A stretch of DNA of 64,000 nucleotides from Psychrobacillus psychrodurans (GTDB taxonomy: Bacteria; Bacillota; Bacilli; Bacillales_A; Planococcaceae), in NCBI GenBank assembly GCA_900114885.1, contig FOUN01000003.1, positions 186,001 through 250,000 of the forward strand, given 5' to 3'. The translations under genes and the position numbers were made by a program. The notes beneath the pieces are model-generated. The model saw nothing but the letters and a program-made list of their open reading frames with translations. It was not told where the DNA came from and did no database searches. Shown one piece after another: positions 1-64,000 of this stretch; positions within the stretch are counted from its first letter, which is position 1; each line of letters starts with the position of its first letter.

Positions 1-139
1 CGAACATATTGAGGAAGTCTTCTCTGAGGGTAAAGCAGATGCGGCTTTAGTTGCATCCATGATTCATTACGGTGATTATACAATTGGAGAGATCAAATCT
101 TATTTGCAAACTAAACATGTGAATGTGCGACATATTTAA
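1..139 (+). CDS. hisF: HisF, imidazole glycerol phosphate synthase cyclase subunit (3' end only)
   Basis: The frame starting at base 2 is open from the left edge to TAA at 137-139 and gives the last 45 residues of a protein. The stretch GKADAALVAS, followed by a histidine and an IGEIK segment, matches the C-terminal beta-alpha unit of HisF, which closes the imidazole ring of the histidine intermediate using ammonia from HisH. The gene is cut by the window edge, not broken. No hisI or hisE follows: the gene runs straight into a hairpin, so it would be the last gene of its transcript. Family assignment rests on a short C-terminal piece, so confidence is moderate to good. Confidence 0.75.
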   Translation, partial: EHIEEVFSEGKADAALVASMIHYGDYTIGEIKSYLQTKHVNVRHI

Positions 140-140
140 T

Positions 141-184
141 AGAAGAAATGACTTAGTCTTTACTGAGACTAAGTCATTTCTTCT
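141..184 (+). terminator. Hairpin terminator after hisF
   Basis: A perfect 19-bp inverted repeat (141-159 with 166-184) and a 6-base loop begins one base after the hisF stop codon. The stem itself ends in a T-rich arm but no long T run follows. The arms would work on either strand. Confidence 0.7.
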
Positions 185-222
185 GGCTTGAATTTTTAGA
201 TGAATGTTGGTGGGGAAATGTT

Positions 223-400
223 GAATCACTAGAATGTTTGGGAGAATCACTAGAATGTGTATGAGAATCGCTCGAATGTTTGGGAGAATCACTAGAATGT
301 GTTTAAGAATCGCTCGAATGTTTGGGAGAATCACTAGAATGTGTATAAGAATCGCTCGAATGTTTGAAAGAATCACTAGTATAGGTTTAAGAATCGCTCA
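223..400. repeat. 21-bp tandem repeat, 8 full units, alternating A/B types
   Basis: Eight complete 21-bp units run from 223 to 390 without any phase change and a ninth begins at 391. Each starts GAATCRCT, followed by MGAATGT in most units. Units alternate between a type with GAATCACTAGAATGT and one with GAATCGCTCGAATGT, giving a 42-bp higher-order period. The repeat keeps the minus strand open as a heptad-periodic peptide frame, but that frame has no ribosome site and is judged an accident of the 21-bp period. The array sits between the hisF terminator and the end of the HAD phosphatase gene. Confidence 0.9.
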
Positions 401-428
401 ATAAGTCCTGCAGATTCTGAAGGCTATC

Positions 429-1091
429 TTATTCGATTATCTCCCATCCACGTTCAGTAGCCAGTTTCCGTAGTTTCTCCTCAGGTTTAACTGCTACAGG
501 ATTACCCACTAACTTTAAAACAGGCAAGTCTGAAAAACTATCGCCATATGCATAACTATTTTCCCAGTCTATCTGATGACCACTCAATACTTCATGGACC
601 TTCAATGTTTTTTGTTCGCCATTTATATGGTTAATAATATTTTTGGTATAAACTTTTTCATCCTTATACAAAATATCAGTTCCTATTATCCGATTGAACA
701 CAAGTCCGTCTGTCACCCGCTCTAAAAATTGTGTGTAAGCTCCAGATACTAGTAATATGTGAAGATTCTCTTCTTGATGAAGTTTTAGTCTATCCAACAC
801 TTTTTGGTTAAAATCCTGTTGCATGACACCTTTGATTTCCTCGAAATATGCATCCATTTCCTGTTTTGAAAGACCTTCGAAAGCTTCTAAATATAATTGC
901 ATAGAACGTCTTTTCATCCTGCTAGCTGGATATAGTTTAAGTTTATTTGCTATGTATGGCGGAACAATTGCACGATAAAAGCTTTTATATGAAGATTGAT
1001 AGATAGGGTGTTCTTTTAGATGTTTCATTAGTATTGTAAATGTTTCTTCTTCGTAGAGAGTTCCATCAAAATCAAATATAGCTACTCGCAT
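429..1091 (-). CDS. HAD-superfamily phosphatase, subclass IB (SerB-like)
   Basis: A 220-residue protein. Motif I is DFDGT at residues 7-11 with the nucleophile Asp7 and acid/base Asp9; the motif II serine lies in LLVSGAY; the acidic motif GDSFSDLP is at about 183-190. The helical cap between motifs I and II is typical of HAD-IB enzymes related to phosphoserine phosphatase, which hydrolyse small phosphate esters in the cytoplasm. The substrate cannot be read from sequence. I start at the ATG at 1091, which has AGGGTGG five bases upstream, and not at the GTG nine bases earlier. It is monocistronic, with repeats on both sides. Confidence 0.8.
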   Translation of the reverse strand: MRVAIFDFDGTLYEEETFTILMKHLKEHPIYQSSYKSFYRAIVPPYIANKLKLYPASRMKRRSMQLYLEAFEGLSKQEMDAYFEEIKGVMQQDFNQKVLDRLKLHQEENLHILLVSGAYTQFLERVTDGLVFNRIIGTDILYKDEKVYTKNIINHINGEQKTLKVHEVLSGHQIDWENSYAYGDSFSDLPVLKLVGNPVAVKPEEKLRKLATERGWEIIE

Positions 1092-1174
1092 AAATTCCAC
1101 CCTTTTCTCAAGTAATAATTTATATAATTATTATACATGAATCAATTTCATAAAAGGATATAAAATAGTGAGAT

Positions 1175-1285
1175 CCGAACAACGATGATTTCTGCTCTGG
1201 AAGGGCGCTTTCCGCGGGCACGGTTTCAATCTCCTCATTACTACGTTTCTAGGGGGCTTTTAGCTCTCACTATTCCCAAATTGCG
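1175..1285. repeat. Degenerate Bacillaceae intergenic repeat (CTTTCCGCGGGCACGG type)
   Basis: The stretch contains CGCTTTCCGCGGGCACGG, CTCCTCATTACTACG, TTTCTAGGGGGCTTT and AGCTCTCACTATTCCC in the order seen in a dispersed repeat I know from many Bacillus-group genomes. It is GC-richer than its surroundings. The right half (GGAGTCGCC box) is missing, so it looks like a decayed or truncated copy. It is related to the intact pair at 45.9-46.4 kb. Confidence 0.6.
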
Positions 1286-1324
1286 ATATTACGTAAGTAA
1301 TTATGAATTGACTCACATGAATAA

Positions 1325-1353
1325 TTAAAAAATCGCCCCAAACTAACGGGGCG
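1325..1353 (-). terminator. Terminator of the CotF-like gene
   Basis: On the minus strand CGCCCC (1334-1339) pairs with GGGGCG (1348-1353) and a run of six T follows. It lies 12 bases after the stop codon of the CotF-like gene. Confidence 0.8.
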
Positions 1354-1364
1354 AGATTTATAAT

Positions 1365-1997
1365 TTAGCTCATCATTTTGCCTTGTGCTGGTGCATAAGC
1401 GTTCAAGATTGCCTGCATACTTTGTTCGTCTAGTTGTGGGACTTGATAATAATGATGTTTATTTTGATAAATGGAAAGCTCATAAGCCATTTCAATACAG
1501 TTTGGAATTGAGTCTGCAAGTACACGGCGGACAACTGGATTGGTTGTTTCTAATGCTGCGGTAGTTTTAGCAGTGGCAGAGGCTTTAGCAGCATCAAGAA
1601 GATAACCTGAAATTATCTCATCCGAAAGCTCATTTGCAGATTGGATTGGTTTTTTTGGCTGTGAAGGTTTGATGCCATATATAAAATCGTTTCCTGTTTG
1701 CATTTTATAGCTAGTTGTGGGATGTGACGGATCTTTACCGGTTTTAAAACATTCTACAGTAATATTATACTCATATACTGCGAATGCGTATTGTCGATCT
1801 AAAATATTGAGCAATTCTTGGTCTTTGACATGTGGACGTAAAAGCGTTTTTAAATTCAAACCAGAAATAGCTGTTGAAAGTACTTCATGAACGTCAAAAA
1901 CCTCATGACCACCATGATTCATATTTTGCGGTATGCTACCTGTTTGCATATTTTGATGAGTTTGCCCTTGACCTTGTCCAAATGGGTTTTGTGTCAT
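1365..1997 (-). CDS. CotF-like spore coat protein
   Basis: A 210-residue protein with a Gln/Gly/Asn-rich N-terminus (about residues 1-30: repeated GQ and QN pairs) followed by a helical, ferritin-like CotF domain containing HEVLSTAISGLN, the stretch LLNILDRQYA, and a conserved C-terminal half with VRRVLADSIP. CotF-family proteins are structural parts of the Bacillus spore coat. I start at the ATG at 1997, which follows AAGGAGGAAAA, and not at the longer upstream frame. The gene is flanked by its own terminator and appears monocistronic. It supports a spore-forming host. A role other than coat structure is possible for the several paralogues Bacillales usually carry. Confidence 0.75.
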   Translation of the reverse strand: MTQNPFGQGQGQTHQNMQTGSIPQNMNHGGHEVFDVHEVLSTAISGLNLKTLLRPHVKDQELLNILDRQYAFAVYEYNITVECFKTGKDPSHPTTSYKMQTGNDFIYGIKPSQPKKPIQSANELSDEIISGYLLDAAKASATAKTTAALETTNPVVRRVLADSIPNCIEMAYELSIYQNKHHYYQVPQLDEQSMQAILNAYAPAQGKMMS

Positions 1998-2074
1998 TCC
2001 AATTTTTCCTCCTTTTAGAAAATGTGATGAAACATCCTTTATAGATTGAACAAAATGATACATAATATGCAGGG

Positions 2075-2122
2075 CAAAAAAAATAAAAAGACAATCCCAC
2101 CTAAGTTTCTTTGGGATTGTCT
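2075..2122 (-). terminator. Strong minus-strand terminator
   Basis: AGACAATCCCA (2089-2099) pairs with TGGGATTGTCT (2112-2122), and reading on the minus strand the stem is followed by a long T-rich run. It lies about 170 bases beyond the stop of the unknown gene at 2294-2866, so it most likely ends the ypsA transcript. Confidence 0.75.
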
Positions 2123-2293
2123 GTCGATTTGAATTTAGCTCGCATTAACGAGTAGTAATACTCCGATCAAGGCTTGGACGAAGTAAAAAAAGCATAAGTG
2201 TGTGACAATTGTACGTAAAACAGCCAAGTACTTAGACAGAAAGCGTCACATGTGGCTTTGTCTATGTGACTAAAATTCTTTAATTGTCTAAAA

Positions 2294-2866
2294 CTATTCG
2301 ATAGTCGCTGCTAACCTAAATATTAGGGAATATAAAAATTGATACGTTTCTTCAATTGAAGAGGAGTCATTGAATCCATTTAAATAATTGATAGGTAAAT
2401 TTATTTCCCATAAACCTTCATTAGCTGCAAACATCATACTATATTGCATTTTCTCTGAATTATAATGCTCATCTAGAAAAGCTCTTATTTCAGCTGAATA
2501 TTTTTTTTGAATATATAGCCCGAACATTGCAGTATATACTTCAAATACTTCATCGTATTCAACTGCAATTGCATCAACACTAACAATGTCCAATACTTTA
2601 GTTTCTAAAAAAGTATACTCTTGAATATTGTCTTTAAAATATGAAATAGGTGATTGTAAAAATGCTATTGATTCTTTAGATATCAGTTCATCTGTTTCTT
2701 TGTTGTATCGTTCAATAATTGCCTCGCTAAATAAGTTTTGTTGGATGACATTTAATCCTGCAGGAAGTAATTGATTTTTCTCTGCAAAATCTTTTTCCTC
2801 CTCCGTCAGTATTAATTCCTGGTCTGTTGTTTCTTCAATTTTTTTAGTGAGTTTATTTTTAATCAT
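2294..2866 (-). CDS. Conserved-looking protein of unknown function, coupled to ypsA
   Basis: A 190-residue acidic protein that I do not recognise. It has no signal peptide, membrane segment or metal motif. The N-terminus (about 1-30) is highly charged, and the middle is predicted helical with many aromatic residues. Its ATG overlaps the ypsA stop codon by four bases, so the two are probably co-translated and may act together. A long 3' region without a convincing gene (2123-2293) precedes the terminator. No function is proposed. Confidence 0.6.
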   Translation of the reverse strand: MIKNKLTKKIEETTDQELILTEEEKDFAEKNQLLPAGLNVIQQNLFSEAIIERYNKETDELISKESIAFLQSPISYFKDNIQEYTFLETKVLDIVSVDAIAVEYDEVFEVYTAMFGLYIQKKYSAEIRAFLDEHYNSEKMQYSMMFAANEGLWEINLPINYLNGFNDSSSIEETYQFLYSLIFRLAATIE

Positions 2867-3429
2867 AGAAATTGATTCCTCTCTTCTTCTGCTATTTCTT
2901 CTGCCATTACTTGAAGGTCGTATGCATCTATAACGATTATTCGATAATCATTTTTTTCAGCATATTGCTCAGCTAATTTTTTAATGAACTTCGGTGATCC
3001 TTCATTTTCTTCATCATAAACTAGTAACATGCCATCCGAATTTCGGACAACGAACTTATTTCTCTCGATAAACTGCCAGGGAGCTTCATACGGTTTCTTA
3101 GTCACACTAGTATGATAATCAGCTTCCATTAATAGGCGTTCAAACTTTTCTTTCTTTTGTTCATTCCAATTTTTCTCTTGCTCTAAAAAAGGGGTAATAA
3201 TGGCGAATTTCACATCTGGGTATTCGGCTTTTAGTTCTAGAATTAGTTCAGCACTCCAAGTTTCCACACCTTGGACGCCACCTAATATAATCCATTCTAA
3301 TCCTTCGTCCAATAAAACACGTAGTTGATTTTCTATAGCTCTTTTAATAATAGGAATTCCTTTATGAGAATCATTAAATATGCCTAATTCATGTGCTTTA
3401 TAACCTGTTATTAACAGTCTTTTAATCAT
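2863..3429 (-). CDS. ypsA: YpsA, SLOG-fold protein (DUF1273)
   Basis: A 188-residue protein beginning MIKRLLITGYKAHELGIF, the Rossmann-like N-terminus of the YpsA family; the GGVQGVETW segment around residue 50 is the glycine-rich ligand loop of the SLOG fold, and a YDEENEGSP segment follows near 145. YpsA influences cell division in Bacillus and Staphylococcus; the SLOG superfamily is thought to bind nucleotide-type ligands. It is the first gene of a two-gene unit, overlapping the unknown downstream gene. It is divergent from ric across a 170-bp gap. Confidence 0.85.
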   Translation of the reverse strand: MIKRLLITGYKAHELGIFNDSHKGIPIIKRAIENQLRVLLDEGLEWIILGGVQGVETWSAELILELKAEYPDVKFAIITPFLEQEKNWNEQKKEKFERLLMEADYHTSVTKKPYEAPWQFIERNKFVVRNSDGMLLVYDEENEGSPKFIKKLAEQYAEKNDYRIIVIDAYDLQVMAEEIAEEERNQFL

Positions 3430-3521
3430 TATATCACCCTACTTATCATAGCATGTTCCTTTACCCATATAAAATCTTATCTCGTATGACTTTAAAACGA
3501 TAGAGAAAATTTTTGTAGGAA

Positions 3522-3535
3522 GAGGGAACTCCCTA
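3522..3535 (+). promoter_or_regulatory. NreC-type palindrome upstream of ric
   Basis: GAGGGAACTCCCTA matches the staphylococcal NreC consensus T(A/C)GGG-N4-CCC(G/T)A at every position but the first. A possible promoter (TTAACA at 3550-3555, TAGCTA at 3572-3577, 16-bp spacer) lies just downstream, so an activator bound here would sit close to the -35 region. The site is assigned by comparison with the remembered consensus. Confidence 0.55.
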
Positions 3536-3599
3536 ATATTTATTTTTCTTTAACAATTTACAATTAGCTTGTAGCTAACTAAGAAGGGAATGAAGTAAA

Positions 3600-4298
3600 A
3601 TGACTGAGTTATCCGTAGAAACAAATGTTTCAGAGATTGTAAAAGAAGTACCACAGACCGGTGATTTGTTTAGAAAACTACGTATAGATTTTTGTTGTGG
3701 AGGGAAAATACCTCTTAGAACTGCCGCAATAGATCAACATTTAGATCCAGATGAGGTTTTTGAAAAAGTGAAAGGCATTCAATCGAAACAAACAGAATAT
3801 AAACAATTGCTACCAACTTCTTTAGACGAGAAAGCGTTGATCGAACATATACAAACAAAACATCATGCATATTTACGTGAAGAATTACCTTCTTTAACAC
3901 CGTATATAACTAAAGTATCAAAAGTGCATGGGGAAAATCATCCTCATCTTATGAGAGTTAAAGAGATTTTCACCGTTTTAAAACGTGAGTTAATCGACCA
4001 TACCGACGATGAAGATCATGTTGTTTTTCCGCTAATAAATCAATTTATAGAAAACCCAACGGAAGAACACGCAAAACAATTACAACCACATGTACTAGAA
4101 TTGGAAGAAGAACACGAAAATGCAGGTAATTTACTGAAAGAACTCCGAGTAATTACCGATAATTTCACACCACCAGAAAGTGCTTGCGGTACTTTTAGAT
4201 TGGTATACCAACGTCTGGAACAACTCGAAAAAGATACATTTGAACATATTCATTTGGAGAATAATATATTGTTTGAAAATGTAAGGACAGCAATTTAA
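3600..4298 (+). CDS. ric: Ric/ScdA, di-iron protein repairing iron-sulfur clusters
   Basis: A 232-residue protein. The N-terminal DUF542 domain (about 1-55) carries the diagnostic FCCGG at residues 31-35; the rest is a hemerythrin-like domain with repeated His/Glu motifs (HHAYL, ENHPHL, HTDDEDHVVFPL, LEEEHENAG, HIHLENNILFE). Ric (ScdA, YtfE) binds a di-iron centre and helps restore Fe-S clusters damaged by nitric oxide or oxidants. The context, beside nitrate reductase and behind an NreC-like box, fits protection against NO made from nitrite. ATG at 3600 follows AAGAAGGG. A hairpin separates it from modA. Confidence 0.9.
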   Translation: MTELSVETNVSEIVKEVPQTGDLFRKLRIDFCCGGKIPLRTAAIDQHLDPDEVFEKVKGIQSKQTEYKQLLPTSLDEKALIEHIQTKHHAYLREELPSLTPYITKVSKVHGENHPHLMRVKEIFTVLKRELIDHTDDEDHVVFPLINQFIENPTEEHAKQLQPHVLELEEEHENAGNLLKELRVITDNFTPPESACGTFRLVYQRLEQLEKDTFEHIHLENNILFENVRTAI

Positions 4299-4305
4299 TA
4301 GAAAG

Positions 4306-4352
4306 GTCGCTATTTAGTCGAAGATACATTGACAAATATAGCGACTATTTTT
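4306..4352 (+). terminator. Terminator after ric
   Basis: GTCGCTAT (4306-4313) pairs with ATAGCGAC (4338-4345) and a T-rich tract follows. The loop is long (24 bases), so efficiency may be partial. Confidence 0.6.
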
Positions 4353-4409
4353 ATTTAGATGTATAGAAGCTATAATTATAAATATGTAGGTAAGGTAGGA
4401 GAGGATATT

Positions 4410-5189
4410 ATGAACAAATTTATCAAAATAATCATAGCTTTCTTATTATTCGTCCCATTTTTAGTAGCCTGTTCAAATACAGCTGGAGAAGAAGCAAAAA
4501 CCGAATTAGTCATTTCAACCGCTTCTAGTCTAAAGGAAGCGATGGAGGATATACAGCATACATATGAAGAAGAAAACCCTCATATTAAATTACGATTTAA
4601 CTTTGGGGCTTCCGGTTCCCTCCAGCAACAAATTTCTCAGGGTGCTCCAGTAGATCTTTTTTTCTCTGCTGCGGAGGACAAACTTGATTTATTAGTGAAA
4701 GAGGGCTTAATGGATAAAAATGATGTTACTGATTTATTAGGAAATGAGTTAGTATTAATCGTTCAAAATGGTAGGAAAACAACTTTAAATAGCTTTCAAG
4801 ATTTAAATAAGCAAGAAGTAGAAAAAGTTTCCATTGGAATGCCTGAAACAGTACCTGCTGGGAAATATGCAAAAGAGTCGTTACAAAATTTAGGGATTTG
4901 GAATGATATAGATTTTAAAATAGTGTTTGCTAAAGATGTTAGACAGGTACTATCATATGTTGAGACGGGGAATGTTGTAGCTGGAATCGTCTATAAAACA
5001 GATGTAATTTCTTCTAAAAAAATTAGGGTAATTGCTTCAGTGGAAGAGCAAATGCACACACCAATTATTTACCCACTTGGGATCATAAAAGATACCAAAC
5101 ACTATGAAGAAGCGAAAGATTTTTATGATTATCTTCAGAGTGAGAAAGGTTTAAAGGTTTTTGAAGATTATGGATTTACTATTAACTAA
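4410..5189 (+). CDS. modA: ModA, molybdate-binding lipoprotein
   Basis: A 259-residue lipoprotein: signal segment with lipobox LVAC (Cys21), then the ModA fold with the oxyanion-binding serines in STASSLKEAM and GASGSLQQQI, and a VPAGKYA segment later. It captures molybdate outside the membrane for the ABC importer, feeding the cofactor used by NarG. I start at ATG 4410 (after GGAGAGG) because the longer frame adds residues before the signal peptide. It overlaps modB by 20 bases. No modC ATPase follows. Confidence 0.88.
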   Translation: MNKFIKIIIAFLLFVPFLVACSNTAGEEAKTELVISTASSLKEAMEDIQHTYEEENPHIKLRFNFGASGSLQQQISQGAPVDLFFSAAEDKLDLLVKEGLMDKNDVTDLLGNELVLIVQNGRKTTLNSFQDLNKQEVEKVSIGMPETVPAGKYAKESLQNLGIWNDIDFKIVFAKDVRQVLSYVETGNVVAGIVYKTDVISSKKIRVIASVEEQMHTPIIYPLGIIKDTKHYEEAKDFYDYLQSEKGLKVFEDYGFTIN

Positions 5190-5853
5190 CATTACATTAA
5201 ACGAGTTTTTTAATCCTATTTGGTTATCCCTAAAAATTACTGTCATAGCCAGCGTTATTGTGATTATTTCAGGAATATTAGTAGGAAGACTTCTAGCGAG
5301 AAATTCTTTCAAGGGAAAATCGATAGTGGAAACATTGCTATTACTACCATTGGTGCTTTCCCCTACTGTTGTCGGATTTTTGTTAATTGTTATATTTGGT
5401 CGAAATAGTATTTTTGGGCAAGTGATCGAAAGGTTGTTCAACCAGCCGATAATCTTCACCTGGTGGGCGGCGGTGATCGCTTCGGTAGTAGTAGCTTTCC
5501 CTCTAATGTATCAATCTGCAAAGTCCGGATTTCAAGCAATAGATACTAACATTGAAGAGGCTGCTAGAGTTGATGGCGCTAGTGAGTGGAAGATTTTGTA
5601 TTACTTGTCTATACCGCTTGCATCTAAATCACTTATGTCAGGGGCAATTTTAAGTTTTGCACGCGCGCTTGGTGAATTTGGTGCCACATTAATGTTTGCA
5701 GGTAATATACCAGGTCAAACCCAAACTCTACCTACAGCAATTTATACTGCGATAGATTCTGGAAATATGGAATTAGCTTGGCTCTGGGTTACTTCTATTA
5801 TATTTATATCCTTTATCATGTTGATGATTATACAGCGTAACCAGAATTATTGA
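5170..5853 (+). CDS. modB: ModB, molybdate ABC transporter permease
   Basis: A 227-residue membrane protein with about five membrane segments and the EAA loop (EEAARVDGAS near residues 134-143) that docks the ATPase. ATG 5170 is chosen over the TTG nine bases earlier; either way it overlaps modA, implying translational coupling. ModB forms the channel of the molybdate importer. The usual third gene, modC, is absent: the next features are a terminator and the narG promoter region. Either an ATPase elsewhere serves ModAB or the system works with an orphan ATPase. Confidence 0.88.
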   Translation: MDLLLTNITLNEFFNPIWLSLKITVIASVIVIISGILVGRLLARNSFKGKSIVETLLLLPLVLSPTVVGFLLIVIFGRNSIFGQVIERLFNQPIIFTWWAAVIASVVVAFPLMYQSAKSGFQAIDTNIEEAARVDGASEWKILYYLSIPLASKSLMSGAILSFARALGEFGATLMFAGNIPGQTQTLPTAIYTAIDSGNMELAWLWVTSIIFISFIMLMIIQRNQNY

Positions 5854-5864
5854 ATACTATTTGA

Positions 5865-5895
5865 GACTTAAGCTTAATTGCTTAAGTCTTTTTTT
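5865..5895 (+). terminator. Terminator after modB
   Basis: GACTTAAGC (5865-5873) pairs with GCTTAAGTC (5880-5888), followed by seven T. It closes the modAB unit and isolates narG. Confidence 0.85.
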
Positions 5896-5931
5896 GAATA
5901 AAAATATTATTGCTTTCCACTCTGAGATGAT

Positions 5932-5994
5932 AGCTCATAAGGATACTAATACAGCTCATAACTCTGTGTAAATGACCCATTAACTAGCTAAAAG
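5932..5994. repeat. Short 21-bp-phased repeat, core GCYCATWA
   Basis: Three units start at 5932, 5953 and 5974, exactly 21 bases apart, with AGCTCATAA, AGCTCATAA and GACCCATTA at the start of each and unrelated bases between. Looser versions of the core (AGCACATA near 6020, ACCCATAA near 6048, TCTCATA near 6082) continue without strict phase. The rest of 5896-6119, ahead of the NreC boxes, holds no gene that I can support. Confidence 0.6.
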
Positions 5995-6119
5995 TCGTCA
6001 AAAAGGAGGCTACGAATATAGCACATAGTCAAGCAGACGGGGATAAAACCCATAAATTATCAAATATAGTCTGGAATATGCTCTCATATTCTGTGTTCTC
6101 CACTTAGAATTTTGTGCTC

Positions 6120-6154
6120 TAGGGAAAACCCGGTAGTGTTTAGGACTTTCCCTA
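6120..6154 (+). promoter_or_regulatory. Two NreC-type palindromes upstream of narG
   Basis: TAGGGAAAACCCGG (6120-6133) and TAGGACTTTCCCTA (6141-6154) each differ at one position from T(A/C)GGG-N4-CCC(G/T)A. Their starts are 21 bp apart, two helical turns, so two NreC dimers would lie on the same face. The second ends ten bases before the proposed -35 element. Confidence 0.65.
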
Positions 6155-6164
6155 ATGTCGAATA

Positions 6165-6192
6165 TTGTCATAGTCTTTCATAATAATAGTAT
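6165..6192 (+). promoter_or_regulatory. Probable narGHJI promoter
   Basis: TTGTCA (6165-6170) and TAGTAT (6187-6192), 16-bp spacer, about 65 bases before the narG start and just after the NreC-like boxes. Assigned by similarity to sigma-A hexamers. Confidence 0.5.
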
Positions 6193-6257
6193 AAGAATGA
6201 GCAAGTAATTGATTCCCGTCATGCTAGTCATTCGAATAGGAAGGGTGATCGATACTA

Positions 6258-9200
6258 ATGAAACGTAAATTTGGATTGAAGTATTTTAAGCCTACAGAAA
6301 AATATTCAGGAAGCTGGTCGATTCTTGAGCAAAAAAACCGAGACTGGGAAAATATGTATCGTGAACGTTGGTCACATGACAAAGTAGTTCGGACAACACA
6401 CGGAGTTAACTGTACTGGTTCTTGTAGTTGGAAAGTATTTGTGAAAAACGGAATTATTACATGGGAAAATCAGCAAATAGATTATCCATCATGTGGTCCT
6501 GAAATGCCGGAATTTGAACCTAGAGGATGTCCTCGTGGAGCATCATTTTCATGGTATGAATATAGCCCATTACGTGTGAAATATCCATATATGCGAGGTC
6601 GTTTGTGGAGACTTTGGAAATCTGCATTACATGAACATACAAATCCAGTGGATGCTTGGGGAAGTATTGTTGAAGATCCAGAGAAAGCATTTACTTATAA
6701 AAGAGCCAGAGGTAAGGGAGGACATGTCCGAGTTTCCTGGCAGGATGCAATGGAATTGATATGTGCACAATTGATCTATACGATTCGTAAGTTTGGTCCT
6801 GATAGAATAGCTGGATTTACACCAATTCCGGCAATGTCAATGATCAGCTATGCTGCTGGTTCGAGATTTATCAGTTTACTTGGTGGGGAAATGTTAAGTT
6901 TCTATGATTGGTATGCTGATTTACCACCAGCTTCACCACAAATTTGGGGAGAGCAAACAGATGTACCGGAATCATCTGATTGGTACAATTCGGGTTATTT
7001 AATAATGTGGGGCTCAAATGTCCCATTAACTCGTACACCAGATGCCCACTTTATGACTGAGGTTCGTTATAAAGGAACAAAAGTTGTTTCGGTTGCTCCT
7101 GACCATGCAGAAAACGTGAAATTTGCAGATAACTGGCTAGCTCCACATCCTGGAACAGATGCTGCTGTAGCTCAAGCGATGACACATGTTATTTTGGATG
7201 AGTTTTACGTTCAACGTAAAGAAGAAATGTTCATTAACTATGCAAAACAATATACAGATATGCCATTTTTAATTTTATTGGATGAACATGAAGGTATTCA
7301 CAAAGCTGGACGGTTCTTACGCGCAAGTGACTTTGGAGATACAAGAGAGAATTCTGAGTGGAAACCTGTAATTATTGATGAAATTACATCTAAAATAATT
7401 GTACCTAATGGGACAATGGGGCAACGCTGGGAACAAGATAAAAACTGGAATCTTATTTTAGAAAATGAAGATGGCACTAGAATTGATCCGGCAATGAGTG
7501 TTGAAAATTATGAATCAAGTAAAACAGAAATAGTTTTCCCATTCTTTGATAATGTTGCAAATGGAACATTTAATAGACATATCCCAGCTAAACAAGTTAC
7601 TTTGGCTGATGGAAGTACTCGTCTAGCAGTTACTGTATATGATTTAATGCTAAGTCAGTATGGTATCAATCGCGCGGAAAGTGAATTTAACGCAAAAGGA
7701 TATGATGATGCCGAATCATTTTACACACCAGCTTGGCAAGAAAAGGTCACTGGCGTAAAATCATCGGTAGTTGTACAAGTAGCTAGAGAATTTGCTCAAA
7801 ATGCTATTGATACAGAAGGTAGATCAATGATTATTATGGGGGCGGGTATTAACCATTGGTTCAATAGTGATACAATTTATCGATCTATTTTAAACCTAGT
7901 TATACTGACAGCGTCTCAAGGAGTTAACGGCGGCGGATGGGCCCATTATGTTGGTCAAGAGAAAGTTCGTCCTATTGAAGGCTGGAGCACTATTGCATTT
8001 GCTAAAGACTGGCAAGCACAACCGAGGCTTCAAAATGCTACTTCCTTCTTCTACTTTGCTACGGACCAATGGAAGTATGAAGAAATGGGTAATGACTCAC
8101 TAAAATCTCCTCTAGCTGGAGAGCTTAAGTACCAACATCCTGCAGATTATAATGTATTAGCTGCAAGACTTGGTTGGTTGCCATCTTATCCACAGTTTAA
8201 CAAAAATAGTTTACTTTTTGCTGAAGAAGCAGCGGCAAAAGGGAAAACAACAAATGAAGAAATAATAAAAACGGCATATGACCAAATCGTTTCAGGCGAA
8301 GTAAAAGGTGCAATCGAAGATCCAGACTCACCTGAAAACTTCCCAAAATCCTTATTTGTTTGGAGATCAAACTTAATTTCTAGTTCTGCCAAAGGACAAG
8401 AATATTTTATGAAGCATTTACTAGGTGCAAGTGATGGATTATTAGCGACTCCAAATGAAGATGAAAAACCTGAAGAAATAAAGTGGAGAGATGATGTAGA
8501 AGGTAAGTTGGATCTGTTAGTTTCTATTGATTTTAGAATGACAACTACTCCATTGTACTCAGATATTGTATTACCTGCTGCAACTTGGTATGAGAAAACA
8601 GATATTTCATCTACTGATATGCATCCATTTGTTCATCCGTTCAATCCGGCAGTAGATCCACTATGGGAATCACGTTCCGACTGGGATGTATACCGCTCAT
8701 TAGCTCAAACATTTTCTAAAATGGCGGAATCACATTTACCAGGAGTTTATAAAGACGTAGTTACTTCTCCGCTAGCACATGATTCGAAGAGTGAAATTTC
8801 TCAACCAATGGGATTAGTGAAGGATTGGAAAAAAGGTGAGGTTGAACCAGTCATTGGTAAAACTATGCCTAACTTTATAGTCGTGGAAAGAGATTATACA
8901 AAGGTTTATGATAAGTTTGTTTCGCTTGGGCCTTTAACTGAAAAAGGAAAAATCGGAGCTCATGGTGTAAGTTTCTCTGTAGCAGAAGAATACGAGGATA
9001 TGAAAAAAATAAACGGGACTCATTTTGATGACACCATTAAAAATGGACTCCCGATGATTCACTCAGCAAGACAGGCAGTAAACGCTGTACTTCACTTATC
9101 ATCAGCCACAAATGGTAAGGTATCTCAAAAAGCATTTGAATCAGCAGAAAAAGATACAGGTGTGCAGCTGAAGGATATTTCTGCAGACCGTGCAGCTGAA

Positions 9201-9932
9201 AAAATTACGTTCCAAAATATCACGGTTCAACCAAGAGAAGTAATTCCAACACCAGTGTTTAGTGGTTCGAATAAATTAGGTCGACGATATTCACCATTTA
9301 CAACAAATATAGAACGATTAGTTCCTTTTAGAACATTAACGGGTCGTCAACATTTCTATATTGATCATGAAATATTCTTACAATATGGTGAATCGCTACC
9401 AGTTTACAAACCAACATTGCCACCAATGGTCTTTGGTACTAAGGATAAACCTATTGTTGGTGGGAAAGATGCGCTAGTTTTACGTTATTTAACACCACAT
9501 GGAAAATGGAATATTCATAGTACTTATCAGGATAATTTGCATATGCTCACATTATTTAGAGGTGGACCAGTTGTTTGGATTAATAATGACGATGCAGCGG
9601 AGCATGACATTGAGGATAACGCTTGGTTAGAAGTTTATAACCGAAATGGTGTAGTTACAGCTAGAGCAGTTGTTAGTCATCGTATGCCAAAAGGAACTAT
9701 GTTCATGTATCATGCACAGGATAAGCATATTAATGTACCTGGTTCTGAAATAACAGAAGAACGTGGGGGAAGTCATAACGCACCTACTAAAATTCATGTT
9801 AAACCAACTCAAATGGTCGGTGGTTACGCACAATTAAGCTATGGATTTAACTATTATGGTCCAATAGGAAACCAAAGAGATGGATACGTAGCCGTTCGTA
9901 AGATGAAGGAGGTAAATTGGCTTGAAGATTAA
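6258..9932 (+). CDS. narG: NarG, respiratory nitrate reductase alpha (catalytic) subunit
   Basis: A 1224-residue molybdoenzyme of the membrane-bound Nar type. The N-terminal 4Fe-4S (FS0) ligands are His48, Cys52, Cys56 and Cys91, the His-ligated pattern specific to NarG. The active-site region with YADLPPASPQ carries the aspartate that ligates molybdenum, and the C-terminal half has the bis-MGD binding domain. It reduces nitrate to nitrite on the cytoplasmic side using quinol electrons passed through NarI and NarH. Start ATG 6258 follows AGGAAGGGTGAT. It overlaps narH by 11 bases. Length and motif spacing are normal, so it should be active. Confidence 0.98.
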   Translation: MKRKFGLKYFKPTEKYSGSWSILEQKNRDWENMYRERWSHDKVVRTTHGVNCTGSCSWKVFVKNGIITWENQQIDYPSCGPEMPEFEPRGCPRGASFSWYEYSPLRVKYPYMRGRLWRLWKSALHEHTNPVDAWGSIVEDPEKAFTYKRARGKGGHVRVSWQDAMELICAQLIYTIRKFGPDRIAGFTPIPAMSMISYAAGSRFISLLGGEMLSFYDWYADLPPASPQIWGEQTDVPESSDWYNSGYLIMWGSNVPLTRTPDAHFMTEVRYKGTKVVSVAPDHAENVKFADNWLAPHPGTDAAVAQAMTHVILDEFYVQRKEEMFINYAKQYTDMPFLILLDEHEGIHKAGRFLRASDFGDTRENSEWKPVIIDEITSKIIVPNGTMGQRWEQDKNWNLILENEDGTRIDPAMSVENYESSKTEIVFPFFDNVANGTFNRHIPAKQVTLADGSTRLAVTVYDLMLSQYGINRAESEFNAKGYDDAESFYTPAWQEKVTGVKSSVVVQVAREFAQNAIDTEGRSMIIMGAGINHWFNSDTIYRSILNLVILTASQGVNGGGWAHYVGQEKVRPIEGWSTIAFAKDWQAQPRLQNATSFFYFATDQWKYEEMGNDSLKSPLAGELKYQHPADYNVLAARLGWLPSYPQFNKNSLLFAEEAAAKGKTTNEEIIKTAYDQIVSGEVKGAIEDPDSPENFPKSLFVWRSNLISSSAKGQEYFMKHLLGASDGLLATPNEDEKPEEIKWRDDVEGKLDLLVSIDFRMTTTPLYSDIVLPAATWYEKTDISSTDMHPFVHPFNPAVDPLWESRSDWDVYRSLAQTFSKMAESHLPGVYKDVVTSPLAHDSKSEISQPMGLVKDWKKGEVEPVIGKTMPNFIVVERDYTKVYDKFVSLGPLTEKGKIGAHGVSFSVAEEYEDMKKINGTHFDDTIKNGLPMIHSARQAVNAVLHLSSATNGKVSQKAFESAEKDTGVQLKDISADRAAEKITFQNITVQPREVIPTPVFSGSNKLGRRYSPFTTNIERLVPFRTLTGRQHFYIDHEIFLQYGESLPVYKPTLPPMVFGTKDKPIVGGKDALVLRYLTPHGKWNIHSTYQDNLHMLTLFRGGPVVWINNDDAAEHDIEDNAWLEVYNRNGVVTARAVVSHRMPKGTMFMYHAQDKHINVPGSEITEERGGSHNAPTKIHVKPTQMVGGYAQLSYGFNYYGPIGNQRDGYVAVRKMKEVNWLED

Positions 9933-11466
9933 AGCGCAAATAGCAATGGTGATGAACCTTGATAAGTGTATAGGGTGTCATACATGTAGTGTTACCTGCA
10001 AAAGTACTTGGACAAATCGTGAGGGTGCCGAATACATGTGGTTTAACAACGTTGAAACTAAACCTGGTATTGGTTATCCTAAACGCTGGGAAGACCAAGA
10101 AGTATACAAAGGTGGATGGCAAATGCGAAATGGAAAGTTGGAACTGAAATCTGGTTCCAAACTTTCTAAAATAGCTTTAGGAAAAATTTTCTACAATCCC
10201 GATATGCCAGAAATGAAAGATTACTATGAACCTTGGACATATGACTATGAAAAGTTAACAAATTCACCTGAGGTGAAGCATTCCCCTGTTGCTCGTCCAA
10301 AATCAGTAGTTACTGGTGAATATATGGATTTAGAATGGGGACCAAACTGGGAGGATGATTTGGCAGGGGCTCATATTACGGGACCTACTGATCCTAATAT
10401 CCAAAAAATTGAGGAAGAGATTAAGTTCAATTTTGAACAGTCATTTATGATGTATCTACCAAGATTGTGTGAACACTGCTTAAATCCAAGTTGTGTAGCA
10501 TCTTGTCCATCAGGAGCTATGTATAAACGCGAAGAAGATGGGATCGTTCTAGTTGACCAGGAAGCATGTCGTGGTTGGCGTTATTGTATGACTGGTTGTC
10601 CGTACAAAAAAGTATACTTTAACTGGAAAACAAACAAAGCAGAGAAATGTACGTTCTGTTATCCACGTATTGAATCAGGTCTTCCGACGGTTTGTTCTGA
10701 AACTTGTACAGGGCGTATTCGTTATTTAGGGGTACTATTATATGATGCAGACCGTGTACTAGAAGTAGCCTCAACCCCAGATGAAAAAGATTTGTATAAA
10801 GCACAGTGTGGAATTTTCTTAAATCCAAACGATCCTGAAGTCATTGAACAGGCAAGGAAAGATGGAATAGCGGAAGAGTGGATTGAAGGTGCACAAAACT
10901 CTCCGGTTTATAAACTAGCAATAGAATACCAGTTAGCATTCCCGTTACATCCGGAATATAGAACCTTACCAATGGTATGGTATGTTCCACCTTTAAGCCC
11001 TATCATGAACTATTTTGAAGGGAAAGATTCCATCAAAAATCCAGATATGATTTTCCCTGCAATCGAAGAGATGCGTACGCCGATTCAATATTTAGCAAAT
11101 ATGTTAACAGCAGGTGATGCACCAGCAGTAAAAGGTGCTCTTCAACGAATGGCCATGATGCGCTCTTATATGCGCGCAATTTCTTCTGGTAAAGAATTTG
11201 ATGAAAGTCGTTTAGAACGTGTCGGATTAACAGCACATCAAACACAACAAATGTATAGATTATTGGCAATTGCTAAATACGAAGATCGTTTTGTCGTTCC
11301 TACTTCTCATCGAGAAGGATATATGGATCCTTATCGTGCACAAGGATCAATGGGTTATGATATGGGCTGCGACGGATGTGGACCAGCTTCTCCTAACCCA
11401 ACAGCAACTAAAACAGGTAAGGAAATTTATGAAGAGAACTTCTACGGAGGGATTTGGCGTGATTGA
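9922..11466 (+). CDS. narH: NarH, nitrate reductase beta (iron-sulfur) subunit
   Basis: A 514-residue ferredoxin-type electron-transfer subunit. Four Cys clusters are visible: CIGCHTCSVTC (Cys16, 19, 22, 26), CEHCLNPSCVASCP, CRGWRYCMTGCP and a later CTFCYPR region. The Trp in CRGWRYC replaces a Cys, as in other NarH proteins, giving a 3Fe-4S centre. It passes electrons from the haems of NarI to NarG. The start is TTG 9922 inside the narG end, with AAGGAGGT eight bases upstream. It overlaps narJ. Confidence 0.97.
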   Translation: MKIKAQIAMVMNLDKCIGCHTCSVTCKSTWTNREGAEYMWFNNVETKPGIGYPKRWEDQEVYKGGWQMRNGKLELKSGSKLSKIALGKIFYNPDMPEMKDYYEPWTYDYEKLTNSPEVKHSPVARPKSVVTGEYMDLEWGPNWEDDLAGAHITGPTDPNIQKIEEEIKFNFEQSFMMYLPRLCEHCLNPSCVASCPSGAMYKREEDGIVLVDQEACRGWRYCMTGCPYKKVYFNWKTNKAEKCTFCYPRIESGLPTVCSETCTGRIRYLGVLLYDADRVLEVASTPDEKDLYKAQCGIFLNPNDPEVIEQARKDGIAEEWIEGAQNSPVYKLAIEYQLAFPLHPEYRTLPMVWYVPPLSPIMNYFEGKDSIKNPDMIFPAIEEMRTPIQYLANMLTAGDAPAVKGALQRMAMMRSYMRAISSGKEFDESRLERVGLTAHQTQQMYRLLAIAKYEDRFVVPTSHREGYMDPYRAQGSMGYDMGCDGCGPASPNPTATKTGKEIYEENFYGGIWRD

Positions 11467-12034
11467 TTTAGAAAAGCTATATAAACATAAACCAGCTTTC
11501 GGCTTTTTTGCGCAGCAATTAACTTATCCAGAAAAACGAACCTTTCACCCTACCCTAATCGAAGAATCATTTTCACCAAATGATCCTGCATACGAATTAG
11601 TGAAAGCGTACTGGGATGAAATTCATACGTATAGTTTGGATGATATACAGGAACTATATGTTCAGACATTTGATTTTCAAAAAAGTGCAACTTTATATAT
11701 GACTTATTTTAAATTTGAGGATGCAAAAGAGAGAGGTCAAATGCTTGCGAAGTTAAAAGTAATGTATGAGATGTTTGGTTTAGATATGCCAGCAGAGGAG
11801 CTTTCCGATTATCTACCACTTATCTGTGAATTTTTATACGCCGCAGAATGGATAGGTGATCCTAGAGCGAAAGATAGTTTTAATATTCTATTTGCTGTAC
11901 TGGAAGATGGGACATATAATTTAATTGAAGCATTGGAAAAGTTTAATAGCCCATATCTCCGGCTTGTCAGAGGTTTACGAGAAACCTTCAAAGCCTGTAT
12001 AGAAAGGGAGGCTGTAAATCATGAACATGATTGA
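11459..12034 (+). CDS. narJ: NarJ, nitrate reductase assembly chaperone
   Basis: A 191-residue helical protein of the NarJ/TorD chaperone family, needed to insert the molybdenum cofactor and mature NarGH before membrane docking. Recognisable parts are PAFGFFAQQLTYPE near the N-terminus and DYLPLICEFLY in the middle. The long frame upstream is a shadow of narH: I start at GTG 11459, which has GGAGGG seven bases before it. It overlaps narH by eight bases and narI by 14, so the operon is translationally coupled. Confidence 0.93.
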   Translation: MIDLEKLYKHKPAFGFFAQQLTYPEKRTFHPTLIEESFSPNDPAYELVKAYWDEIHTYSLDDIQELYVQTFDFQKSATLYMTYFKFEDAKERGQMLAKLKVMYEMFGLDMPAEELSDYLPLICEFLYAAEWIGDPRAKDSFNILFAVLEDGTYNLIEALEKFNSPYLRLVRGLRETFKACIEREAVNHEHD

Positions 12035-12707
12035 TCAGTTTTTATGGGTTATATTTCCGTATATTTGTATAGCAGTTTTTATTGTAGGTCATATTTTTCG
12101 ATATAGAACAGATCAATTTAGCTGGACGGCAAAATCGAGTGAATTTATAGAGAAAAAACAATTAATGATTGGAAGCTTACTGTTCCATATTGGTATCATT
12201 CCCGTAATAATGGGGCATGTATCTGGACTAGCAATTCCGAAATCTTGGCTTCATGCAGTGGGTGTAAATGATCACTTATACCATATTGGGGCAATTTACA
12301 TTGGCGGATTCTTTGGATTTGTGACATTGGCAGGGATGATCATTTTGACATCTCGCAGATTCACAAAGTCAACTGTACGTAAATTGAGTAGTACTTCAGA
12401 TTTAATAGTAAATGTGATTTTATTATTTATCGTATTTATGGGGATGTATGCAACGCTTGTTACAAATGCAGTTCAACCTGATTTTGACTATAGAACCTCC
12501 ATTTCCGTCTGGTTTAGAAACTTATTTATCTTGCAGCCAGATGCATCCTATATGTTAAATGTTCCTATGTCTTTTAAGATCCATGTAGTAACAGGATTTT
12601 TAATATTTGCATTATGGCCATTTACTAGATTAGTTCACGTATGGAGTGTACCATTAAACTACGTAGGTAGAAGCTATATCTTATATAGAAAGAATCGATC
12701 AGAATAA
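12021..12707 (+). CDS. narI: NarI, nitrate reductase gamma subunit (cytochrome b)
   Basis: A 228-residue integral membrane protein with five predicted membrane helices and paired histidines for two b-type haems (HIFRYR and LFHIGIIPVIMGH near the N-terminus; KIHVVTGF and FTRLVHVWS near the C-terminus). It oxidises menaquinol and anchors NarGH. ATG 12021 follows GGGAGG. It is the last nar gene, followed at once by a hairpin. Confidence 0.96.
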   Translation: MNMIDQFLWVIFPYICIAVFIVGHIFRYRTDQFSWTAKSSEFIEKKQLMIGSLLFHIGIIPVIMGHVSGLAIPKSWLHAVGVNDHLYHIGAIYIGGFFGFVTLAGMIILTSRRFTKSTVRKLSSTSDLIVNVILLFIVFMGMYATLVTNAVQPDFDYRTSISVWFRNLFILQPDASYMLNVPMSFKIHVVTGFLIFALWPFTRLVHVWSVPLNYVGRSYILYRKNRSE

Positions 12708-12710
12708 AGA

Positions 12711-12736
12711 AAAAGGAGACTTCGGTCTTCTTTTTT
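12711..12736 (+). terminator. Hairpin between narI and nreA
   Basis: A stem around GGAGAC-TTCG-GTCTTC extended by A/T pairs and followed by six T. Only about 20 bases separate it from nreA, leaving little room for an nre promoter, so partial read-through from the nar promoter is likely. Confidence 0.75.
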
Positions 12737-12755
12737 ATCCATAAGGGGTATTTAT

Positions 12756-13214
12756 ATGAAAAATGATATTGATTTTCAAAAAGTGATAACCGCTTTTAAA
12801 GACAAGTATGAAGTAGATTTAGTGGCATTAGCCTTTATCCAACCAGCACAGCTTGAATATGTGCTCACATGGCAGTACGCTATTGGAAATATTAATAATC
12901 GTTTGAAAAGAATTGTTCTACAATCCGGCAAAGGTATTGCAGGTCAGGTTTTTAAATCTGGAAAGCCTATGCATGTTCCAAATGTCGTGACTGAGTATCC
13001 TGAAAGAGATTTATTTAATTACCCAATAATTGTTTCTGAAAAGATTAAAAGCTTTTGTGCTCTGCCACTTTATAGAAAAAATAAAGTTCAAGGAGTATTA
13101 TTGTTAGGATATAGGGAAGAGGATAAGATGACGTATGAATTATTTGAAAAAGTAATTTATAATATCCATATTGATTTTCCAAAATATTACGGTAAGGAGA
13201 TGGCTAAGAATTGA
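12756..13214 (+). CDS. nreA: NreA, GAF-domain nitrate receptor
   Basis: A 152-residue single GAF domain with SGKGIAGQVFKSGKP and IKSFCALPLYRKNKVQGVLLLGY, the GAF core. In Staphylococcus NreA binds nitrate and, when nitrate is absent, restrains phosphorylation of NreB, so the system needs both low oxygen and nitrate. Placement directly before NreB and NreC supports the name. ATG 12756 follows AAGGGG. The stop codon overlaps the nreB TTG start. Confidence 0.9.
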   Translation: MKNDIDFQKVITAFKDKYEVDLVALAFIQPAQLEYVLTWQYAIGNINNRLKRIVLQSGKGIAGQVFKSGKPMHVPNVVTEYPERDLFNYPIIVSEKIKSFCALPLYRKNKVQGVLLLGYREEDKMTYELFEKVIYNIHIDFPKYYGKEMAKN

Positions 13215-14266
13215 CAAATAATGCACATTCAGAGTTAGTTGATAGCTTAATAGGAATGTACGAAAACAGTTCTGAAGCCTTTTTCTTTTTTAATAAAGAT
13301 AATAAATTATTACATTTGAATCCGATTGCGAAAGAAATAGTAGATACAGATGCAATAGATGCTATGTTGGAAGGTCAAGAAAGATCTATTTGTCAAACAT
13401 GTAAAGGCTATACGAATACAACAGAGTTAATTTCCTGTGAAAACTGTTATTTCTCCGATCCAAAACAAGATTTCAGTTCATTTCAAGTATATCTAGATAC
13501 GAAAGATATAGGGGTTCTTCCCTATGTAGCAAGTTTTCATACTATTGATAGTGAAAAAGGAACAAAAGTACTTATCTTAAGAAATTTAACAAAGTTACTT
13601 GAAACAAGAGAATTACTATTTAAAAATACAACGATTAAGCAAATAATTAAAGCACAAGAAGACGAACGCAAAAGAATTTCAAGAGAACTTCATGATAGTG
13701 TAGCACAGGAAATATTGAGTTCATTAGTAGATTTAAGACTTATGAAATATTTGAAAAGTCCTGAGGAAGTCTCCCAGAAAGTTCAGCATATGGAAGCATC
13801 TTTAACAAGACTGCTAGATGAAATAAGGAATATGTCTGTAGAATTACGGCCTTCGTCATTAGATGATCTAGGCATTGAAGCAGCACTAAGATCACATTTT
13901 AAATGGATTGAAAAAAACTATGGATTAGTTGTCCATTATAAATCTGAAATCAAAGGGAAACGTTTCCTTAATGAAATTGAAACGGTTGTCTATCGAATAT
14001 GCCAGGAATCAATTTTAAATGCACTAAAATATGCTGATGTGGACGAGGTTAACGTCGAACTATATGAGAAAGATGATAATTTAATATTGAAAATTGTTGA
14101 TGACGGTATTGGCTTTGACACTTCACAGAGAGTATTTAAGGGTACTGGCCTAGGATTGTTTGGCATGAAGGAAAGAGCTGAACTAGTAGGTGGTAAATTG
14201 TCTATTATGTCATCTATGGGTAAAGGGACAGAAGTTCTACTATACATCCCACTAAAGGAGCGCTAA
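13211..14266 (+). CDS. nreB: NreB, oxygen-sensing histidine kinase with a Fe-S PAS domain
   Basis: A 351-residue cytoplasmic kinase. The N-terminal PAS domain holds Cys61, Cys64, Cys76 and Cys79, a CX2CX11CX2C pattern identical in spacing to the oxygen-labile 4Fe-4S cluster of Staphylococcus NreB. The HisKA_3 region has the phospho-accepting His161 in RELHDSVAQ, followed by a HATPase domain ([16 protein letters not shown]). Without oxygen the cluster is intact and the kinase phosphorylates NreC. The TTG start at 13211 overlaps the nreA stop and has AAGGAGA upstream. Confidence 0.95.
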
Positions 14267-14270
14267 TCGA

Positions 14271-14918
14271 ATGAAAATTGTTATTGCAGATGACCATGCA
14301 GTTGTACGAAGTGGATTTTCAATGATACTAAACTATCAAGAGGATATGGAAGTTGTTGCAACTGCCGCCGACGGAATAGAAGCGCATTTGATGGTCGCAA
14401 AGCATCAACCCGATATTCTTCTTCTAGACTTGAGTATGCCACCTGGTGAGAGTGGGTTAATAGCGACTGGGAAAATTAGTGAAGACTTTCCGGATACAAA
14501 AATTCTTATTTTAACAATGTATGACGATCAGGAGTATATGTTCCATGTATTGAAAAATGGTGCTTCGGGATACATATTAAAGAATGCACCAGATGAGGAA
14601 CTTTTGAGCGCCATACGCATGGTTTATAAAGGGGGAACATATATACATCCCAAAATGGCAACTTCTCTCGTAAAAGAATTCATAAAAAAAGATCAAAATA
14701 TAGTAGACGACGATCCATTTAGAGTACTTTCCAAAAGAGAAATAGAGATTCTACCGTTAGTTGCAAAAGGCTATGGCAATAAAGATATTGCTGCAAAACT
14801 ATTTATATCTGTAAAAACGGTAGAAGCACACAAAGCAAAAATAATGGAAAAATTAGATTTAAAAAGTCGTCCAGAGCTAGTTGAGTATGCACTGAAAAAG
14901 AAATTATTAGAATTTTAA
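14271..14918 (+). CDS. nreC: NreC, LuxR-type response regulator
   Basis: A 215-residue NarL/FixJ-family regulator: receiver domain with the acidic pair near residues 7-8, phospho-accepting Asp53 (LLDLSMPP) and conserved Lys in YILKNA, then a LuxR helix-turn-helix ([28 protein letters not shown]). It activates nitrate respiration genes by binding GC-rich palindromes; suitable sites lie before ric, narG and narK in this window. It follows nreB by four bases. Confidence 0.95.
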
Positions 14919-14936
14919 AAAGTGAGGTCTTTAATA

Positions 14937-15461
14937 ATGGCTAATGCTAATTTCCAAAGTCCCGTTCCAGCTATGAGAATATTAGAAAACGAACATCAAT
15001 ATTTAATGCACTTAATGAATGAATGGCATGCGATCGTTTTAAACTTTGAAAACGATGTATATGAGGAAATTGAAGCTCGTGCAGAGTTCTCGGCGCTACG
15101 TAAGCTGTTAATCGATTTCTTAGAGCCTCTTAAAAATCATACTGATAAGGAAGAAAAGTTCTTTTTCCCGTTATTAGGGCATTATATTGGAACAGAACAA
15201 GGTCCAATAGTACCTATCGAAGCAGAGCATGAAGAAATAGATGCATATATAGGTCATTTTTTACATCATACTAGAGCAGGTATAGATCATTTAAGCCTAG
15301 ATGATATGAAACGAATAGCGAAGGACGCAGGTGAAGCCTTCGAAGTGTTAATGGTTCATTTTGTAAAAGAAGAATCTGTATTGTTTCCTATGACTGATCG
15401 AGTGATGAAAGCAGTGGATCAAGATAAATTGTTAGAACAACTGAATACTTTAATTGTTTAA
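14937..15461 (+). CDS. Hemerythrin-like HHE domain protein
   Basis: A 174-residue helical protein with the repeated metal motifs of the hemerythrin HHE family: ENEHQYL, HTDKEEKFFFP, AEHEEIDAYIGH and HFVKEESVLFP. Such proteins bind a di-iron centre and can carry or sense O2 or NO. It follows nreC in the same orientation and is closed by a terminator, so it is probably the last gene of the nre unit. I prefer ATG 14937 over the GTG at 14922, since that GTG is part of the ribosome site. Exact role unknown; oxygen or NO handling during nitrate respiration is inferred. Confidence 0.85.
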   Translation: MANANFQSPVPAMRILENEHQYLMHLMNEWHAIVLNFENDVYEEIEARAEFSALRKLLIDFLEPLKNHTDKEEKFFFPLLGHYIGTEQGPIVPIEAEHEEIDAYIGHFLHHTRAGIDHLSLDDMKRIAKDAGEAFEVLMVHFVKEESVLFPMTDRVMKAVDQDKLLEQLNTLIV

Positions 15462-15463
15462 AA

Positions 15464-15492
15464 TAACTCATTTCACTCTATGGGTTATTTTT
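15464..15492 (+). terminator. Terminator after the nreC-linked hemerythrin
   Basis: AATAACTCA pairs with TGGGTTATT (one G-T pair) and seven T follow. It ends the nar-nre transcription block. Confidence 0.85.
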
Positions 15493-15716
15493 TTCTATTT
15501 GTATTAAATTCACCACAGAGTGATGAGAACTAAAATACACATTGATTTCCATGGACACGGGTTCAATCCCTTGTGCTTAATGGTAAACACGATGAAATAC
15601 AAGTAAACACTATCCTTTGCATTCTCCCACGTGAATAGAGAACAAAACAAAAGTAATTCAATTCTACACATTCAGTCTGTGAAATGGGAAAGTAATTTGG
15701 TGAAATTATCCATTCC

Positions 15717-15830
15717 GCAAGTAAAAGGTAATAGTCCGCAAGTAAAAATAGGCTTTGAGCAAGTAAATTCTATACGACCGCAAGTAATCCACAGATGGGA
15801 GTAAGTAATTAAAAGGTGAGAGCAAGTAAA
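15717..15830. repeat. 21-bp-phased repeat array, core GCAAGTAA
   Basis: Six cores start at 15717, 15738, 15759, 15780, 15801 and 15822, each exactly 21 bases apart. The first eight bases of each unit are GCAAGTAA (GTAAGTAA in the fifth) and the other 13 differ freely. No open frame crosses the array because the core carries TAA. The neighbouring bases 15493-15716 contain no gene I can support. Confidence 0.85.
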
Positions 15831-15859
15831 GATAAAATATGATTCAATTAAAAGATAAG

Positions 15860-15955
15860 AAAATAATTACTGAGTGTGGGTGCGAATTATTTTTTAGTTC
15901 CTGCCAATGATATTGAAAACGCTAGAAACAGGTTTTGAACTTAATGGACCGACCT
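15860..15955. repeat. Partial copy of a structured intergenic element (copy III)
   Basis: A 9-bp inverted repeat (AAAATAATT at 15860-15868 with AATTATTTT at 15885-15893) is followed 30 bases later by TAGAAACAGGTTTTGAAC and TTAATGGACC (15923-15950). The same order, hairpin then TAGAAACAG-box then GGACC, occurs at 46.67-46.79 kb and 56.61-56.74 kb. The hairpin sequence itself differs, so homology here rests mostly on the 3' box. Confidence 0.5.
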
Positions 15956-16109
15956 CATTTTTCCTGGTTTCTATTGTTAAAATGATGGTGTTAAGTAAAC
16001 AAACAATCGTATGAATACATACTTTAAACTTTAAAACAGTAGTCATTTTCAAAGAATGAGCATTCAGTAATTACAGTAAAATCAAGAAACTACATTAATA
16101 TAATCTTTT

Positions 16110-16145
16110 TAGGGAATACCCTTGGCCGTTAAGGGGAGTCCCCTA
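16110..16145 (+). promoter_or_regulatory. Two NreC-type palindromes upstream of narK
   Basis: TAGGGAATACCCTT (16110-16123) matches T(A/C)GGG-N4-CCC(G/T)A except at the last base. AGGGGAGTCCCCTA (16132-16145) keeps the GGG-N4-CCCTA part. The starts are 22 bp apart, close to the 21-bp spacing at narG. They lie 86-121 bases before the transporter start. Confidence 0.6.
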
Positions 16146-16230
16146 TTAGAAACTTTTCATATTTTAGTTAAAATAATAGTAGGGAATCAATACGTGAATC
16201 ATTCAATACCAATTAGAAAAGGTGATATGA

Positions 16231-17745
16231 ATGATAAAGAAAGTCCAATTGCCGTTACAGACAATGAACTTAGTTTTAGGCTTTATGATTTGGGTAATCA
16301 TTTCTTCATTACTTCCATTTATTAAGGAAGATATTGATATACCAGCTGATAAAATAGCAATATTGACTGCTATACCTGTAGTACTGGGATCTATATTACG
16401 TATACCGCTTGGTTATTATGCAAATGTAATTGGTGCAAGACTTGTATTTCTTATTAGCTTTGTACTACTAATGTTCCCCGTGTTTTATATAAGTGAAGCT
16501 TCAAGTTATATAGATTTAATAATCGGGGGTCTATTTTTAGGGGTTGGGGGAGCAGTTTTCTCTGTAGGTGTTACATCATTACCTAAATATTATCCGAAAG
16601 AAAAACATGGTTTTGTAAATGGTATTTACGGAGCAGGAAATATAGGTACTGCTATTTCTACTTTTGCAGCTCCAATGATTGCGACTCAAATTGGTTGGTC
16701 TTTGACAGTTAAATTATATTTAATATTACTATTAGTATTTATAGTTATTAATATTTTTCTTGGAGACAAACATGAGGTGAAAGTAAAAACACCTATAATC
16801 GAACAGATTAAAGGTGTTTGGAAAAATGATAAGCTTTGGTTTTTCTCTTTATTCTATTTCATAACTTTTGGTTCGTTTGTGGCATTTACTGTTTATCTAC
16901 CGAATTTCCTAGTGAGTAACTTTGAATTAGATAAAGTCGATGCAGGCTTAAGAACTGCTGGATTTATCGCAGTAGCCACAGTTTTTAGACCAGTTGGTGG
17001 GTGGTTAGGTGATAAATTTCAACCGCTATTCCTATTGATGGGGGTATTCTCTGTTTATACAATAGCTGCAATATTATTAGCTTTCTCTCCATCTATAATG
17101 CTATATACAATTGGATGTATTGTAATAGGAATTAGTGCAGGAATAGGAAATGGTGTAATATTTAAATTAGTACCATTTTATTTCAATAAACAAGCTGGTA
17201 TTGCCAATGGTATTGTTTCGATGATGGGTGGTTTAGGTGGATTTTTCCCACCACTATTATTAGCGACGATTTTCTCAATAACTGGACAGTACTCAATAGG
17301 ATTTATGCTACTATCTTCTGTATCTTTGGCAAGTTTAGTTTTAGTAGTATTTATGTATTATCAAGATAGATTAAAATTAGCTCAGGAAGTTTTCAAATCA
17401 ACTGGTCAAGGAATTATGGTAACAAACACAGCTGGTACAATTGTTACAGTTAACCCATCGTTTACACATTTGACAGGATTTAGCGAGGAAGAAGCTATTG
17501 GGAAAACTCCTAGAATCTTGAAATCTAATCGTCAAGAAAAAGCATTTTATGATGAAATGTGGAAGTGTATTCAAAAAGATGGAATGTGGCAAGGTGAGAT
17601 TTGGAATACCAAAAAAAATGGGGAAGTATTTTTGGAATGGTTAAATATTAGTGCAGTTAAAGATGAAACAGGTGAAGATGTTAGATATGTTGGAACCTTT
17701 ACTGATATAACTGAACACCGGACCAACGAGGGCAACCAATCGTAA
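16231..17745 (+). CDS. narK: NarK-type nitrate/nitrite transporter fused to a C-terminal PAS domain
   Basis: A 504-residue protein. Residues 1 to about 385 are a 12-helix major facilitator of the nitrate/nitrite porter family, with the nitrate-signature glycine loops GAGNIGTAIS and GIANGIVSMMGGLGG and the MFS loop FRPVGGWLGDK. Residues 386-504 are a cytoplasmic PAS/PAC domain (GQGIMVTNTAGTIV, NPSFTHLTGFSEEEAIG, then YVGTFTDITE). The classical transporter ends before this point. ATG 16231 follows AAAGGTGAT. It lies behind two NreC-like boxes, so it is likely induced with narGHJI. The PAS ligand and output are unknown; regulation of transport by ligand or redox is inferred. The narT name would suit equally. 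Confidence 0.88.
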   Translation: MIKKVQLPLQTMNLVLGFMIWVIISSLLPFIKEDIDIPADKIAILTAIPVVLGSILRIPLGYYANVIGARLVFLISFVLLMFPVFYISEASSYIDLIIGGLFLGVGGAVFSVGVTSLPKYYPKEKHGFVNGIYGAGNIGTAISTFAAPMIATQIGWSLTVKLYLILLLVFIVINIFLGDKHEVKVKTPIIEQIKGVWKNDKLWFFSLFYFITFGSFVAFTVYLPNFLVSNFELDKVDAGLRTAGFIAVATVFRPVGGWLGDKFQPLFLLMGVFSVYTIAAILLAFSPSIMLYTIGCIVIGISAGIGNGVIFKLVPFYFNKQAGIANGIVSMMGGLGGFFPPLLLATIFSITGQYSIGFMLLSSVSLASLVLVVFMYYQDRLKLAQEVFKSTGQGIMVTNTAGTIVTVNPSFTHLTGFSEEEAIGKTPRILKSNRQEKAFYDEMWKCIQKDGMWQGEIWNTKKNGEVFLEWLNISAVKDETGEDVRYVGTFTDITEHRTNEGNQS

Positions 17746-17772
17746 AGATAGGGGGCCTTCCCCTATTTTAAA
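17746..17772 (+). terminator. Hairpin after narK
   Basis: ATAGGGG pairs with CCCCTAT around a GCCTT loop, with TTTTAAATTT after it. It also resembles the GGG/CCC NreC palindromes but the position fits a terminator better. Confidence 0.65.
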
Positions 17773-17798
17773 TTTAAATATGCTTTTTACTCAGTATA

Positions 17799-17916
17799 TG
17801 TCTAGCTCCAGCGCCTAGCCCCTCGAGTCGCATTAGGATTTTAGAAAAGGCAAAGAACGCCTTTACGTAAAGACCTTCCAGCGATAGTCGGGGCTTACAT
17901 TGGCGCTTGCGCTTTT
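17799..17916. repeat. Bacillaceae intergenic repeat (AGCTCCAGCGCC ... GGCGCTTGCGCTTTT), copy 1
   Basis: The block opens with TGTCTAGCTCCAGCGCC and CCTCGAGTCGC and closes with TTGGCGCTTGCGCTTTT. The ends AGCGCC and GGCGCT are inverted complements, so the whole block can fold. A shorter copy is at 26465-26554. I know this type of block from many Bacillus-group intergenic regions. It ends 19 bases before moeB, close to its ribosome site. Confidence 0.75.
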
Positions 17917-17935
17917 CTTAAAAGGAAGTGTTTTA

Positions 17936-18955
17936 ATGGAATCGCGATATTCAAGACAACTATTATTTAAACATATAGGAACAACTGGTCAAAAACATTT
18001 AAGTGATGCAAAAGTGGCGGTTATTGGTTGTGGAGCACTTGGTTCTGCAATTGCTGAAACATTGGTGAGAGCAGGAGTTGGTACAATTCATATAGTTGAT
18101 CGTGATTATGTAGAGTTATCAAATATTCAAAGACAACAACTTTTTACAGAGGAAGATGCTGTGGAAATGCTTCCAAAAGTAGTTGCGGCTGAGAAAAGAT
18201 TAAAATCGATTAACTCCAATATAGTTTTGCACACTTACTTACAAAACGTAGATTATACGCAAATAGAGTATTTAGCTGCTAGAGTAGATGTAATTATGGA
18301 CGCCACCGATAACTTTGAAACAAGACAGCTGATCAATGATGCAGCATACAAACATAATATACCGTGGATTTATGGAGCGTGCGTTGGTAGCTCTGGTGTT
18401 ATATTTCCCTTTATACCGAAACAAACAGCGTGTTTCAGATGTCTGCTACCAGTCTTGCCAACTGTCAACGAAACCTGTGATACCGTTGGAATAATCTCTC
18501 CTGCAGTTCAAATTACGGCAGCTACACAATGTACAGAAGCTCTTAAACTATTGACTGGAAATGATGGAGCTATTCGTTCAAAGGTGCATCATTTTGACTG
18601 TTGGAATAACACGTTTTTAGATATTGGTATTTCGAAGCTTAAAAAAGAAACTTGTGAAACATGTGGTGAACATGCTACATATCCATCTCTAGAAAGAGAT
18701 CAGCAATCACAATATGCTGTGTTATGTGGAAGAGATGCGGTTCAAGTTTTACCAAGTCCAGGTAGGAAAGTTACGTTACAAGACGCAGAAAAATTAACAA
18801 AAAGTATTAATGCATTCAAGAGAAGAACCCCTTACTTTGTAGAATTCCAACGAGAACAACATAGAATGGTACTATTCGCAGATGGAAGATTGCTAATACA
18901 CGGTATAAAAGATGTAAACCTAGGTAGAAGACTATATACAGAAATTTTCGGATAA
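17936..18955 (+). CDS. moeB: MoeB/ThiF-type adenylyltransferase activating MoaD
   Basis: A 339-residue E1-like enzyme. The ATP-binding loop GCGALGSAIAE is near residue 37, DRDYVELSNIQRQQL follows, and two CxxC pairs (CFRCLLP, CETCGEH) bind zinc. It adenylates the C-terminal Gly-Gly of MoaD so that sulfur can be added for molybdopterin synthesis. The C-terminal 80 residues do not form a complete rhodanese domain. ATG 17936 follows AAAGGAAG; the longer upstream frame runs into the repeat and is rejected. It could also serve thiamine synthesis, but the neighbours favour molybdopterin. Confidence 0.9.
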   Translation: MESRYSRQLLFKHIGTTGQKHLSDAKVAVIGCGALGSAIAETLVRAGVGTIHIVDRDYVELSNIQRQQLFTEEDAVEMLPKVVAAEKRLKSINSNIVLHTYLQNVDYTQIEYLAARVDVIMDATDNFETRQLINDAAYKHNIPWIYGACVGSSGVIFPFIPKQTACFRCLLPVLPTVNETCDTVGIISPAVQITAATQCTEALKLLTGNDGAIRSKVHHFDCWNNTFLDIGISKLKKETCETCGEHATYPSLERDQQSQYAVLCGRDAVQVLPSPGRKVTLQDAEKLTKSINAFKRRTPYFVEFQREQHRMVLFADGRLLIHGIKDVNLGRRLYTEIFG

Positions 18956-18974
18956 ATGATGGGGGACTAGTCAA

Positions 18975-19472
18975 TTGTCAACTCAATTTGCATTAAATCG
19001 TACTTTAAACATTGCAATATTAACAGTAAGCGACACTAGAACAGAGAAAACGGATAAAGGTGGATTACTAATTTCTCAATTATTTGAGCAGGCATCTGTA
19101 CATGTGGTAGAGAAGTTAATATGTAAGGATGAAATAAATGAAATTCAGGCTATACTCAAAATTTGGACAAGTAATGACAATATAGATGCCATAATTACAA
19201 CTGGTGGGACAGGTATTGCAAAAAGAGATTGTACTATTGAAGCGATATTACCAAGCTTTACTAAAGAGATTACTGGTTTTGGAGAACTTTTTCGTTTTCT
19301 AAGTTTTACGGAGGATGTTGGAACGAAAGCAATGCTTAGTCGTGCGGTTGCTGGAGTAGTAAATGATAAAGCTGTGTTTGTTCTTCCAGGATCTGTCGGA
19401 GCTATTAAGTTAGCGGTAAATAAGCTAATTGTTCCGGAGCTTGAACATATTGTATTCGAATTGACGAAATAA
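18975..19472 (+). CDS. moaB: MoaB, MogA-family molybdenum cofactor protein
   Basis: A 165-residue MoaB/MogA-fold protein with [14 protein letters not shown] near residue 18 and the signature [11 protein letters not shown] near 75. Family members adenylate molybdopterin before molybdenum insertion by MoeA. The start is TTG 18975 with GGGGGAC eight bases before; no ATG fits. It follows moeB by 19 bases and converges on moaC, the stop codons being ten bases apart. Confidence 0.92.
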
Positions 19473-19502
19473 AAACGAGAAACTAGACACTAGTTTCCCG
19501 TT
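19473..19502. terminator. Bidirectional hairpin between moaB and moaC
   Basis: ACG-GAAACTA and TAGTTTC-CGT arms form a stem with one mismatch around a short loop. It overlaps the last codons of moaC and would serve both converging genes. Confidence 0.5.
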
Positions 19503-19971
19503 GATAATCGCCATTTTTGCCACCAGTTTTGGATACTAGCATAGTAGATCCGATAACCATATCTTTGCCACCCGCTTTACACATATCGTAAATAGTTAGG
19601 GCAGCAGCAGATGCCGCTACAAGGGCTTCCATTTCGACACCTGTTGAACCGATAGTTTTCACTTCGGATTGGATATTAATTACATTTTCTTCATTACTAG
19701 ACCATTCGAATGTAATATTTATTCCTGATAAGAAAATTGGATGACACATTGGTATCATAGTAGAAGTATTTTTTGCAGCCATTATACCTGCAACTTGTGC
19801 AACGGCAAATACATCTCCTTTTTTGTTAGTTCCATCGGTGATTTGGCTTTTAATAGTATCATTTACAGTGATAGAGGAAACGGCAACGGCAGTTCTAGTA
19901 GTTTCGTTTTTATCCGAAATATCTACCATCTTTGCTCGACCTTGTTCATTAAAGTGTGTAAGTTCTGACAT
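19483..19971 (-). CDS. moaC: MoaC, cyclic pyranopterin monophosphate synthase
   Basis: A 162-residue protein with [14 protein letters not shown] at the N-terminus, the active-site MCHPIFLSG in the middle and [18 protein letters not shown] and KTGGKNGD in the C-terminal half, all hallmarks of MoaC. It works with MoaA to turn GTP into cyclic pyranopterin monophosphate. It is the only cofactor gene here on the minus strand, divergent from moeA across 63 bases and convergent with moaB. It therefore needs its own promoter within that short gap. Confidence 0.97.
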
Positions 19972-20034
19972 TATTTACATCCTTTCAAGTGGGATAAACA
20001 AATTATAGCATGTGTAGTAGAAGGAGTTGTTAAA

Positions 20035-21291
20035 ATGGTAGAAATCAGAAAACCAATTGCGGTAAGAGATGCTATAAAACGTGTAATGGACAAAGCGAAT
20101 GCATTGCCAATAATAGAAATTACTCTTGAAGAAAGTTATGGATACATTTTGGCAGAACCAATTATTGCAATGCATGATGTGCCTTCATTTAATAATTCGC
20201 CATATGATGGTTTTGCGATCCGTTCAGAGGATTCGATTGGTGCCAGTGGAGATAATCGAATTCATTTTAGAGTGATAGATCATATAGGTGCTGGACAAGT
20301 TTCTAAACATGCTCTTGGAAGGTATGAGGCAGTACGAATTATGACTGGCGCTCCTATTCCAGAAGGTGCAGATGCAGTTGTCATGTTAGAGCAAACAGTA
20401 GAAAGTGAAAACACTTTTACTATTCGCAAGCCATTTAAACAGCTTGAAAACATTTCTTTACAGGGTGAAGATTCGAAAAAGGGAGAAATGTTGATTCCAT
20501 TAGGTACTTTTATCCATCCTGGAACTATAGCGCTTTTAGCAACTTTTGGATATGCAAAAGTGAAGGTTAGAAAAAAACCGATTGTCGGTATTCTTTGCAC
20601 TGGGACAGAGCTTTTAAAGGTAGAAGATGAATTAGCACCAGGAAAAATTCGTAATAGCAATGGACCAATGATAGAAGCACAGTTAAAGAGAAGGGGTATT
20701 GAATCTCGTTACTATGGAACTCTTTCGGATGATTTAGAAAGCTGTTTCCAACTTGTAAAAAAAGTGTGGGAGGAGACTGACTGTGTCATAACTACTGGTG
20801 GAGTTTCAGTAGGTGATTTCGATCATTTACCAGAAATCTATCGTAGACTTCAGGCCGAGGTACTATTTAACAAAGTAGCTATGCGTCCTGGTAGTGTGAC
20901 AACTGCAGCATTTGCAGATGGTAAGTTACTGTTTGGACTGTCTGGTAATCCATCCGCTTGTTTTACGGGCTATGAATTGTTTGTAAAACCAGCTATTGAA
21001 AATATGATGCTAAATAATTGTCCCTATACTCCTCATATAAAGGCAAAATTGACAGAGGACTTTTTAAAGCCTAATCCATTCACTCGATTTGTTCGAAGTG
21101 TGTATAGGTTTGAGGGGAATGAAGCAATTATTACTCCCGCAGGTTTTAACAAATCTAACGCAGTGTCGTCGATTGCAAGAGGTAATGCGTTGATGGTGCT
21201 CCCAGGTGGCACCAGAAATTTTGTAGCAGGTGACATAGTAAATGTTCTATTATTGGGAAATGAAAATGGTGTTTCTTCATGGATGTCGTGA
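20035..21291 (+). CDS. moeA: MoeA, molybdopterin molybdenumtransferase
   Basis: A 418-residue protein with the MoeA signatures NNSPYDGFAIR, IMTGAPIPEGADAVV, GTELL, TTGGVSVGDFD and GLSGNPSACFTG. It inserts molybdenum into adenylated molybdopterin. ATG 20035 follows AGAAGGAG. It starts the main cofactor operon and overlaps mobB by 13 bases. Domain content and length are normal. Confidence 0.97.
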   Translation: MVEIRKPIAVRDAIKRVMDKANALPIIEITLEESYGYILAEPIIAMHDVPSFNNSPYDGFAIRSEDSIGASGDNRIHFRVIDHIGAGQVSKHALGRYEAVRIMTGAPIPEGADAVVMLEQTVESENTFTIRKPFKQLENISLQGEDSKKGEMLIPLGTFIHPGTIALLATFGYAKVKVRKKPIVGILCTGTELLKVEDELAPGKIRNSNGPMIEAQLKRRGIESRYYGTLSDDLESCFQLVKKVWEETDCVITTGGVSVGDFDHLPEIYRRLQAEVLFNKVAMRPGSVTTAAFADGKLLFGLSGNPSACFTGYELFVKPAIENMMLNNCPYTPHIKAKLTEDFLKPNPFTRFVRSVYRFEGNEAIITPAGFNKSNAVSSIARGNALMVLPGGTRNFVAGDIVNVLLLGNENGVSSWMS

Positions 21292-21800
21292 GTATTTTAC
21301 AAGTTGTAGGGTATAAAAATAGTAGAAAGACTACTTTAATAGATAATTGGGTTAAAGAACTTATTTCAACTGATAAAGTAGTTTCCGTTATCAAGCATCA
21401 TGGACATGCAAATGGTCTAAATCTTCCTAATAGCGAAACAGATAGTATGAAGTTTTTCCTTTCTGGAGCCACTTGCTCGATTGCTGTAGATGATCAAACG
21501 ATTCAAATGCATCAAGCAAAGAATAATTGGACGCTTCAGCAATTAGTACAAATAGCAAAAATCAGTGAACCCGAGGTTATCTTCATAGAAGGATACAAAC
21601 AGGAACATTATGAGAAAGTAGTTATTTTGAGAGATTCAAAGGATTGGGAGACACTTCAGTATCTGACGAATATCGTTTGTGTAATTGTACACGGTGACCT
21701 GAAAATAGAAAATTATCCAATGATACATATTGAAAATACAGTTCTATTAAAAGGATGGTTAATAGATTGGATTGGTGGAGATAAGCTTGAAATTATTTGA
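21279..21800 (+). CDS. mobB: MobB-like GTP-binding protein with an altered P-loop
   Basis: A 173-residue protein of the MobB family, a small GTPase-like partner of MobA in making the guanine-dinucleotide form of the cofactor. The P-loop reads GYKNSRKTT where the family has GYKNSGKTT: the last Walker A glycine is Arg (codon AGA, one base from GGA). The family's IKHHGH and FIEGYKQE segments are intact. The frame is complete and embedded in the operon, overlapping moeA and moaE, so it is not a plain pseudogene, but nucleotide binding may be lost or changed. Confidence 0.85.
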   Translation: MDVVSILQVVGYKNSRKTTLIDNWVKELISTDKVVSVIKHHGHANGLNLPNSETDSMKFFLSGATCSIAVDDQTIQMHQAKNNWTLQQLVQIAKISEPEVIFIEGYKQEHYEKVVILRDSKDWETLQYLTNIVCVIVHGDLKIENYPMIHIENTVLLKGWLIDWIGGDKLEII

Positions 21801-22233
21801 AATCGTAGAAACAGTGATTGACCCAGAACCATATAGAAAAGCGGTGCTACATGCATCTGCTGGAGCAGTAACAGTATTTACGGGTCATGTTCGGGAATGG
21901 ACTAAGGGAATAAGAACTATTTATTTGGCATATGAGGCATATATACCGATGGCGGAAAAAAAACTTGCTCAAATTGGGAAAGAAATTGAAGAACAATGGC
22001 CCAACACTAAAGTTGCTATAGCCCATCGAATTGGAAAATTGGAAATATCGGATATTGCAGTTGTTATCGCCGTCTCATCTCCTCATCGTAAGGTCGCCTA
22101 TGAGGCAAATGAATATGCAATTGAACGCATAAAAGAAATTGTACCAATATGGAAGAAAGAAATTTGGGAAAATGGTCAGGAATGGATAGGAGAACAAAAA
22201 CAGAAGCCAATAGTGGAAGGAGAGCTAAAATGA
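21787..22233 (+). CDS. moaE: MoaE, molybdopterin synthase large subunit
   Basis: A 148-residue protein with TVFTGHVREWTKG, LAYEAYIPMAEK, HRIGKLEISD and the lysine-rich C-terminal VPIWKKE. With MoaD it adds the dithiolene sulfurs to precursor Z. I choose the TTG at 21787, six bases after GGTGGAG, rather than the TTG at 21772. It overlaps both mobB and moaD (ATGA), so translation is coupled. Confidence 0.95.
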   Translation: MKLFEIVETVIDPEPYRKAVLHASAGAVTVFTGHVREWTKGIRTIYLAYEAYIPMAEKKLAQIGKEIEEQWPNTKVAIAHRIGKLEISDIAVVIAVSSPHRKVAYEANEYAIERIKEIVPIWKKEIWENGQEWIGEQKQKPIVEGELK

Positions 22234-22463
22234 TTACTGTATTGTATTTTGCAGGTTTGAAGGAAAAGACTGGATTAGATAAAGAACAGTTAATATTTTC
22301 GGGAAAAACTGTAAAACAATTATTAGAGGAACTTCAACGTAAGTATGAAGGACTATCAGATGGAATAATCCAGGTAGCTATCAATGAGGAATATGCTTTA
22401 CCAGAAGATATTATTGAAGAAAAAGACATAATTGCATTGATTCCTCCGGTTAGTGGTGGCTGA
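22230..22463 (+). CDS. moaD: MoaD, molybdopterin synthase sulfur carrier
   Basis: A 77-residue ubiquitin-like protein ending in PPVSGG; the terminal Gly-Gly is the site of adenylation by MoeB and thiocarboxylation. Start ATG 22230 overlaps the moaE stop and follows GGAAGGAGAG. The stop overlaps the mobA ATG by one base. Confidence 0.95.
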   Translation: MITVLYFAGLKEKTGLDKEQLIFSGKTVKQLLEELQRKYEGLSDGIIQVAINEEYALPEDIIEEKDIIALIPPVSGG

Positions 22464-23020
22464 TGAAAACAGTTGGGATTTTACTTGCTGGGGGAATGTC
22501 TAGGAGATTTGGTTCTCCCAAAGCGTTCGCAACATGGAACAATCAGTTTTTTTATAACTTGTCTTATGCTGCATTAGATAAAGTATGTGATGAAGTGATT
22601 ATTATTACGAGAGAAGAGTTATTGCCTTTATTTCCAAAGGATCTTTCCCTACTTATTGATGATCATAGGTTTTCTGGGGATGGACCATTAGCTGGTATCT
22701 TTACGGGTATGAACAACATAAAAGCTGATCAATTTGTAGTGCTTCCGTGTGATATGCCATTTATAACAAGTGAAGAGTTAAAACGGTTAATGCTTTATCG
22801 TTCTATTGGAGACATTAAAGCCGTAAAACAAGGAGAAATATTTCATCCGCTTGTAAGCATATGGAGTGGAAGTTTGAAAGAAAAAATATATCAAAGTTTA
22901 ATGAACAAAAATTTTAGTGTAATGCAGTTTATGTCAACTGTAAGTACAATGTGGATTCTTGCAAATCAGATTAGTGATAATCCAGCTTCTGTGTTCCAAA
23001 ATATAAATAAACCACTATGA
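22463..23020 (+). CDS. mobA: MobA, molybdenum cofactor guanylyltransferase
   Basis: A 185-residue nucleotidyltransferase with the signature [14 protein letters not shown] near residue 8 and [12 protein letters not shown] and LPCDMPF further on. It couples GMP to molybdopterin, producing the bis-MGD form that NarG requires. ATG 22463 overlaps the moaD stop. Confidence 0.95.
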
Positions 23021-23036
23021 AAAGGAAGTGAAATGT

Positions 23037-24053
23037 ATGTCGGTGAATATATTGCAAGATCGATTATATAGACCAATGAAAGATCTGCGAATTTCAGTAA
23101 CCGATCGCTGTAATTTCCGTTGTTCATATTGCATGCCTAAAGAAATTTTCGGTGATGATTATGTGTTTTTACCTCGAGAGGAACTATTAACGTTTGAAGA
23201 AATGGAAAGATTAGCAAAGATCTTTGAAAGTTTTGGTGTTAGAAAAATTCGATTAACTGGCGGAGAGCCGTTAATGCGAAGAAATATAGATGAACTGGTT
23301 AAAAAACTGCTCACTTTGGACAATATTAAAGACGTAGGTCTAACTACAAATGGAGTATTATTGAAGCAATATGGTCAAAAATTGAAAGATGCTGGATTAA
23401 CAAGACTCAATATAAGTCTTGATGCATTAGATGAAAACTTATTTGGAAATCTCAATGGAAGAGGGATTAAATCTTCTTTCATTTTAGAAAATATACAATT
23501 TGCACAGAATCTTGGCTTTGAAGTTAAAGTAAATATGGTCGTCCAAAAAAATGAGAACGATCAAGAGATTATTCCAATGGCTAAGTATTTTAAAGAACAA
23601 GGAATTACTCTTCGCTTTATTGAATTTATGGATGTTGGAAATGATAACGCCTGGAGTTTTGAAAAAGTAATAACAAAAAAACAAATTTTAACGATGCTAC
23701 AACAAGAATTTGATTTAGAGCCCGTAGATAAAGATTATTTTGGTGAAGTTGCTGAACGTTATCGATATGTAGGAACTGAATCTCAAGTAGGCTTTATCAC
23801 ATCAGTATCGGAATCTTTCTGCTCGTCTTGTACGAGAGCACGACTATCATCTGATGGAAAGTTTTACACATGCTTATTCGCTACAAATGGATTTGACTTA
23901 CGAGAACTCATACGAAATGGAGCAACAGATGATGAGTTATCAGATGCTATCAAGAATGTGTGGGAGCTTAGAACGGATCGGTATTCAGATGAAAGAACAG
24001 AAGAAACTGCTAAAAACCGTACAAAAATAAATATGTCTTATATTGGTGGATAA
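23037..24053 (+). CDS. moaA: MoaA, radical SAM GTP 3',8-cyclase
   Basis: A 338-residue radical-SAM enzyme: N-terminal CNFRCSYC (CX3CX2C) for the SAM-binding 4Fe-4S cluster, RLTGGEPL, and a C-terminal second-cluster motif CSSC with a later Cys in YTCLF. It ends in Gly-Gly, needed for activity in this family. It cyclises GTP in the first step of cofactor synthesis, with MoaC. I use ATG 23037, eight bases after AAGGAAG, not the GTG at 23028. Confidence 0.97.
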
Positions 24054-24068
24054 GAAAGGAGCATGAAA

Positions 24069-24485
24069 ATGACTAAACCCGGACCAGCATTGAAACAGTT
24101 GCATTCACACCATGCTATACATGAAGGAGGATTGTCAGGTGCCATACAAAAAACGAATAACTTTTTAGAATTATTGAGATCACGTGAGCTAGAAGCAGCA
24201 AATTTAGCTGCGGACGACCTATTAGATTACTGGGAAACAAGAGTTATTAGCCATGCAGATGCTGAGGAATCAGGATTCTACCAAGAAAAAGTGGAGGAGA
24301 ATCCGGCTTTAAGAGAAGTTGTTATAAAACTTGAAAGAGATCATGATTTACTCCGGATTATCTCTAAAGACATTAAGGAAATTCGAAACGAGCACGGTTT
24401 AAATGAGGCTGTAATCCAACGATTTTATGCACTTCTAACAGTCAACGAAATTCATAGTAGAGACGAAGAACGTCTTTTATTCTAA
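24069..24485 (+). CDS. Hemerythrin-like HHE protein at the end of the molybdenum operon
   Basis: A 138-residue helical protein with metal-ligand motifs HSHHAIHEGG, HADAEESGFY, LERDHDLL and HSRDEER, fitting the hemerythrin HHE family. It begins 15 bases after moaA and so is almost certainly co-transcribed. ATG 24069 is preferred to the ATG at 24063 because only the second is well spaced from AAAGGAG. The role is inferred: O2 or NO binding, or iron handling, linked to assembly of oxygen-sensitive MoaA or NarGH. Confidence 0.8.
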   Translation: MTKPGPALKQLHSHHAIHEGGLSGAIQKTNNFLELLRSRELEAANLAADDLLDYWETRVISHADAEESGFYQEKVEENPALREVVIKLERDHDLLRIISKDIKEIRNEHGLNEAVIQRFYALLTVNEIHSRDEERLLF

Positions 24486-24536
24486 TAGAAATTGGAACGA
24501 TAATAAATTATGGTTCGATGAAAAGGAGTTTAACAA

Positions 24537-26375
24537 ATGACTCGTAGAAATGACCCTTGTCCCTGTAATAGTGGGAAAAAATATAAAGCTTGTTGTTTAA
24601 AGAAAGAAAATATTATTTCAATAGATGAAGAACTAAATAAAGATTTAGAACAAGTGCTACTAAACTTTTTTCATGCTCACCCGACTAAAAAGGAAACAAA
24701 CGAAATTTATGAGTGGATTGGTGACAGAGAAGAATATTTATCAGATCGATTCGATAATGATAAAGTGAGTGCTATTATGGGAGATTGTTATTACTTCAAT
24801 CATCGTGTAGATATTTGGCAAATGCATTTAGAAAGAGAATCAGCCAAATCGAAAAGACCAAGAGTTCAAACTGTTTTAGAAGGTTGGATGAATCCTAATA
24901 TAATCCTTGGAACTATCTTGCAAATAAGTAATAATAGTGCGGAAGTTGTGGATGTATTTTCTGAAGAAAAGGTAATGATAGAAATTCCAAATCCATTCGA
25001 AGGTGGAGTGGGTGATTTTATTTTTGGGCATTTTCTATTAGATTCCAGGCAACAAGAACGATACTATAAATTATTAAATTCTTTAATCGTATTCCCTGCG
25101 AAAGATGAAGCACTTGTTGAACGTGTAAAGGCTTTATATACCAACAGCAAGAGTGAATCAGTACTTGATTTTTATAATAAGTATATTATTGAATGCTATG
25201 TAATTTTAGGAGATAAAGAAACTTCAATCGAGGAGCTCTTTAGTGAAGAAGAGCTGGAGCTTATTTCTATTTTACATAGTAGTCTAGTAGAAATGGATAC
25301 CAAGAGTGATAAGCTAATGTACATCTTTATCGAATATATTCAAAGAAAAGGTATTCCTAAGGGGATTAAAAAACCTACTGCGTTAGTGGCAGGGGTCTTG
25401 CAGTTTGGTATGCTAAATTCTATCATTTCTTATATCTGGACAAAGAAAGAAATCTCATCGTTTTTAGAAGTTTCAACTACTACGGCTAACAAATATGAAG
25501 AATTATTCAAGGAGTTTTATGAGCATGAAATTTCAAAAGAAGAACTAACTCAGAATACTGTATTTGCCTTTGAAGTTGGAACAGATGCAAATCTAGTAGA
25601 ATTTTCAAACTGGAAAATGGGTATGCATCTTAGCAAGGTTTCTATTAAAAATGAGAAAGAGATGAGTAGATATATAGATATTTATAAAGATAAAGAATTT
25701 AACCCTGTAAATGATAAAGAAGCTTCACAAAAGTATGCATATGAGGCGTATATTTCTAGGGATTTGATTGAACGGGAACGACTAACTTCACTTGCTTTTG
25801 AGCTCGATCCTCAAAATATTGATGCAATCTTGTTAAAAGTAGATAATGAACTGGAACGGTCTGTATTTTTTGAAGAAGCGATTAGCATTGGAGAAAAACA
25901 GTTTGATCCGAATTTTGAGTCCGTATGGGGATATTTACCGAACAGACCATATTTGAGAGCCCTGTTTAAATACGGATTATGGTGTTTTGAGCAGAAGATG
26001 TTCAAAGAAGCTTTTAATCTATTCAATAAAATTTTACAATTAAATCCATCGGACAATCAAGGGGTTCGCTATCCTTCAGTTGCGACACTAATCGCTTTAA
26101 ATAGATTAGAGGAAGCGGAAAGTTTAATGAGTCACTACCAGGATTCAGATAATGCGTTTTTTAGCTGGTTCCGTTGGGCAATGGAGAAAAAGAAAAGCTT
26201 TTTTTCTAAAGAAACACAGGACGCGTATGATTTGGCAAGCGAAGATAATGCTTACGTGGCAAATTATTATCGTATGAAAGCTCCCGCTTTAGCCTATCCA
26301 CATTCTATGGCTATCACGCCCGATAGTCCAGAAGAGGGAAAAGTAATTTGGACACTATTGCAGCCAATTATTTAG
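24537..26375 (+). CDS. Large SEC-C motif protein with C-terminal TPR-like helices
   Basis: A 612-residue protein. Residues 7-20 are a SEC-C zinc motif (PCPCNSGKKYKACC), here at the very N-terminus; in SecA the same motif is at the C-terminus and contacts SecB or ribosomes. The middle has no fold I recognise. The region of about 440-540 shows helical pairs resembling tetratricopeptide repeats (AFNLFNKILQLNPSDNQG). It follows the molybdenum operon in the same direction after 51 bases and ends in a strong terminator. Function unknown; a scaffold or stress role is possible. Confidence 0.7.
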   Translation: MTRRNDPCPCNSGKKYKACCLKKENIISIDEELNKDLEQVLLNFFHAHPTKKETNEIYEWIGDREEYLSDRFDNDKVSAIMGDCYYFNHRVDIWQMHLERESAKSKRPRVQTVLEGWMNPNIILGTILQISNNSAEVVDVFSEEKVMIEIPNPFEGGVGDFIFGHFLLDSRQQERYYKLLNSLIVFPAKDEALVERVKALYTNSKSESVLDFYNKYIIECYVILGDKETSIEELFSEEELELISILHSSLVEMDTKSDKLMYIFIEYIQRKGIPKGIKKPTALVAGVLQFGMLNSIISYIWTKKEISSFLEVSTTTANKYEELFKEFYEHEISKEELTQNTVFAFEVGTDANLVEFSNWKMGMHLSKVSIKNEKEMSRYIDIYKDKEFNPVNDKEASQKYAYEAYISRDLIERERLTSLAFELDPQNIDAILLKVDNELERSVFFEEAISIGEKQFDPNFESVWGYLPNRPYLRALFKYGLWCFEQKMFKEAFNLFNKILQLNPSDNQGVRYPSVATLIALNRLEEAESLMSHYQDSDNAFFSWFRWAMEKKKSFFSKETQDAYDLASEDNAYVANYYRMKAPALAYPHSMAITPDSPEEGKVIWTLLQPII

Positions 26376-26407
26376 ACCGATTGCACGTTGCAATCGGTCT
26401 TTTTTTA
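26376..26407 (+). terminator. Terminator after the SEC-C gene
   Basis: GACCGATTGCA pairs perfectly with TGCAATCGGTC around CGT, followed by seven T. It starts at the stop codon. Confidence 0.92.
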
Positions 26408-26464
26408 TACTTTAGGAAATTATGGAATTTTTGACATGTAGATAACTTTCTACAAGTGAATCTC

Positions 26465-26554
26465 TGTCCAGACTCCAGCGCATAGCCGCTCGAGTCGCTT
26501 CAGACTAGCGAATAAAGGCAAAGAACGGGGCTGACATAGGCGCTTGCGCTTTTG
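26465..26554. repeat. Bacillaceae intergenic repeat, copy 2
   Basis: Opens with TCCAGACTCCAGCGCATAGCC and CTCGAGTCGCTTC and ends AGGCGCTTGCGCTTTT, parallel to the copy at 17799-17916. About 28 bases of the middle are missing relative to copy 1. It abuts the 21-bp array that follows. Confidence 0.75.
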
Positions 26555-26560
26555 ATATAA

Positions 26561-26695
26561 CCCATAAAATGCTGGAGATAGCCCATAAAAGTCTCTATAG
26601 ATTTTGAGAACGTCCTAATAGCCCATAAAAATTTGGAAATAGCTCTTAAACTATAGCGCATAGCCCATTAAAGCAATACAATGCCCCATAACAAC
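26561..26695. repeat. 21-bp-phased repeat array, core CCCATAAA
   Basis: Cores start at 26561, 26582, 26622, 26643, 26664 and 26685. All steps are 21 bases except one of 40, where a unit has decayed and lost two bases. Cores read CCCATAAA with variants CTCTTAAA and CCCATTAA, and most follow TAG. The core resembles the array before narG (5932-5994). It fills the gap between the SEC-C gene and the CoA-transferase stop. Confidence 0.85.
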
Positions 26696-26697
26696 AA

Positions 26698-27891
26698 TTA
26701 CTCATTCATAACTTTATCGGACAATAGTGTTCTTACTTCATCTTCTGTGTATCCAAGCTCCAAAAGTATTTCTTTGTTATGCTGACCAAGTAGGGGAGCT
26801 GCAGTTCTGAATTGTCCTGGTGTCTCGGAAAATTTAGCTGGAAAACCTAGTGTTTTCATTGGACCTGCTATCGGATGTACATAATCTACTATCATTTCTC
26901 TTGATAGAATATGTTCATCATTCAATGTTTGGTCATACGAATAGATAGGTCCAGAAGGGACGCCACTTGAATCTAGTAAATCTAGCCAGTAGGAGGAGTG
27001 GTGTTCGCTTAAAACTTCCTCTATTTCTATTTCTAGTTGGCTAGCATTTTTTGCTCGAATACTATTTGTTAAAAATCGTTCGTCCGTGAGCCATTCCGGT
27101 TTATGAACGACGTGTAAACAAAATTTTTCCCACAGTTTCTGATTACCTGCTCCAATAAGTATAAATCCATCTTGTGTTTTATAGCCTTGATATGGAGCAG
27201 AAACACGATGTGCTGTACCATTTCTTTGTGGTACTTCACCTTTGCCAAAATATGCTGCTGCTTCCCACACAGTCCATGCGAGACCAGAATCTACTAGGGA
27301 GACGTCGATATATTGTCCAGCACCTTTTTTTAACCGATAAATATAGGCGGATAAAATAGATTGGATGGCGGTTTGTGCAGCTGCAATGTCGTGTATTGCA
27401 ATGCCTACTTTGACAGGTTTTCCAGCTTTTTCTCCAGTCATATCGATCAGCCCTGAAAGTCCTTGGGCCATAATATCATAGCCACCTTTGTCTTTATAAG
27501 GCCCTGTTTGGCCATAGCCGGAAATAGAACAATATATCAACGCCGGGTTTATAGCTTTCAGCGTATCATAATCAATTCCAAGTTTCTTCGTAACACCAGG
27601 TCGATAATTTTCGATAAAAACATCCGCATTTTTAATAAGTCTATATAATACTTCTAGTCCTTGTTTTGTTTTTAAATTAATACATATCCCGCGTTTGTTA
27701 CGATTTACCATCATATACATATAGCTTTCTTCGTTTATATACGGTCCCATACTTCTAGTGTCGTCACCACTTGGAAATTTTTCCACTTTAATAACTTCAG
27801 CACCCATATCCGCTAAAACCATTGTGCAATAGGGTCCAGCGAGAACCTGCGATAAATCAAGTACCTTCATACCTTTTAATGCTTGTTCCAT
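26698..27891 (-). CDS. Class III (CaiB/BaiF-type) CoA-transferase
   Basis: A 397-residue family III CoA-transferase, moving CoA between carboxylic acids. Visible parts are the N-terminal KVLDLSQVLAGPYCTM, DMGAEVIKVE, NRNKRGICINLK, ENYRPGV, the catalytic aspartate in GGYDIMAQG near residue 170, and IDVSLVDSGL. Full length for the family. It is the last gene of the row starting at the SAM riboswitch, 27 bases after the oxidase gene, with AAGGTGG before the ATG. The acid substrate is unknown. The context suggests a sulfur-containing or 2-hydroxy acid, which is inference. Confidence 0.88.
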   Translation of the reverse strand: MEQALKGMKVLDLSQVLAGPYCTMVLADMGAEVIKVEKFPSGDDTRSMGPYINEESYMYMMVNRNKRGICINLKTKQGLEVLYRLIKNADVFIENYRPGVTKKLGIDYDTLKAINPALIYCSISGYGQTGPYKDKGGYDIMAQGLSGLIDMTGEKAGKPVKVGIAIHDIAAAQTAIQSILSAYIYRLKKGAGQYIDVSLVDSGLAWTVWEAAAYFGKGEVPQRNGTAHRVSAPYQGYKTQDGFILIGAGNQKLWEKFCLHVVHKPEWLTDERFLTNSIRAKNASQLEIEIEEVLSEHHSSYWLDLLDSSGVPSGPIYSYDQTLNDEHILSREMIVDYVHPIAGPMKTLGFPAKFSETPGQFRTAAPLLGQHNKEILLELGYTEDEVRTLLSDKVMNE

Positions 27892-27918
27892 CGTATATCT
27901 ACCACCTTATATTTTCCG

Positions 27919-29055
27919 TTAATCTTTTAATAGCTGAAGATTTTTAACTTCCTCTAAATTACGAGCACCACTTAACGAAATCGAAACTCTAAACTCCTGT
28001 AGGAAGTTCTCTAATACACGTTCCACACCGATTTGGCCCCCAGTAGCTAATCCCCATATGACGGGGCGACCAATACAGACTGCAGTGGCTCCAAGTGCTA
28101 AAGCCTTTACTGCATCTGATCCTCTTCTAATTCCACTATCAAATAAAACAGGAATTCTCCCGTTTACTACTCGGATGACTTCTGGGAGGGCATCAATGCT
28201 AGCAATAACACCATCTAATTGGCGTCCTCCATGATTCGAGACGATTATTCCATCCATCCCTTTTTCCACAGCAAGTTTAGCGTCCTCTGGGTGAAGTATT
28301 CCTTTTATTAGGATTGGTAGAGTTGTATGCTCGCGTAACTCAGAAATATTCATCCAATTTAAAGTAGGGTGGTAGATATTTTCTAGAATATTATTTACGA
28401 TAGTCTCTTGAGAATGATCGCTAAGTGAAGCCATGAATACTGGATCTGATGCATAATTTCCTTGTCCGAATCCGCGTTTCAATGGAGAGTATTGATTGCG
28501 AATATCTTCCTCTCGCCAGCCAAGCATCGTAGTATCTATTGTTAATACAATTGCTTCATAGCCCGCTGCTTCTGCTCTTTTTACCATACTAAAGGAAACT
28601 TCTTTATTTTGAGAAGACCAATATAATTGGAACCATTTAGAACTACCATTTGTTTCGGCTGCAATTTCTTCAATAGAATAGCTGGATACCGTACTTTGAA
28701 TATAAGAAAATCCGAATTTTGCTGCAGCTTTAGATACCGCTAATTCGCCATCTTCATGTGCAATTTTATTCACCCCGACGGGAGCAATGAGAAGGGGGTG
28801 GGGATATGTATGGCCTAGAATCGTGACTTCTGTATTTAAAGTAGATACATCCGTTAAAAAACGTGGGATGATAGAATACTTAAAAAAAGATTCTGTATTT
28901 TTTTTATATGTTTCTTCACCACCAGCAGAGGAACGAATGTATCCGAATGGACCGGGTTCTAATATTTGTTTTGCTCCTTCTTCTAATTCTGCAAAGTTAA
29001 TAGGATAATGGGAGTTTGCTCCAATATTTTTTAATAATAGATCATTCGTGGACAT
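27919..29055 (-). CDS. FMN-dependent 2-hydroxyacid oxidase, lactate 2-monooxygenase-like
   Basis: A 378-residue TIM-barrel flavoenzyme. Active-site residues of the glycolate/lactate oxidase family are present: Tyr in FQLYWSS, Asp in TIDTTMLGWREEDIRN, Lys in LIKGILHPEDA, and His and Arg in SNHGGRQLDG. The LGWR segment resembles lactate 2-monooxygenases. It oxidises an L-2-hydroxy acid to the 2-oxo acid or a decarboxylated acid. ATG 29055 follows AGAGGTG; the GTG at 29064 is part of the ribosome site. It starts 12 bases after the crotonase stop. Oxidation of a methionine-related hydroxy acid is plausible but unproven. Confidence 0.85.
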   Translation of the reverse strand: MSTNDLLLKNIGANSHYPINFAELEEGAKQILEPGPFGYIRSSAGGEETYKKNTESFFKYSIIPRFLTDVSTLNTEVTILGHTYPHPLLIAPVGVNKIAHEDGELAVSKAAAKFGFSYIQSTVSSYSIEEIAAETNGSSKWFQLYWSSQNKEVSFSMVKRAEAAGYEAIVLTIDTTMLGWREEDIRNQYSPLKRGFGQGNYASDPVFMASLSDHSQETIVNNILENIYHPTLNWMNISELREHTTLPILIKGILHPEDAKLAVEKGMDGIIVSNHGGRQLDGVIASIDALPEVIRVVNGRIPVLFDSGIRRGSDAVKALALGATAVCIGRPVIWGLATGGQIGVERVLENFLQEFRVSISLSGARNLEEVKNLQLLKD

Positions 29056-29067
29056 ATGAAACACCTC

Positions 29068-29844
29068 TTATGTAAAATTTGGTTTTCTTTTTTCTAAGAA
29101 TGCTTGGATGCCTTCTTTATAGTCATCGGAGCTGAAAGAATCTAAGATAAGTTCTTCAATTTGTTTTGTTTCTTCCTTATCACCATCAATAATTGCTTGA
29201 ATTACTTGTTTAATACCGTTATTTGCAACGGAAGACTTATGGATAATTTGATGAGCGAACTCATGACACTTTTCCTCTATCTCTTCCATCGGATAAATAT
29301 AGTCAACTAAGCCAATTTCTTTTCCTTCTTCTGCTGTGATTAGTTTTGCAGTATACAATAATTCCTTTGTTTTTGTAATTCCGATAAGGTTAACTAATCG
29401 TTTTGTACTTACAAGGTTATAAATAATGCCGATGTTTGCAGCGGTTATACCAAGCTTACTACCAGAAGATGCGAATCGGAAGTCACAGGAATTAGCAAGT
29501 TCTAATCCACCCCCAATTGCTAATGTCTTAATAAGGGCAATAGTAGGTTTGGGGAAACGATATAATTTTTCAATTGATTCAAGTGTTGCATCATTATAAT
29601 CCTTTGCTTTTTGGGCAGAAAAGCGATTTTCTAGAAACTCTGTTATATCTGCACCAGAGGAGAAAGCAGTTTCATCTGCACCTTTAAGGATTAACAATTT
29701 AACTTGCTGATCATTCTCTAAATCATTTAATATTTCACCGAGCTTTTTGAACATAGCAAGGGAGAAAGAGTTTTTCTTATCCACTCGGTTAAATACAACT
29801 GTTGCGATTGATCCACTTCGTTCCACATATAAAAGATTCGTCAT
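29068..29844 (-). CDS. Enoyl-CoA hydratase/isomerase (crotonase) family protein
   Basis: A 258-residue crotonase-fold protein with the oxyanion-hole segments SSGADITEFLENR and IGGGLELANSCDF. The first catalytic Glu (GGGLEL, Glu144 of rat hydratase) is present. By counting, the second (Glu164) is Ala in KLGITAANIG. Loss of that Glu argues against a simple hydratase and for an isomerase, hydrolase or lyase activity. It begins 14 bases after metI with GGAGGCG upstream, hence co-transcription with the methionine transporter. Substrate unknown. Confidence 0.8.
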   Translation of the reverse strand: MTNLLYVERSGSIATVVFNRVDKKNSFSLAMFKKLGEILNDLENDQQVKLLILKGADETAFSSGADITEFLENRFSAQKAKDYNDATLESIEKLYRFPKPTIALIKTLAIGGGLELANSCDFRFASSGSKLGITAANIGIIYNLVSTKRLVNLIGITKTKELLYTAKLITAEEGKEIGLVDYIYPMEEIEEKCHEFAHQIIHKSSVANNGIKQVIQAIIDGDKEETKQIEELILDSFSSDDYKEGIQAFLEKRKPNFT

Positions 29845-29858
29845 AAGTTCGCCTCCTG

Positions 29859-30530
29859 CTAATCTTTTTTAATATTTGCTGCAATACGATTTCCGATAGA
29901 TTGAATACTTTGTACTAGGATGATTAAAATTACTACTGTTGCATACATTACATCAACTTCATAACGTAAATGTCCGAAACGATATGCCAAGTCACCTAAA
30001 CCACCTGCACCAACCATACCTGCCATTGCTGTAGCACCGATTAAGCTGACCGTTGAAATGGTTAATCCTAAAACGATAGAAGGTCGAGCTTCTCGAAGTA
30101 AGACATTCCAAATGATTGCGCGTGTGCTAATACCCATAGCGGTATAAGCCTCAATGACACCATTTTCCACTTCCAAAAGAGCAGATTCCATTAGTCTAGC
30201 AATATATGGTGCTGTATAAATTACTAATGGCACGATAACGCCTTGAACTCCAATAGTTGTTCCAACTATTAATCTTGTAAAAGGAATTATGAAAAATAGT
30301 AAAATGATAAAGGGAACAGAACGTACAATATTTATGATTAAATTAGTAATTTGATATATAAATTTGTTTTCTAATGCCTGGCCAGGTCTAGTCAGGACGA
30401 TTAAAATACCTAATGGAATCCCGATTAATACAGAGAAAAATAGGGAGATACCCACCATTTGAAATGTTTGTACAACAGACTCACCAATAATCGGTAGCCA
30501 TTGTTCTATAAATTGATCGATTCTACTCAT
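29859..30530 (-). CDS. metP: MetI, methionine ABC transporter permease
   Basis: A 223-residue membrane protein with five membrane segments and the EAA loop (EAYTAMGIS ... REARPSIVLG), plus GATAMAGMVGAGGLGDLAY, typical of MetI (MetP in Bacillus). It forms the channel for methionine uptake. It overlaps metN by eight bases. The riboswitch upstream of metQ supports methionine as the substrate. Confidence 0.93.
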   Translation of the reverse strand: MSRIDQFIEQWLPIIGESVVQTFQMVGISLFFSVLIGIPLGILIVLTRPGQALENKFIYQITNLIINIVRSVPFIILLFFIIPFTRLIVGTTIGVQGVIVPLVIYTAPYIARLMESALLEVENGVIEAYTAMGISTRAIIWNVLLREARPSIVLGLTISTVSLIGATAMAGMVGAGGLGDLAYRFGHLRYEVDVMYATVVILIILVQSIQSIGNRIAANIKKD

Positions 30531-31548
30531 GAGACTGTCCCTCCAGTTCTTCCGTTGCTACACCTTGAGAATCTAAATAGTGTATAGCATTTTTAACCTG
30601 GTCCTTGTCGCCAATTAAATGGACCACTATATTTCCGACAATGCCATTTTTAAGTTCGATAATATTGGCAGTTAATATGTTCGGTTGGACATTAAATTTT
30701 TGACTTACTTCAGCTAATAAAGGTTTTCCAGTGCTTTCTCCGACAAATGTTAAGCGAGTGACTGCACCCGTAACAGTTAACTGAGAAATTAATGAAGTGG
30801 ATAAATTACGCTGACTTATTGTATTTAAAAACTTTTTAGTTGTAGGGTGTGTAGGGTTAGTAAATAGATTAATAGCTGTATTTTGTTCAACAATTTCTCC
30901 ATTTTCCATGACATATACATGATCACAAATTTTTTGAATGACATTCATTTCATGCGTGATTAAAAGTATAGTAATACCTAATTCTCGATTTATCTTTAGA
31001 AGCAAATCTAATATGGAATCAGTAGTTTCTGGGTCCAGTGCGCTTGTTGCTTCATCACTAAGCAATACTTCGGGTTCCTGCGCTAGTGCACGGGCAATTG
31101 CAACACGCTGCTTTTGGCCACCAGATAACTGGTTTGGATAGTTTGTATGCTTGTCAGTTAATCCAACTATTTCTAAATATTGATCCACTCGTTTTTTTAC
31201 TTGCGCTTTATTATATCCAAGTAGCTTAAGTGGAATGGCGATATTATCATAAACAGTTGCTGTTTTTAATAGATTAAATCCTTGAAATATCATGCCAATT
31301 TTATTGCGGGTTTCACGCAATTTAGGGAGGGGAAGGGAAGTAAGTTCAACACCGTTAATAAAAACTTTGCCTTCCGTTGGCTGTTCGAGTAAATTTACGC
31401 ATCGAATCAGTGTACTTTTACCAGCACCGCTATATCCAATGACTCCATGAATTTCTCCTTTATTTACCTGAATATTTACTTGGTTTACTGCCTTTACTAT
31501 TCCACTCTTGCTTTTAAATTCTTTCGATACATTTTCTAACTCAATCAT
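30523..31548 (-). CDS. metN: MetN, methionine ABC transporter ATPase
   Basis: A 341-residue ATPase: Walker A GYSGAGKST, signature LSGGQKQRVAIARAL, Walker B VLLSDEATSALDP, and a C-terminal NIL domain (about 265-341) that binds methionine and inhibits transport. It powers methionine import and is encoded between metQ and metI; B. subtilis has metN first. It follows metQ by 57 bases, a gap holding a 14-bp hairpin. Confidence 0.95.
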   Translation of the reverse strand: MIELENVSKEFKSKSGIVKAVNQVNIQVNKGEIHGVIGYSGAGKSTLIRCVNLLEQPTEGKVFINGVELTSLPLPKLRETRNKIGMIFQGFNLLKTATVYDNIAIPLKLLGYNKAQVKKRVDQYLEIVGLTDKHTNYPNQLSGGQKQRVAIARALAQEPEVLLSDEATSALDPETTDSILDLLLKINRELGITILLITHEMNVIQKICDHVYVMENGEIVEQNTAINLFTNPTHPTTKKFLNTISQRNLSTSLISQLTVTGAVTRLTFVGESTGKPLLAEVSQKFNVQPNILTANIIELKNGIVGNIVVHLIGDKDQVKNAIHYLDSQGVATEELEGQSHE

Positions 31549-31568
31549 TTACTATCTTCCTTTCTAAA

Positions 31569-31598
31569 GAAAACGCTACCGAAGTCGGTAACGTTTTC
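31569..31598 (-). terminator. Attenuator-like hairpin between metQ and metN
   Basis: On the minus strand GAAAACGTTACCGA pairs with TCGGTAGCGTTTTC over 14 bp (one G-U pair) with a two-base apex, followed by only three T. Likely a partial terminator or RNA-stabilising stem giving more MetQ than the downstream products. Confidence 0.65.
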
Positions 31599-31605
31599 AA
31601 GTCCA

Positions 31606-32427
31606 TTATTCGTCCCAGCTAGCTAATACAGAACCTTTAAACTCTTCTTCGATAAACTTTCGTACTTCTTCCGATTGATATGCTTTTACAAATTTTTGAA
31701 TCGTTGGATCATCTTTATTTTCCGCACGAACAACCACAAAGTTTACATAAGGTGAGTTAGAAGATTCTAATAATATAGAGTCCTCTTTTGGGCTAATTCC
31801 TGCTTCAAGTGCAAAGTTCGTATTAATGGCAGCTGCATCTACTTCACTTAATTGTTTTGGTATTTGAGCAGCTTCTAGTTCAATAAATTCCAGGTTTTTT
31901 GGATTTTCTTCAATGTCATAAATACTAGCTGTTTCTCTTTTGTCTTCTTTAATTTTGATGTAGCCATGTTCTTCTAAAATGTATAGTGCACGCGCGCCAT
32001 TCGTTGGATCATTTGGCAAACCAAAAGTTGCACCGTCTGGTAGATCATCAATTGACTTGTATTTTTCTGAATATACACCCATTGGATTTAAAATTGTTTT
32101 TCCTACTGGTACTAAGTCAGTACTGTGATCCTCGTTAAACGTGTCTAGGAAAGGTTCGTGTTGATAGCTATTCGCATCTAAATCACCTTCTGATAATGCA
32201 GTGTTAGGTAGAATATAATCAGAGAATACTTTAAGTTCTACTTCTAAACCATCTTTAGCTGCTACTTCTGCAGCTACTTCTACAATTTGTTCATGTGGTC
32301 CGGCAGTTACTCCTACTACTATTTTGTCTTCATTGATTGCTTTAGACTCTGAGGCTGCGTTAGACCCACATGCTGCAAGAGTTCCAGTTAATAATACCGT
32401 TGATAATAAAAATCCAATCTTTTTCAT
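31606..32427 (-). CDS. metQ: MetQ, methionine-binding lipoprotein
   Basis: A 273-residue lipoprotein: signal peptide with lipobox LAAC (Cys20), then the MetQ/NlpA fold (VGVTAGPHEQIVE, DANSYQHEPFLD, PNDPTNGARAL, AAINTNFALEAG). It captures methionine on the outer face of the membrane and delivers it to MetI. It is the first gene after a SAM-I riboswitch on the minus strand. Confidence 0.95.
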   Translation of the reverse strand: MKKIGFLLSTVLLTGTLAACGSNAASESKAINEDKIVVGVTAGPHEQIVEVAAEVAAKDGLEVELKVFSDYILPNTALSEGDLDANSYQHEPFLDTFNEDHSTDLVPVGKTILNPMGVYSEKYKSIDDLPDGATFGLPNDPTNGARALYILEEHGYIKIKEDKRETASIYDIEENPKNLEFIELEAAQIPKQLSEVDAAAINTNFALEAGISPKEDSILLESSNSPYVNFVVVRAENKDDPTIQKFVKAYQSEEVRKFIEEEFKGSVLASWDE

Positions 32428-32464
32428 TTGTCATTCCTCCGAATAATTATTAAGAACGTTGTAT

Positions 32465-32500
32465 AAATATAAAAGCCTCTCTTCCAGTAGAAAGAGAGGC
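32465..32500 (-). terminator. Riboswitch-controlled terminator upstream of metQ
   Basis: On the minus strand GCCTCTCT pairs with AGAGAGGC (32475-32482 with 32493-32500), then TTTTATATTT. It follows the SAM aptamer and is the expected off-state expression platform. Confidence 0.85.
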
Positions 32501-32517
32501 GCATACATACGTTTGTC

Positions 32518-32637
32518 CTCTCTTATCTATCAAAACAAAATGTTTTGCAGGATTTAGCACCTTTCCATATACAAAAAATATATGGATGGTTGCCGAGCTT
32601 CATAGGGCCAGTCCCTCAGCTACTCTTGATAAGAGAT
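32518..32637 (-). promoter_or_regulatory. SAM-I (S-box) riboswitch aptamer
   Basis: Read on the minus strand: CTCTTATCAAGAG, GCTGAGGGACTGGCCC, a GAAGCTCGGCAACC block, an AT-rich hairpin, AAGGTGCTAAATCC and finally GATAAGAG closing the P1 helix (32628-32635 with 32520-32527). All conserved S-box blocks are present in order. High SAM should favour the terminator downstream and shut off metQNI and whatever is co-transcribed. The class is well established in Bacillales for methionine and cysteine genes. Confidence 0.96.
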
Positions 32638-32673
32638 ATCAGCTATTAAGTTTTCCAACAGTTCATAAAATAT

Positions 32674-32702
32674 AATTTACTACATCAAATTATTAAAGTC
32701 AA
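32674..32702 (-). promoter_or_regulatory. Promoter of the riboswitch transcript
   Basis: On the minus strand TTGACT (complement of 32697-32702) and TAAATT (complement of 32674-32679) with a 17-bp spacer, about 40 bases before the aptamer. Confidence 0.6.
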
Positions 32703-32788
32703 CAGACTTTTTTTATAGTTGCATATATCATTCGAATTAGTTTATGTTTAATAACAATAAATAATTATACATAGGGAGTGTGTAAGCG

Positions 32789-33295
32789 TTGTCAAAAATT
32801 AGAGCAAATTATGCTGTAGGGCAGCTAGGGAAGATAGTGAGCGCACGTTTAGTTTATGGAACTGATCTGCTGGAAGGGATAGAGGAATTGTGTAAAGTAA
32901 ATGGAATTCAATCCGCTACAATTCTTAGTTGTTTTGGTAGTTTTCAAAGATGTGGATTTGTGTATTTAGTACCAAATGAAGATTCCCCTATAGGTGTAGG
33001 ATACAATAATCTTGTTGTGAAAGAGGGGCCAATTGAGTTCTTGCAGGGTACAGGAGTTGTATGCCAAAGAGATGATCAATTTGAAACGCATTTCCACGGT
33101 ACAATATGTGACCAAAATGGCAATATTTTTGGTGGTCATTTTATTAAAGGTGAAAATCCTGTTATTACAGTAGACCTAGTGTTGGCAGAAACTGTTGATA
33201 TGGAGTTTAAGAGACAGTTTGACGAAGAAACAGGAGCTAATCAGTTTTATCCTGTAGAAACGAATAAAGAAAAACCTAATCATCTACATAAATGA
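32789..33295 (+). CDS. PPC-domain (DUF296) protein
   Basis: A 168-residue protein of the PPC/DUF296 fold, known from plant AT-hook proteins and found singly in bacteria; there is no AT-hook here. Key parts are ATILSCFGSF, the histidine pair THFHG and NIFGGHF, which form a probable metal or ligand site. TTG 32789 follows AGGGAGTG by eight bases. It is divergent from the SAM-riboswitch operon and converges on mtnE. Bacterial PPC proteins have no agreed function; a small-molecule role is as likely as DNA binding. Confidence 0.75.
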   Translation: MSKIRANYAVGQLGKIVSARLVYGTDLLEGIEELCKVNGIQSATILSCFGSFQRCGFVYLVPNEDSPIGVGYNNLVVKEGPIEFLQGTGVVCQRDDQFETHFHGTICDQNGNIFGGHFIKGENPVITVDLVLAETVDMEFKRQFDEETGANQFYPVETNKEKPNHLHK

Positions 33296-33300
33296 AAATT

Positions 33301-33331
33301 GCAGCCCTATATTAAAGGGCTGCACTTTTTT
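33301..33331 (+). terminator. Terminator between the PPC gene and mtnE
   Basis: GCAGCCCT (33301-33308) pairs with AGGGCTGC (33315-33322), then ACTTTTTT. It serves the plus-strand gene and may also block the converging mtnE transcript. Confidence 0.85.
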
Positions 33332-34493
33332 AAAATAAATTAAGCTTTCCAATGCGTGTAATTGCTTCTCTTAATCGAACTTCATCCACTAATAAACCCA
33401 CGCGAACATACCCTTCGCCGTATCCACCAAACCCATTACCAGCAGCAACTGCTACATCGGCTTCGTTCAAAAGTAAATCTGCAAAAGCTTCACTTGTAAA
33501 ATTATCGGGAACAGGTAACCATGCGAAAAAGGAACCTTTTGGTGCATTCACCTGCCAACCAATACTGTTACAAGATTCAATAAGAGCATTTCGTCTGCCC
33601 TCATATAAATCCACTAATTCCTTTACACATTCTTGACTATTATTGAGTGCAACCGTTGCAGCATCCTGTACGGCAGGGAAGAGACTAACAAATAAGTGGT
33701 CTTGAATTATATTTATAGCTTCAATAATTTTAGCGTTCCCAACAGCAAAACCAACTCTCCAGCCAGCCATATTATACGTTTTGGACAATGTGTACATTTC
33801 AATACCTACGTCTTTTGCACCATCAGCTTGTAAGAAACTAATTGGCTTCTCTCCATCAAAACCTATTCCACCATATGCAAAATCATGGACAATGGCAATG
33901 TCCTTTTCTTTTGCCAACGAAACAGTTTCTTGGAAAAAGTCTAAATTAGCGATAGCGCCAGTGGGGTTATTTGGATAATTTAAGTACATAAGTTTAGCTT
34001 TTTGTTTTTGCTCCTCTGTTAAGGAACTGTAATCAGGAAGGAAATTATTTTCCTTGAGTAATGGCATCGTGTCAAACGCTACATTAGCAAGTCCTACCCC
34101 AGATAAATAATCAGGATAGCCTGGGTCAGGAAGTAGCATTAAATCATTTTCATTCATCAGTGCCAACGGGAGCTCTACTAAGCCAATTTTAGTGCCAAAT
34201 AATATCGCTACTTCAGTTTCAGGGTCAATGTCAACATTATATTCTCGTTTATAGAAATTGGCTGCCGCTTTTTTAAATTCTCCAGTTCCACGAAATGGAC
34301 TATACTTGTGGTTTAATGGATTGGCTGCCGCTTCCTGCAGTGCTTGTACAATATGCTCAGGAGTAGGCTGATCAGGATTACCTTGTCCAAGATTAATCAC
34401 ATCTCTACCTTCTAAAACTGCGTCTCCAACTTTTTTTACTAGTGTAGCAAAAAACTGTGAAGGTAGATTTTTTAAACGGTTTGAAAATTCCAT
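33330..34493 (-). CDS. mtnE: MtnE-type aminotransferase of methionine salvage
   Basis: A 387-residue fold-type I PLP enzyme. The cofactor lysine is Lys238 in LSKTYNMAGWRVG; NLGQGNPDQPTPEH, NYPNNPTG and KYSPFRG are present. The sequence resembles Bacillus MtnE, which transaminates 2-oxo-4-methylthiobutyrate to methionine. I start at ATG 34493 (GAGG eight bases upstream), not at the longer frame. It is divergent from mtnU. No other methylthioadenosine salvage genes are in the window. Confidence 0.85.
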   Translation of the reverse strand: MEFSNRLKNLPSQFFATLVKKVGDAVLEGRDVINLGQGNPDQPTPEHIVQALQEAAANPLNHKYSPFRGTGEFKKAAANFYKREYNVDIDPETEVAILFGTKIGLVELPLALMNENDLMLLPDPGYPDYLSGVGLANVAFDTMPLLKENNFLPDYSSLTEEQKQKAKLMYLNYPNNPTGAIANLDFFQETVSLAKEKDIAIVHDFAYGGIGFDGEKPISFLQADGAKDVGIEMYTLSKTYNMAGWRVGFAVGNAKIIEAINIIQDHLFVSLFPAVQDAATVALNNSQECVKELVDLYEGRRNALIESCNSIGWQVNAPKGSFFAWLPVPDNFTSEAFADLLLNEADVAVAAGNGFGGYGEGYVRVGLLVDEVRLREAITRIGKLNLF

Positions 34494-34578
34494 GTTCGTA
34501 ACCTCGTTTTCTAATAAGTTGCATTTGTTAGTCAAATCTTATAACCTTTTTATTATTATGTCTATAGGGGTGTCAAAA

Positions 34579-35355
34579 ATGAGAATTGCATGTGTCCAAT
34601 TAAATATAGCTTTTGGTAACCCAAAAGAAAATTTTAGAAAAGTAGAAGAAAAGATTCGGAAAGCAGCGATGTTAAATGCAGAAATCGTCGTACTGCCTGA
34701 AATGTGGAATACTGGTTATGACTTAACAAAACTTGATGTAACAGCTGATGTAAACGGAGAAGAAACTAGAAATCTCCTAACTCGGTTAGCTAGTGAGTTA
34801 CATATTCATATTATTGGAGGCTCCGTTTCAACCCAAAAAAACAACCATTTCTTTAATACGATGTACGTAGTAAATAATATTGGAGAGCTGATTGCTGAAT
34901 ATGATAAAGCGCATTTGTTTAAATTAATGGATGAGCATCTATACTTAGAGGCAGGAACAAGCAAAAATATCTTCACGCTGAATGATGTCGAAATGGGTGG
35001 CGTTATCTGTTATGATTTACGTTTTCCAGAGTGGTTCCGTGCCCATTCATTGGCAGGAGCGAAAATTATTTTTGTACCTGCTCAATGGCCGGCTACTAGA
35101 GTTGATCATTGGAAAATATTATTACAAGCTCGGGCGATTGAAAATCAATGTTTCATCGTTGCAGTAAACCGGGTCGGAGAAGATCCTAACAATTCATTTA
35201 ACGGAAATTCGATGGTAATCGCACCATGGGGCGAGGTTCTTTGGGTTGGAGCTGATGAAGAAACAATAGGTTTAGTAGATGTAAACATGGATGATGTGGA
35301 AGAAGTAAGAAAAAGGATTCCGGTTTTTAAAGACCGTAGAGTGGACCTATATTAA
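34579..35355 (+). CDS. mtnU: MtnU-type carbon-nitrogen hydrolase (nitrilase family, omega-amidase-like)
   Basis: A 258-residue nitrilase-superfamily protein with the catalytic triad Glu41 (VLPEMWNTGYD), Lys110 (YDKAHLFK) and Cys144 (GVICYDLRFPEW). MtnU sits beside MtnE in Bacillus and is thought to hydrolyse 2-oxo acid amides such as alpha-ketoglutaramate left by glutamine-dependent transamination. ATG 34579 follows AGGGGTG; the longer frame upstream overlaps mtnE and is rejected. Confidence 0.85.
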   Translation: MRIACVQLNIAFGNPKENFRKVEEKIRKAAMLNAEIVVLPEMWNTGYDLTKLDVTADVNGEETRNLLTRLASELHIHIIGGSVSTQKNNHFFNTMYVVNNIGELIAEYDKAHLFKLMDEHLYLEAGTSKNIFTLNDVEMGGVICYDLRFPEWFRAHSLAGAKIIFVPAQWPATRVDHWKILLQARAIENQCFIVAVNRVGEDPNNSFNGNSMVIAPWGEVLWVGADEETIGLVDVNMDDVEEVRKRIPVFKDRRVDLY

Positions 35356-35365
35356 AAGATATAGT

Positions 35366-35397
35366 GCTATCTGTATTGACGTACAGATAGCTTTTTT
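35366..35397 (+). terminator. Terminator after mtnU
   Basis: GCTATCTGT pairs with ACAGATAGC, followed by six T. Confidence 0.9.
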
Positions 35398-35424
35398 GTA
35401 TGGTTTTCTAAAGGGGGAATTAAA

Positions 35425-35904
35425 ATGGTAGAAATAATTCGCGCGATTCAAGATGAGTACCCGGAGGATTTTGCTTGGTGCTATGGTTGTGGGAGAATGA
35501 ACAAAGAAGGGCATCACTTTCGTACAGTATGGGATGGAGAGCAAACAGTAACTATTTATGAACCGAAGGAAGAGCATATAGCGATACCTGGTTTCGTATA
35601 TGGCGGGCTAATTGGGGCATTAGTCGACTGTCATGGTACAGGTTCTGCATCGCTTGCTCTACATCGAAAGAATGGATTTGAACCAGGTAGTGGAGAAACA
35701 CCACCTCGCTTTGTTACTGGTTCCTTGCATGTAGATTTCCTAAAACCAACTCCGCAGAAAATTGTTCTAAAAGCAATTGGCCAGGTAGAAGAAATTCATC
35801 CTAAAAAATTCAAAGTTACTACAGAAGTATTTGCAGGAGAAGTTCTCTGCGCTCGTGGTGAAGTGATCGCTGTTCTAATGCCTGCATCTTTTGGGAAACA
35901 ATAA
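35425..35904 (+). CDS. PaaI-type hotdog-fold thioesterase
   Basis: A 159-residue hotdog-fold protein with the PaaI pattern: N-terminal CYGCGRMNKEG, IPGFVYGGLIGALVDCHGTGSA with the acidic catalytic residue, and a central strand FVTGSLHVDFLKPTP. Such enzymes hydrolyse acyl-CoA thioesters. ATG 35425 follows AAAGGGGG. It is flanked by terminators, so it is monocistronic. The substrate is not predictable; the nearby CoA-transferase row is separate. Confidence 0.82.
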   Translation: MVEIIRAIQDEYPEDFAWCYGCGRMNKEGHHFRTVWDGEQTVTIYEPKEEHIAIPGFVYGGLIGALVDCHGTGSASLALHRKNGFEPGSGETPPRFVTGSLHVDFLKPTPQKIVLKAIGQVEEIHPKKFKVTTEVFAGEVLCARGEVIAVLMPASFGKQ

Positions 35905-35912
35905 ATTATATA

Positions 35913-35957
35913 GAACCTGCTAATAAACAAATTGTTTTTATTAGCAGGTTCTTTTTT
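35913..35957 (+). terminator. Terminator after the thioesterase
   Basis: A long inverted repeat, GAACCTGCTAATAA with TTATTAGCAGGTTC, followed by TTTTTTATTTT. Confidence 0.92.
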
Positions 35958-36169
35958 ATTTTGGCTATGTTAAAAAGAAAGTGTTGATTTTCCGTGAGGT
36001 GGTATTGAAATATTCACTTTAACAAGCACAGCAGATTAATTGAAGAAGAAAAGCTAGCCACTTATGTCGCATTACGGATTCTATAAAATATTTTTATTCT
36101 TGGAAGGAATTCATTTGTGGAATAGAGAATTATAAAGTGAATGACAATACTATAGTAGAGGTGAGTAAC

Positions 36170-36580
36170 ATGGGGGTTCAGGCTGATAAGATATTCGTAA
36201 ATTTAGCAGTAAAAGATTTAAATAAGTCTAAGGCGTTTTTCTCTAAATTGGGGTTTGAATTCAATGCTCAGTTTACCAATGAGCTTGCAGCAAGCATGAT
36301 TATTAATGATAATATATTTGCTATGTTGTTAGTTGAAGAACATTTTAAGACTTTTACGAAAAAAGAAATCTCCGATTCTACAACAAGTAACGAAGCAATA
36401 TTGGCATTATCTGTTGATAGTAAAGAAAAAGTCGTTGAGATTGTAAACAAGGCTTTAGAAGCAGGTGGAAAACCTTCAATGGAACCACAAGACCATGGTT
36501 TTATGTATGGGTGGAGTTTTGAGGATATTGACGGGCATCTTTGGGAGCTTTTTTTCATGGATGAAAGTTCAATGAATTAA
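36170..36580 (+). CDS. VOC-superfamily (glyoxalase/bleomycin-resistance fold) protein
   Basis: A 136-residue single VOC module pair: KIFVNLAVKDLNKSKAFF starts the first beta-alpha-beta-beta-beta unit, and EDIDGHLWELFF with the metal-type Glu ends the second. The family includes lyases, dioxygenases and binding proteins for antibiotics or toxins. I start at ATG 36170 with GAGGTGA upstream; the longer frame lacks a ribosome site. It is monocistronic with a terminator. Confidence 0.8.
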   Translation: MGVQADKIFVNLAVKDLNKSKAFFSKLGFEFNAQFTNELAASMIINDNIFAMLLVEEHFKTFTKKEISDSTTSNEAILALSVDSKEKVVEIVNKALEAGGKPSMEPQDHGFMYGWSFEDIDGHLWELFFMDESSMN

Positions 36581-36619
36581 TTTATCCTAAAGACAAAGTA
36601 ACTTACATTATACGATTGA

Positions 36620-36650
36620 GGAAGCTAGCACATGGTGTTAGCTTTTTTGT
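36620..36650 (+). terminator. Terminator after the VOC gene
   Basis: AAGCTAGCAC pairs with GTGTTAGCTT around ATG, followed by T residues. Confidence 0.85.
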
Positions 36651-36726
36651 CGTAAATTATGAAGTTCTTGAGGAACAGAGTTAAAATTAAAAAGCTTTCA
36701 ATATTATAAAATTACATAATAAAAAT

Positions 36727-36872
36727 GACTGGCGCCATAATCAGAGTAGGATTAATCACTCATGAGTGCTCTTCGTATAGAGTGCGCCAGTCTGTGATGT
36801 GCCGTGATCGTTGGAGTTAGACTAACAATGGGCTTAACGGTACCATAGTTGATCGGCCATCCTATTGTTTAT
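36727..36872. ncRNA. GC-rich, highly structured non-coding segment (candidate RNA or element remnant)
   Basis: About 145 bases stand out from AT-rich flanks. GACTGGCGC (36727-36735) pairs perfectly with GCGCCAGTC (36784-36792) and encloses a TAATC/GATTA stem (38-42 with 50-54) and the palindrome CACTCATGAGTG (36757-36768). A second domain pairs AACAATGGG (36824-36832) with CCTATTGTT (36861-36869). There is no convincing open frame. It could be a regulatory RNA, a riboswitch-like leader for the membrane gene at 37051, or a remnant of a transposon non-coding end. I do not recognise the family. The rest of 36651-37050 shows nothing else. Confidence 0.4.
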
Positions 36873-37050
36873 TTAAAGTTGAATTATTTAAATGGGGCAC
36901 GTAATTTACTGATAATCACTTCATTATGAAATTGAAATAAATAGTTCGAAATTAAGTACGTTTCATTTGATTTTCTATTTATTATCAAGCTAATCCTTAA
37001 GATTAAAACACTCAAAATTTGGGAATGAAAGGAATAGGAGGTTGATTTTA

Positions 37051-37719
37051 ATGGATACATTATTATATTTTCTTTATGTAGTTTTATATACTGCGCTATT
37101 AATTTGGGGGTTATATGGCATAAGAAAGCAGGATTTAGCAAAATGGACAAGTGTCATCTATTTAGTGATCCTACCATTGATCTATGATAACGCAATACTT
37201 GCTACAGGTAATTGGATTGGAGAAGGGGAGTTATTGGAAAGCTTAAACTTTTCTCGTTTTTGCTTACATGCTTTAATCACACCATTACTTGTTATGTATT
37301 CTTTAGGGACATTGCAGGAAAGTGGTATCAAATGGGCAAAGAAAAAGTGGTTATTTATTTCAGGTATTATATATACGATTGGTTTAATGATATTAGAATT
37401 TTCTAAAGAGGTTGTTGGATTAGACATTGAAGTAGTGAAAGAATACGGGGTTATAAGCTATTCAAATGTTAAAGAATCAACTGGTCCCCCTGTAATGGTG
37501 TTATTAGTTACTATCATTCTCATTGTAGCAAGTGCAATCTTGTGGAAAAAAACCAAATGGCCAGTTTTCTTTATAGGTGCCGTAGTTATGACTTTTGGAA
37601 GTGCAATACCTATAAATGTAGAAAGTGGAGCAGTGACGAACGCATTTGAATTATTTTTGATATTTACTTTGATATGGACTAAGAGACGTCTTATAACAAA
37701 TGAGCTAAATGTTAGATAG
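37051..37719 (+). CDS. Multi-pass membrane protein of unknown function
   Basis: A 222-residue protein with about seven predicted membrane helices, beginning with MDTLLYFLYVVLYT. There is no signal lipobox and no motif I recognise. An acidic loop (residues about 120-140) between helices 4 and 5 may face outward. ATG 37051 follows GGAGGTTGA. It is downstream of the structured segment at 36727-36872. It converges on the MFS gene, sharing a hairpin. No function is proposed. Confidence 0.65.
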   Translation: MDTLLYFLYVVLYTALLIWGLYGIRKQDLAKWTSVIYLVILPLIYDNAILATGNWIGEGELLESLNFSRFCLHALITPLLVMYSLGTLQESGIKWAKKKWLFISGIIYTIGLMILEFSKEVVGLDIEVVKEYGVISYSNVKESTGPPVMVLLVTIILIVASAILWKKTKWPVFFIGAVVMTFGSAIPINVESGAVTNAFELFLIFTLIWTKRRLITNELNVR

Positions 37720-37730
37720 TTTCAATATAA

Positions 37731-37757
37731 AAGACATACTAAATTTTAGTATGTCTT
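37731..37757. terminator. Bidirectional hairpin between converging genes
   Basis: AAGACATACTAAA pairs with TTTAGTATGTCTT; on the minus strand a T-rich tract follows, on the plus strand six A. It fits best the MFS gene on the minus strand. Confidence 0.7.
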
Positions 37758-37764
37758 AAAAAAT

Positions 37765-39042
37765 TCATGCTTTTACAATTTGATCGACAGGAACTGCTTC
37801 TTTCGGTTCTGGAACTTTTGTTAAAATTATAAATCCGATGATGAACAAGATTACTAGACTAAATACCCCATATGCTGAGTTCCCGGTTAACTGGGCAGTG
37901 ATTCCTACTAGTAATGGTCCAATGATAGAGGCAAACTTTCCGAAAATATTATAAAATCCAAAAAACTCGTTTGAATTCTCTTTTGGAACTAATTTACCAA
38001 AGTAGGATCTACTTAGCGCTTGAATACCGCCTTGAGAAGTTGCTACGAGCATTGCTAAAATCCAGAAATCTACAATAGTATCTAAGAAAAATGCATATGT
38101 ACATATAATTATATAAACTATTATTCCAACATAAAGCATTTTCTTTTCAGAAAATTTAGTAGCTAATTTTCCATATAGTATAGCAAATGGTGCAGCAACA
38201 ACTTGTGTGGCAAATAAAACTATAAGCAAACTGGTAGATTCCAAACCTAAATCAGAACCATATGCTGTAGACATGGAGATGATAGTACCTACGCCATCAA
38301 TATAAAAAAAGTAAGCAAGTAAAAACAAAAAAAGAGCCCGGTATTGACGTATTTCTTTAAAGGTATTTCCTAATCGTTTGAAACTTTCTAAGATGATATT
38401 TCCTTCTTTTTCGACAAAGTGAATTTGTTTCACGTTTTTGAACATCGGAATAGAGAATATTACCCACCAAGCTGCTGTTATAACGAATGCTAGTCGGCTA
38501 GCATTCGTTGTTGAAATAGGAATAATTTCCTTTCCGGCTAGCAAAATAATAATGATACTAAGTAAAAAGGGAATAGTGGACCCTATATAGCCAAAACTAT
38601 ATCCACGTGAAGATACTTTATGCATACGTTCATTATTAGTTACATCTACGATAAAGCCATCGTAGAAGACATTCGCTCCTGTTGCACCAAGTGCTGCAAG
38701 TGTATAAAAGATTAATAATAATAGCCAATTATCAAAAGGTACGAATGCTAGCATTGTAGTAAACGTAACACCTAATACAAAGAAAAAAGTAAAAAACTTT
38801 TTTTTCATCCCACGATAGTCTGCGATTGTTCCTAAAATTGGGCCTATCATGGCTAATATAAAAGTGAAAATTGCAATCGTATATCCAAGGTAAGCTGTGG
38901 AATCTGCTGCATTTACCCCGCCTGCTGTAGCAGATTCTTTATAAAAGATAGGGAAAACAGCTGTAGTAATGATGATTGAATAGGCGGAAGAGCCCCAATC
39001 ATAAAGAGACCAACTATTCTCTTCTTTTGTGAATTTTTTCAA
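37765..39042 (-). CDS. MFS transporter of the UMF1/Atg22-like family
   Basis: A roughly 425-residue protein with 12 membrane helices and the UMF1 N-terminal signature SWSLYDWGSSAYS; LVPKENSNEFFGFYN is also typical. Bacterial UMF1 proteins resemble the yeast vacuolar amino-acid effluxer Atg22; their substrates are mostly unknown. Start choice: GGAGGG (39052-39057) touches the ATG at 39051 but is nine bases from a TTG at 39042, which I prefer; the ATG at 39063 has no ribosome site. Monocistronic. Confidence 0.82.
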   Translation of the reverse strand: MKKFTKEENSWSLYDWGSSAYSIIITTAVFPIFYKESATAGGVNAADSTAYLGYTIAIFTFILAMIGPILGTIADYRGMKKKFFTFFFVLGVTFTTMLAFVPFDNWLLLLIFYTLAALGATGANVFYDGFIVDVTNNERMHKVSSRGYSFGYIGSTIPFLLSIIIILLAGKEIIPISTTNASRLAFVITAAWWVIFSIPMFKNVKQIHFVEKEGNIILESFKRLGNTFKEIRQYRALFLFLLAYFFYIDGVGTIISMSTAYGSDLGLESTSLLIVLFATQVVAAPFAILYGKLATKFSEKKMLYVGIIVYIIICTYAFFLDTIVDFWILAMLVATSQGGIQALSRSYFGKLVPKENSNEFFGFYNIFGKFASIIGPLLVGITAQLTGNSAYGVFSLVILFIIGFIILTKVPEPKEAVPVDQIVKA

Positions 39043-39248
39043 TATATTCATCCCTCCAATCATTGTTATAAATTATTGTACATCAAACAAAACAGGCTTA
39101 GTAGAATAATTCAGAAAAATAACCTAAATTTTACAAAGAAAGTTAAAAATAATTACATGAACATTGTCACCTTCCAATCAAAATTTACATACTTTTAACA
39201 TTCGACGGGTGAAATTAGGAATAAACTATATTTGGAGGAGTAGAAAAT

Positions 39249-40802
39249 ATGGAAACTAAAAATGAGCAGAAAGCAATAATAGACATTGGGTCCAATTCCA
39301 TCCGCTTAGTGGTATTTAGCTATACTAGAGACAAGGGTTTAATAGAGCAACTTAATATTAAAACTGTAGCACGATTAAGTATGCATATTGATGAAGAAGG
39401 AAACCTAAGTTCTGAAGGTATACATATTTTAATCGAAAATTTATTGAAATTTAAGGACATATTAAACGATATCTCTGTGACGAACGTGTTTGCAGCTGCT
39501 ACAGCTGCTATTAGAGAAGCAAACAATTGTGAAATGGTCTTACTTAAGGCCCAGAAACAGACGGGGATTCAAATTTCTTTATTATCTGGAGAACAGGAAG
39601 CTTATTTTGGTTATTTAGCTGTTATTCATTCAACTAATATAACTACAGGTGTAACGATAGATATGGGTGGAGGAAGTACGGAAGTTACATATTTTGAAAA
39701 CAAAAAGATAAAATTTTCACACAGTTTTCCTTTCGGAGCTGTCTCTTTAAAAAAGAAATTTATACAGGGTAGTTCAATTACATTGGAAGAAAAGGAAAAT
39801 CTTATTGCTTATGTGTGGGAACAATTTCAAGGATTACCTTGGTTACATAACTTACAAGCACCTGTGGTTGCTATCGGCGGTAGTGCACGAAATTTAGCGC
39901 AGGTGGATCAGCAACGCAAGAACTTTGCACTACATGGGATACATCAATATGAGTTAAGTGCATCGGATTTACAGGAGATTAGCTATGAATTTGCTCAATT
40001 TCCCTTCGAACGTTTCAAGAAATTAGACGGTCTTTCCTCAGATCGAGCGGATATTATTGTGCCTGCACTAGAAACCTTTCGGATATTTATGGAGGTAGTA
40101 AAAAGTTCAGCTTTTATTTATAGCAAAAAGGGTTTACGGGAAGGAATTATTTTAGCTCATCTTATCGATCAATCTCCTGATGATTTTAAAGTAAATGATG
40201 TGACTAAGAACGCTATCCGTCATGTGTTAGGAAAGTTTAATATGAATGAAAATGAATCACTTCATTTGTTTGGAATATTTTCTTCTATATATGATAAATT
40301 CATGCAGTGGGGTTATATAGCACCACTTGACAATAAGAAGTTACATCTCCATGCATTCCAACTATTTCATATTGGTAAGGAAATTGAGCAAGATGCGTAT
40401 AGTCAGCAAACTTTTCATATTATAACCAACTTAACAATAGATGGTATATCTAATGAAGATCGTTTAAAAATTGCCTTAATTGCCTCATATAAAAATAAGG
40501 GTACATTTAAACAATATATTGAACCCTATCAACATATTATTAGTACTATGGAAAGTAAAAAGCTTCGAGATGTTGGAGCATTAATTCGCTTTATAAAAGG
40601 AATAAATGTACTAGGAAGATCTCCTATAAAAGATGTATTCCTCACAAAAACTGCTGCAAATACTATCGAATTTAAATTTTTAGTTTCTGAAAAATACATG
40701 TTAGAACAATACCAAGCGGAAAAATTAAAAAGACATCTTGAAAAAATAGTTGATATGGAAGTTAAGTTGAAGTTTGTAGACATGGAGGAAATTCAGGAAT
40801 GA
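39249..40802 (+). CDS. ppx: Ppx/GppA-family exopolyphosphatase
   Basis: A 517-residue protein of the ASKHA fold: IDIGSNSIRLVVF at residues 13-25, an AAATAAIREA segment, DMGGGSTEVTYF and the phosphate loops that follow, then a C-terminal HD-like helical domain (about 310-517). It removes terminal phosphate from polyphosphate or hydrolyses pppGpp. The stop overlaps the ppk ATG (ATGA), so both enzymes of polyphosphate turnover are co-translated. ATG 39249 follows GGAGGAG. Confidence 0.93.
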   Translation: METKNEQKAIIDIGSNSIRLVVFSYTRDKGLIEQLNIKTVARLSMHIDEEGNLSSEGIHILIENLLKFKDILNDISVTNVFAAATAAIREANNCEMVLLKAQKQTGIQISLLSGEQEAYFGYLAVIHSTNITTGVTIDMGGGSTEVTYFENKKIKFSHSFPFGAVSLKKKFIQGSSITLEEKENLIAYVWEQFQGLPWLHNLQAPVVAIGGSARNLAQVDQQRKNFALHGIHQYELSASDLQEISYEFAQFPFERFKKLDGLSSDRADIIVPALETFRIFMEVVKSSAFIYSKKGLREGIILAHLIDQSPDDFKVNDVTKNAIRHVLGKFNMNENESLHLFGIFSSIYDKFMQWGYIAPLDNKKLHLHAFQLFHIGKEIEQDAYSQQTFHIITNLTIDGISNEDRLKIALIASYKNKGTFKQYIEPYQHIISTMESKKLRDVGALIRFIKGINVLGRSPIKDVFLTKTAANTIEFKFLVSEKYMLEQYQAEKLKRHLEKIVDMEVKLKFVDMEEIQE

Positions 40803-42901
40803 ATGACGGAGCGGTACAAAAACATCCTTTTAACAACTATGCCTATTATAATAATAGAGAAATAAGCTGGCTCGCATTTAATGAGCGAGTACTAGAGGAA
40901 GCTGAAGATGAAACGAATCCCCTGTTGGAACGATTGAAATTTTTAGCTATTTTTAGTTCCAATTTAGATGAGTTTTTTATGGTACGTGTAGCAGGTTTAC
41001 AGGATCAGGTTAGAGCTGGATTCAATAAACCTGAAAATAAAGCAGGATTAACACCAAAAGAGCAGTTAAATCAAATAGCTTTAATTACGAAAGAATTAGT
41101 AAGCAGACAAATGAAAATTTATAAAGAGCTGATTGAAAAACAACTTCCTATGCATGGTATTTCTTTAGTAAAGTATGCTGATTTATCAATTCCTCAAAAA
41201 CAGGAATTGCAGAAGCTGTTTGAGGAAGAAATTTTTCCCGTTTTAACACCAATTGCAGTTGATACATATCGACCATTTCCAATTTTATTAAGTAAAACAA
41301 TGAATATTTTAGTAATGATAGAAGACAGCCAAGATGCAAACACCGAACAAAATAAGATTGCTATAGTTCAGGTGCCGTCGGTTTTAAAACGGTTTATCCA
41401 AGTTTCGACAGAGGATGGTTCGTTCGTAGCTGTTCTTTTGGAGGATGTCATCGTTGAACATATTTCCAATCTATTTCACGGGTATCATGTAAAACATGCA
41501 AACCCCTTCAGAATTACCCGTAATGCCGATTTAACAATTCATGAAGAGGGAGCTCGAGATTTACTAATTGAAATTGAAAAAGAGTTGAAAAAGCGTAAGT
41601 GGGGAGCGGTAAGCAGATTAGAAGTAAAAGTAAGTGAAATCAAACCGAAACTGTTAAACTTTTTACTGGATGAGTTAGAAATTATGCCAGAAGATGTTTA
41701 TAAATTAGATGGTCCCTTAGATGTGACTTTCCTATTTTCCTTTATTAAATCTTTTGAAGGAAAGTATATAAATTTATTCTATGAACCTTTTATACCGCAA
41801 CCTCCATTAGATATATCAAGTGATGAGGAAATTTTTGCGAAAGTTCAAAAGCAAGATTTGTTTTTTCATCATCCTTATGAATCCTTTCAACCAATAATAG
41901 ATTTTATCGAAAAAGCAGCTGAAGACCCATCTGTTTTGGCTATTAAGCAAACCTTGTACCGAGTTAGTGGGAATTCTCCTGTTATACTAGCTTTAAAGCG
42001 TGCTGCTGAGAATGGAAAACAGGTAACCGTTTTGGTTGAGTTAAAAGCTCGTTTTGATGAGGAAAATAACGTGCAGTGGGCAAAAGAGTTAGAGAAAGCT
42101 GGCTGTCTTGTAATTTACGGGATGCATAATTTAAAAACTCATTCCAAAATAACATTAGTTGTTCGAAGAAGGAATAACAGAATCGAACAATATGTCCATC
42201 TTGGGACAGGAAATTATAATGATCAAACTGCGAGAACGTATACTGATATGGGAATTATTACGGCAGATAAAAATATTGGTTCAGATGCAACGCAATTTTT
42301 TAATTTTCTTAGCGGATATACGGATAAACCAAATTATGATAAATTAGTCGTTTCGCCATATGATATACGAGATAAATTTATTAGTTTGATAGATGAAGAA
42401 ATTGAGTGCCATCAGGCATTTCATAACGGTCATATTAAACTAAAGATGAATTCTCTTACAGATAAAGATTTGATATTGAAGCTTTACGAAGCTTCATCTG
42501 TAGGAGTAAAAGTGGATCTAATAGTAAGGGGGACATGTTGCTTACTACCTAAAATCCCAGGAGTAAGTGAAAATATAACAGTATCGAGTATTGTCGGTAG
42601 GTTTTTAGAGCACTCTAGAATTTATTGGTTCCATCGAAATGGTGATTCTAAATTATACCTTTCCTCAGCGGATATGATGACTCGAAATATGGTGAAACGT
42701 GTAGAGATATTATTTCCTGTTTTATCTCCTCCTATAAAAAAGAGAGTGATGGAAATTCTAGATTTAGAATTGCGAGATACTGTTAAAGCCAGATTCCAAG
42801 ATCAAAGTGGCAAATATCATTATAAAGACAAAACTAAATGCAAATTAGATAGTCAGCAAATTTTGTTAGAAAGGTCACTAAAGTATATACCAGAAGAATA
42901 G
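40799..42901 (+). CDS. ppk: Ppk1, polyphosphate kinase
   Basis: A 700-residue kinase of the phospholipase-D-like fold, with the N-terminal REISWLAFNERVLEEA, the catalytic histidine segment KTHSKITLVVRR around residue 445, HLGTGNYNDQTA and the second histidine motif LEHSRIYWFH. It makes polyphosphate from ATP reversibly. It overlaps ppx, so synthesis and breakdown enzymes share one transcript. Length is normal for the family. Confidence 0.96.
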   Translation: MNDGAVQKHPFNNYAYYNNREISWLAFNERVLEEAEDETNPLLERLKFLAIFSSNLDEFFMVRVAGLQDQVRAGFNKPENKAGLTPKEQLNQIALITKELVSRQMKIYKELIEKQLPMHGISLVKYADLSIPQKQELQKLFEEEIFPVLTPIAVDTYRPFPILLSKTMNILVMIEDSQDANTEQNKIAIVQVPSVLKRFIQVSTEDGSFVAVLLEDVIVEHISNLFHGYHVKHANPFRITRNADLTIHEEGARDLLIEIEKELKKRKWGAVSRLEVKVSEIKPKLLNFLLDELEIMPEDVYKLDGPLDVTFLFSFIKSFEGKYINLFYEPFIPQPPLDISSDEEIFAKVQKQDLFFHHPYESFQPIIDFIEKAAEDPSVLAIKQTLYRVSGNSPVILALKRAAENGKQVTVLVELKARFDEENNVQWAKELEKAGCLVIYGMHNLKTHSKITLVVRRRNNRIEQYVHLGTGNYNDQTARTYTDMGIITADKNIGSDATQFFNFLSGYTDKPNYDKLVVSPYDIRDKFISLIDEEIECHQAFHNGHIKLKMNSLTDKDLILKLYEASSVGVKVDLIVRGTCCLLPKIPGVSENITVSSIVGRFLEHSRIYWFHRNGDSKLYLSSADMMTRNMVKRVEILFPVLSPPIKKRVMEILDLELRDTVKARFQDQSGKYHYKDKTKCKLDSQQILLERSLKYIPEE

Positions 42902-42903
42902 GT

Positions 42904-42936
42904 AAAGGAGCTGAATCCATTGGTTTCAGCTCCTTT
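42904..42936 (+). terminator. Terminator after ppk
   Basis: A perfect 12-bp stem (AAAGGAGCTGAA with TTCAGCTCCTTT) followed by ATTTTG. Could also act on the minus-strand gene converging at 42962. Confidence 0.85.
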
Positions 42937-42961
42937 ATTTTGAAAGAAATATTAGTATTTA

Positions 42962-43240
42962 TTAATGTAAATTACTTTTTTCCACTTCTGAAACTACAAA
43001 AGCAAGATCGTCATTTCCAAATAATTGAAGTACATATAAAACGGTCCCTATGTCGATTAAGGTAGAATTTTTCTCTGTGCTGTCCATTAGTTCTAAAATA
43101 ACCTCATTTGAAGCTTGGTTAGGGTATGCTCTACTATAAAGATCTACGGGATTAATATCATGATTAACACACCATTGTACATAGATTTGTATCATCATAT
43201 TTTCATCTGCTTCATATTGTTCAATTACTTTATTTTTCAT
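42962..43240 (-). CDS. Small conserved Bacillales-type protein, function unknown
   Basis: A 92-residue acidic soluble protein with one CVNHDINPVDLYSRAYP segment and a C-terminal VLQLFGNDDLAFVV. I recall similar short proteins in Bacillus but cannot name the family. The ATG follows GGGAGG. It lies 13 bases after the TetR gene in the same direction, so the two are probably co-transcribed. Function unknown. Confidence 0.65.
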   Translation of the reverse strand: MKNKVIEQYEADENMMIQIYVQWCVNHDINPVDLYSRAYPNQASNEVILELMDSTEKNSTLIDIGTVLYVLQLFGNDDLAFVVSEVEKSNLH

Positions 43241-43253
43241 TTTATACCTCCCG

Positions 43254-44123
43254 TTATAGAGAATCGATTACTTGCCATATATTCGAGGATATTTCTTTTA
43301 TTTCTATAGATTGAGCAGTATTAATCATTGTATTTGAGAAGCTATTTACTACAGTTTCCAGTAGAAATTTCCTAGGATGGTTGCTTTTTAGTTCCTCTAT
43401 AATAAAGTTTATTAACTCAATTTCTTGTGCCTTCAACTCTTTTAAATTTGTTTCTTTAAATGTTTGAATTAGCTGAATTACATGATCTTTGGTTATTCGT
43501 ACTTCATCATAAAAGTGATTAAAAACAAATGTGTCTATAATAACTTCATCAGACTCTACTAAATCTGTCATTAATGAATCCAATCGATTTATAACATAAT
43601 TTACCAATTCAATAGAAGAAACCTCTTTAGACTTAACTGTCCAAGGGTGCTGCATCTGTTGAATCATTCCCAATAACAAAATTGCACTATCTACTGAATA
43701 TTTCCTTGATTTTGCCCCATAAATATCAACTATTCGTTTGGATAACCATTTTACTTCTTCGTAATGATTATTCTTAATAATATCCCTCAGATCTGAATCT
43801 TGAGAGTGGAAGATGACCAAGAAAATGGGAACCAAATTTCGTTCTTTGTATACTTCCATGCGTACTATTAATTGTTTTATAAGTATATCTTTATTGGATA
43901 TGTCTTGATGAATTAATAATTCTCTACGTTTAAGAACAGTTTCTTCCTTAGCGTTATCTATAATAGAAATAATACATTCATTTTTTGATGAAAAATAATT
44001 ATAAAATGTACCTTTCGATATTTTACTCTCATTTATAATGTCTTGAACAGAAGTGGCTGCAAAACCTTTTTCTATAAATAATTTTTGAGCAGTCAATAAT
44101 ACTTGATGCTTCCTATTCTTCAT
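43254..44123 (-). CDS. TetR-family transcriptional regulator
   Basis: A 289-residue protein, long for the family. The N-terminal helix-turn-helix (residues about 10-50) has LFIEKGFAATSVQDI and SKGTFYNYFSSKNE, the TetR signature. The C-terminal ligand domain is extended. It is divergent from a DHA2 efflux pump gene, so it probably represses that pump and itself until a drug or metabolite binds. I choose ATG 44123; AAAGGTGAG lies just upstream. Confidence 0.85.
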   Translation of the reverse strand: MKNRKHQVLLTAQKLFIEKGFAATSVQDIINESKISKGTFYNYFSSKNECIISIIDNAKEETVLKRRELLIHQDISNKDILIKQLIVRMEVYKERNLVPIFLVIFHSQDSDLRDIIKNNHYEEVKWLSKRIVDIYGAKSRKYSVDSAILLLGMIQQMQHPWTVKSKEVSSIELVNYVINRLDSLMTDLVESDEVIIDTFVFNHFYDEVRITKDHVIQLIQTFKETNLKELKAQEIELINFIIEELKSNHPRKFLLETVVNSFSNTMINTAQSIEIKEISSNIWQVIDSL

Positions 44124-44305
44124 ATTCACTCACCTTTATACTACAAGTCTAAATAATATAATACAAAATAATAGCTGTTAAATCAATAAATTTTAAATGT
44201 AAGCGTTTTTCGATATTGCATTTTTTGGACCAAGGGTATAAAATGTTCAAAGTAGTGTACAACTCGTGCAAATATAGTTCCGAAATATTAGGAGGAAAAA
44301 AAAGA

Positions 44306-45787
44306 ATGAACGAAACGCAACAAAAACCACCATATGCCATGATTGCAATCCTTTTTGTAGGGGCATTCATAGCTTTTTTAAATAATACGCTATTAAACGT
44401 AGCTTTACCTACTATTATGACAGAGTTTGCAGTCAAAGCTTCTGTTGTTCAATGGTTAACAACTGGATATATGCTTATAAACGGTATATTAATACCGGCA
44501 AGTGCGTATTTTGTAACTAAGTTCTCAAATAGAAAATTATTTATTACTGCAATGTCATTATTTTCATTAGGTACATTATTAGCAGCTATAGCACCAGAGT
44601 TTTGGGTGCTAATTTTAGCTCGTATGATTCAAGCAGCGGGCTCAGCGGTAATGATGCCATTACTAATGAATGTTATGTTAACTGCATTCCCTATTGAACG
44701 AAGAGGGACAGCGATGGGGTTATTTGGTTTAGTAATGATTATGGCTCCAGCTATCGGACCCACACTGTCTGGTTTCATCATTGAGCATTATACTTGGAGA
44801 GTATTGTTTGAGCTAATATTACCATTGGCTGTAATAGTATTGTTACTATCCATTTTTAAACTAAAAAATATTACACCGAACAAAGATATGAAACTAGATG
44901 TTTTCTCTTTAGGTTTATCGACCATAGGTTTTGGTGGTCTTCTATATGGATTTAGTACAGCTGGAGATAAAGGCTGGGATGCACCAATTGTATATAGTAC
45001 AATTGCAATTGGAGTAATTGCTCTAGTAATTTTTGTCCTTAGACAATTAAAACTAGATGAACCATTGTTAGATTTACGTATTTACAAGTACCCAATGTTT
45101 GCTTTATCATCCGTTATTTCTGTAGTTGTTTCAGCTGCAATGTTTTCAGGTATGATTCTAACCCCACTGTATGTGCAAACAATTCGAGGTATTTCACCCT
45201 TAGATTCTGGTCTATTAATGCTTCCAGGTGCTTTAGCTATGGGGTTAATGTCTCCAGTTACAGGGAAGTTGTTTGATAAATACGGTGCTCGCTCGTTAGC
45301 AATTATCGGGTTAACAATAACAGCGGTCGCGACATATATGATGAGTAATTTAGCTGCGGACTCAGATTATTACTACATCATGATTGTTTACACAATACGA
45401 ATGTTTGGTATGTCTATGGTAATGATGCCTATCATGACAAATGGTCTTAATGAATTGCCAATGAAGATGAATCCGCATGGAACTGCTGTCAATAATACGT
45501 TACAACAAGTATCGGGTGCTATAGGTTCTGCAATATTCATCACAATTATGAATGCAAGAATGGAATCCAAAGGAGCTAGTTTGTTTGCGGAGGCAGCGAA
45601 AGCAGGGAATGTTCCAACAGCTGCAGATGCATTAGAGCAATTTAAATTGCAAATTAGTGGTCAAGCAATGTTAGAAGGGATTAATTTCACTTTCTTTATT
45701 GCTACGCTTGTTACGGTTCTTGCATTAGTGTTATCGCTATTTGTAAAAAGAGTGGATGTTTCTAAAAAACCAACTAACGTAAAATAA
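44306..45787 (+). CDS. DHA2-family (14-helix) MFS drug efflux transporter
   Basis: A 493-residue transporter of the EmrB/QacA group: FLNNTLLNVALPTIM in helix 1, ARMIQAAGSAVMMPL for motif B, GPTLSGFI for motif C, and 14 predicted membrane helices. It probably exports hydrophobic drugs with proton exchange. ATG 44306 follows GGAGGAAA; the longer frame is rejected. The divergent TetR gene is the likely regulator. Confidence 0.88.
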   Translation: MNETQQKPPYAMIAILFVGAFIAFLNNTLLNVALPTIMTEFAVKASVVQWLTTGYMLINGILIPASAYFVTKFSNRKLFITAMSLFSLGTLLAAIAPEFWVLILARMIQAAGSAVMMPLLMNVMLTAFPIERRGTAMGLFGLVMIMAPAIGPTLSGFIIEHYTWRVLFELILPLAVIVLLLSIFKLKNITPNKDMKLDVFSLGLSTIGFGGLLYGFSTAGDKGWDAPIVYSTIAIGVIALVIFVLRQLKLDEPLLDLRIYKYPMFALSSVISVVVSAAMFSGMILTPLYVQTIRGISPLDSGLLMLPGALAMGLMSPVTGKLFDKYGARSLAIIGLTITAVATYMMSNLAADSDYYYIMIVYTIRMFGMSMVMMPIMTNGLNELPMKMNPHGTAVNNTLQQVSGAIGSAIFITIMNARMESKGASLFAEAAKAGNVPTAADALEQFKLQISGQAMLEGINFTFFIATLVTVLALVLSLFVKRVDVSKKPTNVK

Positions 45788-45792
45788 ACATG

Positions 45793-45824
45793 AAAAAGCG
45801 CTTGCGTAAGCAAGTGCTTTTTTG
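45793..45824 (+). terminator. Terminator after the efflux gene
   Basis: AAGCGCTTGC pairs with GCAAGTGCTT around GTAA, followed by T residues. Confidence 0.88.
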
Positions 45825-45834
45825 TGTTTAGGAA

Positions 45835-46475
45835 AATAATTTTTAACGCTTTTGAACTAAATATAAGTTTATCCAATGATAGGTTAGGGAAGCTGGTTTT
45901 GTATTATCTAGGTATAGTACAGCTGATTTCCGTTTCAGGTGGACGCGTTCCGCAGGGGGAGCGATGAACTATCACCGCCCCTTCGGGTACGTTGTGATGT
46001 TTCATCTGTCTCACTGATCCTGCTGGAGTCGCCACCTTCCACTACAATCCATTAGTGTGTAGTACTTCCGCAGAGCTTATCGCTTAGATGATAAGATTGG
46101 ATAGAATTTTAGCGAGTGATAAATTTTTTGTAATCGCTTTTGTATTAAAAATAAGTTTATTCAATGATAGAGTAGGTAAGCATATTTTGTTTTATGCTAG
46201 GGATAGTACAGCGATTTTCGTTCCAGGTGGACGCGTTCCGCAGGGGGAGCGATGAACCATCACCGCCCCTTCGGGTACGTTGTGATGTTTCATCTGTCTC
46301 ACTGATCCTGCTGGAGTCGCCACCTTCCACTACAATCCATTAGTGTGTAGTACTTCCGCAGAGCTTATGGCCAAGATGATAAGGTTAGGTAGAATTTTAG
46401 AGAGTAATAGATGATTTGTAATCGATTTGAATTAGAAATAAGTCTACCCAATAATAGAGGACGGAAGCAGATTTT
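45835..46475. repeat. 288-bp tandem repeat of a Bacillaceae-type structured element (2.2 copies)
   Basis: The marker ATAAGTTTATCCAATGATAG starts at 45863, its variant at 46151, and a shorter variant at 46438: steps of 288 and 287 bases. Each full unit carries the block AGGTGGACGCGTTCCGCAGG, GGGGAGCGATGAAC, CACCGCCCCTTCGGGTACG, ATCTGTCTCACTGATCCTGC and TGGAGTCGCCACCTTCCAC. AGGTGG pairs with CCACCT and GCAGG with CCTGC, so the block folds as one long hairpin. This block belongs to a repeat type common in Bacillus-group genomes; the tandem form is unusual. No gene is seen in it. Confidence 0.88.
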
Positions 46476-46479
46476 ATTT

Positions 46480-46795
46480 TACTAATAAGTGAAATAGTAA
46501 GTGTTTACTAAAAAAGAGGTAAAATAGCGAACGAAATTGTATCTTCGAGAGCTTATTCTATTTATTGGAAAGTAACTTATCTCTAGTTATCCAAAAACGT
46601 ACTTACCTGTTTCTAAGAGTTACAAGAGGGTGAGGGACAGGCAAACACCATAAGATTGCAGAAAAAAGTGATATTGGTTGCGACGGACGCCACAACCAAT
46701 ATCACTAAAAATTCACTCGGTAATAATATTTCAAAACGGCAGTCCAAAGCACATCGAAAACTTTAGAAACAGGTTAGATCTTAAAGGACCGGGCG
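46480..46795. repeat. Structured intergenic element, copy I
   Basis: This segment aligns by eye with 56440-56742 in order: a CGAAATT-CTTCG-GAGCTT hairpin region, CTAGTTATC, AAAACGTAC, ACCATAAGATT, an ATTGGTTG/CAACCAAT inverted repeat (46668-46680 with 46693-46705, 13 bp), ATTCAC, and TAGAAACAGG with GGACC at the end (46764-46790). It lies directly beside the pepF stop. No open frame is conserved between the copies, so it is more likely an RNA or DNA structure than a gene. Confidence 0.6.
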
Positions 46796-46813
46796 TCTTT
46801 TGACCGTTTTTTC

Positions 46814-48628
46814 TTAGGCGTTTTGATTTATTTCTTCTGTTAACGATTCTAACTCATCTATCAACGAACCAATATAAGCAATTGTATCTTTTAAAGGCTC
46901 ATCAGTTGTAATATCAACACCAGCCATTTGTGCTAGTTCTACCGGTGATTTGGTACCACCAGCTTTCAATACTTCGGTCCATTCATCTACTGCAGTCTGA
47001 CCTTCCTCCAATATTCGCTTAGATACCTGAGTGGAGATAGTTAAACCTGCGCTATATGTGTACGGGTATAATCCCATATAATAATGTGGTTGGCGCATCC
47101 AAGTGAGTTCGGCTCCCTCCGTAATCTCTACCGTATCTCCCCAGAATTCTTCTAATACAGTGCGTTTATAATCGTTTAGAATTTGTGCATTAACATTTAA
47201 ACCTTTATCAATACGGTCATAAACCTTACGCTGATATGCTGCCTCCAATAGATGAGTTACAAAATTATGATAATACGTTCGAGCTACTATAGAAGAAATC
47301 ACCCATCGTTTAAATTTAGGATCCTCCGAATTCTTCAGTAAATGGTTGGCCACTAGCATTTCATTCATTGTGGAAGGAGCTTCGATGAAATAAAGAGAAG
47401 GGCGAGCGTTAAAGATGTTCTGCTCTTTATTTGCATAATAGAAGTGACCAGCATGACCTAATTCATGTGCAAGAACAAACACTTCATTCATCCGACTAGA
47501 CCATGAAATTAGAATATACGGGTGACTTCCGTACGGACTAGAACAAAAAGCGCCCGTTGATTTTCCGACATTTTGGGGGAAATCGATCCAGCGTTCATCA
47601 TAAGCGCGGTTGACCATATCTATATATTCTTCACCCATCACTGAAAGAGCATCATCTATATACTTTTTTGACTCTGCTACAGAAATCTTAGGTTCAAACT
47701 CAGGATCTAAAGATACTTTTAAATCCGCGAACGTCATTTTGTCCAACCCATGTTCTTTTTGAAGTAATTTTGCATACCTACGCATATGAGGTGCAAGTTC
47801 TTTAGAAATTAAATCAATTTGTCTATTATATAAGGAACGGTCCACGTCTTGGTTGAATAATAAGTAATCGTATATAGAGCTATAACCTCGTAAATCTGAA
47901 GTTGTTTTTTCCATTTGCAAGTGCATATCATAGGTTTTAGCGGTTGTATGCTGATATTCTCTTAATTTTTTGGAAAATGCATCAAAGGCTGCTCTTCTTT
48001 TTTCTGGATCTGATTCGGCTTCCCAGTCATTTTCAAATGACACATAGCTAAGAGGATACTCTTGACCATTTACCTCAAAGTTATCAAACGAAATATCGAG
48101 CATTTTAGTCGTATCATATAATTTATAAGGAGCACCAAACGAAGCAGAGTAGGCAGCAAGTGTTTTTTCTACTTCTGGATGTAATTGATACTTTTTCTTC
48201 TTTAATAACTTTTCTAAGTAAAGCTGATGGGGAGGGAATTTAGAAATTGCTTCTTCAATTATATTATCAGGTAATTCCACTAGCTCACTGTTTAAAAACG
48301 ACAATTGACTGCTAACTTTTGCGGAAAGAGAACCAAATTTACTTGCTCTCATCTGAGCGTCTGTATTTGTTTGATCTGTACTTAAGGAAAGACTAGCAAA
48401 TGCTCCAGCTGGTACAATTTTTTCATATAATTTCGTATATTCGTGAAGTGCTTCACCAACATCAGACGCGGTTTGGATGGACCCCTTAAAACGTTTGTTA
48501 AAATCTGATGAAGAAACTTCGATTTCTTTTAATGCAACTTCAAAATCGTCTTCAGTTTTAAATAAATCTACTAAATTCCACGTTTCTTCTACTTGTACTT
48601 GATCACGACTTGGCATTTCTTTTACCAT
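46814..48628 (-). CDS. pepF: PepF/M3-family oligoendopeptidase F
   Basis: A 604-residue metallopeptidase of family M3 with the zinc motif HELGHAGHF and upstream SPYGSHPYILISW, and a third-ligand region EAPSTMNEML. It cleaves short peptides (roughly 7-17 residues in characterised homologues) in the cytoplasm. ATG 48628 follows AAGGAGAGA. It is monocistronic; the following structured element may supply the transcript end. Confidence 0.94.
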   Translation of the reverse strand: MVKEMPSRDQVQVEETWNLVDLFKTEDDFEVALKEIEVSSSDFNKRFKGSIQTASDVGEALHEYTKLYEKIVPAGAFASLSLSTDQTNTDAQMRASKFGSLSAKVSSQLSFLNSELVELPDNIIEEAISKFPPHQLYLEKLLKKKKYQLHPEVEKTLAAYSASFGAPYKLYDTTKMLDISFDNFEVNGQEYPLSYVSFENDWEAESDPEKRRAAFDAFSKKLREYQHTTAKTYDMHLQMEKTTSDLRGYSSIYDYLLFNQDVDRSLYNRQIDLISKELAPHMRRYAKLLQKEHGLDKMTFADLKVSLDPEFEPKISVAESKKYIDDALSVMGEEYIDMVNRAYDERWIDFPQNVGKSTGAFCSSPYGSHPYILISWSSRMNEVFVLAHELGHAGHFYYANKEQNIFNARPSLYFIEAPSTMNEMLVANHLLKNSEDPKFKRWVISSIVARTYYHNFVTHLLEAAYQRKVYDRIDKGLNVNAQILNDYKRTVLEEFWGDTVEITEGAELTWMRQPHYYMGLYPYTYSAGLTISTQVSKRILEEGQTAVDEWTEVLKAGGTKSPVELAQMAGVDITTDEPLKDTIAYIGSLIDELESLTEEINQNA

Positions 48629-48892
48629 TTTATCTCTCCTTATTATTACGGATTTCGAACTATTGAATAGTATATATAAAGTTAATAGAAAAGTAAAAAC
48701 AATTAATTATTTCGTAGAAATTGATGAATTGTAAGAAATATTAGTATAAATAATAAAATATATTGCATAATCTTAAATCAAAATTATTTTATGTAAATAG
48801 TGGGAATGTCGGGAGGGGAATTTTGCCTATAAATCCTTATTTAATAAGGACTTATCGACTGTAAATAAAAATTATACTAGTGTAATATTATA

Positions 48893-48950
48893 AATTTTCT
48901 AATAATACCGAAAAATTAGTGTAGACTGAATTAAAAGTTTGTTTTACAAT
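48893..48950 (+). promoter_or_regulatory. Probable livJ promoter with a CodY-like box
   Basis: TAGACT (48922-48927) and TACAAT (48945-48950) with 17 bp between them fit a sigma-A promoter about 110 bases before livJ. AATTTTCTAATAATA (48893-48907) matches the CodY consensus AATTTTCWGAAAATT at about 12 of 15 positions and would fit control by branched-chain amino acids. The remaining bases of 48629-49060 are very AT-rich and show nothing else. Confidence 0.45.
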
Positions 48951-49060
48951 AGGGTTGTTCTTACAAAATGATAGATTTTGAGTTTATGCTTGCTAAAAAG
49001 AGAAGGGCAAGTAGTATAACTTATAAATTCAGAATTATCAAACAAAATGGGGGTTATTTT

Positions 49061-50236
49061 ATGAAGAAATCGAAATTTGCTTCACTTTTCCTGTCATCTT
49101 CTTTATTGATCGGAATCTTAGCGGGGTGCGGAGCAGAAGAAGGAAGTAGTTCAGAAGGCGGAGACACGATTAAAATTGGAGCAAATCTTGAGCTTTCTGG
49201 AGCGACGGCATCTTATGGTACATCAGAAGCAGATGCAATTGATTTAGCTGTTGAGGAGATCAATGATGCTGGAGGTATTGACGGGAAAAAAATCGAACTT
49301 ATCAAAGTAGACAATAAATCTGATGCAGCTGAAGCGACAAATGCTGCTATTAAATTAACAAGTCAAGACAAAGTAACAGCTATTATTGGCGCAGCAACTA
49401 GTGGTAACTCCGTTGCTCAAGTTCAAATAGCAACAGACACAAAAACACCAATGATTTCACCTTCAGGAACAAGTACAACAGTTACTGTAGGAGATGATGG
49501 AAAGGTTAATCCATTCACATTCCGCACAGCGTTTATCGATCCATTCCAAGGAACTGTAGCAGCAAATTTCGCTGCTAATGAGTTAAAAGTTAAAACTGCT
49601 GCAGTGTATGCTGACAATGCGAGTGATTACGCAAAAGGTCTTGCTGCTTCGTTTATTAAAGATTTTGAAGCAGCTGGAGGTAAAATCGTTGCAGAAGAAT
49701 CATATGTTGCTAAAGATACTGACTTCCGTTCAACCTTAACAAATATTAAATCTTCTAATCCGGAATTTATCTTTATCCCAGGATATTATGAAGAAGTGGG
49801 TCTTATTGTTAAGCAAGCACGTGAATTAGGAATTACTGTTCCATTAATGGGTGCTGATGGTTGGGATTCACCTACACTTGTTGACTTAGCTGGAGCAGAT
49901 GCTTTGAATAATTCATTCATCATTACTGCTTTTTCATCTGAAGATCCAGACGGTAAAGCGAAGGATTTCTCTGAAAAGTTTAAAGAAAAGTATGGAAAAG
50001 ACCCTAACTCATTCAATGCACTTGGATACGATACGGTTTATCTATTAAAAGACGCGATTGAACGTGCTGGTTCAACTGACGGTACGAAAATTAAAGAAGC
50101 AATAGAAGCTACAGATCAATTGGAATTAGTAACTGGTTTATATTCCGTTGATGAAAATCATCATCCAATCAAATCAGCTGTAATTATTGAATATGTTGAT
50201 GGTGCACAAGTATTTAAAACGAAAGTTAATCCTTAA
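49061..50236 (+). CDS. livJ: LivJ-type branched-chain amino acid binding lipoprotein
   Basis: A 391-residue lipoprotein: signal peptide with lipobox LAGC (Cys23), a Ser/Gly-rich linker, then a periplasmic-binding-protein type I fold (IKIGANLELSGATASYG, VEEINDAGGIDGKKIE, AAVYADNASDYAKG). It captures leucine, isoleucine, valine or related amino acids for LivHMGF. ATG 49061 is the true start; the longer frame adds residues before the signal peptide. A hairpin follows before livH, consistent with higher LivJ levels. Confidence 0.9.
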   Translation: MKKSKFASLFLSSSLLIGILAGCGAEEGSSSEGGDTIKIGANLELSGATASYGTSEADAIDLAVEEINDAGGIDGKKIELIKVDNKSDAAEATNAAIKLTSQDKVTAIIGAATSGNSVAQVQIATDTKTPMISPSGTSTTVTVGDDGKVNPFTFRTAFIDPFQGTVAANFAANELKVKTAAVYADNASDYAKGLAASFIKDFEAAGGKIVAEESYVAKDTDFRSTLTNIKSSNPEFIFIPGYYEEVGLIVKQARELGITVPLMGADGWDSPTLVDLAGADALNNSFIITAFSSEDPDGKAKDFSEKFKEKYGKDPNSFNALGYDTVYLLKDAIERAGSTDGTKIKEAIEATDQLELVTGLYSVDENHHPIKSAVIIEYVDGAQVFKTKVNP

Positions 50237-50251
50237 GATTCTTATGATTAT

Positions 50252-50276
50252 AGGGGGGATTGATATCCCTCCTTTT
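50252..50276 (+). terminator. Partial terminator between livJ and livH
   Basis: GGGGGGA (50253-50259) pairs with TCCCTCC (50266-50272) with one G-T pair, then TTTT. Likely lets a fraction of transcripts continue into livHMGF. Confidence 0.65.
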
Positions 50277-50322
50277 CTAATTCTAAAATATTTGAAATCT
50301 TAAGTAATAGGAGTGAAAATTT

Positions 50323-51198
50323 ATGGAATGGATACAACAATTGATAAACGGTATTTCACTCGGGAGTATATATGCCTTAATAGCCCTCGGTTACACGATG
50401 GTTTATGGGATTATTAAACTGATCAACTTTGCGCACGGGGATGTGTTCATGGTAGGTTCGTTCATTGGATTTTATTCTATTACCGTTTTCGGATTAGGGT
50501 TTTTTCCAGCGCTTATTCTATCGATGGCAGCTTGTGCCTTATTCGGTGTAATAATTGAACGAATTGCATATAAACGTTTAAGAAATGCAACAAGAATAGC
50601 TGCACTTATTACTGCAATCGGTGTATCGTTATTAATCGAATATGGAGTAATTTATATTAGAGGGGCACAACCAGAAGCATATCCAGATGTTTTCTCCAAT
50701 CGTTCGTTTGCATTTTTAGGGGCACAAATTAGCATTCAATCTATTCTTATTCTTTCTGTTTCTGTTGTATTAATGATCCTGTTACAGTTCATTGTGCACA
50801 AAACCAAAACAGGAAAAGCCATGAGAGCCGTTTCTCATGATACAGAAGCTGCTAAGTTGATGGGAATAAACGTTGATAATACAATATCTGCAACTTTCGC
50901 AATTGGTTCAGCTTTAGCTGGAGCAGCTGGTGTTATATTCGGTATATATTATACAAAGATTGACCCACTGATGGGTGTTATCCCAGGAGTAAAAGCGTTT
51001 GTTGCTGCTGTTCTTGGAGGAATTGGTATAATTCCTGGAGCAATGGTTGGTGGATTGGTACTTGGAGTTGTTGAAACGATCGTTAGTGCTTTAGGATTCT
51101 CTTTATGGAGAGATGCTGCAGCATTCGTCATTTTAATATTAATTCTTATCTTTAGACCATCGGGAATCTTTGGAAAAAATACACGAGAGAAAGTGTAG
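50323..51198 (+). CDS. livH: LivH, branched-chain amino acid ABC permease
   Basis: A 291-residue permease with about eight membrane helices and the family pattern GISLGSIYALIALGYTM, LINFAHGDVFMVG and the C-terminal FRPSGIFG. It forms half of the channel with LivM. It starts at ATG 50323 after TAGGAGTG and is followed by livM after 13 bases. Confidence 0.94.
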   Translation: MEWIQQLINGISLGSIYALIALGYTMVYGIIKLINFAHGDVFMVGSFIGFYSITVFGLGFFPALILSMAACALFGVIIERIAYKRLRNATRIAALITAIGVSLLIEYGVIYIRGAQPEAYPDVFSNRSFAFLGAQISIQSILILSVSVVLMILLQFIVHKTKTGKAMRAVSHDTEAAKLMGINVDNTISATFAIGSALAGAAGVIFGIYYTKIDPLMGVIPGVKAFVAAVLGGIGIIPGAMVGGLVLGVVETIVSALGFSLWRDAAAFVILILILIFRPSGIFGKNTREKV

Positions 51199-51211
51199 GT
51201 GATACATAATT

Positions 51212-52162
51212 ATGAAAAAGTCAAAACAGTTTTGGCTATTTATTATAGCTGCAGTATTAGTATACACAGTGGTTCAAATTTTTATAGCAAATGGAATGAT
51301 GAATCAATTTTATTCTAATACACTTATATTTATAGCTATCAACATAATTTTAGCAGTCAGCCTACATCTAGTAATTGGTATTACGGGACAATTTTCTATT
51401 GGTCATGCTGGTTTCTTAGCTGTAGGAGCATATATGTCGGCAATAGTGACTATGAAATTGGATCTTCCCTTTATCGTTGGTATTATTGTCGGTGGAATTG
51501 TTGCTGCGTTAGCGGGACTGATTGTCGGTATTCCAAGTTTAAGATTAAAAGGGGATTACTTGGCAATTGCGACGCTTGGTTTTGCTGAAATTATACGTAT
51601 TGTTTTTCTAAATATTGACTATGTTGGTGGGGCTGCTGGAATGCAGGTTTCTCATCTAACGACTTGGACATATGCGTTTGTTTGCCTTGTCATTACCATT
51701 ATAGTAATAGTGAACTTTACTAATTCAAGACATGGGATTGCTTCTATTTCTGTTAGGGAAAATGAAATTGCATCAGATGCGATGGGGATTAATACTACTT
51801 ATTATAAAGTAGCTGCATTTGCGATTGGTTCCTTTTTCGCTGGGGTTGCCGGTGCTTTGTATTCTCATAACTTTTATATCATTCAACCGAGTCAATTCGG
51901 ATTTTTAAAATCATTTGATATATTAATATTTGTTGTTCTAGGCGGTTTAGGAAGTCTTTCTGGTGCCGTACTTTCTGCAATTTTATTAACTGTAGTTTCT
52001 ACTTATCTTCAAGGATATCCAGAAACTCGAATGATAATTTATAGTCTTGTATTAATTCTAGTAATGTTATATCGTCCGAAAGGATTAATGGGTACAATGG
52101 AAATTACAGATTATTTCAAGCTCTGGAGAACGCCAAAAGGAGGCGATCAGCATGGAAAATAA
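51212..52162 (+). CDS. livM: LivM, branched-chain amino acid ABC permease
   Basis: A 316-residue permease with about nine membrane helices, QFSIGHAGFLAVGAY, the stretch GDYLAIATLGFAEIIRI, and the C-terminal YRPKGLMG. It pairs with LivH. It overlaps livG by 11 bases. Confidence 0.94.
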   Translation: MKKSKQFWLFIIAAVLVYTVVQIFIANGMMNQFYSNTLIFIAINIILAVSLHLVIGITGQFSIGHAGFLAVGAYMSAIVTMKLDLPFIVGIIVGGIVAALAGLIVGIPSLRLKGDYLAIATLGFAEIIRIVFLNIDYVGGAAGMQVSHLTTWTYAFVCLVITIIVIVNFTNSRHGIASISVRENEIASDAMGINTTYYKVAAFAIGSFFAGVAGALYSHNFYIIQPSQFGFLKSFDILIFVVLGGLGSLSGAVLSAILLTVVSTYLQGYPETRMIIYSLVLILVMLYRPKGLMGTMEITDYFKLWRTPKGGDQHGK

Positions 52163-52940
52163 ACCTTTACTTGAAGTTAAAAATGCTGGCATTCAGTTTG
52201 GTGGTTTAAAGGCTGTACAGAACTTAAACTTAAAATTGAATCAGGGAGAACTTGTTGGTTTAATTGGTCCTAATGGTGCCGGTAAAACTACAAGCTTTAA
52301 CTTATTGACAGGTGTCTATGTTCCTACAGAAGGGGATATATTATTTAATGGTGAGAGAATAAATGGTTTGCAACCTTTTAAAGTAACTAGAAAAGGTATA
52401 AGTCGTACTTTCCAAAATATTAGACTCTTTAATGAATTATCTGTATTAGAAAATGTTAAAGTTGCTTACCATTCTCTTGCTAAACATACAATGTTAAGCT
52501 CTATACTTCGTTTACCATCTCATTTCAAAGGTGAAAAAGAGATGGAAGAAAAATCATTAGAATTTCTAAAGATTTTCAAGCTTGAAAAGTACAAAGATGA
52601 ACTAGCGAAAAATCTACCATATGGTCAGCAAAGAAGGTTGGAAATTGCAAGAGCTCTAGCTGCAGGACCAAAATTACTTTTACTTGATGAGCCTGCTGCT
52701 GGTATGAATCCACAGGAAACAAAGGATTTAATGAATTTAATTGCTTTTGTTCGTGAAAAATTCGATTTGACTATATTGTTGATAGAACATGACATGAACT
52801 TAGTAATGGGAGTTTGTGAAAGAATATATGTACTCGATCATGGTCAACTTCTTGCGGAAGGATCACCAGAAGAGATCCGTAACCATCCTAAGGTTATTGA
52901 GGCTTATTTAGGGGAGGAAGTTCACGATGACAATGCTTAA
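52152..52940 (+). CDS. livG: LivG, branched-chain amino acid ABC ATPase
   Basis: A 262-residue ATPase with Walker A GPNGAGKTT, signature LPYGQQRRLEIARAL and Walker B LLLLDEPAAGMNP. The long insertion between Walker A and the signature is usual for LivG. ATG 52152 follows AAGGAGGCG. It overlaps livF by 14 bases. Confidence 0.95.
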   Translation: MENKPLLEVKNAGIQFGGLKAVQNLNLKLNQGELVGLIGPNGAGKTTSFNLLTGVYVPTEGDILFNGERINGLQPFKVTRKGISRTFQNIRLFNELSVLENVKVAYHSLAKHTMLSSILRLPSHFKGEKEMEEKSLEFLKIFKLEKYKDELAKNLPYGQQRRLEIARALAAGPKLLLLDEPAAGMNPQETKDLMNLIAFVREKFDLTILLIEHDMNLVMGVCERIYVLDHGQLLAEGSPEEIRNHPKVIEAYLGEEVHDDNA

Positions 52941-53640
52941 AGTAGAAAATATAGATGTGTTTTACGGGAATATTCAAGCGCTTCGTGATGTTTCTGTTAC
53001 TGTTAATGAAGGAGAAATTGTTTCGTTGATTGGTGCTAATGGAGCAGGGAAAAGTACATTACTTAAAACTCTCTCTGGGCTGTTGAAACCCAAAAAAGGT
53101 AAAATAGAGTTTTTGGATAAGTCAATCTCAGGTAAACAGGCACAAACGATAGTAAAGGCAGGGATATCTCATGTGCCGGAAGGAAGACGTGTTTTTGCGA
53201 ATTTAACTGTTGAAGAAAACTTGGAGTTAGGAGCTTTTCTTAGAAAAGATAAACAAGGAATTCATCAGGATATGCAAAAAGTATATGAAATCTTTCCGAG
53301 ATTATTAGAGCGTAAAAAACAGCATTCTGGAACTCTTTCAGGTGGGGAGCAACAGATGTTAGCTATGGGAAGAGCTATTATGGCAAAGCCTAAACTGGTG
53401 TTATTAGATGAACCTTCTATGGGACTTGCTCCATTGATGGTCAAAACAATATTCCAAGTAATTGAGGATATTAACCGTGAAGGTACAACTGTTTTATTGG
53501 TTGAACAAAATGCCAATATGGCTCTATCTATAGCAAGTAGGGGGTATGTTATTGAAACGGGAAGGGTTGTACTATCTGGTTCAGCTGCGGAATTACAAAA
53601 TAGTGAAGAAGTTAAACTTGCCTACCTTGGTGGACATTAA
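52927..53640 (+). CDS. livF: LivF, branched-chain amino acid ABC ATPase
   Basis: A 237-residue ATPase with Walker A GANGAGKST, signature LSGGEQQMLAMGRA and Walker B LVLLDEPSMGLAP. It is the second ATPase of the importer. The start overlaps the livG end and follows GGAGGAA. A strong terminator ends the operon. Confidence 0.95.
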   Translation: MTMLKVENIDVFYGNIQALRDVSVTVNEGEIVSLIGANGAGKSTLLKTLSGLLKPKKGKIEFLDKSISGKQAQTIVKAGISHVPEGRRVFANLTVEENLELGAFLRKDKQGIHQDMQKVYEIFPRLLERKKQHSGTLSGGEQQMLAMGRAIMAKPKLVLLDEPSMGLAPLMVKTIFQVIEDINREGTTVLLVEQNANMALSIASRGYVIETGRVVLSGSAAELQNSEEVKLAYLGGH

Positions 53641-53644
53641 TAGT

Positions 53645-53677
53645 AAACTACGACTATATTAGTCGTAGTTTTTTTGT
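53645..53677 (+). terminator. Terminator of the liv operon
   Basis: AAACTACGAC pairs with GTCGTAGTTT around TATATTA, followed by T residues. Confidence 0.92.
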
Positions 53678-53749
53678 GTTAATGTTATATGATTAGAAAC
53701 AAATATTTTTCGGAATTACATTGCAGTTCCTTTGTTTAGGAGGGTTTTA

Positions 53750-55288
53750 TTGAAAACTTTAAGATTCTGGATTCTGTCATTGATCTGTTTTATTATGTTT
53801 GGGATAATTGTTAGTACTCTTTCTTCAAGTTATTTTGTGACGAAAAAAATATTGGTTGAAAACTCTTTAGAGCAAAATAGAGTTTATTCTATGAAATTAG
53901 CTCATATGACGGATGAGGTGTTTTCATATATGCAAAGCAACCTGGAAGCTCGAAAATCTGATGTGGTAAAACATCTGAATGATCCTAAAACAGTAACTAA
54001 CATATTACAACAGCTTAATATAAGCGGTGAAAATTTTAACTCTTTATCGGTTATAAATGACCAAGGAATTGCAATCGCAACTACCCCGAATATTGGAATC
54101 GTAGGTAGTAAAATCTCCTCATATGGTGTAAAAGAAGCCTTTTCAAGGAAAGAAGCGTTTATTTCTAAGCCATATTATGCACAAACTGGTAGACTCTTAA
54201 TACTAATAACCACTCCTTTGTTTGGAGATAGTGGTGAATATTTAGGTATGCTAAATGGTACTGTATATTTGGAGGAAGACAATTTTATCAGAGATATTCT
54301 TGCCGAACATTACTCTAAGGACGGATCCTATGTTTATGTGGTTGATCGAGATGGAACTCTAATTTATCATCCTAATAAAACTAGAATAGGCGAATCAGTT
54401 GAAAGTAACTTAGTTGTACAAAAGTTATTAGAAGAAAAAAGTGGCGCTTTACAACTAGACAATACACTTGGGACTAACTTTTTAGCAGGTTATACATACA
54501 TAGAAAAAAGTAAGTGGGGAGTAGTATCACAAACACCATTTACTAGCGCATTAAAACCATTATCGGGAATAATGTTAACAATATTTATATTTTCATTGCC
54601 GTTTATTATTATCTTTTTAGTTTCCGCGTTTTATGTCTCAACTAAGTTGGCCTCACCTTTAAGAAAGCTCGCTATTTACACGCTAAGAGATGTGGATGAT
54701 CAAGAAGAGGTAATCGATGTACCAACTTGGTATTTCGAGGCGAAACAACTAACTATGACTATTGAAAACTATAGGAAACGTCAGCGGGAAACAGTTGAAA
54801 ATATTAAGGAAATATCCGTCACAGATCCATTGACAGGATTGAAGAATAGAAGATATGCAGATATATTATTCGGTAAATTATTCGATCAACAGACTAATTT
54901 TTCTATAATCATGCTAGATATTGATCATTTTAAACAAGTTAATGATAAATATGGGCATATTGCTGGTGATGACGTTCTTAAGTTTATCTCCATTATTTTG
55001 AAAGATTTATGTTCTGAACATGGAGAGTGTATTAGACTTGGAGGCGAGGAATTTCTCGTACTACTTTCAAAAAAGGATATTCAAGCAGCATATATTCTGG
55101 GGGAACATATAAGAATGACTATAGAAAATTCGGTTCCACCTATTCAAACAAAACTTACTGTTTCCTTAGGTGTTGGTGAGTATAAATGCGGTGAAACAAA
55201 AACACAATTTATGAACAGAATTGACTTGGCTCTCTACGAAGCAAAAGCAAATGGACGTAATAATACAGTGATTGCAAAATTAGAATAA
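53750..55288 (+). CDS. Membrane-bound diguanylate cyclase with extracellular Cache sensor
   Basis: A roughly 512-residue protein: membrane helix near residues 3-25, an extracellular dCache-like domain (about 30-270, with VYVVDRDGTLIYHP), a second membrane helix near 280-300, a short linker, then a GGDEF domain from about 345 with the variant signature GGEEF and DIDHFKQVND. GGEEF is compatible with making cyclic di-GMP. No RxxD inhibitory site precedes it: EHGE occupies that place. The start is the TTG at 53750, six bases after AGGAGG. It follows the liv operon but has its own unit. Confidence 0.88.
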   Translation: MKTLRFWILSLICFIMFGIIVSTLSSSYFVTKKILVENSLEQNRVYSMKLAHMTDEVFSYMQSNLEARKSDVVKHLNDPKTVTNILQQLNISGENFNSLSVINDQGIAIATTPNIGIVGSKISSYGVKEAFSRKEAFISKPYYAQTGRLLILITTPLFGDSGEYLGMLNGTVYLEEDNFIRDILAEHYSKDGSYVYVVDRDGTLIYHPNKTRIGESVESNLVVQKLLEEKSGALQLDNTLGTNFLAGYTYIEKSKWGVVSQTPFTSALKPLSGIMLTIFIFSLPFIIIFLVSAFYVSTKLASPLRKLAIYTLRDVDDQEEVIDVPTWYFEAKQLTMTIENYRKRQRETVENIKEISVTDPLTGLKNRRYADILFGKLFDQQTNFSIIMLDIDHFKQVNDKYGHIAGDDVLKFISIILKDLCSEHGECIRLGGEEFLVLLSKKDIQAAYILGEHIRMTIENSVPPIQTKLTVSLGVGEYKCGETKTQFMNRIDLALYEAKANGRNNTVIAKLE

Positions 55289-55303
55289 GCACAGAACTAA
55301 AAA

Positions 55304-55350
55304 GACGAGCAGAAAGGATTCTGACAGCTAGTCCTTTTGCTCGTTCTTTC
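55304..55350. terminator. Bidirectional terminator
   Basis: GACGAGCAGAAAGGA pairs with TCCTTTTGCTCGTT (14 pairs, one G-T) and a T-rich tract follows on the plus strand. It lies between the cyclase and the convergent membrane gene. Confidence 0.85.
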
Positions 55351-55705
55351 TTAGTAAATAATATATGGCTTCAACGATTAACCCTATAACAAAACCAAAA
55401 GCAGTGAAGATAAATAAGGAGAGGATACCAGCTAAGTCTCCAAATTCCTCGGGTCCAGTAATAAAGGAGCGGTACATTTCAAAAAAACCAATTATTAAAC
55501 CGATGGCAAACATATAAAACGCTTTTTGTAAATTATACAATAACATGGCACCTGCTAAAACGCCAATTACTACTGAAAATGCAGCAAATGCAAGCAAGTT
55601 CATAATAACTAAATCTTGACCTAGTACATATTTAACTCCTAAAATAAGTAAAAACATTGAAATAAATATAATTGAAATTGCAACTTTACCATAATTTTTA
55701 AACAA
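55328..55705 (-). CDS. Small four-helix membrane protein, function unknown
   Basis: A 125-residue protein with about four membrane helices and a charged C-terminal tail (RKNEQKD). A short acidic loop (TGPEEFGD) lies between helices 3 and 4. I do not recognise the family. It is convergent with the diguanylate cyclase gene and overlaps the shared terminator. No function is proposed. Confidence 0.6.
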   Translation of the reverse strand: MFKNYGKVAISIIFISMFLLILGVKYVLGQDLVIMNLLAFAAFSVVIGVLAGAMLLYNLQKAFYMFAIGLIIGFFEMYRSFITGPEEFGDLAGILSLFIFTAFGFVIGLIVEAIYYLLRKNEQKD

Positions 55706-55793
55706 TCAATTCGCCTACTTTCACTACCTAATCATACTAAGAACATGACAATATTTCCATTAGAATATGAAAAAAACGAGAGGAATGATATTT

Positions 55794-56243
55794 ATGACGG
55801 AACATTATTTTCATTTAAAAGCTAATTGGCCAGGTAATCGCAATGATATAGGATCTATACATGCTCAAAATCTCCAAACTAAAATTTCGATTCCAGAAGA
55901 AATGGATGGACCAGGAGTAGGTACAAATCCAGACGAAATGCTGCTTGGTGCTGCCACAACATGCTATATTATCACACTTGCTGCCATGCTAGAGAGAAGT
56001 AAGATAGAAAAAGTATCTCTAGTAGTTGAGTCATCTGCTGTAGTAGATGTGACGGATGGTATTTTTACATATAAAAAAATAATACATCGACCAACGTTAG
56101 TAATAGTAAATGAAAAAGATTTCAAAATGGCTACACGATTACTATTGAAGGCTGAAGATACTTGTATGATTAGTAAAGCTCTCAAAGGTAATGTAGAAAT
56201 AGTGCTTGAGCCTACACTTCTAGTGGGAGTTAAAACGCTATAA
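55794..56243 (+). CDS. OsmC/Ohr-family peroxiredoxin-like protein
   Basis: A 149-residue OsmC-fold protein with two reactive Cys in the expected places: AATTCYIITLA in the central helix and EDTCMISKALKGN near the C-terminus. Such proteins reduce organic hydroperoxides with dithiols. I take ATG 55794, ten bases after GAGAGG; the longer frame is less likely. Monocistronic, followed by intergenic repeats. Confidence 0.82.
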   Translation: MTEHYFHLKANWPGNRNDIGSIHAQNLQTKISIPEEMDGPGVGTNPDEMLLGAATTCYIITLAAMLERSKIEKVSLVVESSAVVDVTDGIFTYKKIIHRPTLVIVNEKDFKMATRLLLKAEDTCMISKALKGNVEIVLEPTLLVGVKTL

Positions 56244-56399
56244 GAAAGAGGGAATAGCTATTTTCTGTATCTGAGGTCACAACAAGCATAATCGACTATA
56301 AAATTTGGAAGAGCATATCGATTAGATGAAATGATTAGCCGAGTTTTATTTAGTTACAAATCATTTGTAATCGCGGATGAATGAGAAAGCTGTAATTCA

Positions 56400-56745
56400 A
56401 TTACAGAGGAATGCTGAGAGTTCTCTTTACCTAGTGGAATAAAGAAAAATAGTTGAAAAGTTGAATAGTGAAGGGAGTAGCTCACGAAATTACCTCTTCG
56501 TGAGCTTTCTCTATAATTAGGGATTATTAGTTTTCTAGTTATCTTAAAACGTACAGACCTATTTCTCAATGTTGTAGGAGAGTGATGCTACCATAAGATT
56601 ACCGAAAAAGATAAGTATTGGTTGTAACATCTGGCACAACCAATACTCGCTAAAGATTCACCCTGGTATTCCTTAAGTAAAACGTCTGTCCTAAGCACTT
56701 CTATAACGATAGAAACAGTTTTTAAACTTAATGGACCAAGCAATG
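56400..56745. repeat. Structured intergenic element, copy II
   Basis: Aligned with copy I at 46480-46795: AGCTCACGAA pairs with TTCGTGAGCT (about 56479-56506), then CTAGTTATC, AAAACGTAC, ACCATAAGATT, an inverted repeat AGTATTGGTTGT/ACAACCAATACT (56614-56625 with 56636-56647), and TAGAAACAG to GGACC (56710-56737). Two base pairs of the inner stem differ from copy I on both sides. It ends beside the hemolysin III gene. Bases 56244-56399 show nothing I can name. Confidence 0.6.
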
Positions 56746-56755
56746 CCCTGTTCTC

Positions 56756-57403
56756 TTACAATACATATCTATAAACACAGATGAAGTGAAATACAGTCCC
56801 CAACAATATAAAAATATGAAATATTTCATGAAATCCTAACTTCTTAATAAATGGAAGGTTTGGTTTTATCCCGTATATAATTCCTCCAATAGTATAGGAA
56901 ACTCCACCCAAAATTAGATAAAATAATCCTGCAGACCCTAGAGAGTCAGCTAGTGTAGGTGCCAAGAAGATAATCATCCATCCCATGCCGATATAAATAG
57001 CAGTAGAAACCCATCTCGGACTAGCAAACCAAATCATTTTAAAACAAATTCCACTAGCTGCTAGGAATAGAATAATAGTAAATAAGATATATCCAGCAGT
57101 GTTATTTAACGTGATAAGGCAAAATGGTGCATAGGTGCCTGCGATTAAAATATAAATCATTGAATGATCTAAGCGTCTTAAGAATTGTATATGGTGAACA
57201 TTCCCTATCAACCAGTGATAAGTAGCGGATGCAGTATAAAGTAAAATCATGCTAATACCAAAAATAATAACTGCTGTTAAAGTTAATGAGGAACTATCGA
57301 TTACTATTCCTTTTATTAACATTAGAATTAGTCCTAATAGACCTAATATTGCTCCTAACAAATGCGAAAGACTATTAAACGGCTCTCTTATATATTTATT
57401 CAT
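56756..57403 (-). CDS. Hemolysin III / YqfA-type seven-helix protein (PAQR superfamily)
   Basis: A 215-residue membrane protein with seven helices and the conserved metal-site motifs of the HlyIII/PAQR family: NSLSHLLGAI, SATYHW, LDHSMIYILIAGTYAPF and HEIFHIFILLGTVFH. Despite the name, most members are not toxins and may be ceramidase-like hydrolases. ATG 57403; the C-terminus is complete. Confidence 0.88.
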   Translation of the reverse strand: MNKYIREPFNSLSHLLGAILGLLGLILMLIKGIVIDSSSLTLTAVIIFGISMILLYTASATYHWLIGNVHHIQFLRRLDHSMIYILIAGTYAPFCLITLNNTAGYILFTIILFLAASGICFKMIWFASPRWVSTAIYIGMGWMIIFLAPTLADSLGSAGLFYLILGGVSYTIGGIIYGIKPNLPFIKKLGFHEIFHIFILLGTVFHFICVYRYVL

Positions 57404-57537
57404 GTAAATACCTCAACCTCTCCATCTGGTTTTTATAACTACATATAAATGTATTACTATTACAACACTTAGTCAAGGTTTACCTTGGGTGTTTTATAAG
57501 TTATGATAAACGTAATGCACAAACTGGAGGTATATTA

Positions 57538-58104
57538 GTGAGTAAATCAGAAGAAATTACAAAAAAGTTGAGTTTGGAGTCCACAATACATGAAGAGGAT
57601 ATACCCGCTATTGATCTGTATATGGACCAAGTGATTCAGTTATTTGATGCAACTTATAATGAGTCTTTACGTAATGAAGATGAAAAAGTATTGACTAAAA
57701 CGATGATCAATAATTATGCCAAGGGAAAATTGTTTATACCCATTAAAAATAAAAAATATTCCAAAAGCCATATAATGCTGATTAGCTTGATATATCAGTT
57801 AAAAGGGGCACTAACTATTAAAGATATTAAATCTGTATTAGAGCCGATAAATGAAAAAATGGATGTAGAAGATTTTCCGCTAGCAAATTTTTATAATTCC
57901 TGGGTTAAACTGCAACAAAAAAATGCTCAAAATTTCCTTAATGAAATGAAGGCTCATGAAGTAGAAGTTGAAAATCAGGAAACTGAAGAAATTGATAAGC
58001 TAATTTTACTTATAGCTTCTCTTTCGAATATGAGTAATGCTTATCGAAAAGCGGCAGAATTGCTGGTAGATGAATTAACGGAACTAAGAAAGGGGACAAA
58101 GTAG
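57538..58104 (+). CDS. DUF1836 protein
   Basis: A 188-residue helical protein with the DUF1836 core: an N-terminal segment containing the helix-turn-helix-like TKTMINNYAKGKLFIPIKNKKYSKSH region and a helical C-terminal half. The domain is thought to be DNA-binding, related to MerR-type turns, but its role is not established. GTG 57538 follows GGAGGTA. Its stop overlaps the GTG start of the amidohydrolase, so the two are co-translated. Confidence 0.75.
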   Translation: MSKSEEITKKLSLESTIHEEDIPAIDLYMDQVIQLFDATYNESLRNEDEKVLTKTMINNYAKGKLFIPIKNKKYSKSHIMLISLIYQLKGALTIKDIKSVLEPINEKMDVEDFPLANFYNSWVKLQQKNAQNFLNEMKAHEVEVENQETEEIDKLILLIASLSNMSNAYRKAAELLVDELTELRKGTK

Positions 58105-59621
58105 TGAGGACGCTATGGACAAATGGAAAGATTTTCACGATGGAAGCTGAAGACAAATTCGTCGAAGCAATATTGGTAGAAGATGGGTTAATTTTGCATA
58201 CTGGATTGGAAAAAGATCTACTACCATTAGCAAATAACGTGGAATCACTTGATGGATGTGTCATGTATCCGGGTTTTGTAGATAGCCATATTCACTTGAT
58301 TGGTCATGGTGAGAAACTATCTTATTTAGATTTATCTACTTTCTCTTCTATAAATCAAATAAAAGAAACGATAGCTTCTCATATAACTAATGAAGAATGG
58401 TATATGACAGAAGGTTGGGACGACAATAAATTAGAAGAAGGCAGACCATTAACTTGTACTGATATCGACTTCATAACCGAAACAGCGGTAGTGCTAAAAA
58501 GAGTATGCCGACATGTTTTAGTAGCAAATACAGCCGCAATGAAATTAGCTGGCATATCAAAAGAAACCCCTAACCCAGTAGGAGGAGTAATAGGTAGAGA
58601 TGAAAAGGGTGAGCTTAATGGACTGTTCTACGATGAAGCACAAAGTCTAATAACAGAGCATATACCATTACCAACTACATCATATTTGAAGAACATTATT
58701 AGCTCTAGTTTGAAGGATTTAAAGTCCAAAGGGATAACTGGTGTCCATTCTGAGGATATGGCTTATTACGGACACTATGAAGTTCCATTACAAGCATATC
58801 GTGAGGTTGTTCAAAATGATTTTAGAGTTCACCTTCTAAGGCATCATGATGTTTTTGAACAAATGCAAGGAGAAGAATCTTCCTCTTTTATCGAATTTGG
58901 AGCGATGAAAATATTTGTAGATGGTTCTTTGGGTGGCAGAACAGCATTACTAGGGGAAGACTACACTGATGAACCAGGGAATAAAGGCGTGGAGGTCCAT
59001 AGTTCGGAAAAGCTAGTGAACTTAGTGAAATTGGCTCGTAGCTATAATGAGAATATTGCAGTCCATGTAATAGGTGATCTTGCAGTTGAAAAGATTTTAG
59101 ATTTAATAGAAGAGTATCCTGTAACAGATGGGAAAAAGGATCGGTTAATTCATGTGAATGTATTGCGTCCTGATCTTGTTAAGCGAATGAAAAAGCTCCC
59201 CGTCGTCCTAGATTTACAACCAATATTTGTCGCATCCGATTTCCCTTGGGTAAAAGAAAGACTCGGACCTTCAAGACTACAATGGGCATACGCATGGAAA
59301 TCATTACTGGAGCAAGGATTCGATTGTTCAGGAGGGTCTGACTCGCCAATAGAACTTGCAGACCCATTGATTGGGATAGATGCAGCAGTTAATAATTCCT
59401 ACTTACCAGAACAGGAGTTAACTGTTTTTGAAGCTGTATCGCTTTATACATCCGGTAGTGCGAAAGCTATTGGGAGGGAATGCAAGAGAGGATTGATATT
59501 ACCTGGTTTTGATGCGGATTTTACTATTTTAGATAATAAACTTGAAAAAGATAACATTCTTTCTACTTCGGTAGTAAAGACAGTTGTAGCAGGGGAAATT
59601 GTGTATCAGAAGGAAAAGTGA
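58104..59621 (+). CDS. Amidohydrolase family 3 protein (YtcJ-like)
   Basis: A 505-residue TIM-barrel metal hydrolase with DSHIHLIGHG for the first metal site, AVHVIGDLAVEKI, and SGGSDSPIELADPL near the C-terminus. The N-terminal strand domain (GKIFTMEAEDKF) is typical of the YtcJ group. Substrates of this group are mostly undefined amides or formyl groups. GTG 58104 overlaps the DUF1836 stop, with AAGGGG upstream. Confidence 0.85.
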   Translation: MRTLWTNGKIFTMEAEDKFVEAILVEDGLILHTGLEKDLLPLANNVESLDGCVMYPGFVDSHIHLIGHGEKLSYLDLSTFSSINQIKETIASHITNEEWYMTEGWDDNKLEEGRPLTCTDIDFITETAVVLKRVCRHVLVANTAAMKLAGISKETPNPVGGVIGRDEKGELNGLFYDEAQSLITEHIPLPTTSYLKNIISSSLKDLKSKGITGVHSEDMAYYGHYEVPLQAYREVVQNDFRVHLLRHHDVFEQMQGEESSSFIEFGAMKIFVDGSLGGRTALLGEDYTDEPGNKGVEVHSSEKLVNLVKLARSYNENIAVHVIGDLAVEKILDLIEEYPVTDGKKDRLIHVNVLRPDLVKRMKKLPVVLDLQPIFVASDFPWVKERLGPSRLQWAYAWKSLLEQGFDCSGGSDSPIELADPLIGIDAAVNNSYLPEQELTVFEAVSLYTSGSAKAIGRECKRGLILPGFDADFTILDNKLEKDNILSTSVVKTVVAGEIVYQKEK

Positions 59622-59672
59622 AACTATTCATCTAGTTTCAACGTATAAATATTAAGAGAGGAGGGAAAAGAA

Positions 59673-59981
59673 ATGGAAAACACAGGTTTAAAAATCTTGC
59701 TACATGCAAGTACATGGTTTGCTCCTTTTCTAGTGCCATTTATTTTATTTCTAGTAGTAAATGATGAAGAAATTAAAAAGCTTTCCATTCAAGCTGTACT
59801 GTTTCAATTAATTATGGCGGTATTGCTGACTATATCTGCATTTTTAATTTTAATTCTAATTGGTATTCCGATGCTCATTATTTTTGGTATAATGGCATTT
59901 GTAGTTCCGATTATTGGAATTGTTAAAGCGATTACGGGAGACACATTTAACTATCCTATTGTAGGGTCATGGATAAAGTAG
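59673..59981 (+). CDS. Small membrane protein (DUF4870)
   Basis: A 102-residue protein with three membrane helices and the DUF4870 pattern: HASTWFAPFLVPFILF in helix 1 and a C-terminal GIVKAITGDTFNYP. ATG 59673 follows GAGAGGAGGG. It lies 51 bases after the amidohydrolase and 26 before coaW, so it may share their transcript. Function unknown. Confidence 0.75.
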   Translation: MENTGLKILLHASTWFAPFLVPFILFLVVNDEEIKKLSIQAVLFQLIMAVLLTISAFLILILIGIPMLIIFGIMAFVVPIIGIVKAITGDTFNYPIVGSWIK

Positions 59982-60007
59982 GTGTCATAACATAAAGGGG
60001 AATTAGA

Positions 60008-60838
60008 ATGACTACTAGAATCGGTATTGATGCAGGTGGAACATTAACAAAAATAGCTTATTGGAATGAAAATAATGAAATGGTCTTTGATCGATTTCTT
60101 TCATCAGATTTCCAAAAGGTTAAGGAGTGGATTGAATCTAATCATCCAAATGCTTCTATCTGCGTCACTGGTGGTCGTGCAGAGCAATTAAAAGTTCATT
60201 TAAGCTCTAAAGAGGACATACCATACATAGTTGAATTTGATGCAACTATGAATGGTGTCATGTATCAAATGAAGCAAGGGTCAATCGAACCTAAAGCAGC
60301 AATTATAGCGAATATAGGTACTGGCACCTCTATACATATTTTGCAAAATAATATACATAAACGATTAGGTGGTACTGGAATCGGCGGTGGAACCCTTCTT
60401 GGCTTGGGAATGGCTTTAACAGGTATATCCGATTTTGAGGAAATCATAAAACAATCTCGAGAAGGAAGCAGGACTGAGATTGATGTCTTAGTAAGCGATA
60501 TATATAAGAACAATAAGCTTCCAATAAAAGGTACTTTAACAGCGAGTAATTTTGGCGGTATTTCATTAAATAATAGCAACAATAGAAGCTCTTCCGACTT
60601 GTTAGCTGGTGTCCAAGGGATAATTGGTGAAGTAGTTGCTTCTCTTTGTATTCAAGTTGCAGATGCTCATCAAGTGGAAGATATAATATACATAGGTACA
60701 ACATTGGAGGACAATGAATTACTCCAGCAAATCATTGAATCCTATACAGTATTAAAGCTAAAAAAACCGACCTTTTTAGCTAAGCATGGCTATAGCGGAG
60801 CAATAGGAGCATTATTAGAAAACACTAAAAAATATTAG
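60008..60838 (+). CDS. coaW: CoaW, type II pantothenate kinase
   Basis: A 276-residue ASKHA-fold kinase beginning with [15 protein letters not shown], with [10 protein letters not shown] and NIGTGTSIH further on, followed by [14 protein letters not shown]. It matches the staphylococcal/Bacillus type II pantothenate kinase, which phosphorylates pantothenate in CoA synthesis and lacks CoA feedback inhibition. ATG 60008 follows AAAGGGG. Confidence 0.92.
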
Positions 60839-60839
60839 G

Positions 60840-60992
60840 TATAATTGTTGCATTATCAGAAAATGCGTGTTATATTTAAAGAGGATTATTTTTGTTCGGT
60901 TAGTTAGTAGGTGGCAACACTTTTACTTAACAGTGTTGAGCAAGGATAGTAACACAATGTGTGCAGCTGCTGCATACGAGGAGGAAATACAC
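60840..60992 (+). promoter_or_regulatory. Possible long 5' leader of the cold-shock gene
   Basis: CAACACT (60915-60921) pairs with AGTGTTG (60932-60938), then a stretch with ACGAGGAGGAAA before the ATG at 60993. Csp genes in Bacillus often carry a long structured 5' leader. No promoter was assigned with confidence. The apparent upstream frame is not coding. Confidence 0.45.
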
Positions 60993-61193
60993 ATGGAACA
61001 AGGTAAAGTAAAATGGTTTAACTCAGAAAAAGGATTCGGATTTATCGAACGTGAAGGCGGAGACGACGTATTCGTACATTTCTCAGCTATTCAAAGCGAA
61101 GGTTTCAAATCTCTTGACGAAGGTCAAGAAGTAACTTTTGAAATCGAGCAAGGTCAACGTGGCCTTCAAGCTACTAACGTAGTTAAAGCTTAA
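60993..61193 (+). CDS. Cold-shock protein (Csp family)
   Basis: A 66-residue single cold-shock domain with RNP1 KGFGFIE and RNP2 VFVHFSA, the RNA-binding faces of the beta barrel. Such proteins act as RNA chaperones in growing or cold-stressed cells. ATG 60993 follows ACGAGGAGG. A terminator follows. A second copy, differing at many positions, is at 63249-63452. Confidence 0.95.
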
Positions 61194-61217
61194 TTTTAAA
61201 CCTAAAACTTAACTTTA

Positions 61218-61248
61218 ACAGGCTCTCATCAGAGAGTCTGTTTTTTTG
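61218..61248 (+). terminator. Terminator after the first csp gene
   Basis: ACAGGCTCTC pairs with GAGAGTCTGT (one G-T pair) around ATCA, followed by six to seven T. Confidence 0.9.
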
Positions 61249-61317
61249 CATATAAATCAGCCGTTTGTTTCAACTAATATGCTATGATTATAGTAATATT
61301 TTGGAGGTGTTTGAAAA

Positions 61318-61968
61318 TTGGAGAAAATGAAACTAATTGCAATATCAGTAGGGAAACCTAAAACTGTGAAGAATGAGTTAGGAGAAGAACTTCGATCAGG
61401 AATTTTCAAAACTCAGGTGACTGAAGCATATTTGGCAAATGATGGCTTTGATAACGACGGAGTTGCAGATTTAAAGCATCACGGTGGTCTTGACAGAGCC
61501 GTTTGCGTGTATAGCATGGAACATTACAGAAGTTGGTCAAAAGAATTTCGAATGGATTTTCCAGTAAGTGCAATTGGAGAAAATTTACTAGTAGAAAATA
61601 TGCTAGAAGAGAACATACATATAGGAGATCGATTTTCCATCGGCGAGGCAATTATAGAGGTAACACAAGGCAGAATACCGTGCAATACTATCAACCAAAG
61701 AACTGGTATAAAACCTTTGATGAAACGTATGATAGAAACTGGACATACTGGTTATCTATGTCGTGTTATTAAAGAAGGAAGAATTACTAACACTGATCGT
61801 ATCGAACGAATTTTTGAACACCCAGAAAAAGTAACTGTTTCTTACGCTCATTCAATTTATTTTTATCAAAAAGATTCAAAAGAAGGAATTGAAAATATTC
61901 TCAAAGTAGATGAGCTAGCAGATGAATGGAGAGTCAAACTTGAAAAGATGTTATCGAAGATAGGATAG
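61318..61968 (+). CDS. MOSC-domain protein (YiiM-like)
   Basis: A 216-residue MOSC (molybdenum-cofactor sulfurase C-terminal) domain protein with LKHHGGLDRAV and the conserved active-site Cys in GRIPCNTINQRTG. YiiM-type MOSC proteins bind molybdenum cofactor and reduce N-hydroxylated compounds. TTG 61318 has GGAGGTG eight bases before it. It makes sense in a genome with a full molybdenum-cofactor set, but is not in that cluster. It is followed by a short gene after 12 bases. Confidence 0.85.
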   Translation: MEKMKLIAISVGKPKTVKNELGEELRSGIFKTQVTEAYLANDGFDNDGVADLKHHGGLDRAVCVYSMEHYRSWSKEFRMDFPVSAIGENLLVENMLEENIHIGDRFSIGEAIIEVTQGRIPCNTINQRTGIKPLMKRMIETGHTGYLCRVIKEGRITNTDRIERIFEHPEKVTVSYAHSIYFYQKDSKEGIENILKVDELADEWRVKLEKMLSKIG

Positions 61969-61980
61969 GATGAAAAACCA

Positions 61981-62457
61981 ATGAAAAAATGGAAAAAAGA
62001 AATTCTGCTTAATGTACCTATAGAATTTGCATGGCTTTACTTCTATGGAGACATTTCAAAAAAGAAAAGGATATTTCCGAAAGTAGTAGATGAAGAAGTA
62101 ATTAAACAAACAGAAACAATTATAGGTACAATTATAAATCAAAGCTATCAAAATGGATCTTTGATCGAGCAGTATGAAATTACGATAAAAAAATATACCA
62201 ATGATTCTAACTACAAAGCAATACAAGAAAGTTTCCTTCTTAATAATCGCTTTAAAATGACGACAGAATACGAATTAGTAAGTCAAAGTGACAATATAAC
62301 AAAATTCATCTATACTTCTATAAATAAACCGAAAAATCCACTGCTGTCGATTTTTCAATTATTTGGCAGTGACGAGGTTATTGTGAACTTTTTGAATAAA
62401 GCCAAGGTGGCAATTGAATTAGATTTTGAACACTCTCAGAACAAGGAAGTACAATGA
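61981..62457 (+). CDS. SRPBCC-like protein, function unknown
   Basis: A 158-residue protein starting MKKWKKEILLNVPIEFAW, a beginning typical of START/polyketide-cyclase (SRPBCC) folds, with alternating strands and a C-terminal helix. The fold assignment is by pattern only. It follows the MOSC gene closely, so both may share a transcript. No catalytic residues can be read. Confidence 0.6.
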   Translation: MKKWKKEILLNVPIEFAWLYFYGDISKKKRIFPKVVDEEVIKQTETIIGTIINQSYQNGSLIEQYEITIKKYTNDSNYKAIQESFLLNNRFKMTTEYELVSQSDNITKFIYTSINKPKNPLLSIFQLFGSDEVIVNFLNKAKVAIELDFEHSQNKEVQ

Positions 62458-62494
62458 TTTAAAGAAGAACAAAACGAATTAGTAGAATATAGCT

Positions 62495-62531
62495 AAAAAC
62501 AACTGCCTTTTACTTTTTAGGCAGTTGTTTT
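62495..62531. terminator. Bidirectional terminator
   Basis: AAAACAACTGCC pairs with GGCAGTTGTTTT (12 bp) around an AT-rich loop. It overlaps the stop of the RNase-H-like gene and serves both converging units. Confidence 0.88.
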
Positions 62532-62908
62532 AATACAGCCTCTCGTGCAAGGGCATGGGCCGCTTTATTTTGATCGTCTGGAATCCATTTAATGAAAAAC
62601 AGGTCAAATGAATCTATGATGGCTAGAATGTTCTCTAGTATAGCCGAAAATTCAGGATTCTTCGCATATCTTTTTTCTACTGCAGCGCAAACGATTTGTG
62701 AATCAGTACGTGCTGAAACGAGGGAAGGTGATAGTTTTTTTGCTTCTTCTAAACCTCTTTGTAATGCGATAAATTCCGTTGTGTGATTGGAGTATTCTCC
62801 AATAAACTCACTTACTTTTACATGGTGTCCTTCTCCTTTTATAAACACACCGATTCCGCTTGGTCCTGGATTACCAGTGGTCGAACCGTCAATATATACT
62901 TCTAACAT
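62510..62908 (-). CDS. RNase HI-like protein (YpdQ/YpeP type)
   Basis: A 132-residue RNase H fold with the first three acidic residues: VYIDGSTTGNPG, TTEFIALQRGLEEA and ARTDSQIV. The fourth catalytic Asp, expected in NxxAD, is His here (NKAAHALAREA). In E. coli RNase HI the D134H change is reported to keep activity. ATG 62908 follows AAAAGGGG; the longer upstream frame is not used. Next to YpeQ and csp as in Bacillus. Confidence 0.85.
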   Translation of the reverse strand: MLEVYIDGSTTGNPGPSGIGVFIKGEGHHVKVSEFIGEYSNHTTEFIALQRGLEEAKKLSPSLVSARTDSQIVCAAVEKRYAKNPEFSAILENILAIIDSFDLFFIKWIPDDQNKAAHALAREAVLKQLPKK

Positions 62909-63023
62909 TATAATCCCCTTTTTAATAAAATAATGGATATAGCTAGTTTGAATGATTTGAGGGATAGTTGCAAACAAAAGAAACATAATAGTACAATTAT
63001 GAAATAGTGAGGAGTAGTAAGTT

Positions 63024-63209
63024 ATGAAAAACACACAGTTAATAAATGAAATTGATTATTTATCAGATACTTATTGTGACGGATGCTTTGTTCGAAAGCA
63101 ATTAAGGAAAGAGAGTGGCAAAACAACTGCATATAGATTTTGTATTGAACAATGCACTGTTGGTGAGAGTATTAAACAAATTGGTAGTAAACTAAAGGGT
63201 TCAAAATAA
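63024..63209 (+). CDS. YpeQ-type zinc-finger protein
   Basis: A 61-residue protein with CDGC and a later CIEQC arranged as a probable four-Cys zinc site; the spacing suits the small YpeQ family of Bacillus. The ATG follows GTGAGGAG. It lies between the divergent RNase-H-like gene and the convergent csp gene. Function unknown. Confidence 0.75.
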   Translation: MKNTQLINEIDYLSDTYCDGCFVRKQLRKESGKTTAYRFCIEQCTVGESIKQIGSKLKGSK

Positions 63210-63239
63210 AAAAGTCCCACGACTAGTTTGCCGCGGGAA
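63205..63239 (-). terminator. Terminator of the second csp gene
   Basis: On the minus strand TCCCGCG pairs with CGTGGGA (one mismatch), followed by CTTTTTT. It also partly overlaps the end of the YpeQ-type gene. Confidence 0.7.
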
Positions 63240-63248
63240 GAAGCGTTT

Positions 63249-63452
63249 CTATTCGTTTTTTATCACGTTTGCAGCTTGAGGTCCACGGTTTCCTTCAACT
63301 ATTTCGAACGTTACTTGTTGTCCTTCATCTAATGCTCGAAATCCATCACCTTGAATTCCTGTAAAATGGACAAATACATCTTCTCCATCGTTGTATTCGA
63401 TGAAACCATACCCTTTTTCATTATTAAACCATTTTACTTTCCCCTGTTGCAT
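63249..63452 (-). CDS. cspD: Cold-shock protein CspD-like
   Basis: A 67-residue cold-shock domain with RNP1 KGYGFIE and RNP2 VFVHFTG. Position beside the YpeQ-type and RNase-H-like genes matches cspD of Bacillus. It differs from the other csp at many residues. ATG 63452 follows GGGAGGAA. Confidence 0.93.
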
Positions 63453-63665
63453 AAACGTTCCTCCCTTAATCCACTAAATATTCTATAAATGGATACATAA
63501 ACTATACTTGAATTGTCAGTCTTCGTCAATAATATGTCGAATTTTAGCAATTTTTATTCCTTAAAAAACCAAATGTTTCAAAAAAGGAGAAACGAACCGC
63601 ATAAGCAGTCTTTTTCCTTGTTTTTCGTTATAATAGATAAGAGTGTCAGGTAAGGAGAGTAAAAT

Positions 63666-64000
63666 ATGAATACGATTCAGAAGTGCGAACAATTAGTAAA
63701 ATTAGTATATATGCATTTTGATGCTAGTCACGATTTTCAGCATATAGAGAGAGTACGTAAAAATGCTTTTGATATAGCAGATACAGAACCTTCAGCTAAT
63801 AGAGAGATTATTGAGCTTGCTGTTTTACTTCATGATGTTAGTGATCCAAAATATTCTACAGTAGAAAAGCAAGAGGAAGATAGAATCATTCAACAATTGA
63901 GTTTACCGGATTATAAAATTGAACAAGTAAAAGCAGTAATTAAAGCCATTTCGTTCAATGGTGGCCACGAATTGGAAGCAGAGACTTTAGAAGCTAAAAT
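63666..64000 (+). CDS. HD-domain phosphohydrolase (5' part)
   Basis: The first 111 codons of a protein starting MNTIQKCEQLVKLVY. It has the first HD-domain motif HDFQHIERVR and the metal-binding LLHDVSDPKY, typical of YpgQ-type HD hydrolases that act on nucleotides or pyrophosphate. ATG 63666 follows AAGGAGAG. The gene runs off the right edge, so its end and substrate are unknown. Confidence 0.85.
   Translation, partial: MNTIQKCEQLVKLVYMHFDASHDFQHIERVRKNAFDIADTEPSANREIIELAVLLHDVSDPKYSTVEKQEEDRIIQQLSLPDYKIEQVKAVIKAISFNGGHELEAETLEAK

Follow-up and report, generated by a model that had tools for sequence, protein, structure and literature searches.

A SAM-I riboswitch operon joining a methionine-type importer to an FMN-dependent oxidase is a candidate for methionine hydroxy-analogue salvage in Psychrobacillus psychrodurans

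In the window analysed here, a stretch of 64,000 nucleotides from Psychrobacillus psychrodurans, six packed genes run on the minus strand in the order metQ, metN, metI, crotonase (ech), FMN oxidase (hao) and CoA-transferase (coat), with a SAM-I (S-box) riboswitch aptamer and an intrinsic terminator ahead of them (Table 1). The aptamer is full length and the terminator match falls between it and metQ, ahead of the coding region, bearing out the complete switch that the original prediction had placed there. The predicted spacing also agrees with the open reading frame coordinates: 57 bases separate metQ from metN, metN and metI overlap by 8 bases, and gaps of 14, 12 and 27 bases follow, the 12-base gap between crotonase and oxidase applying to an oxidase start at ATG 29055 (a GTG at 29064 is a possible alternative). 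The 14 bases between metI and the crotonase contain a ribosome-binding site and, as had been claimed, no terminator. A strong hairpin in the metQ-metN gap, absent from the original prediction, is possibly a partial terminator or an mRNA stabiliser. A literature search found no published description of the operon.

Table 1. Features of the operon and its flanks, in window coordinates.
Feature	Position	Strand	Evidence
coat, family III (CaiB/Frc type) CoA-transferase	26698..27891	-	PF02515 (CoA_transf_3), E 7.7e-134
hao, FMN-dependent 2-hydroxy-acid oxidase, predicted L-2-hydroxy-4-methylthiobutyrate oxidase	27919..29055	-	PF01070 (FMN_dh), E 4.9e-121
ech, crotonase-fold protein	29068..29844	-	PF00378 (ECH_1)
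metI, ABC permease	29859..30530	-	PF00528 (BPD_transp_1)
metN, ABC ATPase with NIL domain	30523..31548	-	PF00005 + PF09383 (ABC_tran + NIL)
Hairpin, metQ-metN gap	31569..31598	-	Fold -19.1 kcal/mol, poor T tail
metQ, methionine-type substrate-binding lipoprotein	31606..32427	-	PF03180 (NlpA lipoprotein), E 2.6e-95; TIGR00363 above cutoff
Intrinsic terminator, riboswitch expression platform	32475..32500	-	11-pair stem, T tail
SAM-I (S-box) riboswitch aptamer	32520..32635	-	Rfam RF00162, 98.3 bits (gathering score 44.4), positions 1-108 of 108
pcc, divergent PCC/DUF296-domain protein	32789..33295	+	PF03479
mtnE, aminotransferase of 2-oxo-4-methylthiobutyrate (KMTB)	33330..34493	-	NF005977 (PRK08068), 683.7 bits, above cutoff of 494
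mtnU, nitrilase-family amidase, divergent from mtnE	34579..35355	+	Best NCBIfam NF007757 (amidohydrolase), below cutoff

At low SAM the riboswitch would let transcription of the operon through. Its first three genes encode the complete Pfam domain set of a methionine ABC importer, namely NlpA lipoprotein, ATPase with NIL domain and permease. MetQ aligns to E. coli MetQ (4yah) and is similar to ordinary methionine-binding proteins along its length, while the best NCBIfam models for MetN (TIGR02314, 375.5 against a cutoff of 499.7) and MetI (NF008049, 208.6 bits against 212) are matched below cutoff. Among 121 genomes of the family, 25 carry a MetI at least 67% identical to this one, the next best match being 60%. 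The oxidase is present in 21 of the 25, and in four genomes this MetI group is accompanied by the aptamer and mtnE but by no oxidase.

Family assignment of the oxidase is to FMN_dh alone; the named models that come closest, none of them reaching its cutoff, are for lactate enzymes (L-lactate oxidase, TIGR02708, 286.4 bits against 645.5). In alignments the active-site motifs, which we take to be Tyr, Arg and His-x-x-Arg in their usual roles, are conserved. The closest single-domain solved relative is lactate 2-monooxygenase (6dvh, 283 bits); HAO1 scores 269 bits and single lactate oxidase chains or domains 229–237 bits. A Gly within the motif APVGV occupies the position that we take to be Gly99 of lactate 2-monooxygenase, and does so in every alignment row, met-linked or not. 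Gly likewise stands where, on our presumed numbering, Ala95 of lactate oxidase was changed, a substitution that reportedly produces a long-chain hydroxy-acid oxidase. Lactate 2-monooxygenase decarboxylates its substrate, and animal HAO oxidises L-2-hydroxy-4-methylthiobutyrate (L-HMTB). We know of no bacterial FMN 2-hydroxy-acid oxidase to which a role in methionine salvage has been ascribed.

The genes clearly co-occur in relatives. Oxidase homologues, defined by at least 56% identity, occur in 21 of the 121 family genomes, in every case beside metNI. An aptamer was found at 18 of these 21 operons (of the others, two are on cut contigs and one is without), and 16 have mtnE no more than about 3 kb upstream, while it is absent nearby in three. 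Since gene order is conserved in many genomes, with the riboswitch included in most family cases, the arrangement is not a product of chance, and the same conservation supports the original prediction that the additional genes go with methionine supply. For ech and coat, absent from 7 of the 21 operons, the tie is one of association only. Bacillus timonensis has a lone oxidase behind its own SAM-I aptamer, with a second aptamer nearby before hcxA-metQNI, and other families hold S-box oxidase operons at G298, G387, G369 and G403, the last with a symporter-like gene before metQ. No mtnE was seen near the G403 operon or the operons of family f22, and no aptamer was detected at the complete metQNI-ech-hao-coat operons of f22 (G388, G467, G233) or at the Sporosarcina-like loci L064 and L059. 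A class-wide search gave oxidase matches in 34 genomes, 31 of them with a locus: 12 of the 31 oxidases are beside metNI and 19 are without met genes in the examined DNA, much of which consisted of 1.5-kb flanks. Linked and unlinked oxidases of f22 are close relatives, and six named Bacillaceae oxidases of a near clade are unlinked to met genes. On the oxidase tree 10 changes suffice to account for the met-linked state; of 500 label shuffles, 496 needed more.

In other Bacilli the oxidase's place in the operon is taken by a non-homologous hydroxy-acid dehydrogenase resembling HcxA (YbdH), and the occurrence of its gene in S-box operons of this type is new here. The order aptamer-metN-metI-metQ-hcxA occurs in nine family genomes, with mtnE beside it in eight; 8 of the 19 family HcxA homologues examined are without a met gene or aptamer in the examined DNA. 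Outside the family an aptamer lies near hcxA in 10 of 16 loci. At L246 and L256 both enzymes stand in one run, aptamer-hcxA-metQ-metN-metI-oxidase; L247 has aptamer-hcxA-mtnU with mtnE adjoining, and L260, which has no aptamer, reads metQ-mtnE-metN-metI-hcxA-MTA nucleosidase. The HcxA-like proteins are iron-type alcohol dehydrogenases, eleven of them 35–41% identical to E. coli HcxA over 330–372 columns, and the best NCBIfam model for all four scanned was NF007880 (PRK10586), at 264–323 bits below its cutoff of 429. In E. coli, hcxA runs divergently to ybdL, annotated 'methionine transaminase', and HcxA bears the RefSeq name hydroxycarboxylate dehydrogenase A. According to one study, hcxA (ybdH) and ybdL are both MetJ-repressed, the function of ybdH was unknown as of 2011, and E. 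coli has retained the pair while losing the remainder of the salvage cluster (PMC3228920).

We consider it somewhat better than an even chance that the operon is S-box-controlled and serves to salvage the methionine hydroxy analogue, in which case HMTB is imported, oxidised to KMTB and aminated by MtnE, with an optional CoA branch. MetQNI would import a methionine-like acid, HMTB and perhaps methionine too; the FMN oxidase would convert L-HMTB to KMTB, MtnE would aminate KMTB to methionine and MtnU would remove the by-product. An HcxA-like enzyme would serve relatives in the same step as the oxidase, or for the other enantiomer. Here we infer the substrate, the direction and the enantiomers. 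HMTB had already been named as a candidate substrate. For the oxidase this idea has good indirect support: its gene is linked to metNI and mtnE, in B. timonensis it stands by itself behind a SAM-I aptamer of its own, and non-homologous HcxA replaces or joins it in S-box operons of this type; against the idea stand the many oxidases outside the family that are not near met genes. HMTB salvage calls for a hydroxy-acid enzyme gene near a KMTB aminotransferase gene, which is what the 16 oxidase and eight hcxA operons with mtnE hold. The names MtnE and MtnU are presumptive, taken from context and general knowledge. MtnE is also the last enzyme of ordinary methionine salvage, and by eye the S-box salvage genes seem to be present in this genome, so that nearness of mtnE alone proves little. 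Growth of E. coli methionine auxotrophs on the hydroxy analogue, a feed additive, has long been reported and resembles growth on methionine; the available part of that account names no gene for oxidation of the analogue (PMC3274233).

The CoA enzymes have features of their own. The crotonase keeps the first hydratase Glu in 13 operon rows and has Asn (11 rows), Arg (1) or Lys (1) at the second; taking both Glu to be catalytic, we rejected a two-Glu enoyl-CoA hydratase because the second is missing. Alignments reveal an Asn-x-Gly-x-x-Tyr-Asn run shared with the methylmalonyl-CoA decarboxylase ScpB; identity to E. coli ScpB is 31.6%, and the score against the decarboxylase model NF008506 is 161.5 bits, below the cutoff of 257. 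The presumed nucleophilic Asp of the CoA-transferase is kept in 13 of 13 aligned rows. pcc, ech and coat occur in the same 14 of 121 family genomes, and the PCC protein has a fold like that of metal-containing AF0104 and, less strongly, acetolactate decarboxylase. We infer that ech and coat, with the PCC protein in the family, form an optional CoA-dependent side branch; our guess is that through it the D-enantiomer, or some other precursor, would arrive at the same point. In a more specific version, which we regard as unlikely, the ech/coat set would load D-HMTB onto CoA and epimerise it by way of an enolate that the crotonase stabilises, and the L-HMTB set free would be the substrate of the FMN oxidase, the PCC metalloprotein helping in some lineages and an HcxA-like dehydrogenase meeting the same need in genera without the set. 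This stereo-inversion is weakened by the f22 operons, which hold the CoA pair and near which no pcc was seen. Against it also count G079, in which the CoA set and an S-box hcxA coexist at separate loci, and the 6 of 21 family oxidase genomes with neither. We know of no crotonase that racemises a 2-hydroxy acid as its CoA ester.

Several other explanations bear on the same evidence. Side reactions of lactate-type dehydrogenases might reduce KMTB to HMTB, which the oxidase and HcxA would recover inside the cell as metabolite repair, the transporter importing plain methionine and being merely co-regulated. The S-box genes for making KMTB that appear by eye in this genome would suit such repair, as would the row of hcxA, MTA nucleosidase and mtnE at L260, the likeness of MetQ to ordinary methionine-binding proteins and the frequency in the class of oxidases without nearby met genes; the tight family linkage to one MetNI group (21 of 25 genomes) and the retention of hcxA-ybdL in E. 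coli (PMC3228920) make us think it rather unlikely. That the HcxA-like protein is instead the missing alcohol dehydrogenase of the DHAP shunt in methionine salvage, the enzyme that reduces 2-(methylthio)acetaldehyde, with the oxidase unrelated to it, fits its iron-type family and the wording 'putative' or unknown given to that dehydrogenase in PMC5893883. The sharing of one operon by hcxA and a hydroxy-acid oxidase at L246 and L256, together with the RefSeq name of the E. coli protein and the position of its gene beside that for a methionine transaminase, renders this very unlikely.

Were the oxidase to act like lactate 2-monooxygenase, its best single-domain solved relative, HMTB would yield 3-methylthiopropionate, the CoA-transferase would form 3-methylthiopropionyl-CoA and the crotonase would expel methanethiol, giving both CoA enzymes a clear substrate. 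Such a route forms no methionine directly, methylthiopropionate would be a dead end in the 7 of 21 family oxidase operons without the CoA enzymes, and HcxA, found in the same operon type, is not expected to decarboxylate; we hold it to be distinctly unlikely. It is highly improbable that the enzyme is a lactate or glycolate oxidase whose gene came into a methionine operon accidentally or to serve redox needs: the assignment to FMN_dh alone, the lactate enzymes as nearest models and the 19 of 31 class-sample oxidases away from met genes would allow it, but SAM riboswitch linkage recurs in several families, B. timonensis has its lone S-box oxidase, HcxA occupies the same operon type, and the linked state changes on the tree less often than in nearly all label shuffles.

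Two non-homologous enzymes, which recur in SAM-controlled settings together with a methionine-type importer and in many cases next to the final salvage enzyme, are candidates for oxidising the hydroxy analogue in Bacilli and, with hcxA, in E. coli. The S-box regulon may gain a substrate branch in this way, and the operon gives a defined setting to the unusual trio of crotonase, CoA-transferase and PCC-domain protein. Like the S-box metNPQ/metQNI importer operons of Bacillales, the present operon has a SAM-I aptamer and terminator ahead of the transporter and a MetN with a NIL domain, whereas it adds enzyme genes after metI and its MetI forms a separate group within the family. With lactate 2-monooxygenase, lactate oxidase and HAO1, its oxidase shares the fold family, the active-site motifs and the Gly at the long-chain or monooxygenase position. 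One family III CoA-transferase and one crotonase are also encoded together in CaiB-CaiD (carnitine) and AcuN-AcuK (acrylate); here, however, the second catalytic Glu is missing from the crotonase, which at that site resembles methylmalonyl-CoA decarboxylase, and the pair is accompanied by metQNI and by an oxidase gene that sits between its two members. The enterobacterial ybdH (hcxA)-mtnE (ybdL) pair likewise sets a hydroxy-acid enzyme gene beside a KMTB aminotransferase gene under SAM-responsive control, but with an iron-type alcohol dehydrogenase non-homologous to the oxidase, the repressor protein MetJ as regulator and no transporter in the pair (PMC3228920).

On balance, the six-gene operon that follows the SAM-I aptamer probably serves the salvage of 2-hydroxy-4-methylthiobutyrate (HMTB), the methionine hydroxy analogue, which would be imported, oxidised to 2-oxo-4-methylthiobutyrate (KMTB) and aminated to methionine. 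The evidence consists of genomic links, from which we infer the substrate, direction, enantiomer and regulation. The layout described in the original prediction, with a full-length aptamer and a terminator ahead of metQ and six genes through coat, was confirmed (see table). One check that it proposed, whether the genes for the crotonase (ech), the FMN-dependent oxidase (hao) and the CoA-transferase (coat) co-occur with SAM-I-controlled metQNI in relatives, gave a gene order conserved across genera and families, which rules out a chance neighbourhood. A separate promoter 3' of metI, which it named as refuting, was rejected: promoter-like matches in 26300-33000 did not exceed those in shuffled sequence (17 against 23.6). 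The intergenic distance 3' of metI was measured at 24 loci (L047 and L077 being the same contig): 21 have 7-25 bases, two have 69 and one has 184. Beyond the divergent PCC-domain gene (pcc) lie two genes that we take, from context, to be mtnE, the KMTB aminotransferase gene, and mtnU.

Features of the operon and its upstream flank, in window positions
Feature	Position	Strand	Basis
SAM-I aptamer, full length	32635-32520	-	98.3 bits
Terminator, between aptamer and metQ	32500-32475	-	
metQ	31606-32427	-	family match
metN	30523-31548	-	family match
metI	29859-30530	-	family match
ech, crotonase	29068-29844	-	family match
hao, FMN-dependent 2-hydroxy-acid oxidase	27919-29055	-	family match
coat, family III CoA-transferase	26698-27891	-	family match
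pcc, PCC-domain gene, divergent from metQ	32789-33295	+	family match
mtnE, beyond pcc	33330-34493	-	name from context
mtnU, nitrilase-family gene, beyond pcc	34579-35355	+	name from context

Several local features accompany this arrangement. The metQ-metN gap, which ranges from 10 to 387 bases among relatives, here contains a strong hairpin (31569-31598, -19.1 kcal/mol) whose T tail is weak and which could set the ratio of metQ to metNI. About four near-repeats of 'ATGGGCTAT' occur on the minus strand 3' of coat, at about 26540-26690, where no clear operon terminator was seen. The genome has 11 SAM-I aptamers, one ahead of a second metN (52% identical) and others ahead of genes that, on inspection by eye, look like methionine salvage genes; on contig C16 (L008, 1501-2881) an aptamer stands immediately 5' of a gene resembling acyl-CoA dehydrogenases or related monooxygenases.

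Genomes were sampled evenly, one per species. Among 121 genomes of the family, the window's own included, oxidase homologues at E<=1e-40 gave 34 matches in 28 genomes. For all 21 matches of at least 56% identity, each in a different genome, metI is the next gene upstream or lies one gene away, and no metI was found within 1.5 kb flanks at nine loci examined from the remaining 13 matches (47-52%). The window oxidase is 90% identical to that of Psychrobacillus, the closest named relatives at the locus. A SAM-I aptamer lies 5' of metQ in 18 of the 21 operons; where it is missing, the contig starts just before metN (G104) or ends inside metN (G053), and in the Sporosarcina-like G021 none was found by searches that included a permissive search of L064:300-1400 and a custom SAM-I model, built from 35 aptamers found by Rfam searches and applied to further loci. 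Upstream, within about 3 kb, mtnE is present in 16 of the 21 operons, absent from three and cut in two. One operon (L074 in G008, 7683-9453) has a tandem metQ pair, with a SAM-I aptamer for each copy, ahead of metNI-hao. In the Psychrobacillus genomes G104 and G087 (L040, L041), a paralogous oxidase (51-52%) with no metI nearby lies next to a pair of ABC ATPase-like stretches that may belong to a peptide transporter. The G087 operon itself (L075/L019) seems to be decaying: its oxidase gene has an in-frame stop, an IS3-like transposase lies 5' of the aptamer, and it has lost or lacks ech, coat and pcc.

The MetI group of the operon comprises 25 family genomes at 67% identity or more (next matches 60% and 57%), and 21 of these have the oxidase. 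In the remaining four, G064, G009, G098 and G089, no oxidase match was obtained; they have the aptamer, metQNI and mtnE, and mtnU was recognised there by eye. In G111 (L184, 4099-7843) an aptamer precedes a class II aldolase-like gene and then metQ-metN-metI, with MetI at 60%; this operon may be another substrate variant.

Outside the family, the full order SAM-metQ-metN-metI-ech-hao-coat, with pcc divergent, recurs in G298 (L145). The best single argument that the oxidase belongs to methionine metabolism comes from Bacillus timonensis (L049), because there it is co-regulated yet physically separate: a lone oxidase gene has a SAM-I aptamer to itself (91.5 bits), 93 bases upstream, and hcxA-metQ-metN-metI follows another aptamer a few kilobases off. 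A class-wide search of 398 Bacilli genomes found 34 with matches at E<=1e-110, 31 of them (all except G260, G202 and G412) with a locus; 12 of these 31 oxidases adjoin metNI and 19 do not, much of the DNA examined being 1.5 kb flanks. The oxidases of G387 and G369 fall short of this cut-off and are also linked to metNI. Oxidases that adjoin metNI include those of G403 and of four genomes of another family, f22. In G403 (L264, 7552-9171) a sodium:solute symporter-like gene, possibly a second importer of the same substrate, lies between the aptamer and metQ-metN-metI-hao. In three f22 genomes (G388, G467, G233) the metQ-metN-metI-ech-hao-coat operon is complete; in G475 its metN, metI and coat gave only partial matches, and metQ gave none. 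Neither a SAM-I aptamer nor pcc or mtnE was detected in the f22 regions examined (L149, L261-L263); since a palindrome-like ATACT...AGTAT stretch and, by eye, an ArsR-like reading frame precede metQ (at 3372) in L149 of G388, these genes may be under another regulator.

A maximum-likelihood tree was made from a selection of 45 oxidases, of which 21 are linked either to metNI or to an aptamer of their own; duplicate loci and some rows, including L019 with its in-frame stop, were omitted. The linked label changes 10 times on this tree, with at least six changes forced by strong branches, and 4 of 500 label shuffles needed no more changes than that. Linkage is thus clustered, but has been repeatedly gained or lost, in f22 among close relatives. 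G369 and G387 sit on long, weakly placed branches.

A second, non-homologous enzyme takes the same operon place as the FMN oxidase. The gene 5' of metQ in L049, L064 and L059 encodes an iron-type alcohol dehydrogenase. Among NCBIfam models it fits PRK10586 best, with a score below the cutoff, and it shares 39% identity with E. coli HcxA across 357 columns; eleven such proteins share 35-41% identity with HcxA. Homologues at E<=1e-50 occur in 21 of 121 family genomes, and 19 neighbourhoods, all but those of G028 and G089, were examined. Nine have SAM-metN-metI-metQ-hcxA, with mtnE adjoining in eight; G079 has SAM-hcxA-metQ, G021 has hcxA-metQNI-hao, and eight show no linkage in the DNA examined. 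Across the 398 Bacilli genomes, 23 matched at E<=1e-70, 16 of them from 12 other families, with an aptamer near hcxA at 10 of these 16 loci. The orders seen were SAM-hcxA-metQ-metN-metI-hao (L246/L256); SAM-metQ-metN-metI-hao with hcxA and mtnE divergent (L248/L259); SAM-hcxA-metQNI (L242, L243); SAM-metN-I-Q-hcxA (L240, L244, L245, L249); SAM-hcxA (L241); and SAM-hcxA-mtnU with mtnE adjoining (L247). The order metQ-mtnE-metN-metI-hcxA, with no aptamer detected, occurs in L251 and L252, and in L260 it runs on into an MTA/SAH nucleosidase gene (above its cutoff). Only weaker ABC-ATPase and aminotransferase matches lie near hcxA in L250, L253 and L254, and none in L255.

Oxidase and HcxA-like genes alternate or combine in operons that are under SAM control and encode a methionine-type importer, and the KMTB aminotransferase gene is often adjacent. 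What the two unrelated families have in common is that they oxidise a 2-hydroxy acid (HcxA by its annotation), and HMTB would be the simplest substrate. The presence of both enzymes in one operon (L246/L256) argues that both oxidise, a futile pair of reductase and oxidase being unlikely; perhaps they take opposite HMTB enantiomers. FMN enzymes of the oxidase's family typically act on the L form. An Ala95-to-Gly change reportedly made lactate oxidase a long-chain hydroxy-acid oxidase, and the window oxidase has Gly at what is presumably the same position, a residue shared, however, with all aligned relatives. Because lactate 2-monooxygenase is the closest relative among solved single-domain structures, the oxidase might instead act by oxidative decarboxylation; against this rival speak the operons that lack CoA enzymes, since methylthiopropionate would be a dead end in them.

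In HMTB salvage as favoured here, the CoA enzymes would be accessory. Within the family, coat (at least 71%), ech (at least 58%) and pcc (at least 54%) occur in an identical 14 of 121 genomes, at the operon locus, and all three are present in G298; the Psychrobacillus genomes G087 and G104 have the oxidase and lack the whole set, and in f22 the oxidase is flanked by ech and coat. Hence ech and coat travel together and are optional. Throughout the family (14 of 14) and in G298 pcc is strictly tied to the pair, but not in f22, where pcc is not near. The pair never stands with hcxA in the loci examined; strict exclusion per genome was rejected, as G079 has both in separate loci, and 6 of the 21 family oxidase genomes have neither. 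The crotonase is unlikely to be a standard enoyl-CoA hydratase: the first catalytic Glu is kept in 13 of 13 operon rows, the second is replaced by Asn in 11 rows, by Arg in one and by Lys in one, and an N-x-G-x-x-Y-N run is common to it and E. coli methylmalonyl-CoA decarboxylase (31.6% identical). Some solved relatives of the PCC protein are labelled DNA-binding; its model (pLDDT only 66) has the metal-containing AF0104 fold, with weaker matches to acetolactate decarboxylase and PTD012, so that an enzyme appears likelier than a DNA-binding regulator. On the boldest reading, the CoA set would invert the stereochemistry of D-HMTB through a CoA ester. Distant crotonase and CoA-transferase pairs (L143, L144) adjoin TRAP (DctP, DctM) or tripartite tricarboxylate (TctA/TctC) transporters, with a PrpR-like regulator alongside; these transporters suggest a general carboxylate-activation module, which does not itself name the substrate.

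No published description of a metQNI-ech-hao-coat operon or of an S-box hydroxy-acid oxidase was found by searches of an open-access library, and the accessible portions of PMC3228920 and PMC3274233 name no gene for hydroxy-analogue oxidation. For an E. coli methionine auxotroph, PMC3274233 describes affinity for methionine and for its hydroxy analogue as no different, and maximum growth rates as similar. In the E. coli annotation, hcxA ('hydroxycarboxylate dehydrogenase A', also ybdH) is divergent from ybdL ('methionine transaminase'). According to PMC3228920, the function of ybdH is called unknown, a salvage cluster once present between ybdH and mtnE (formerly ybdL) was lost in the E. coli branch, and MetJ tightly represses both genes.
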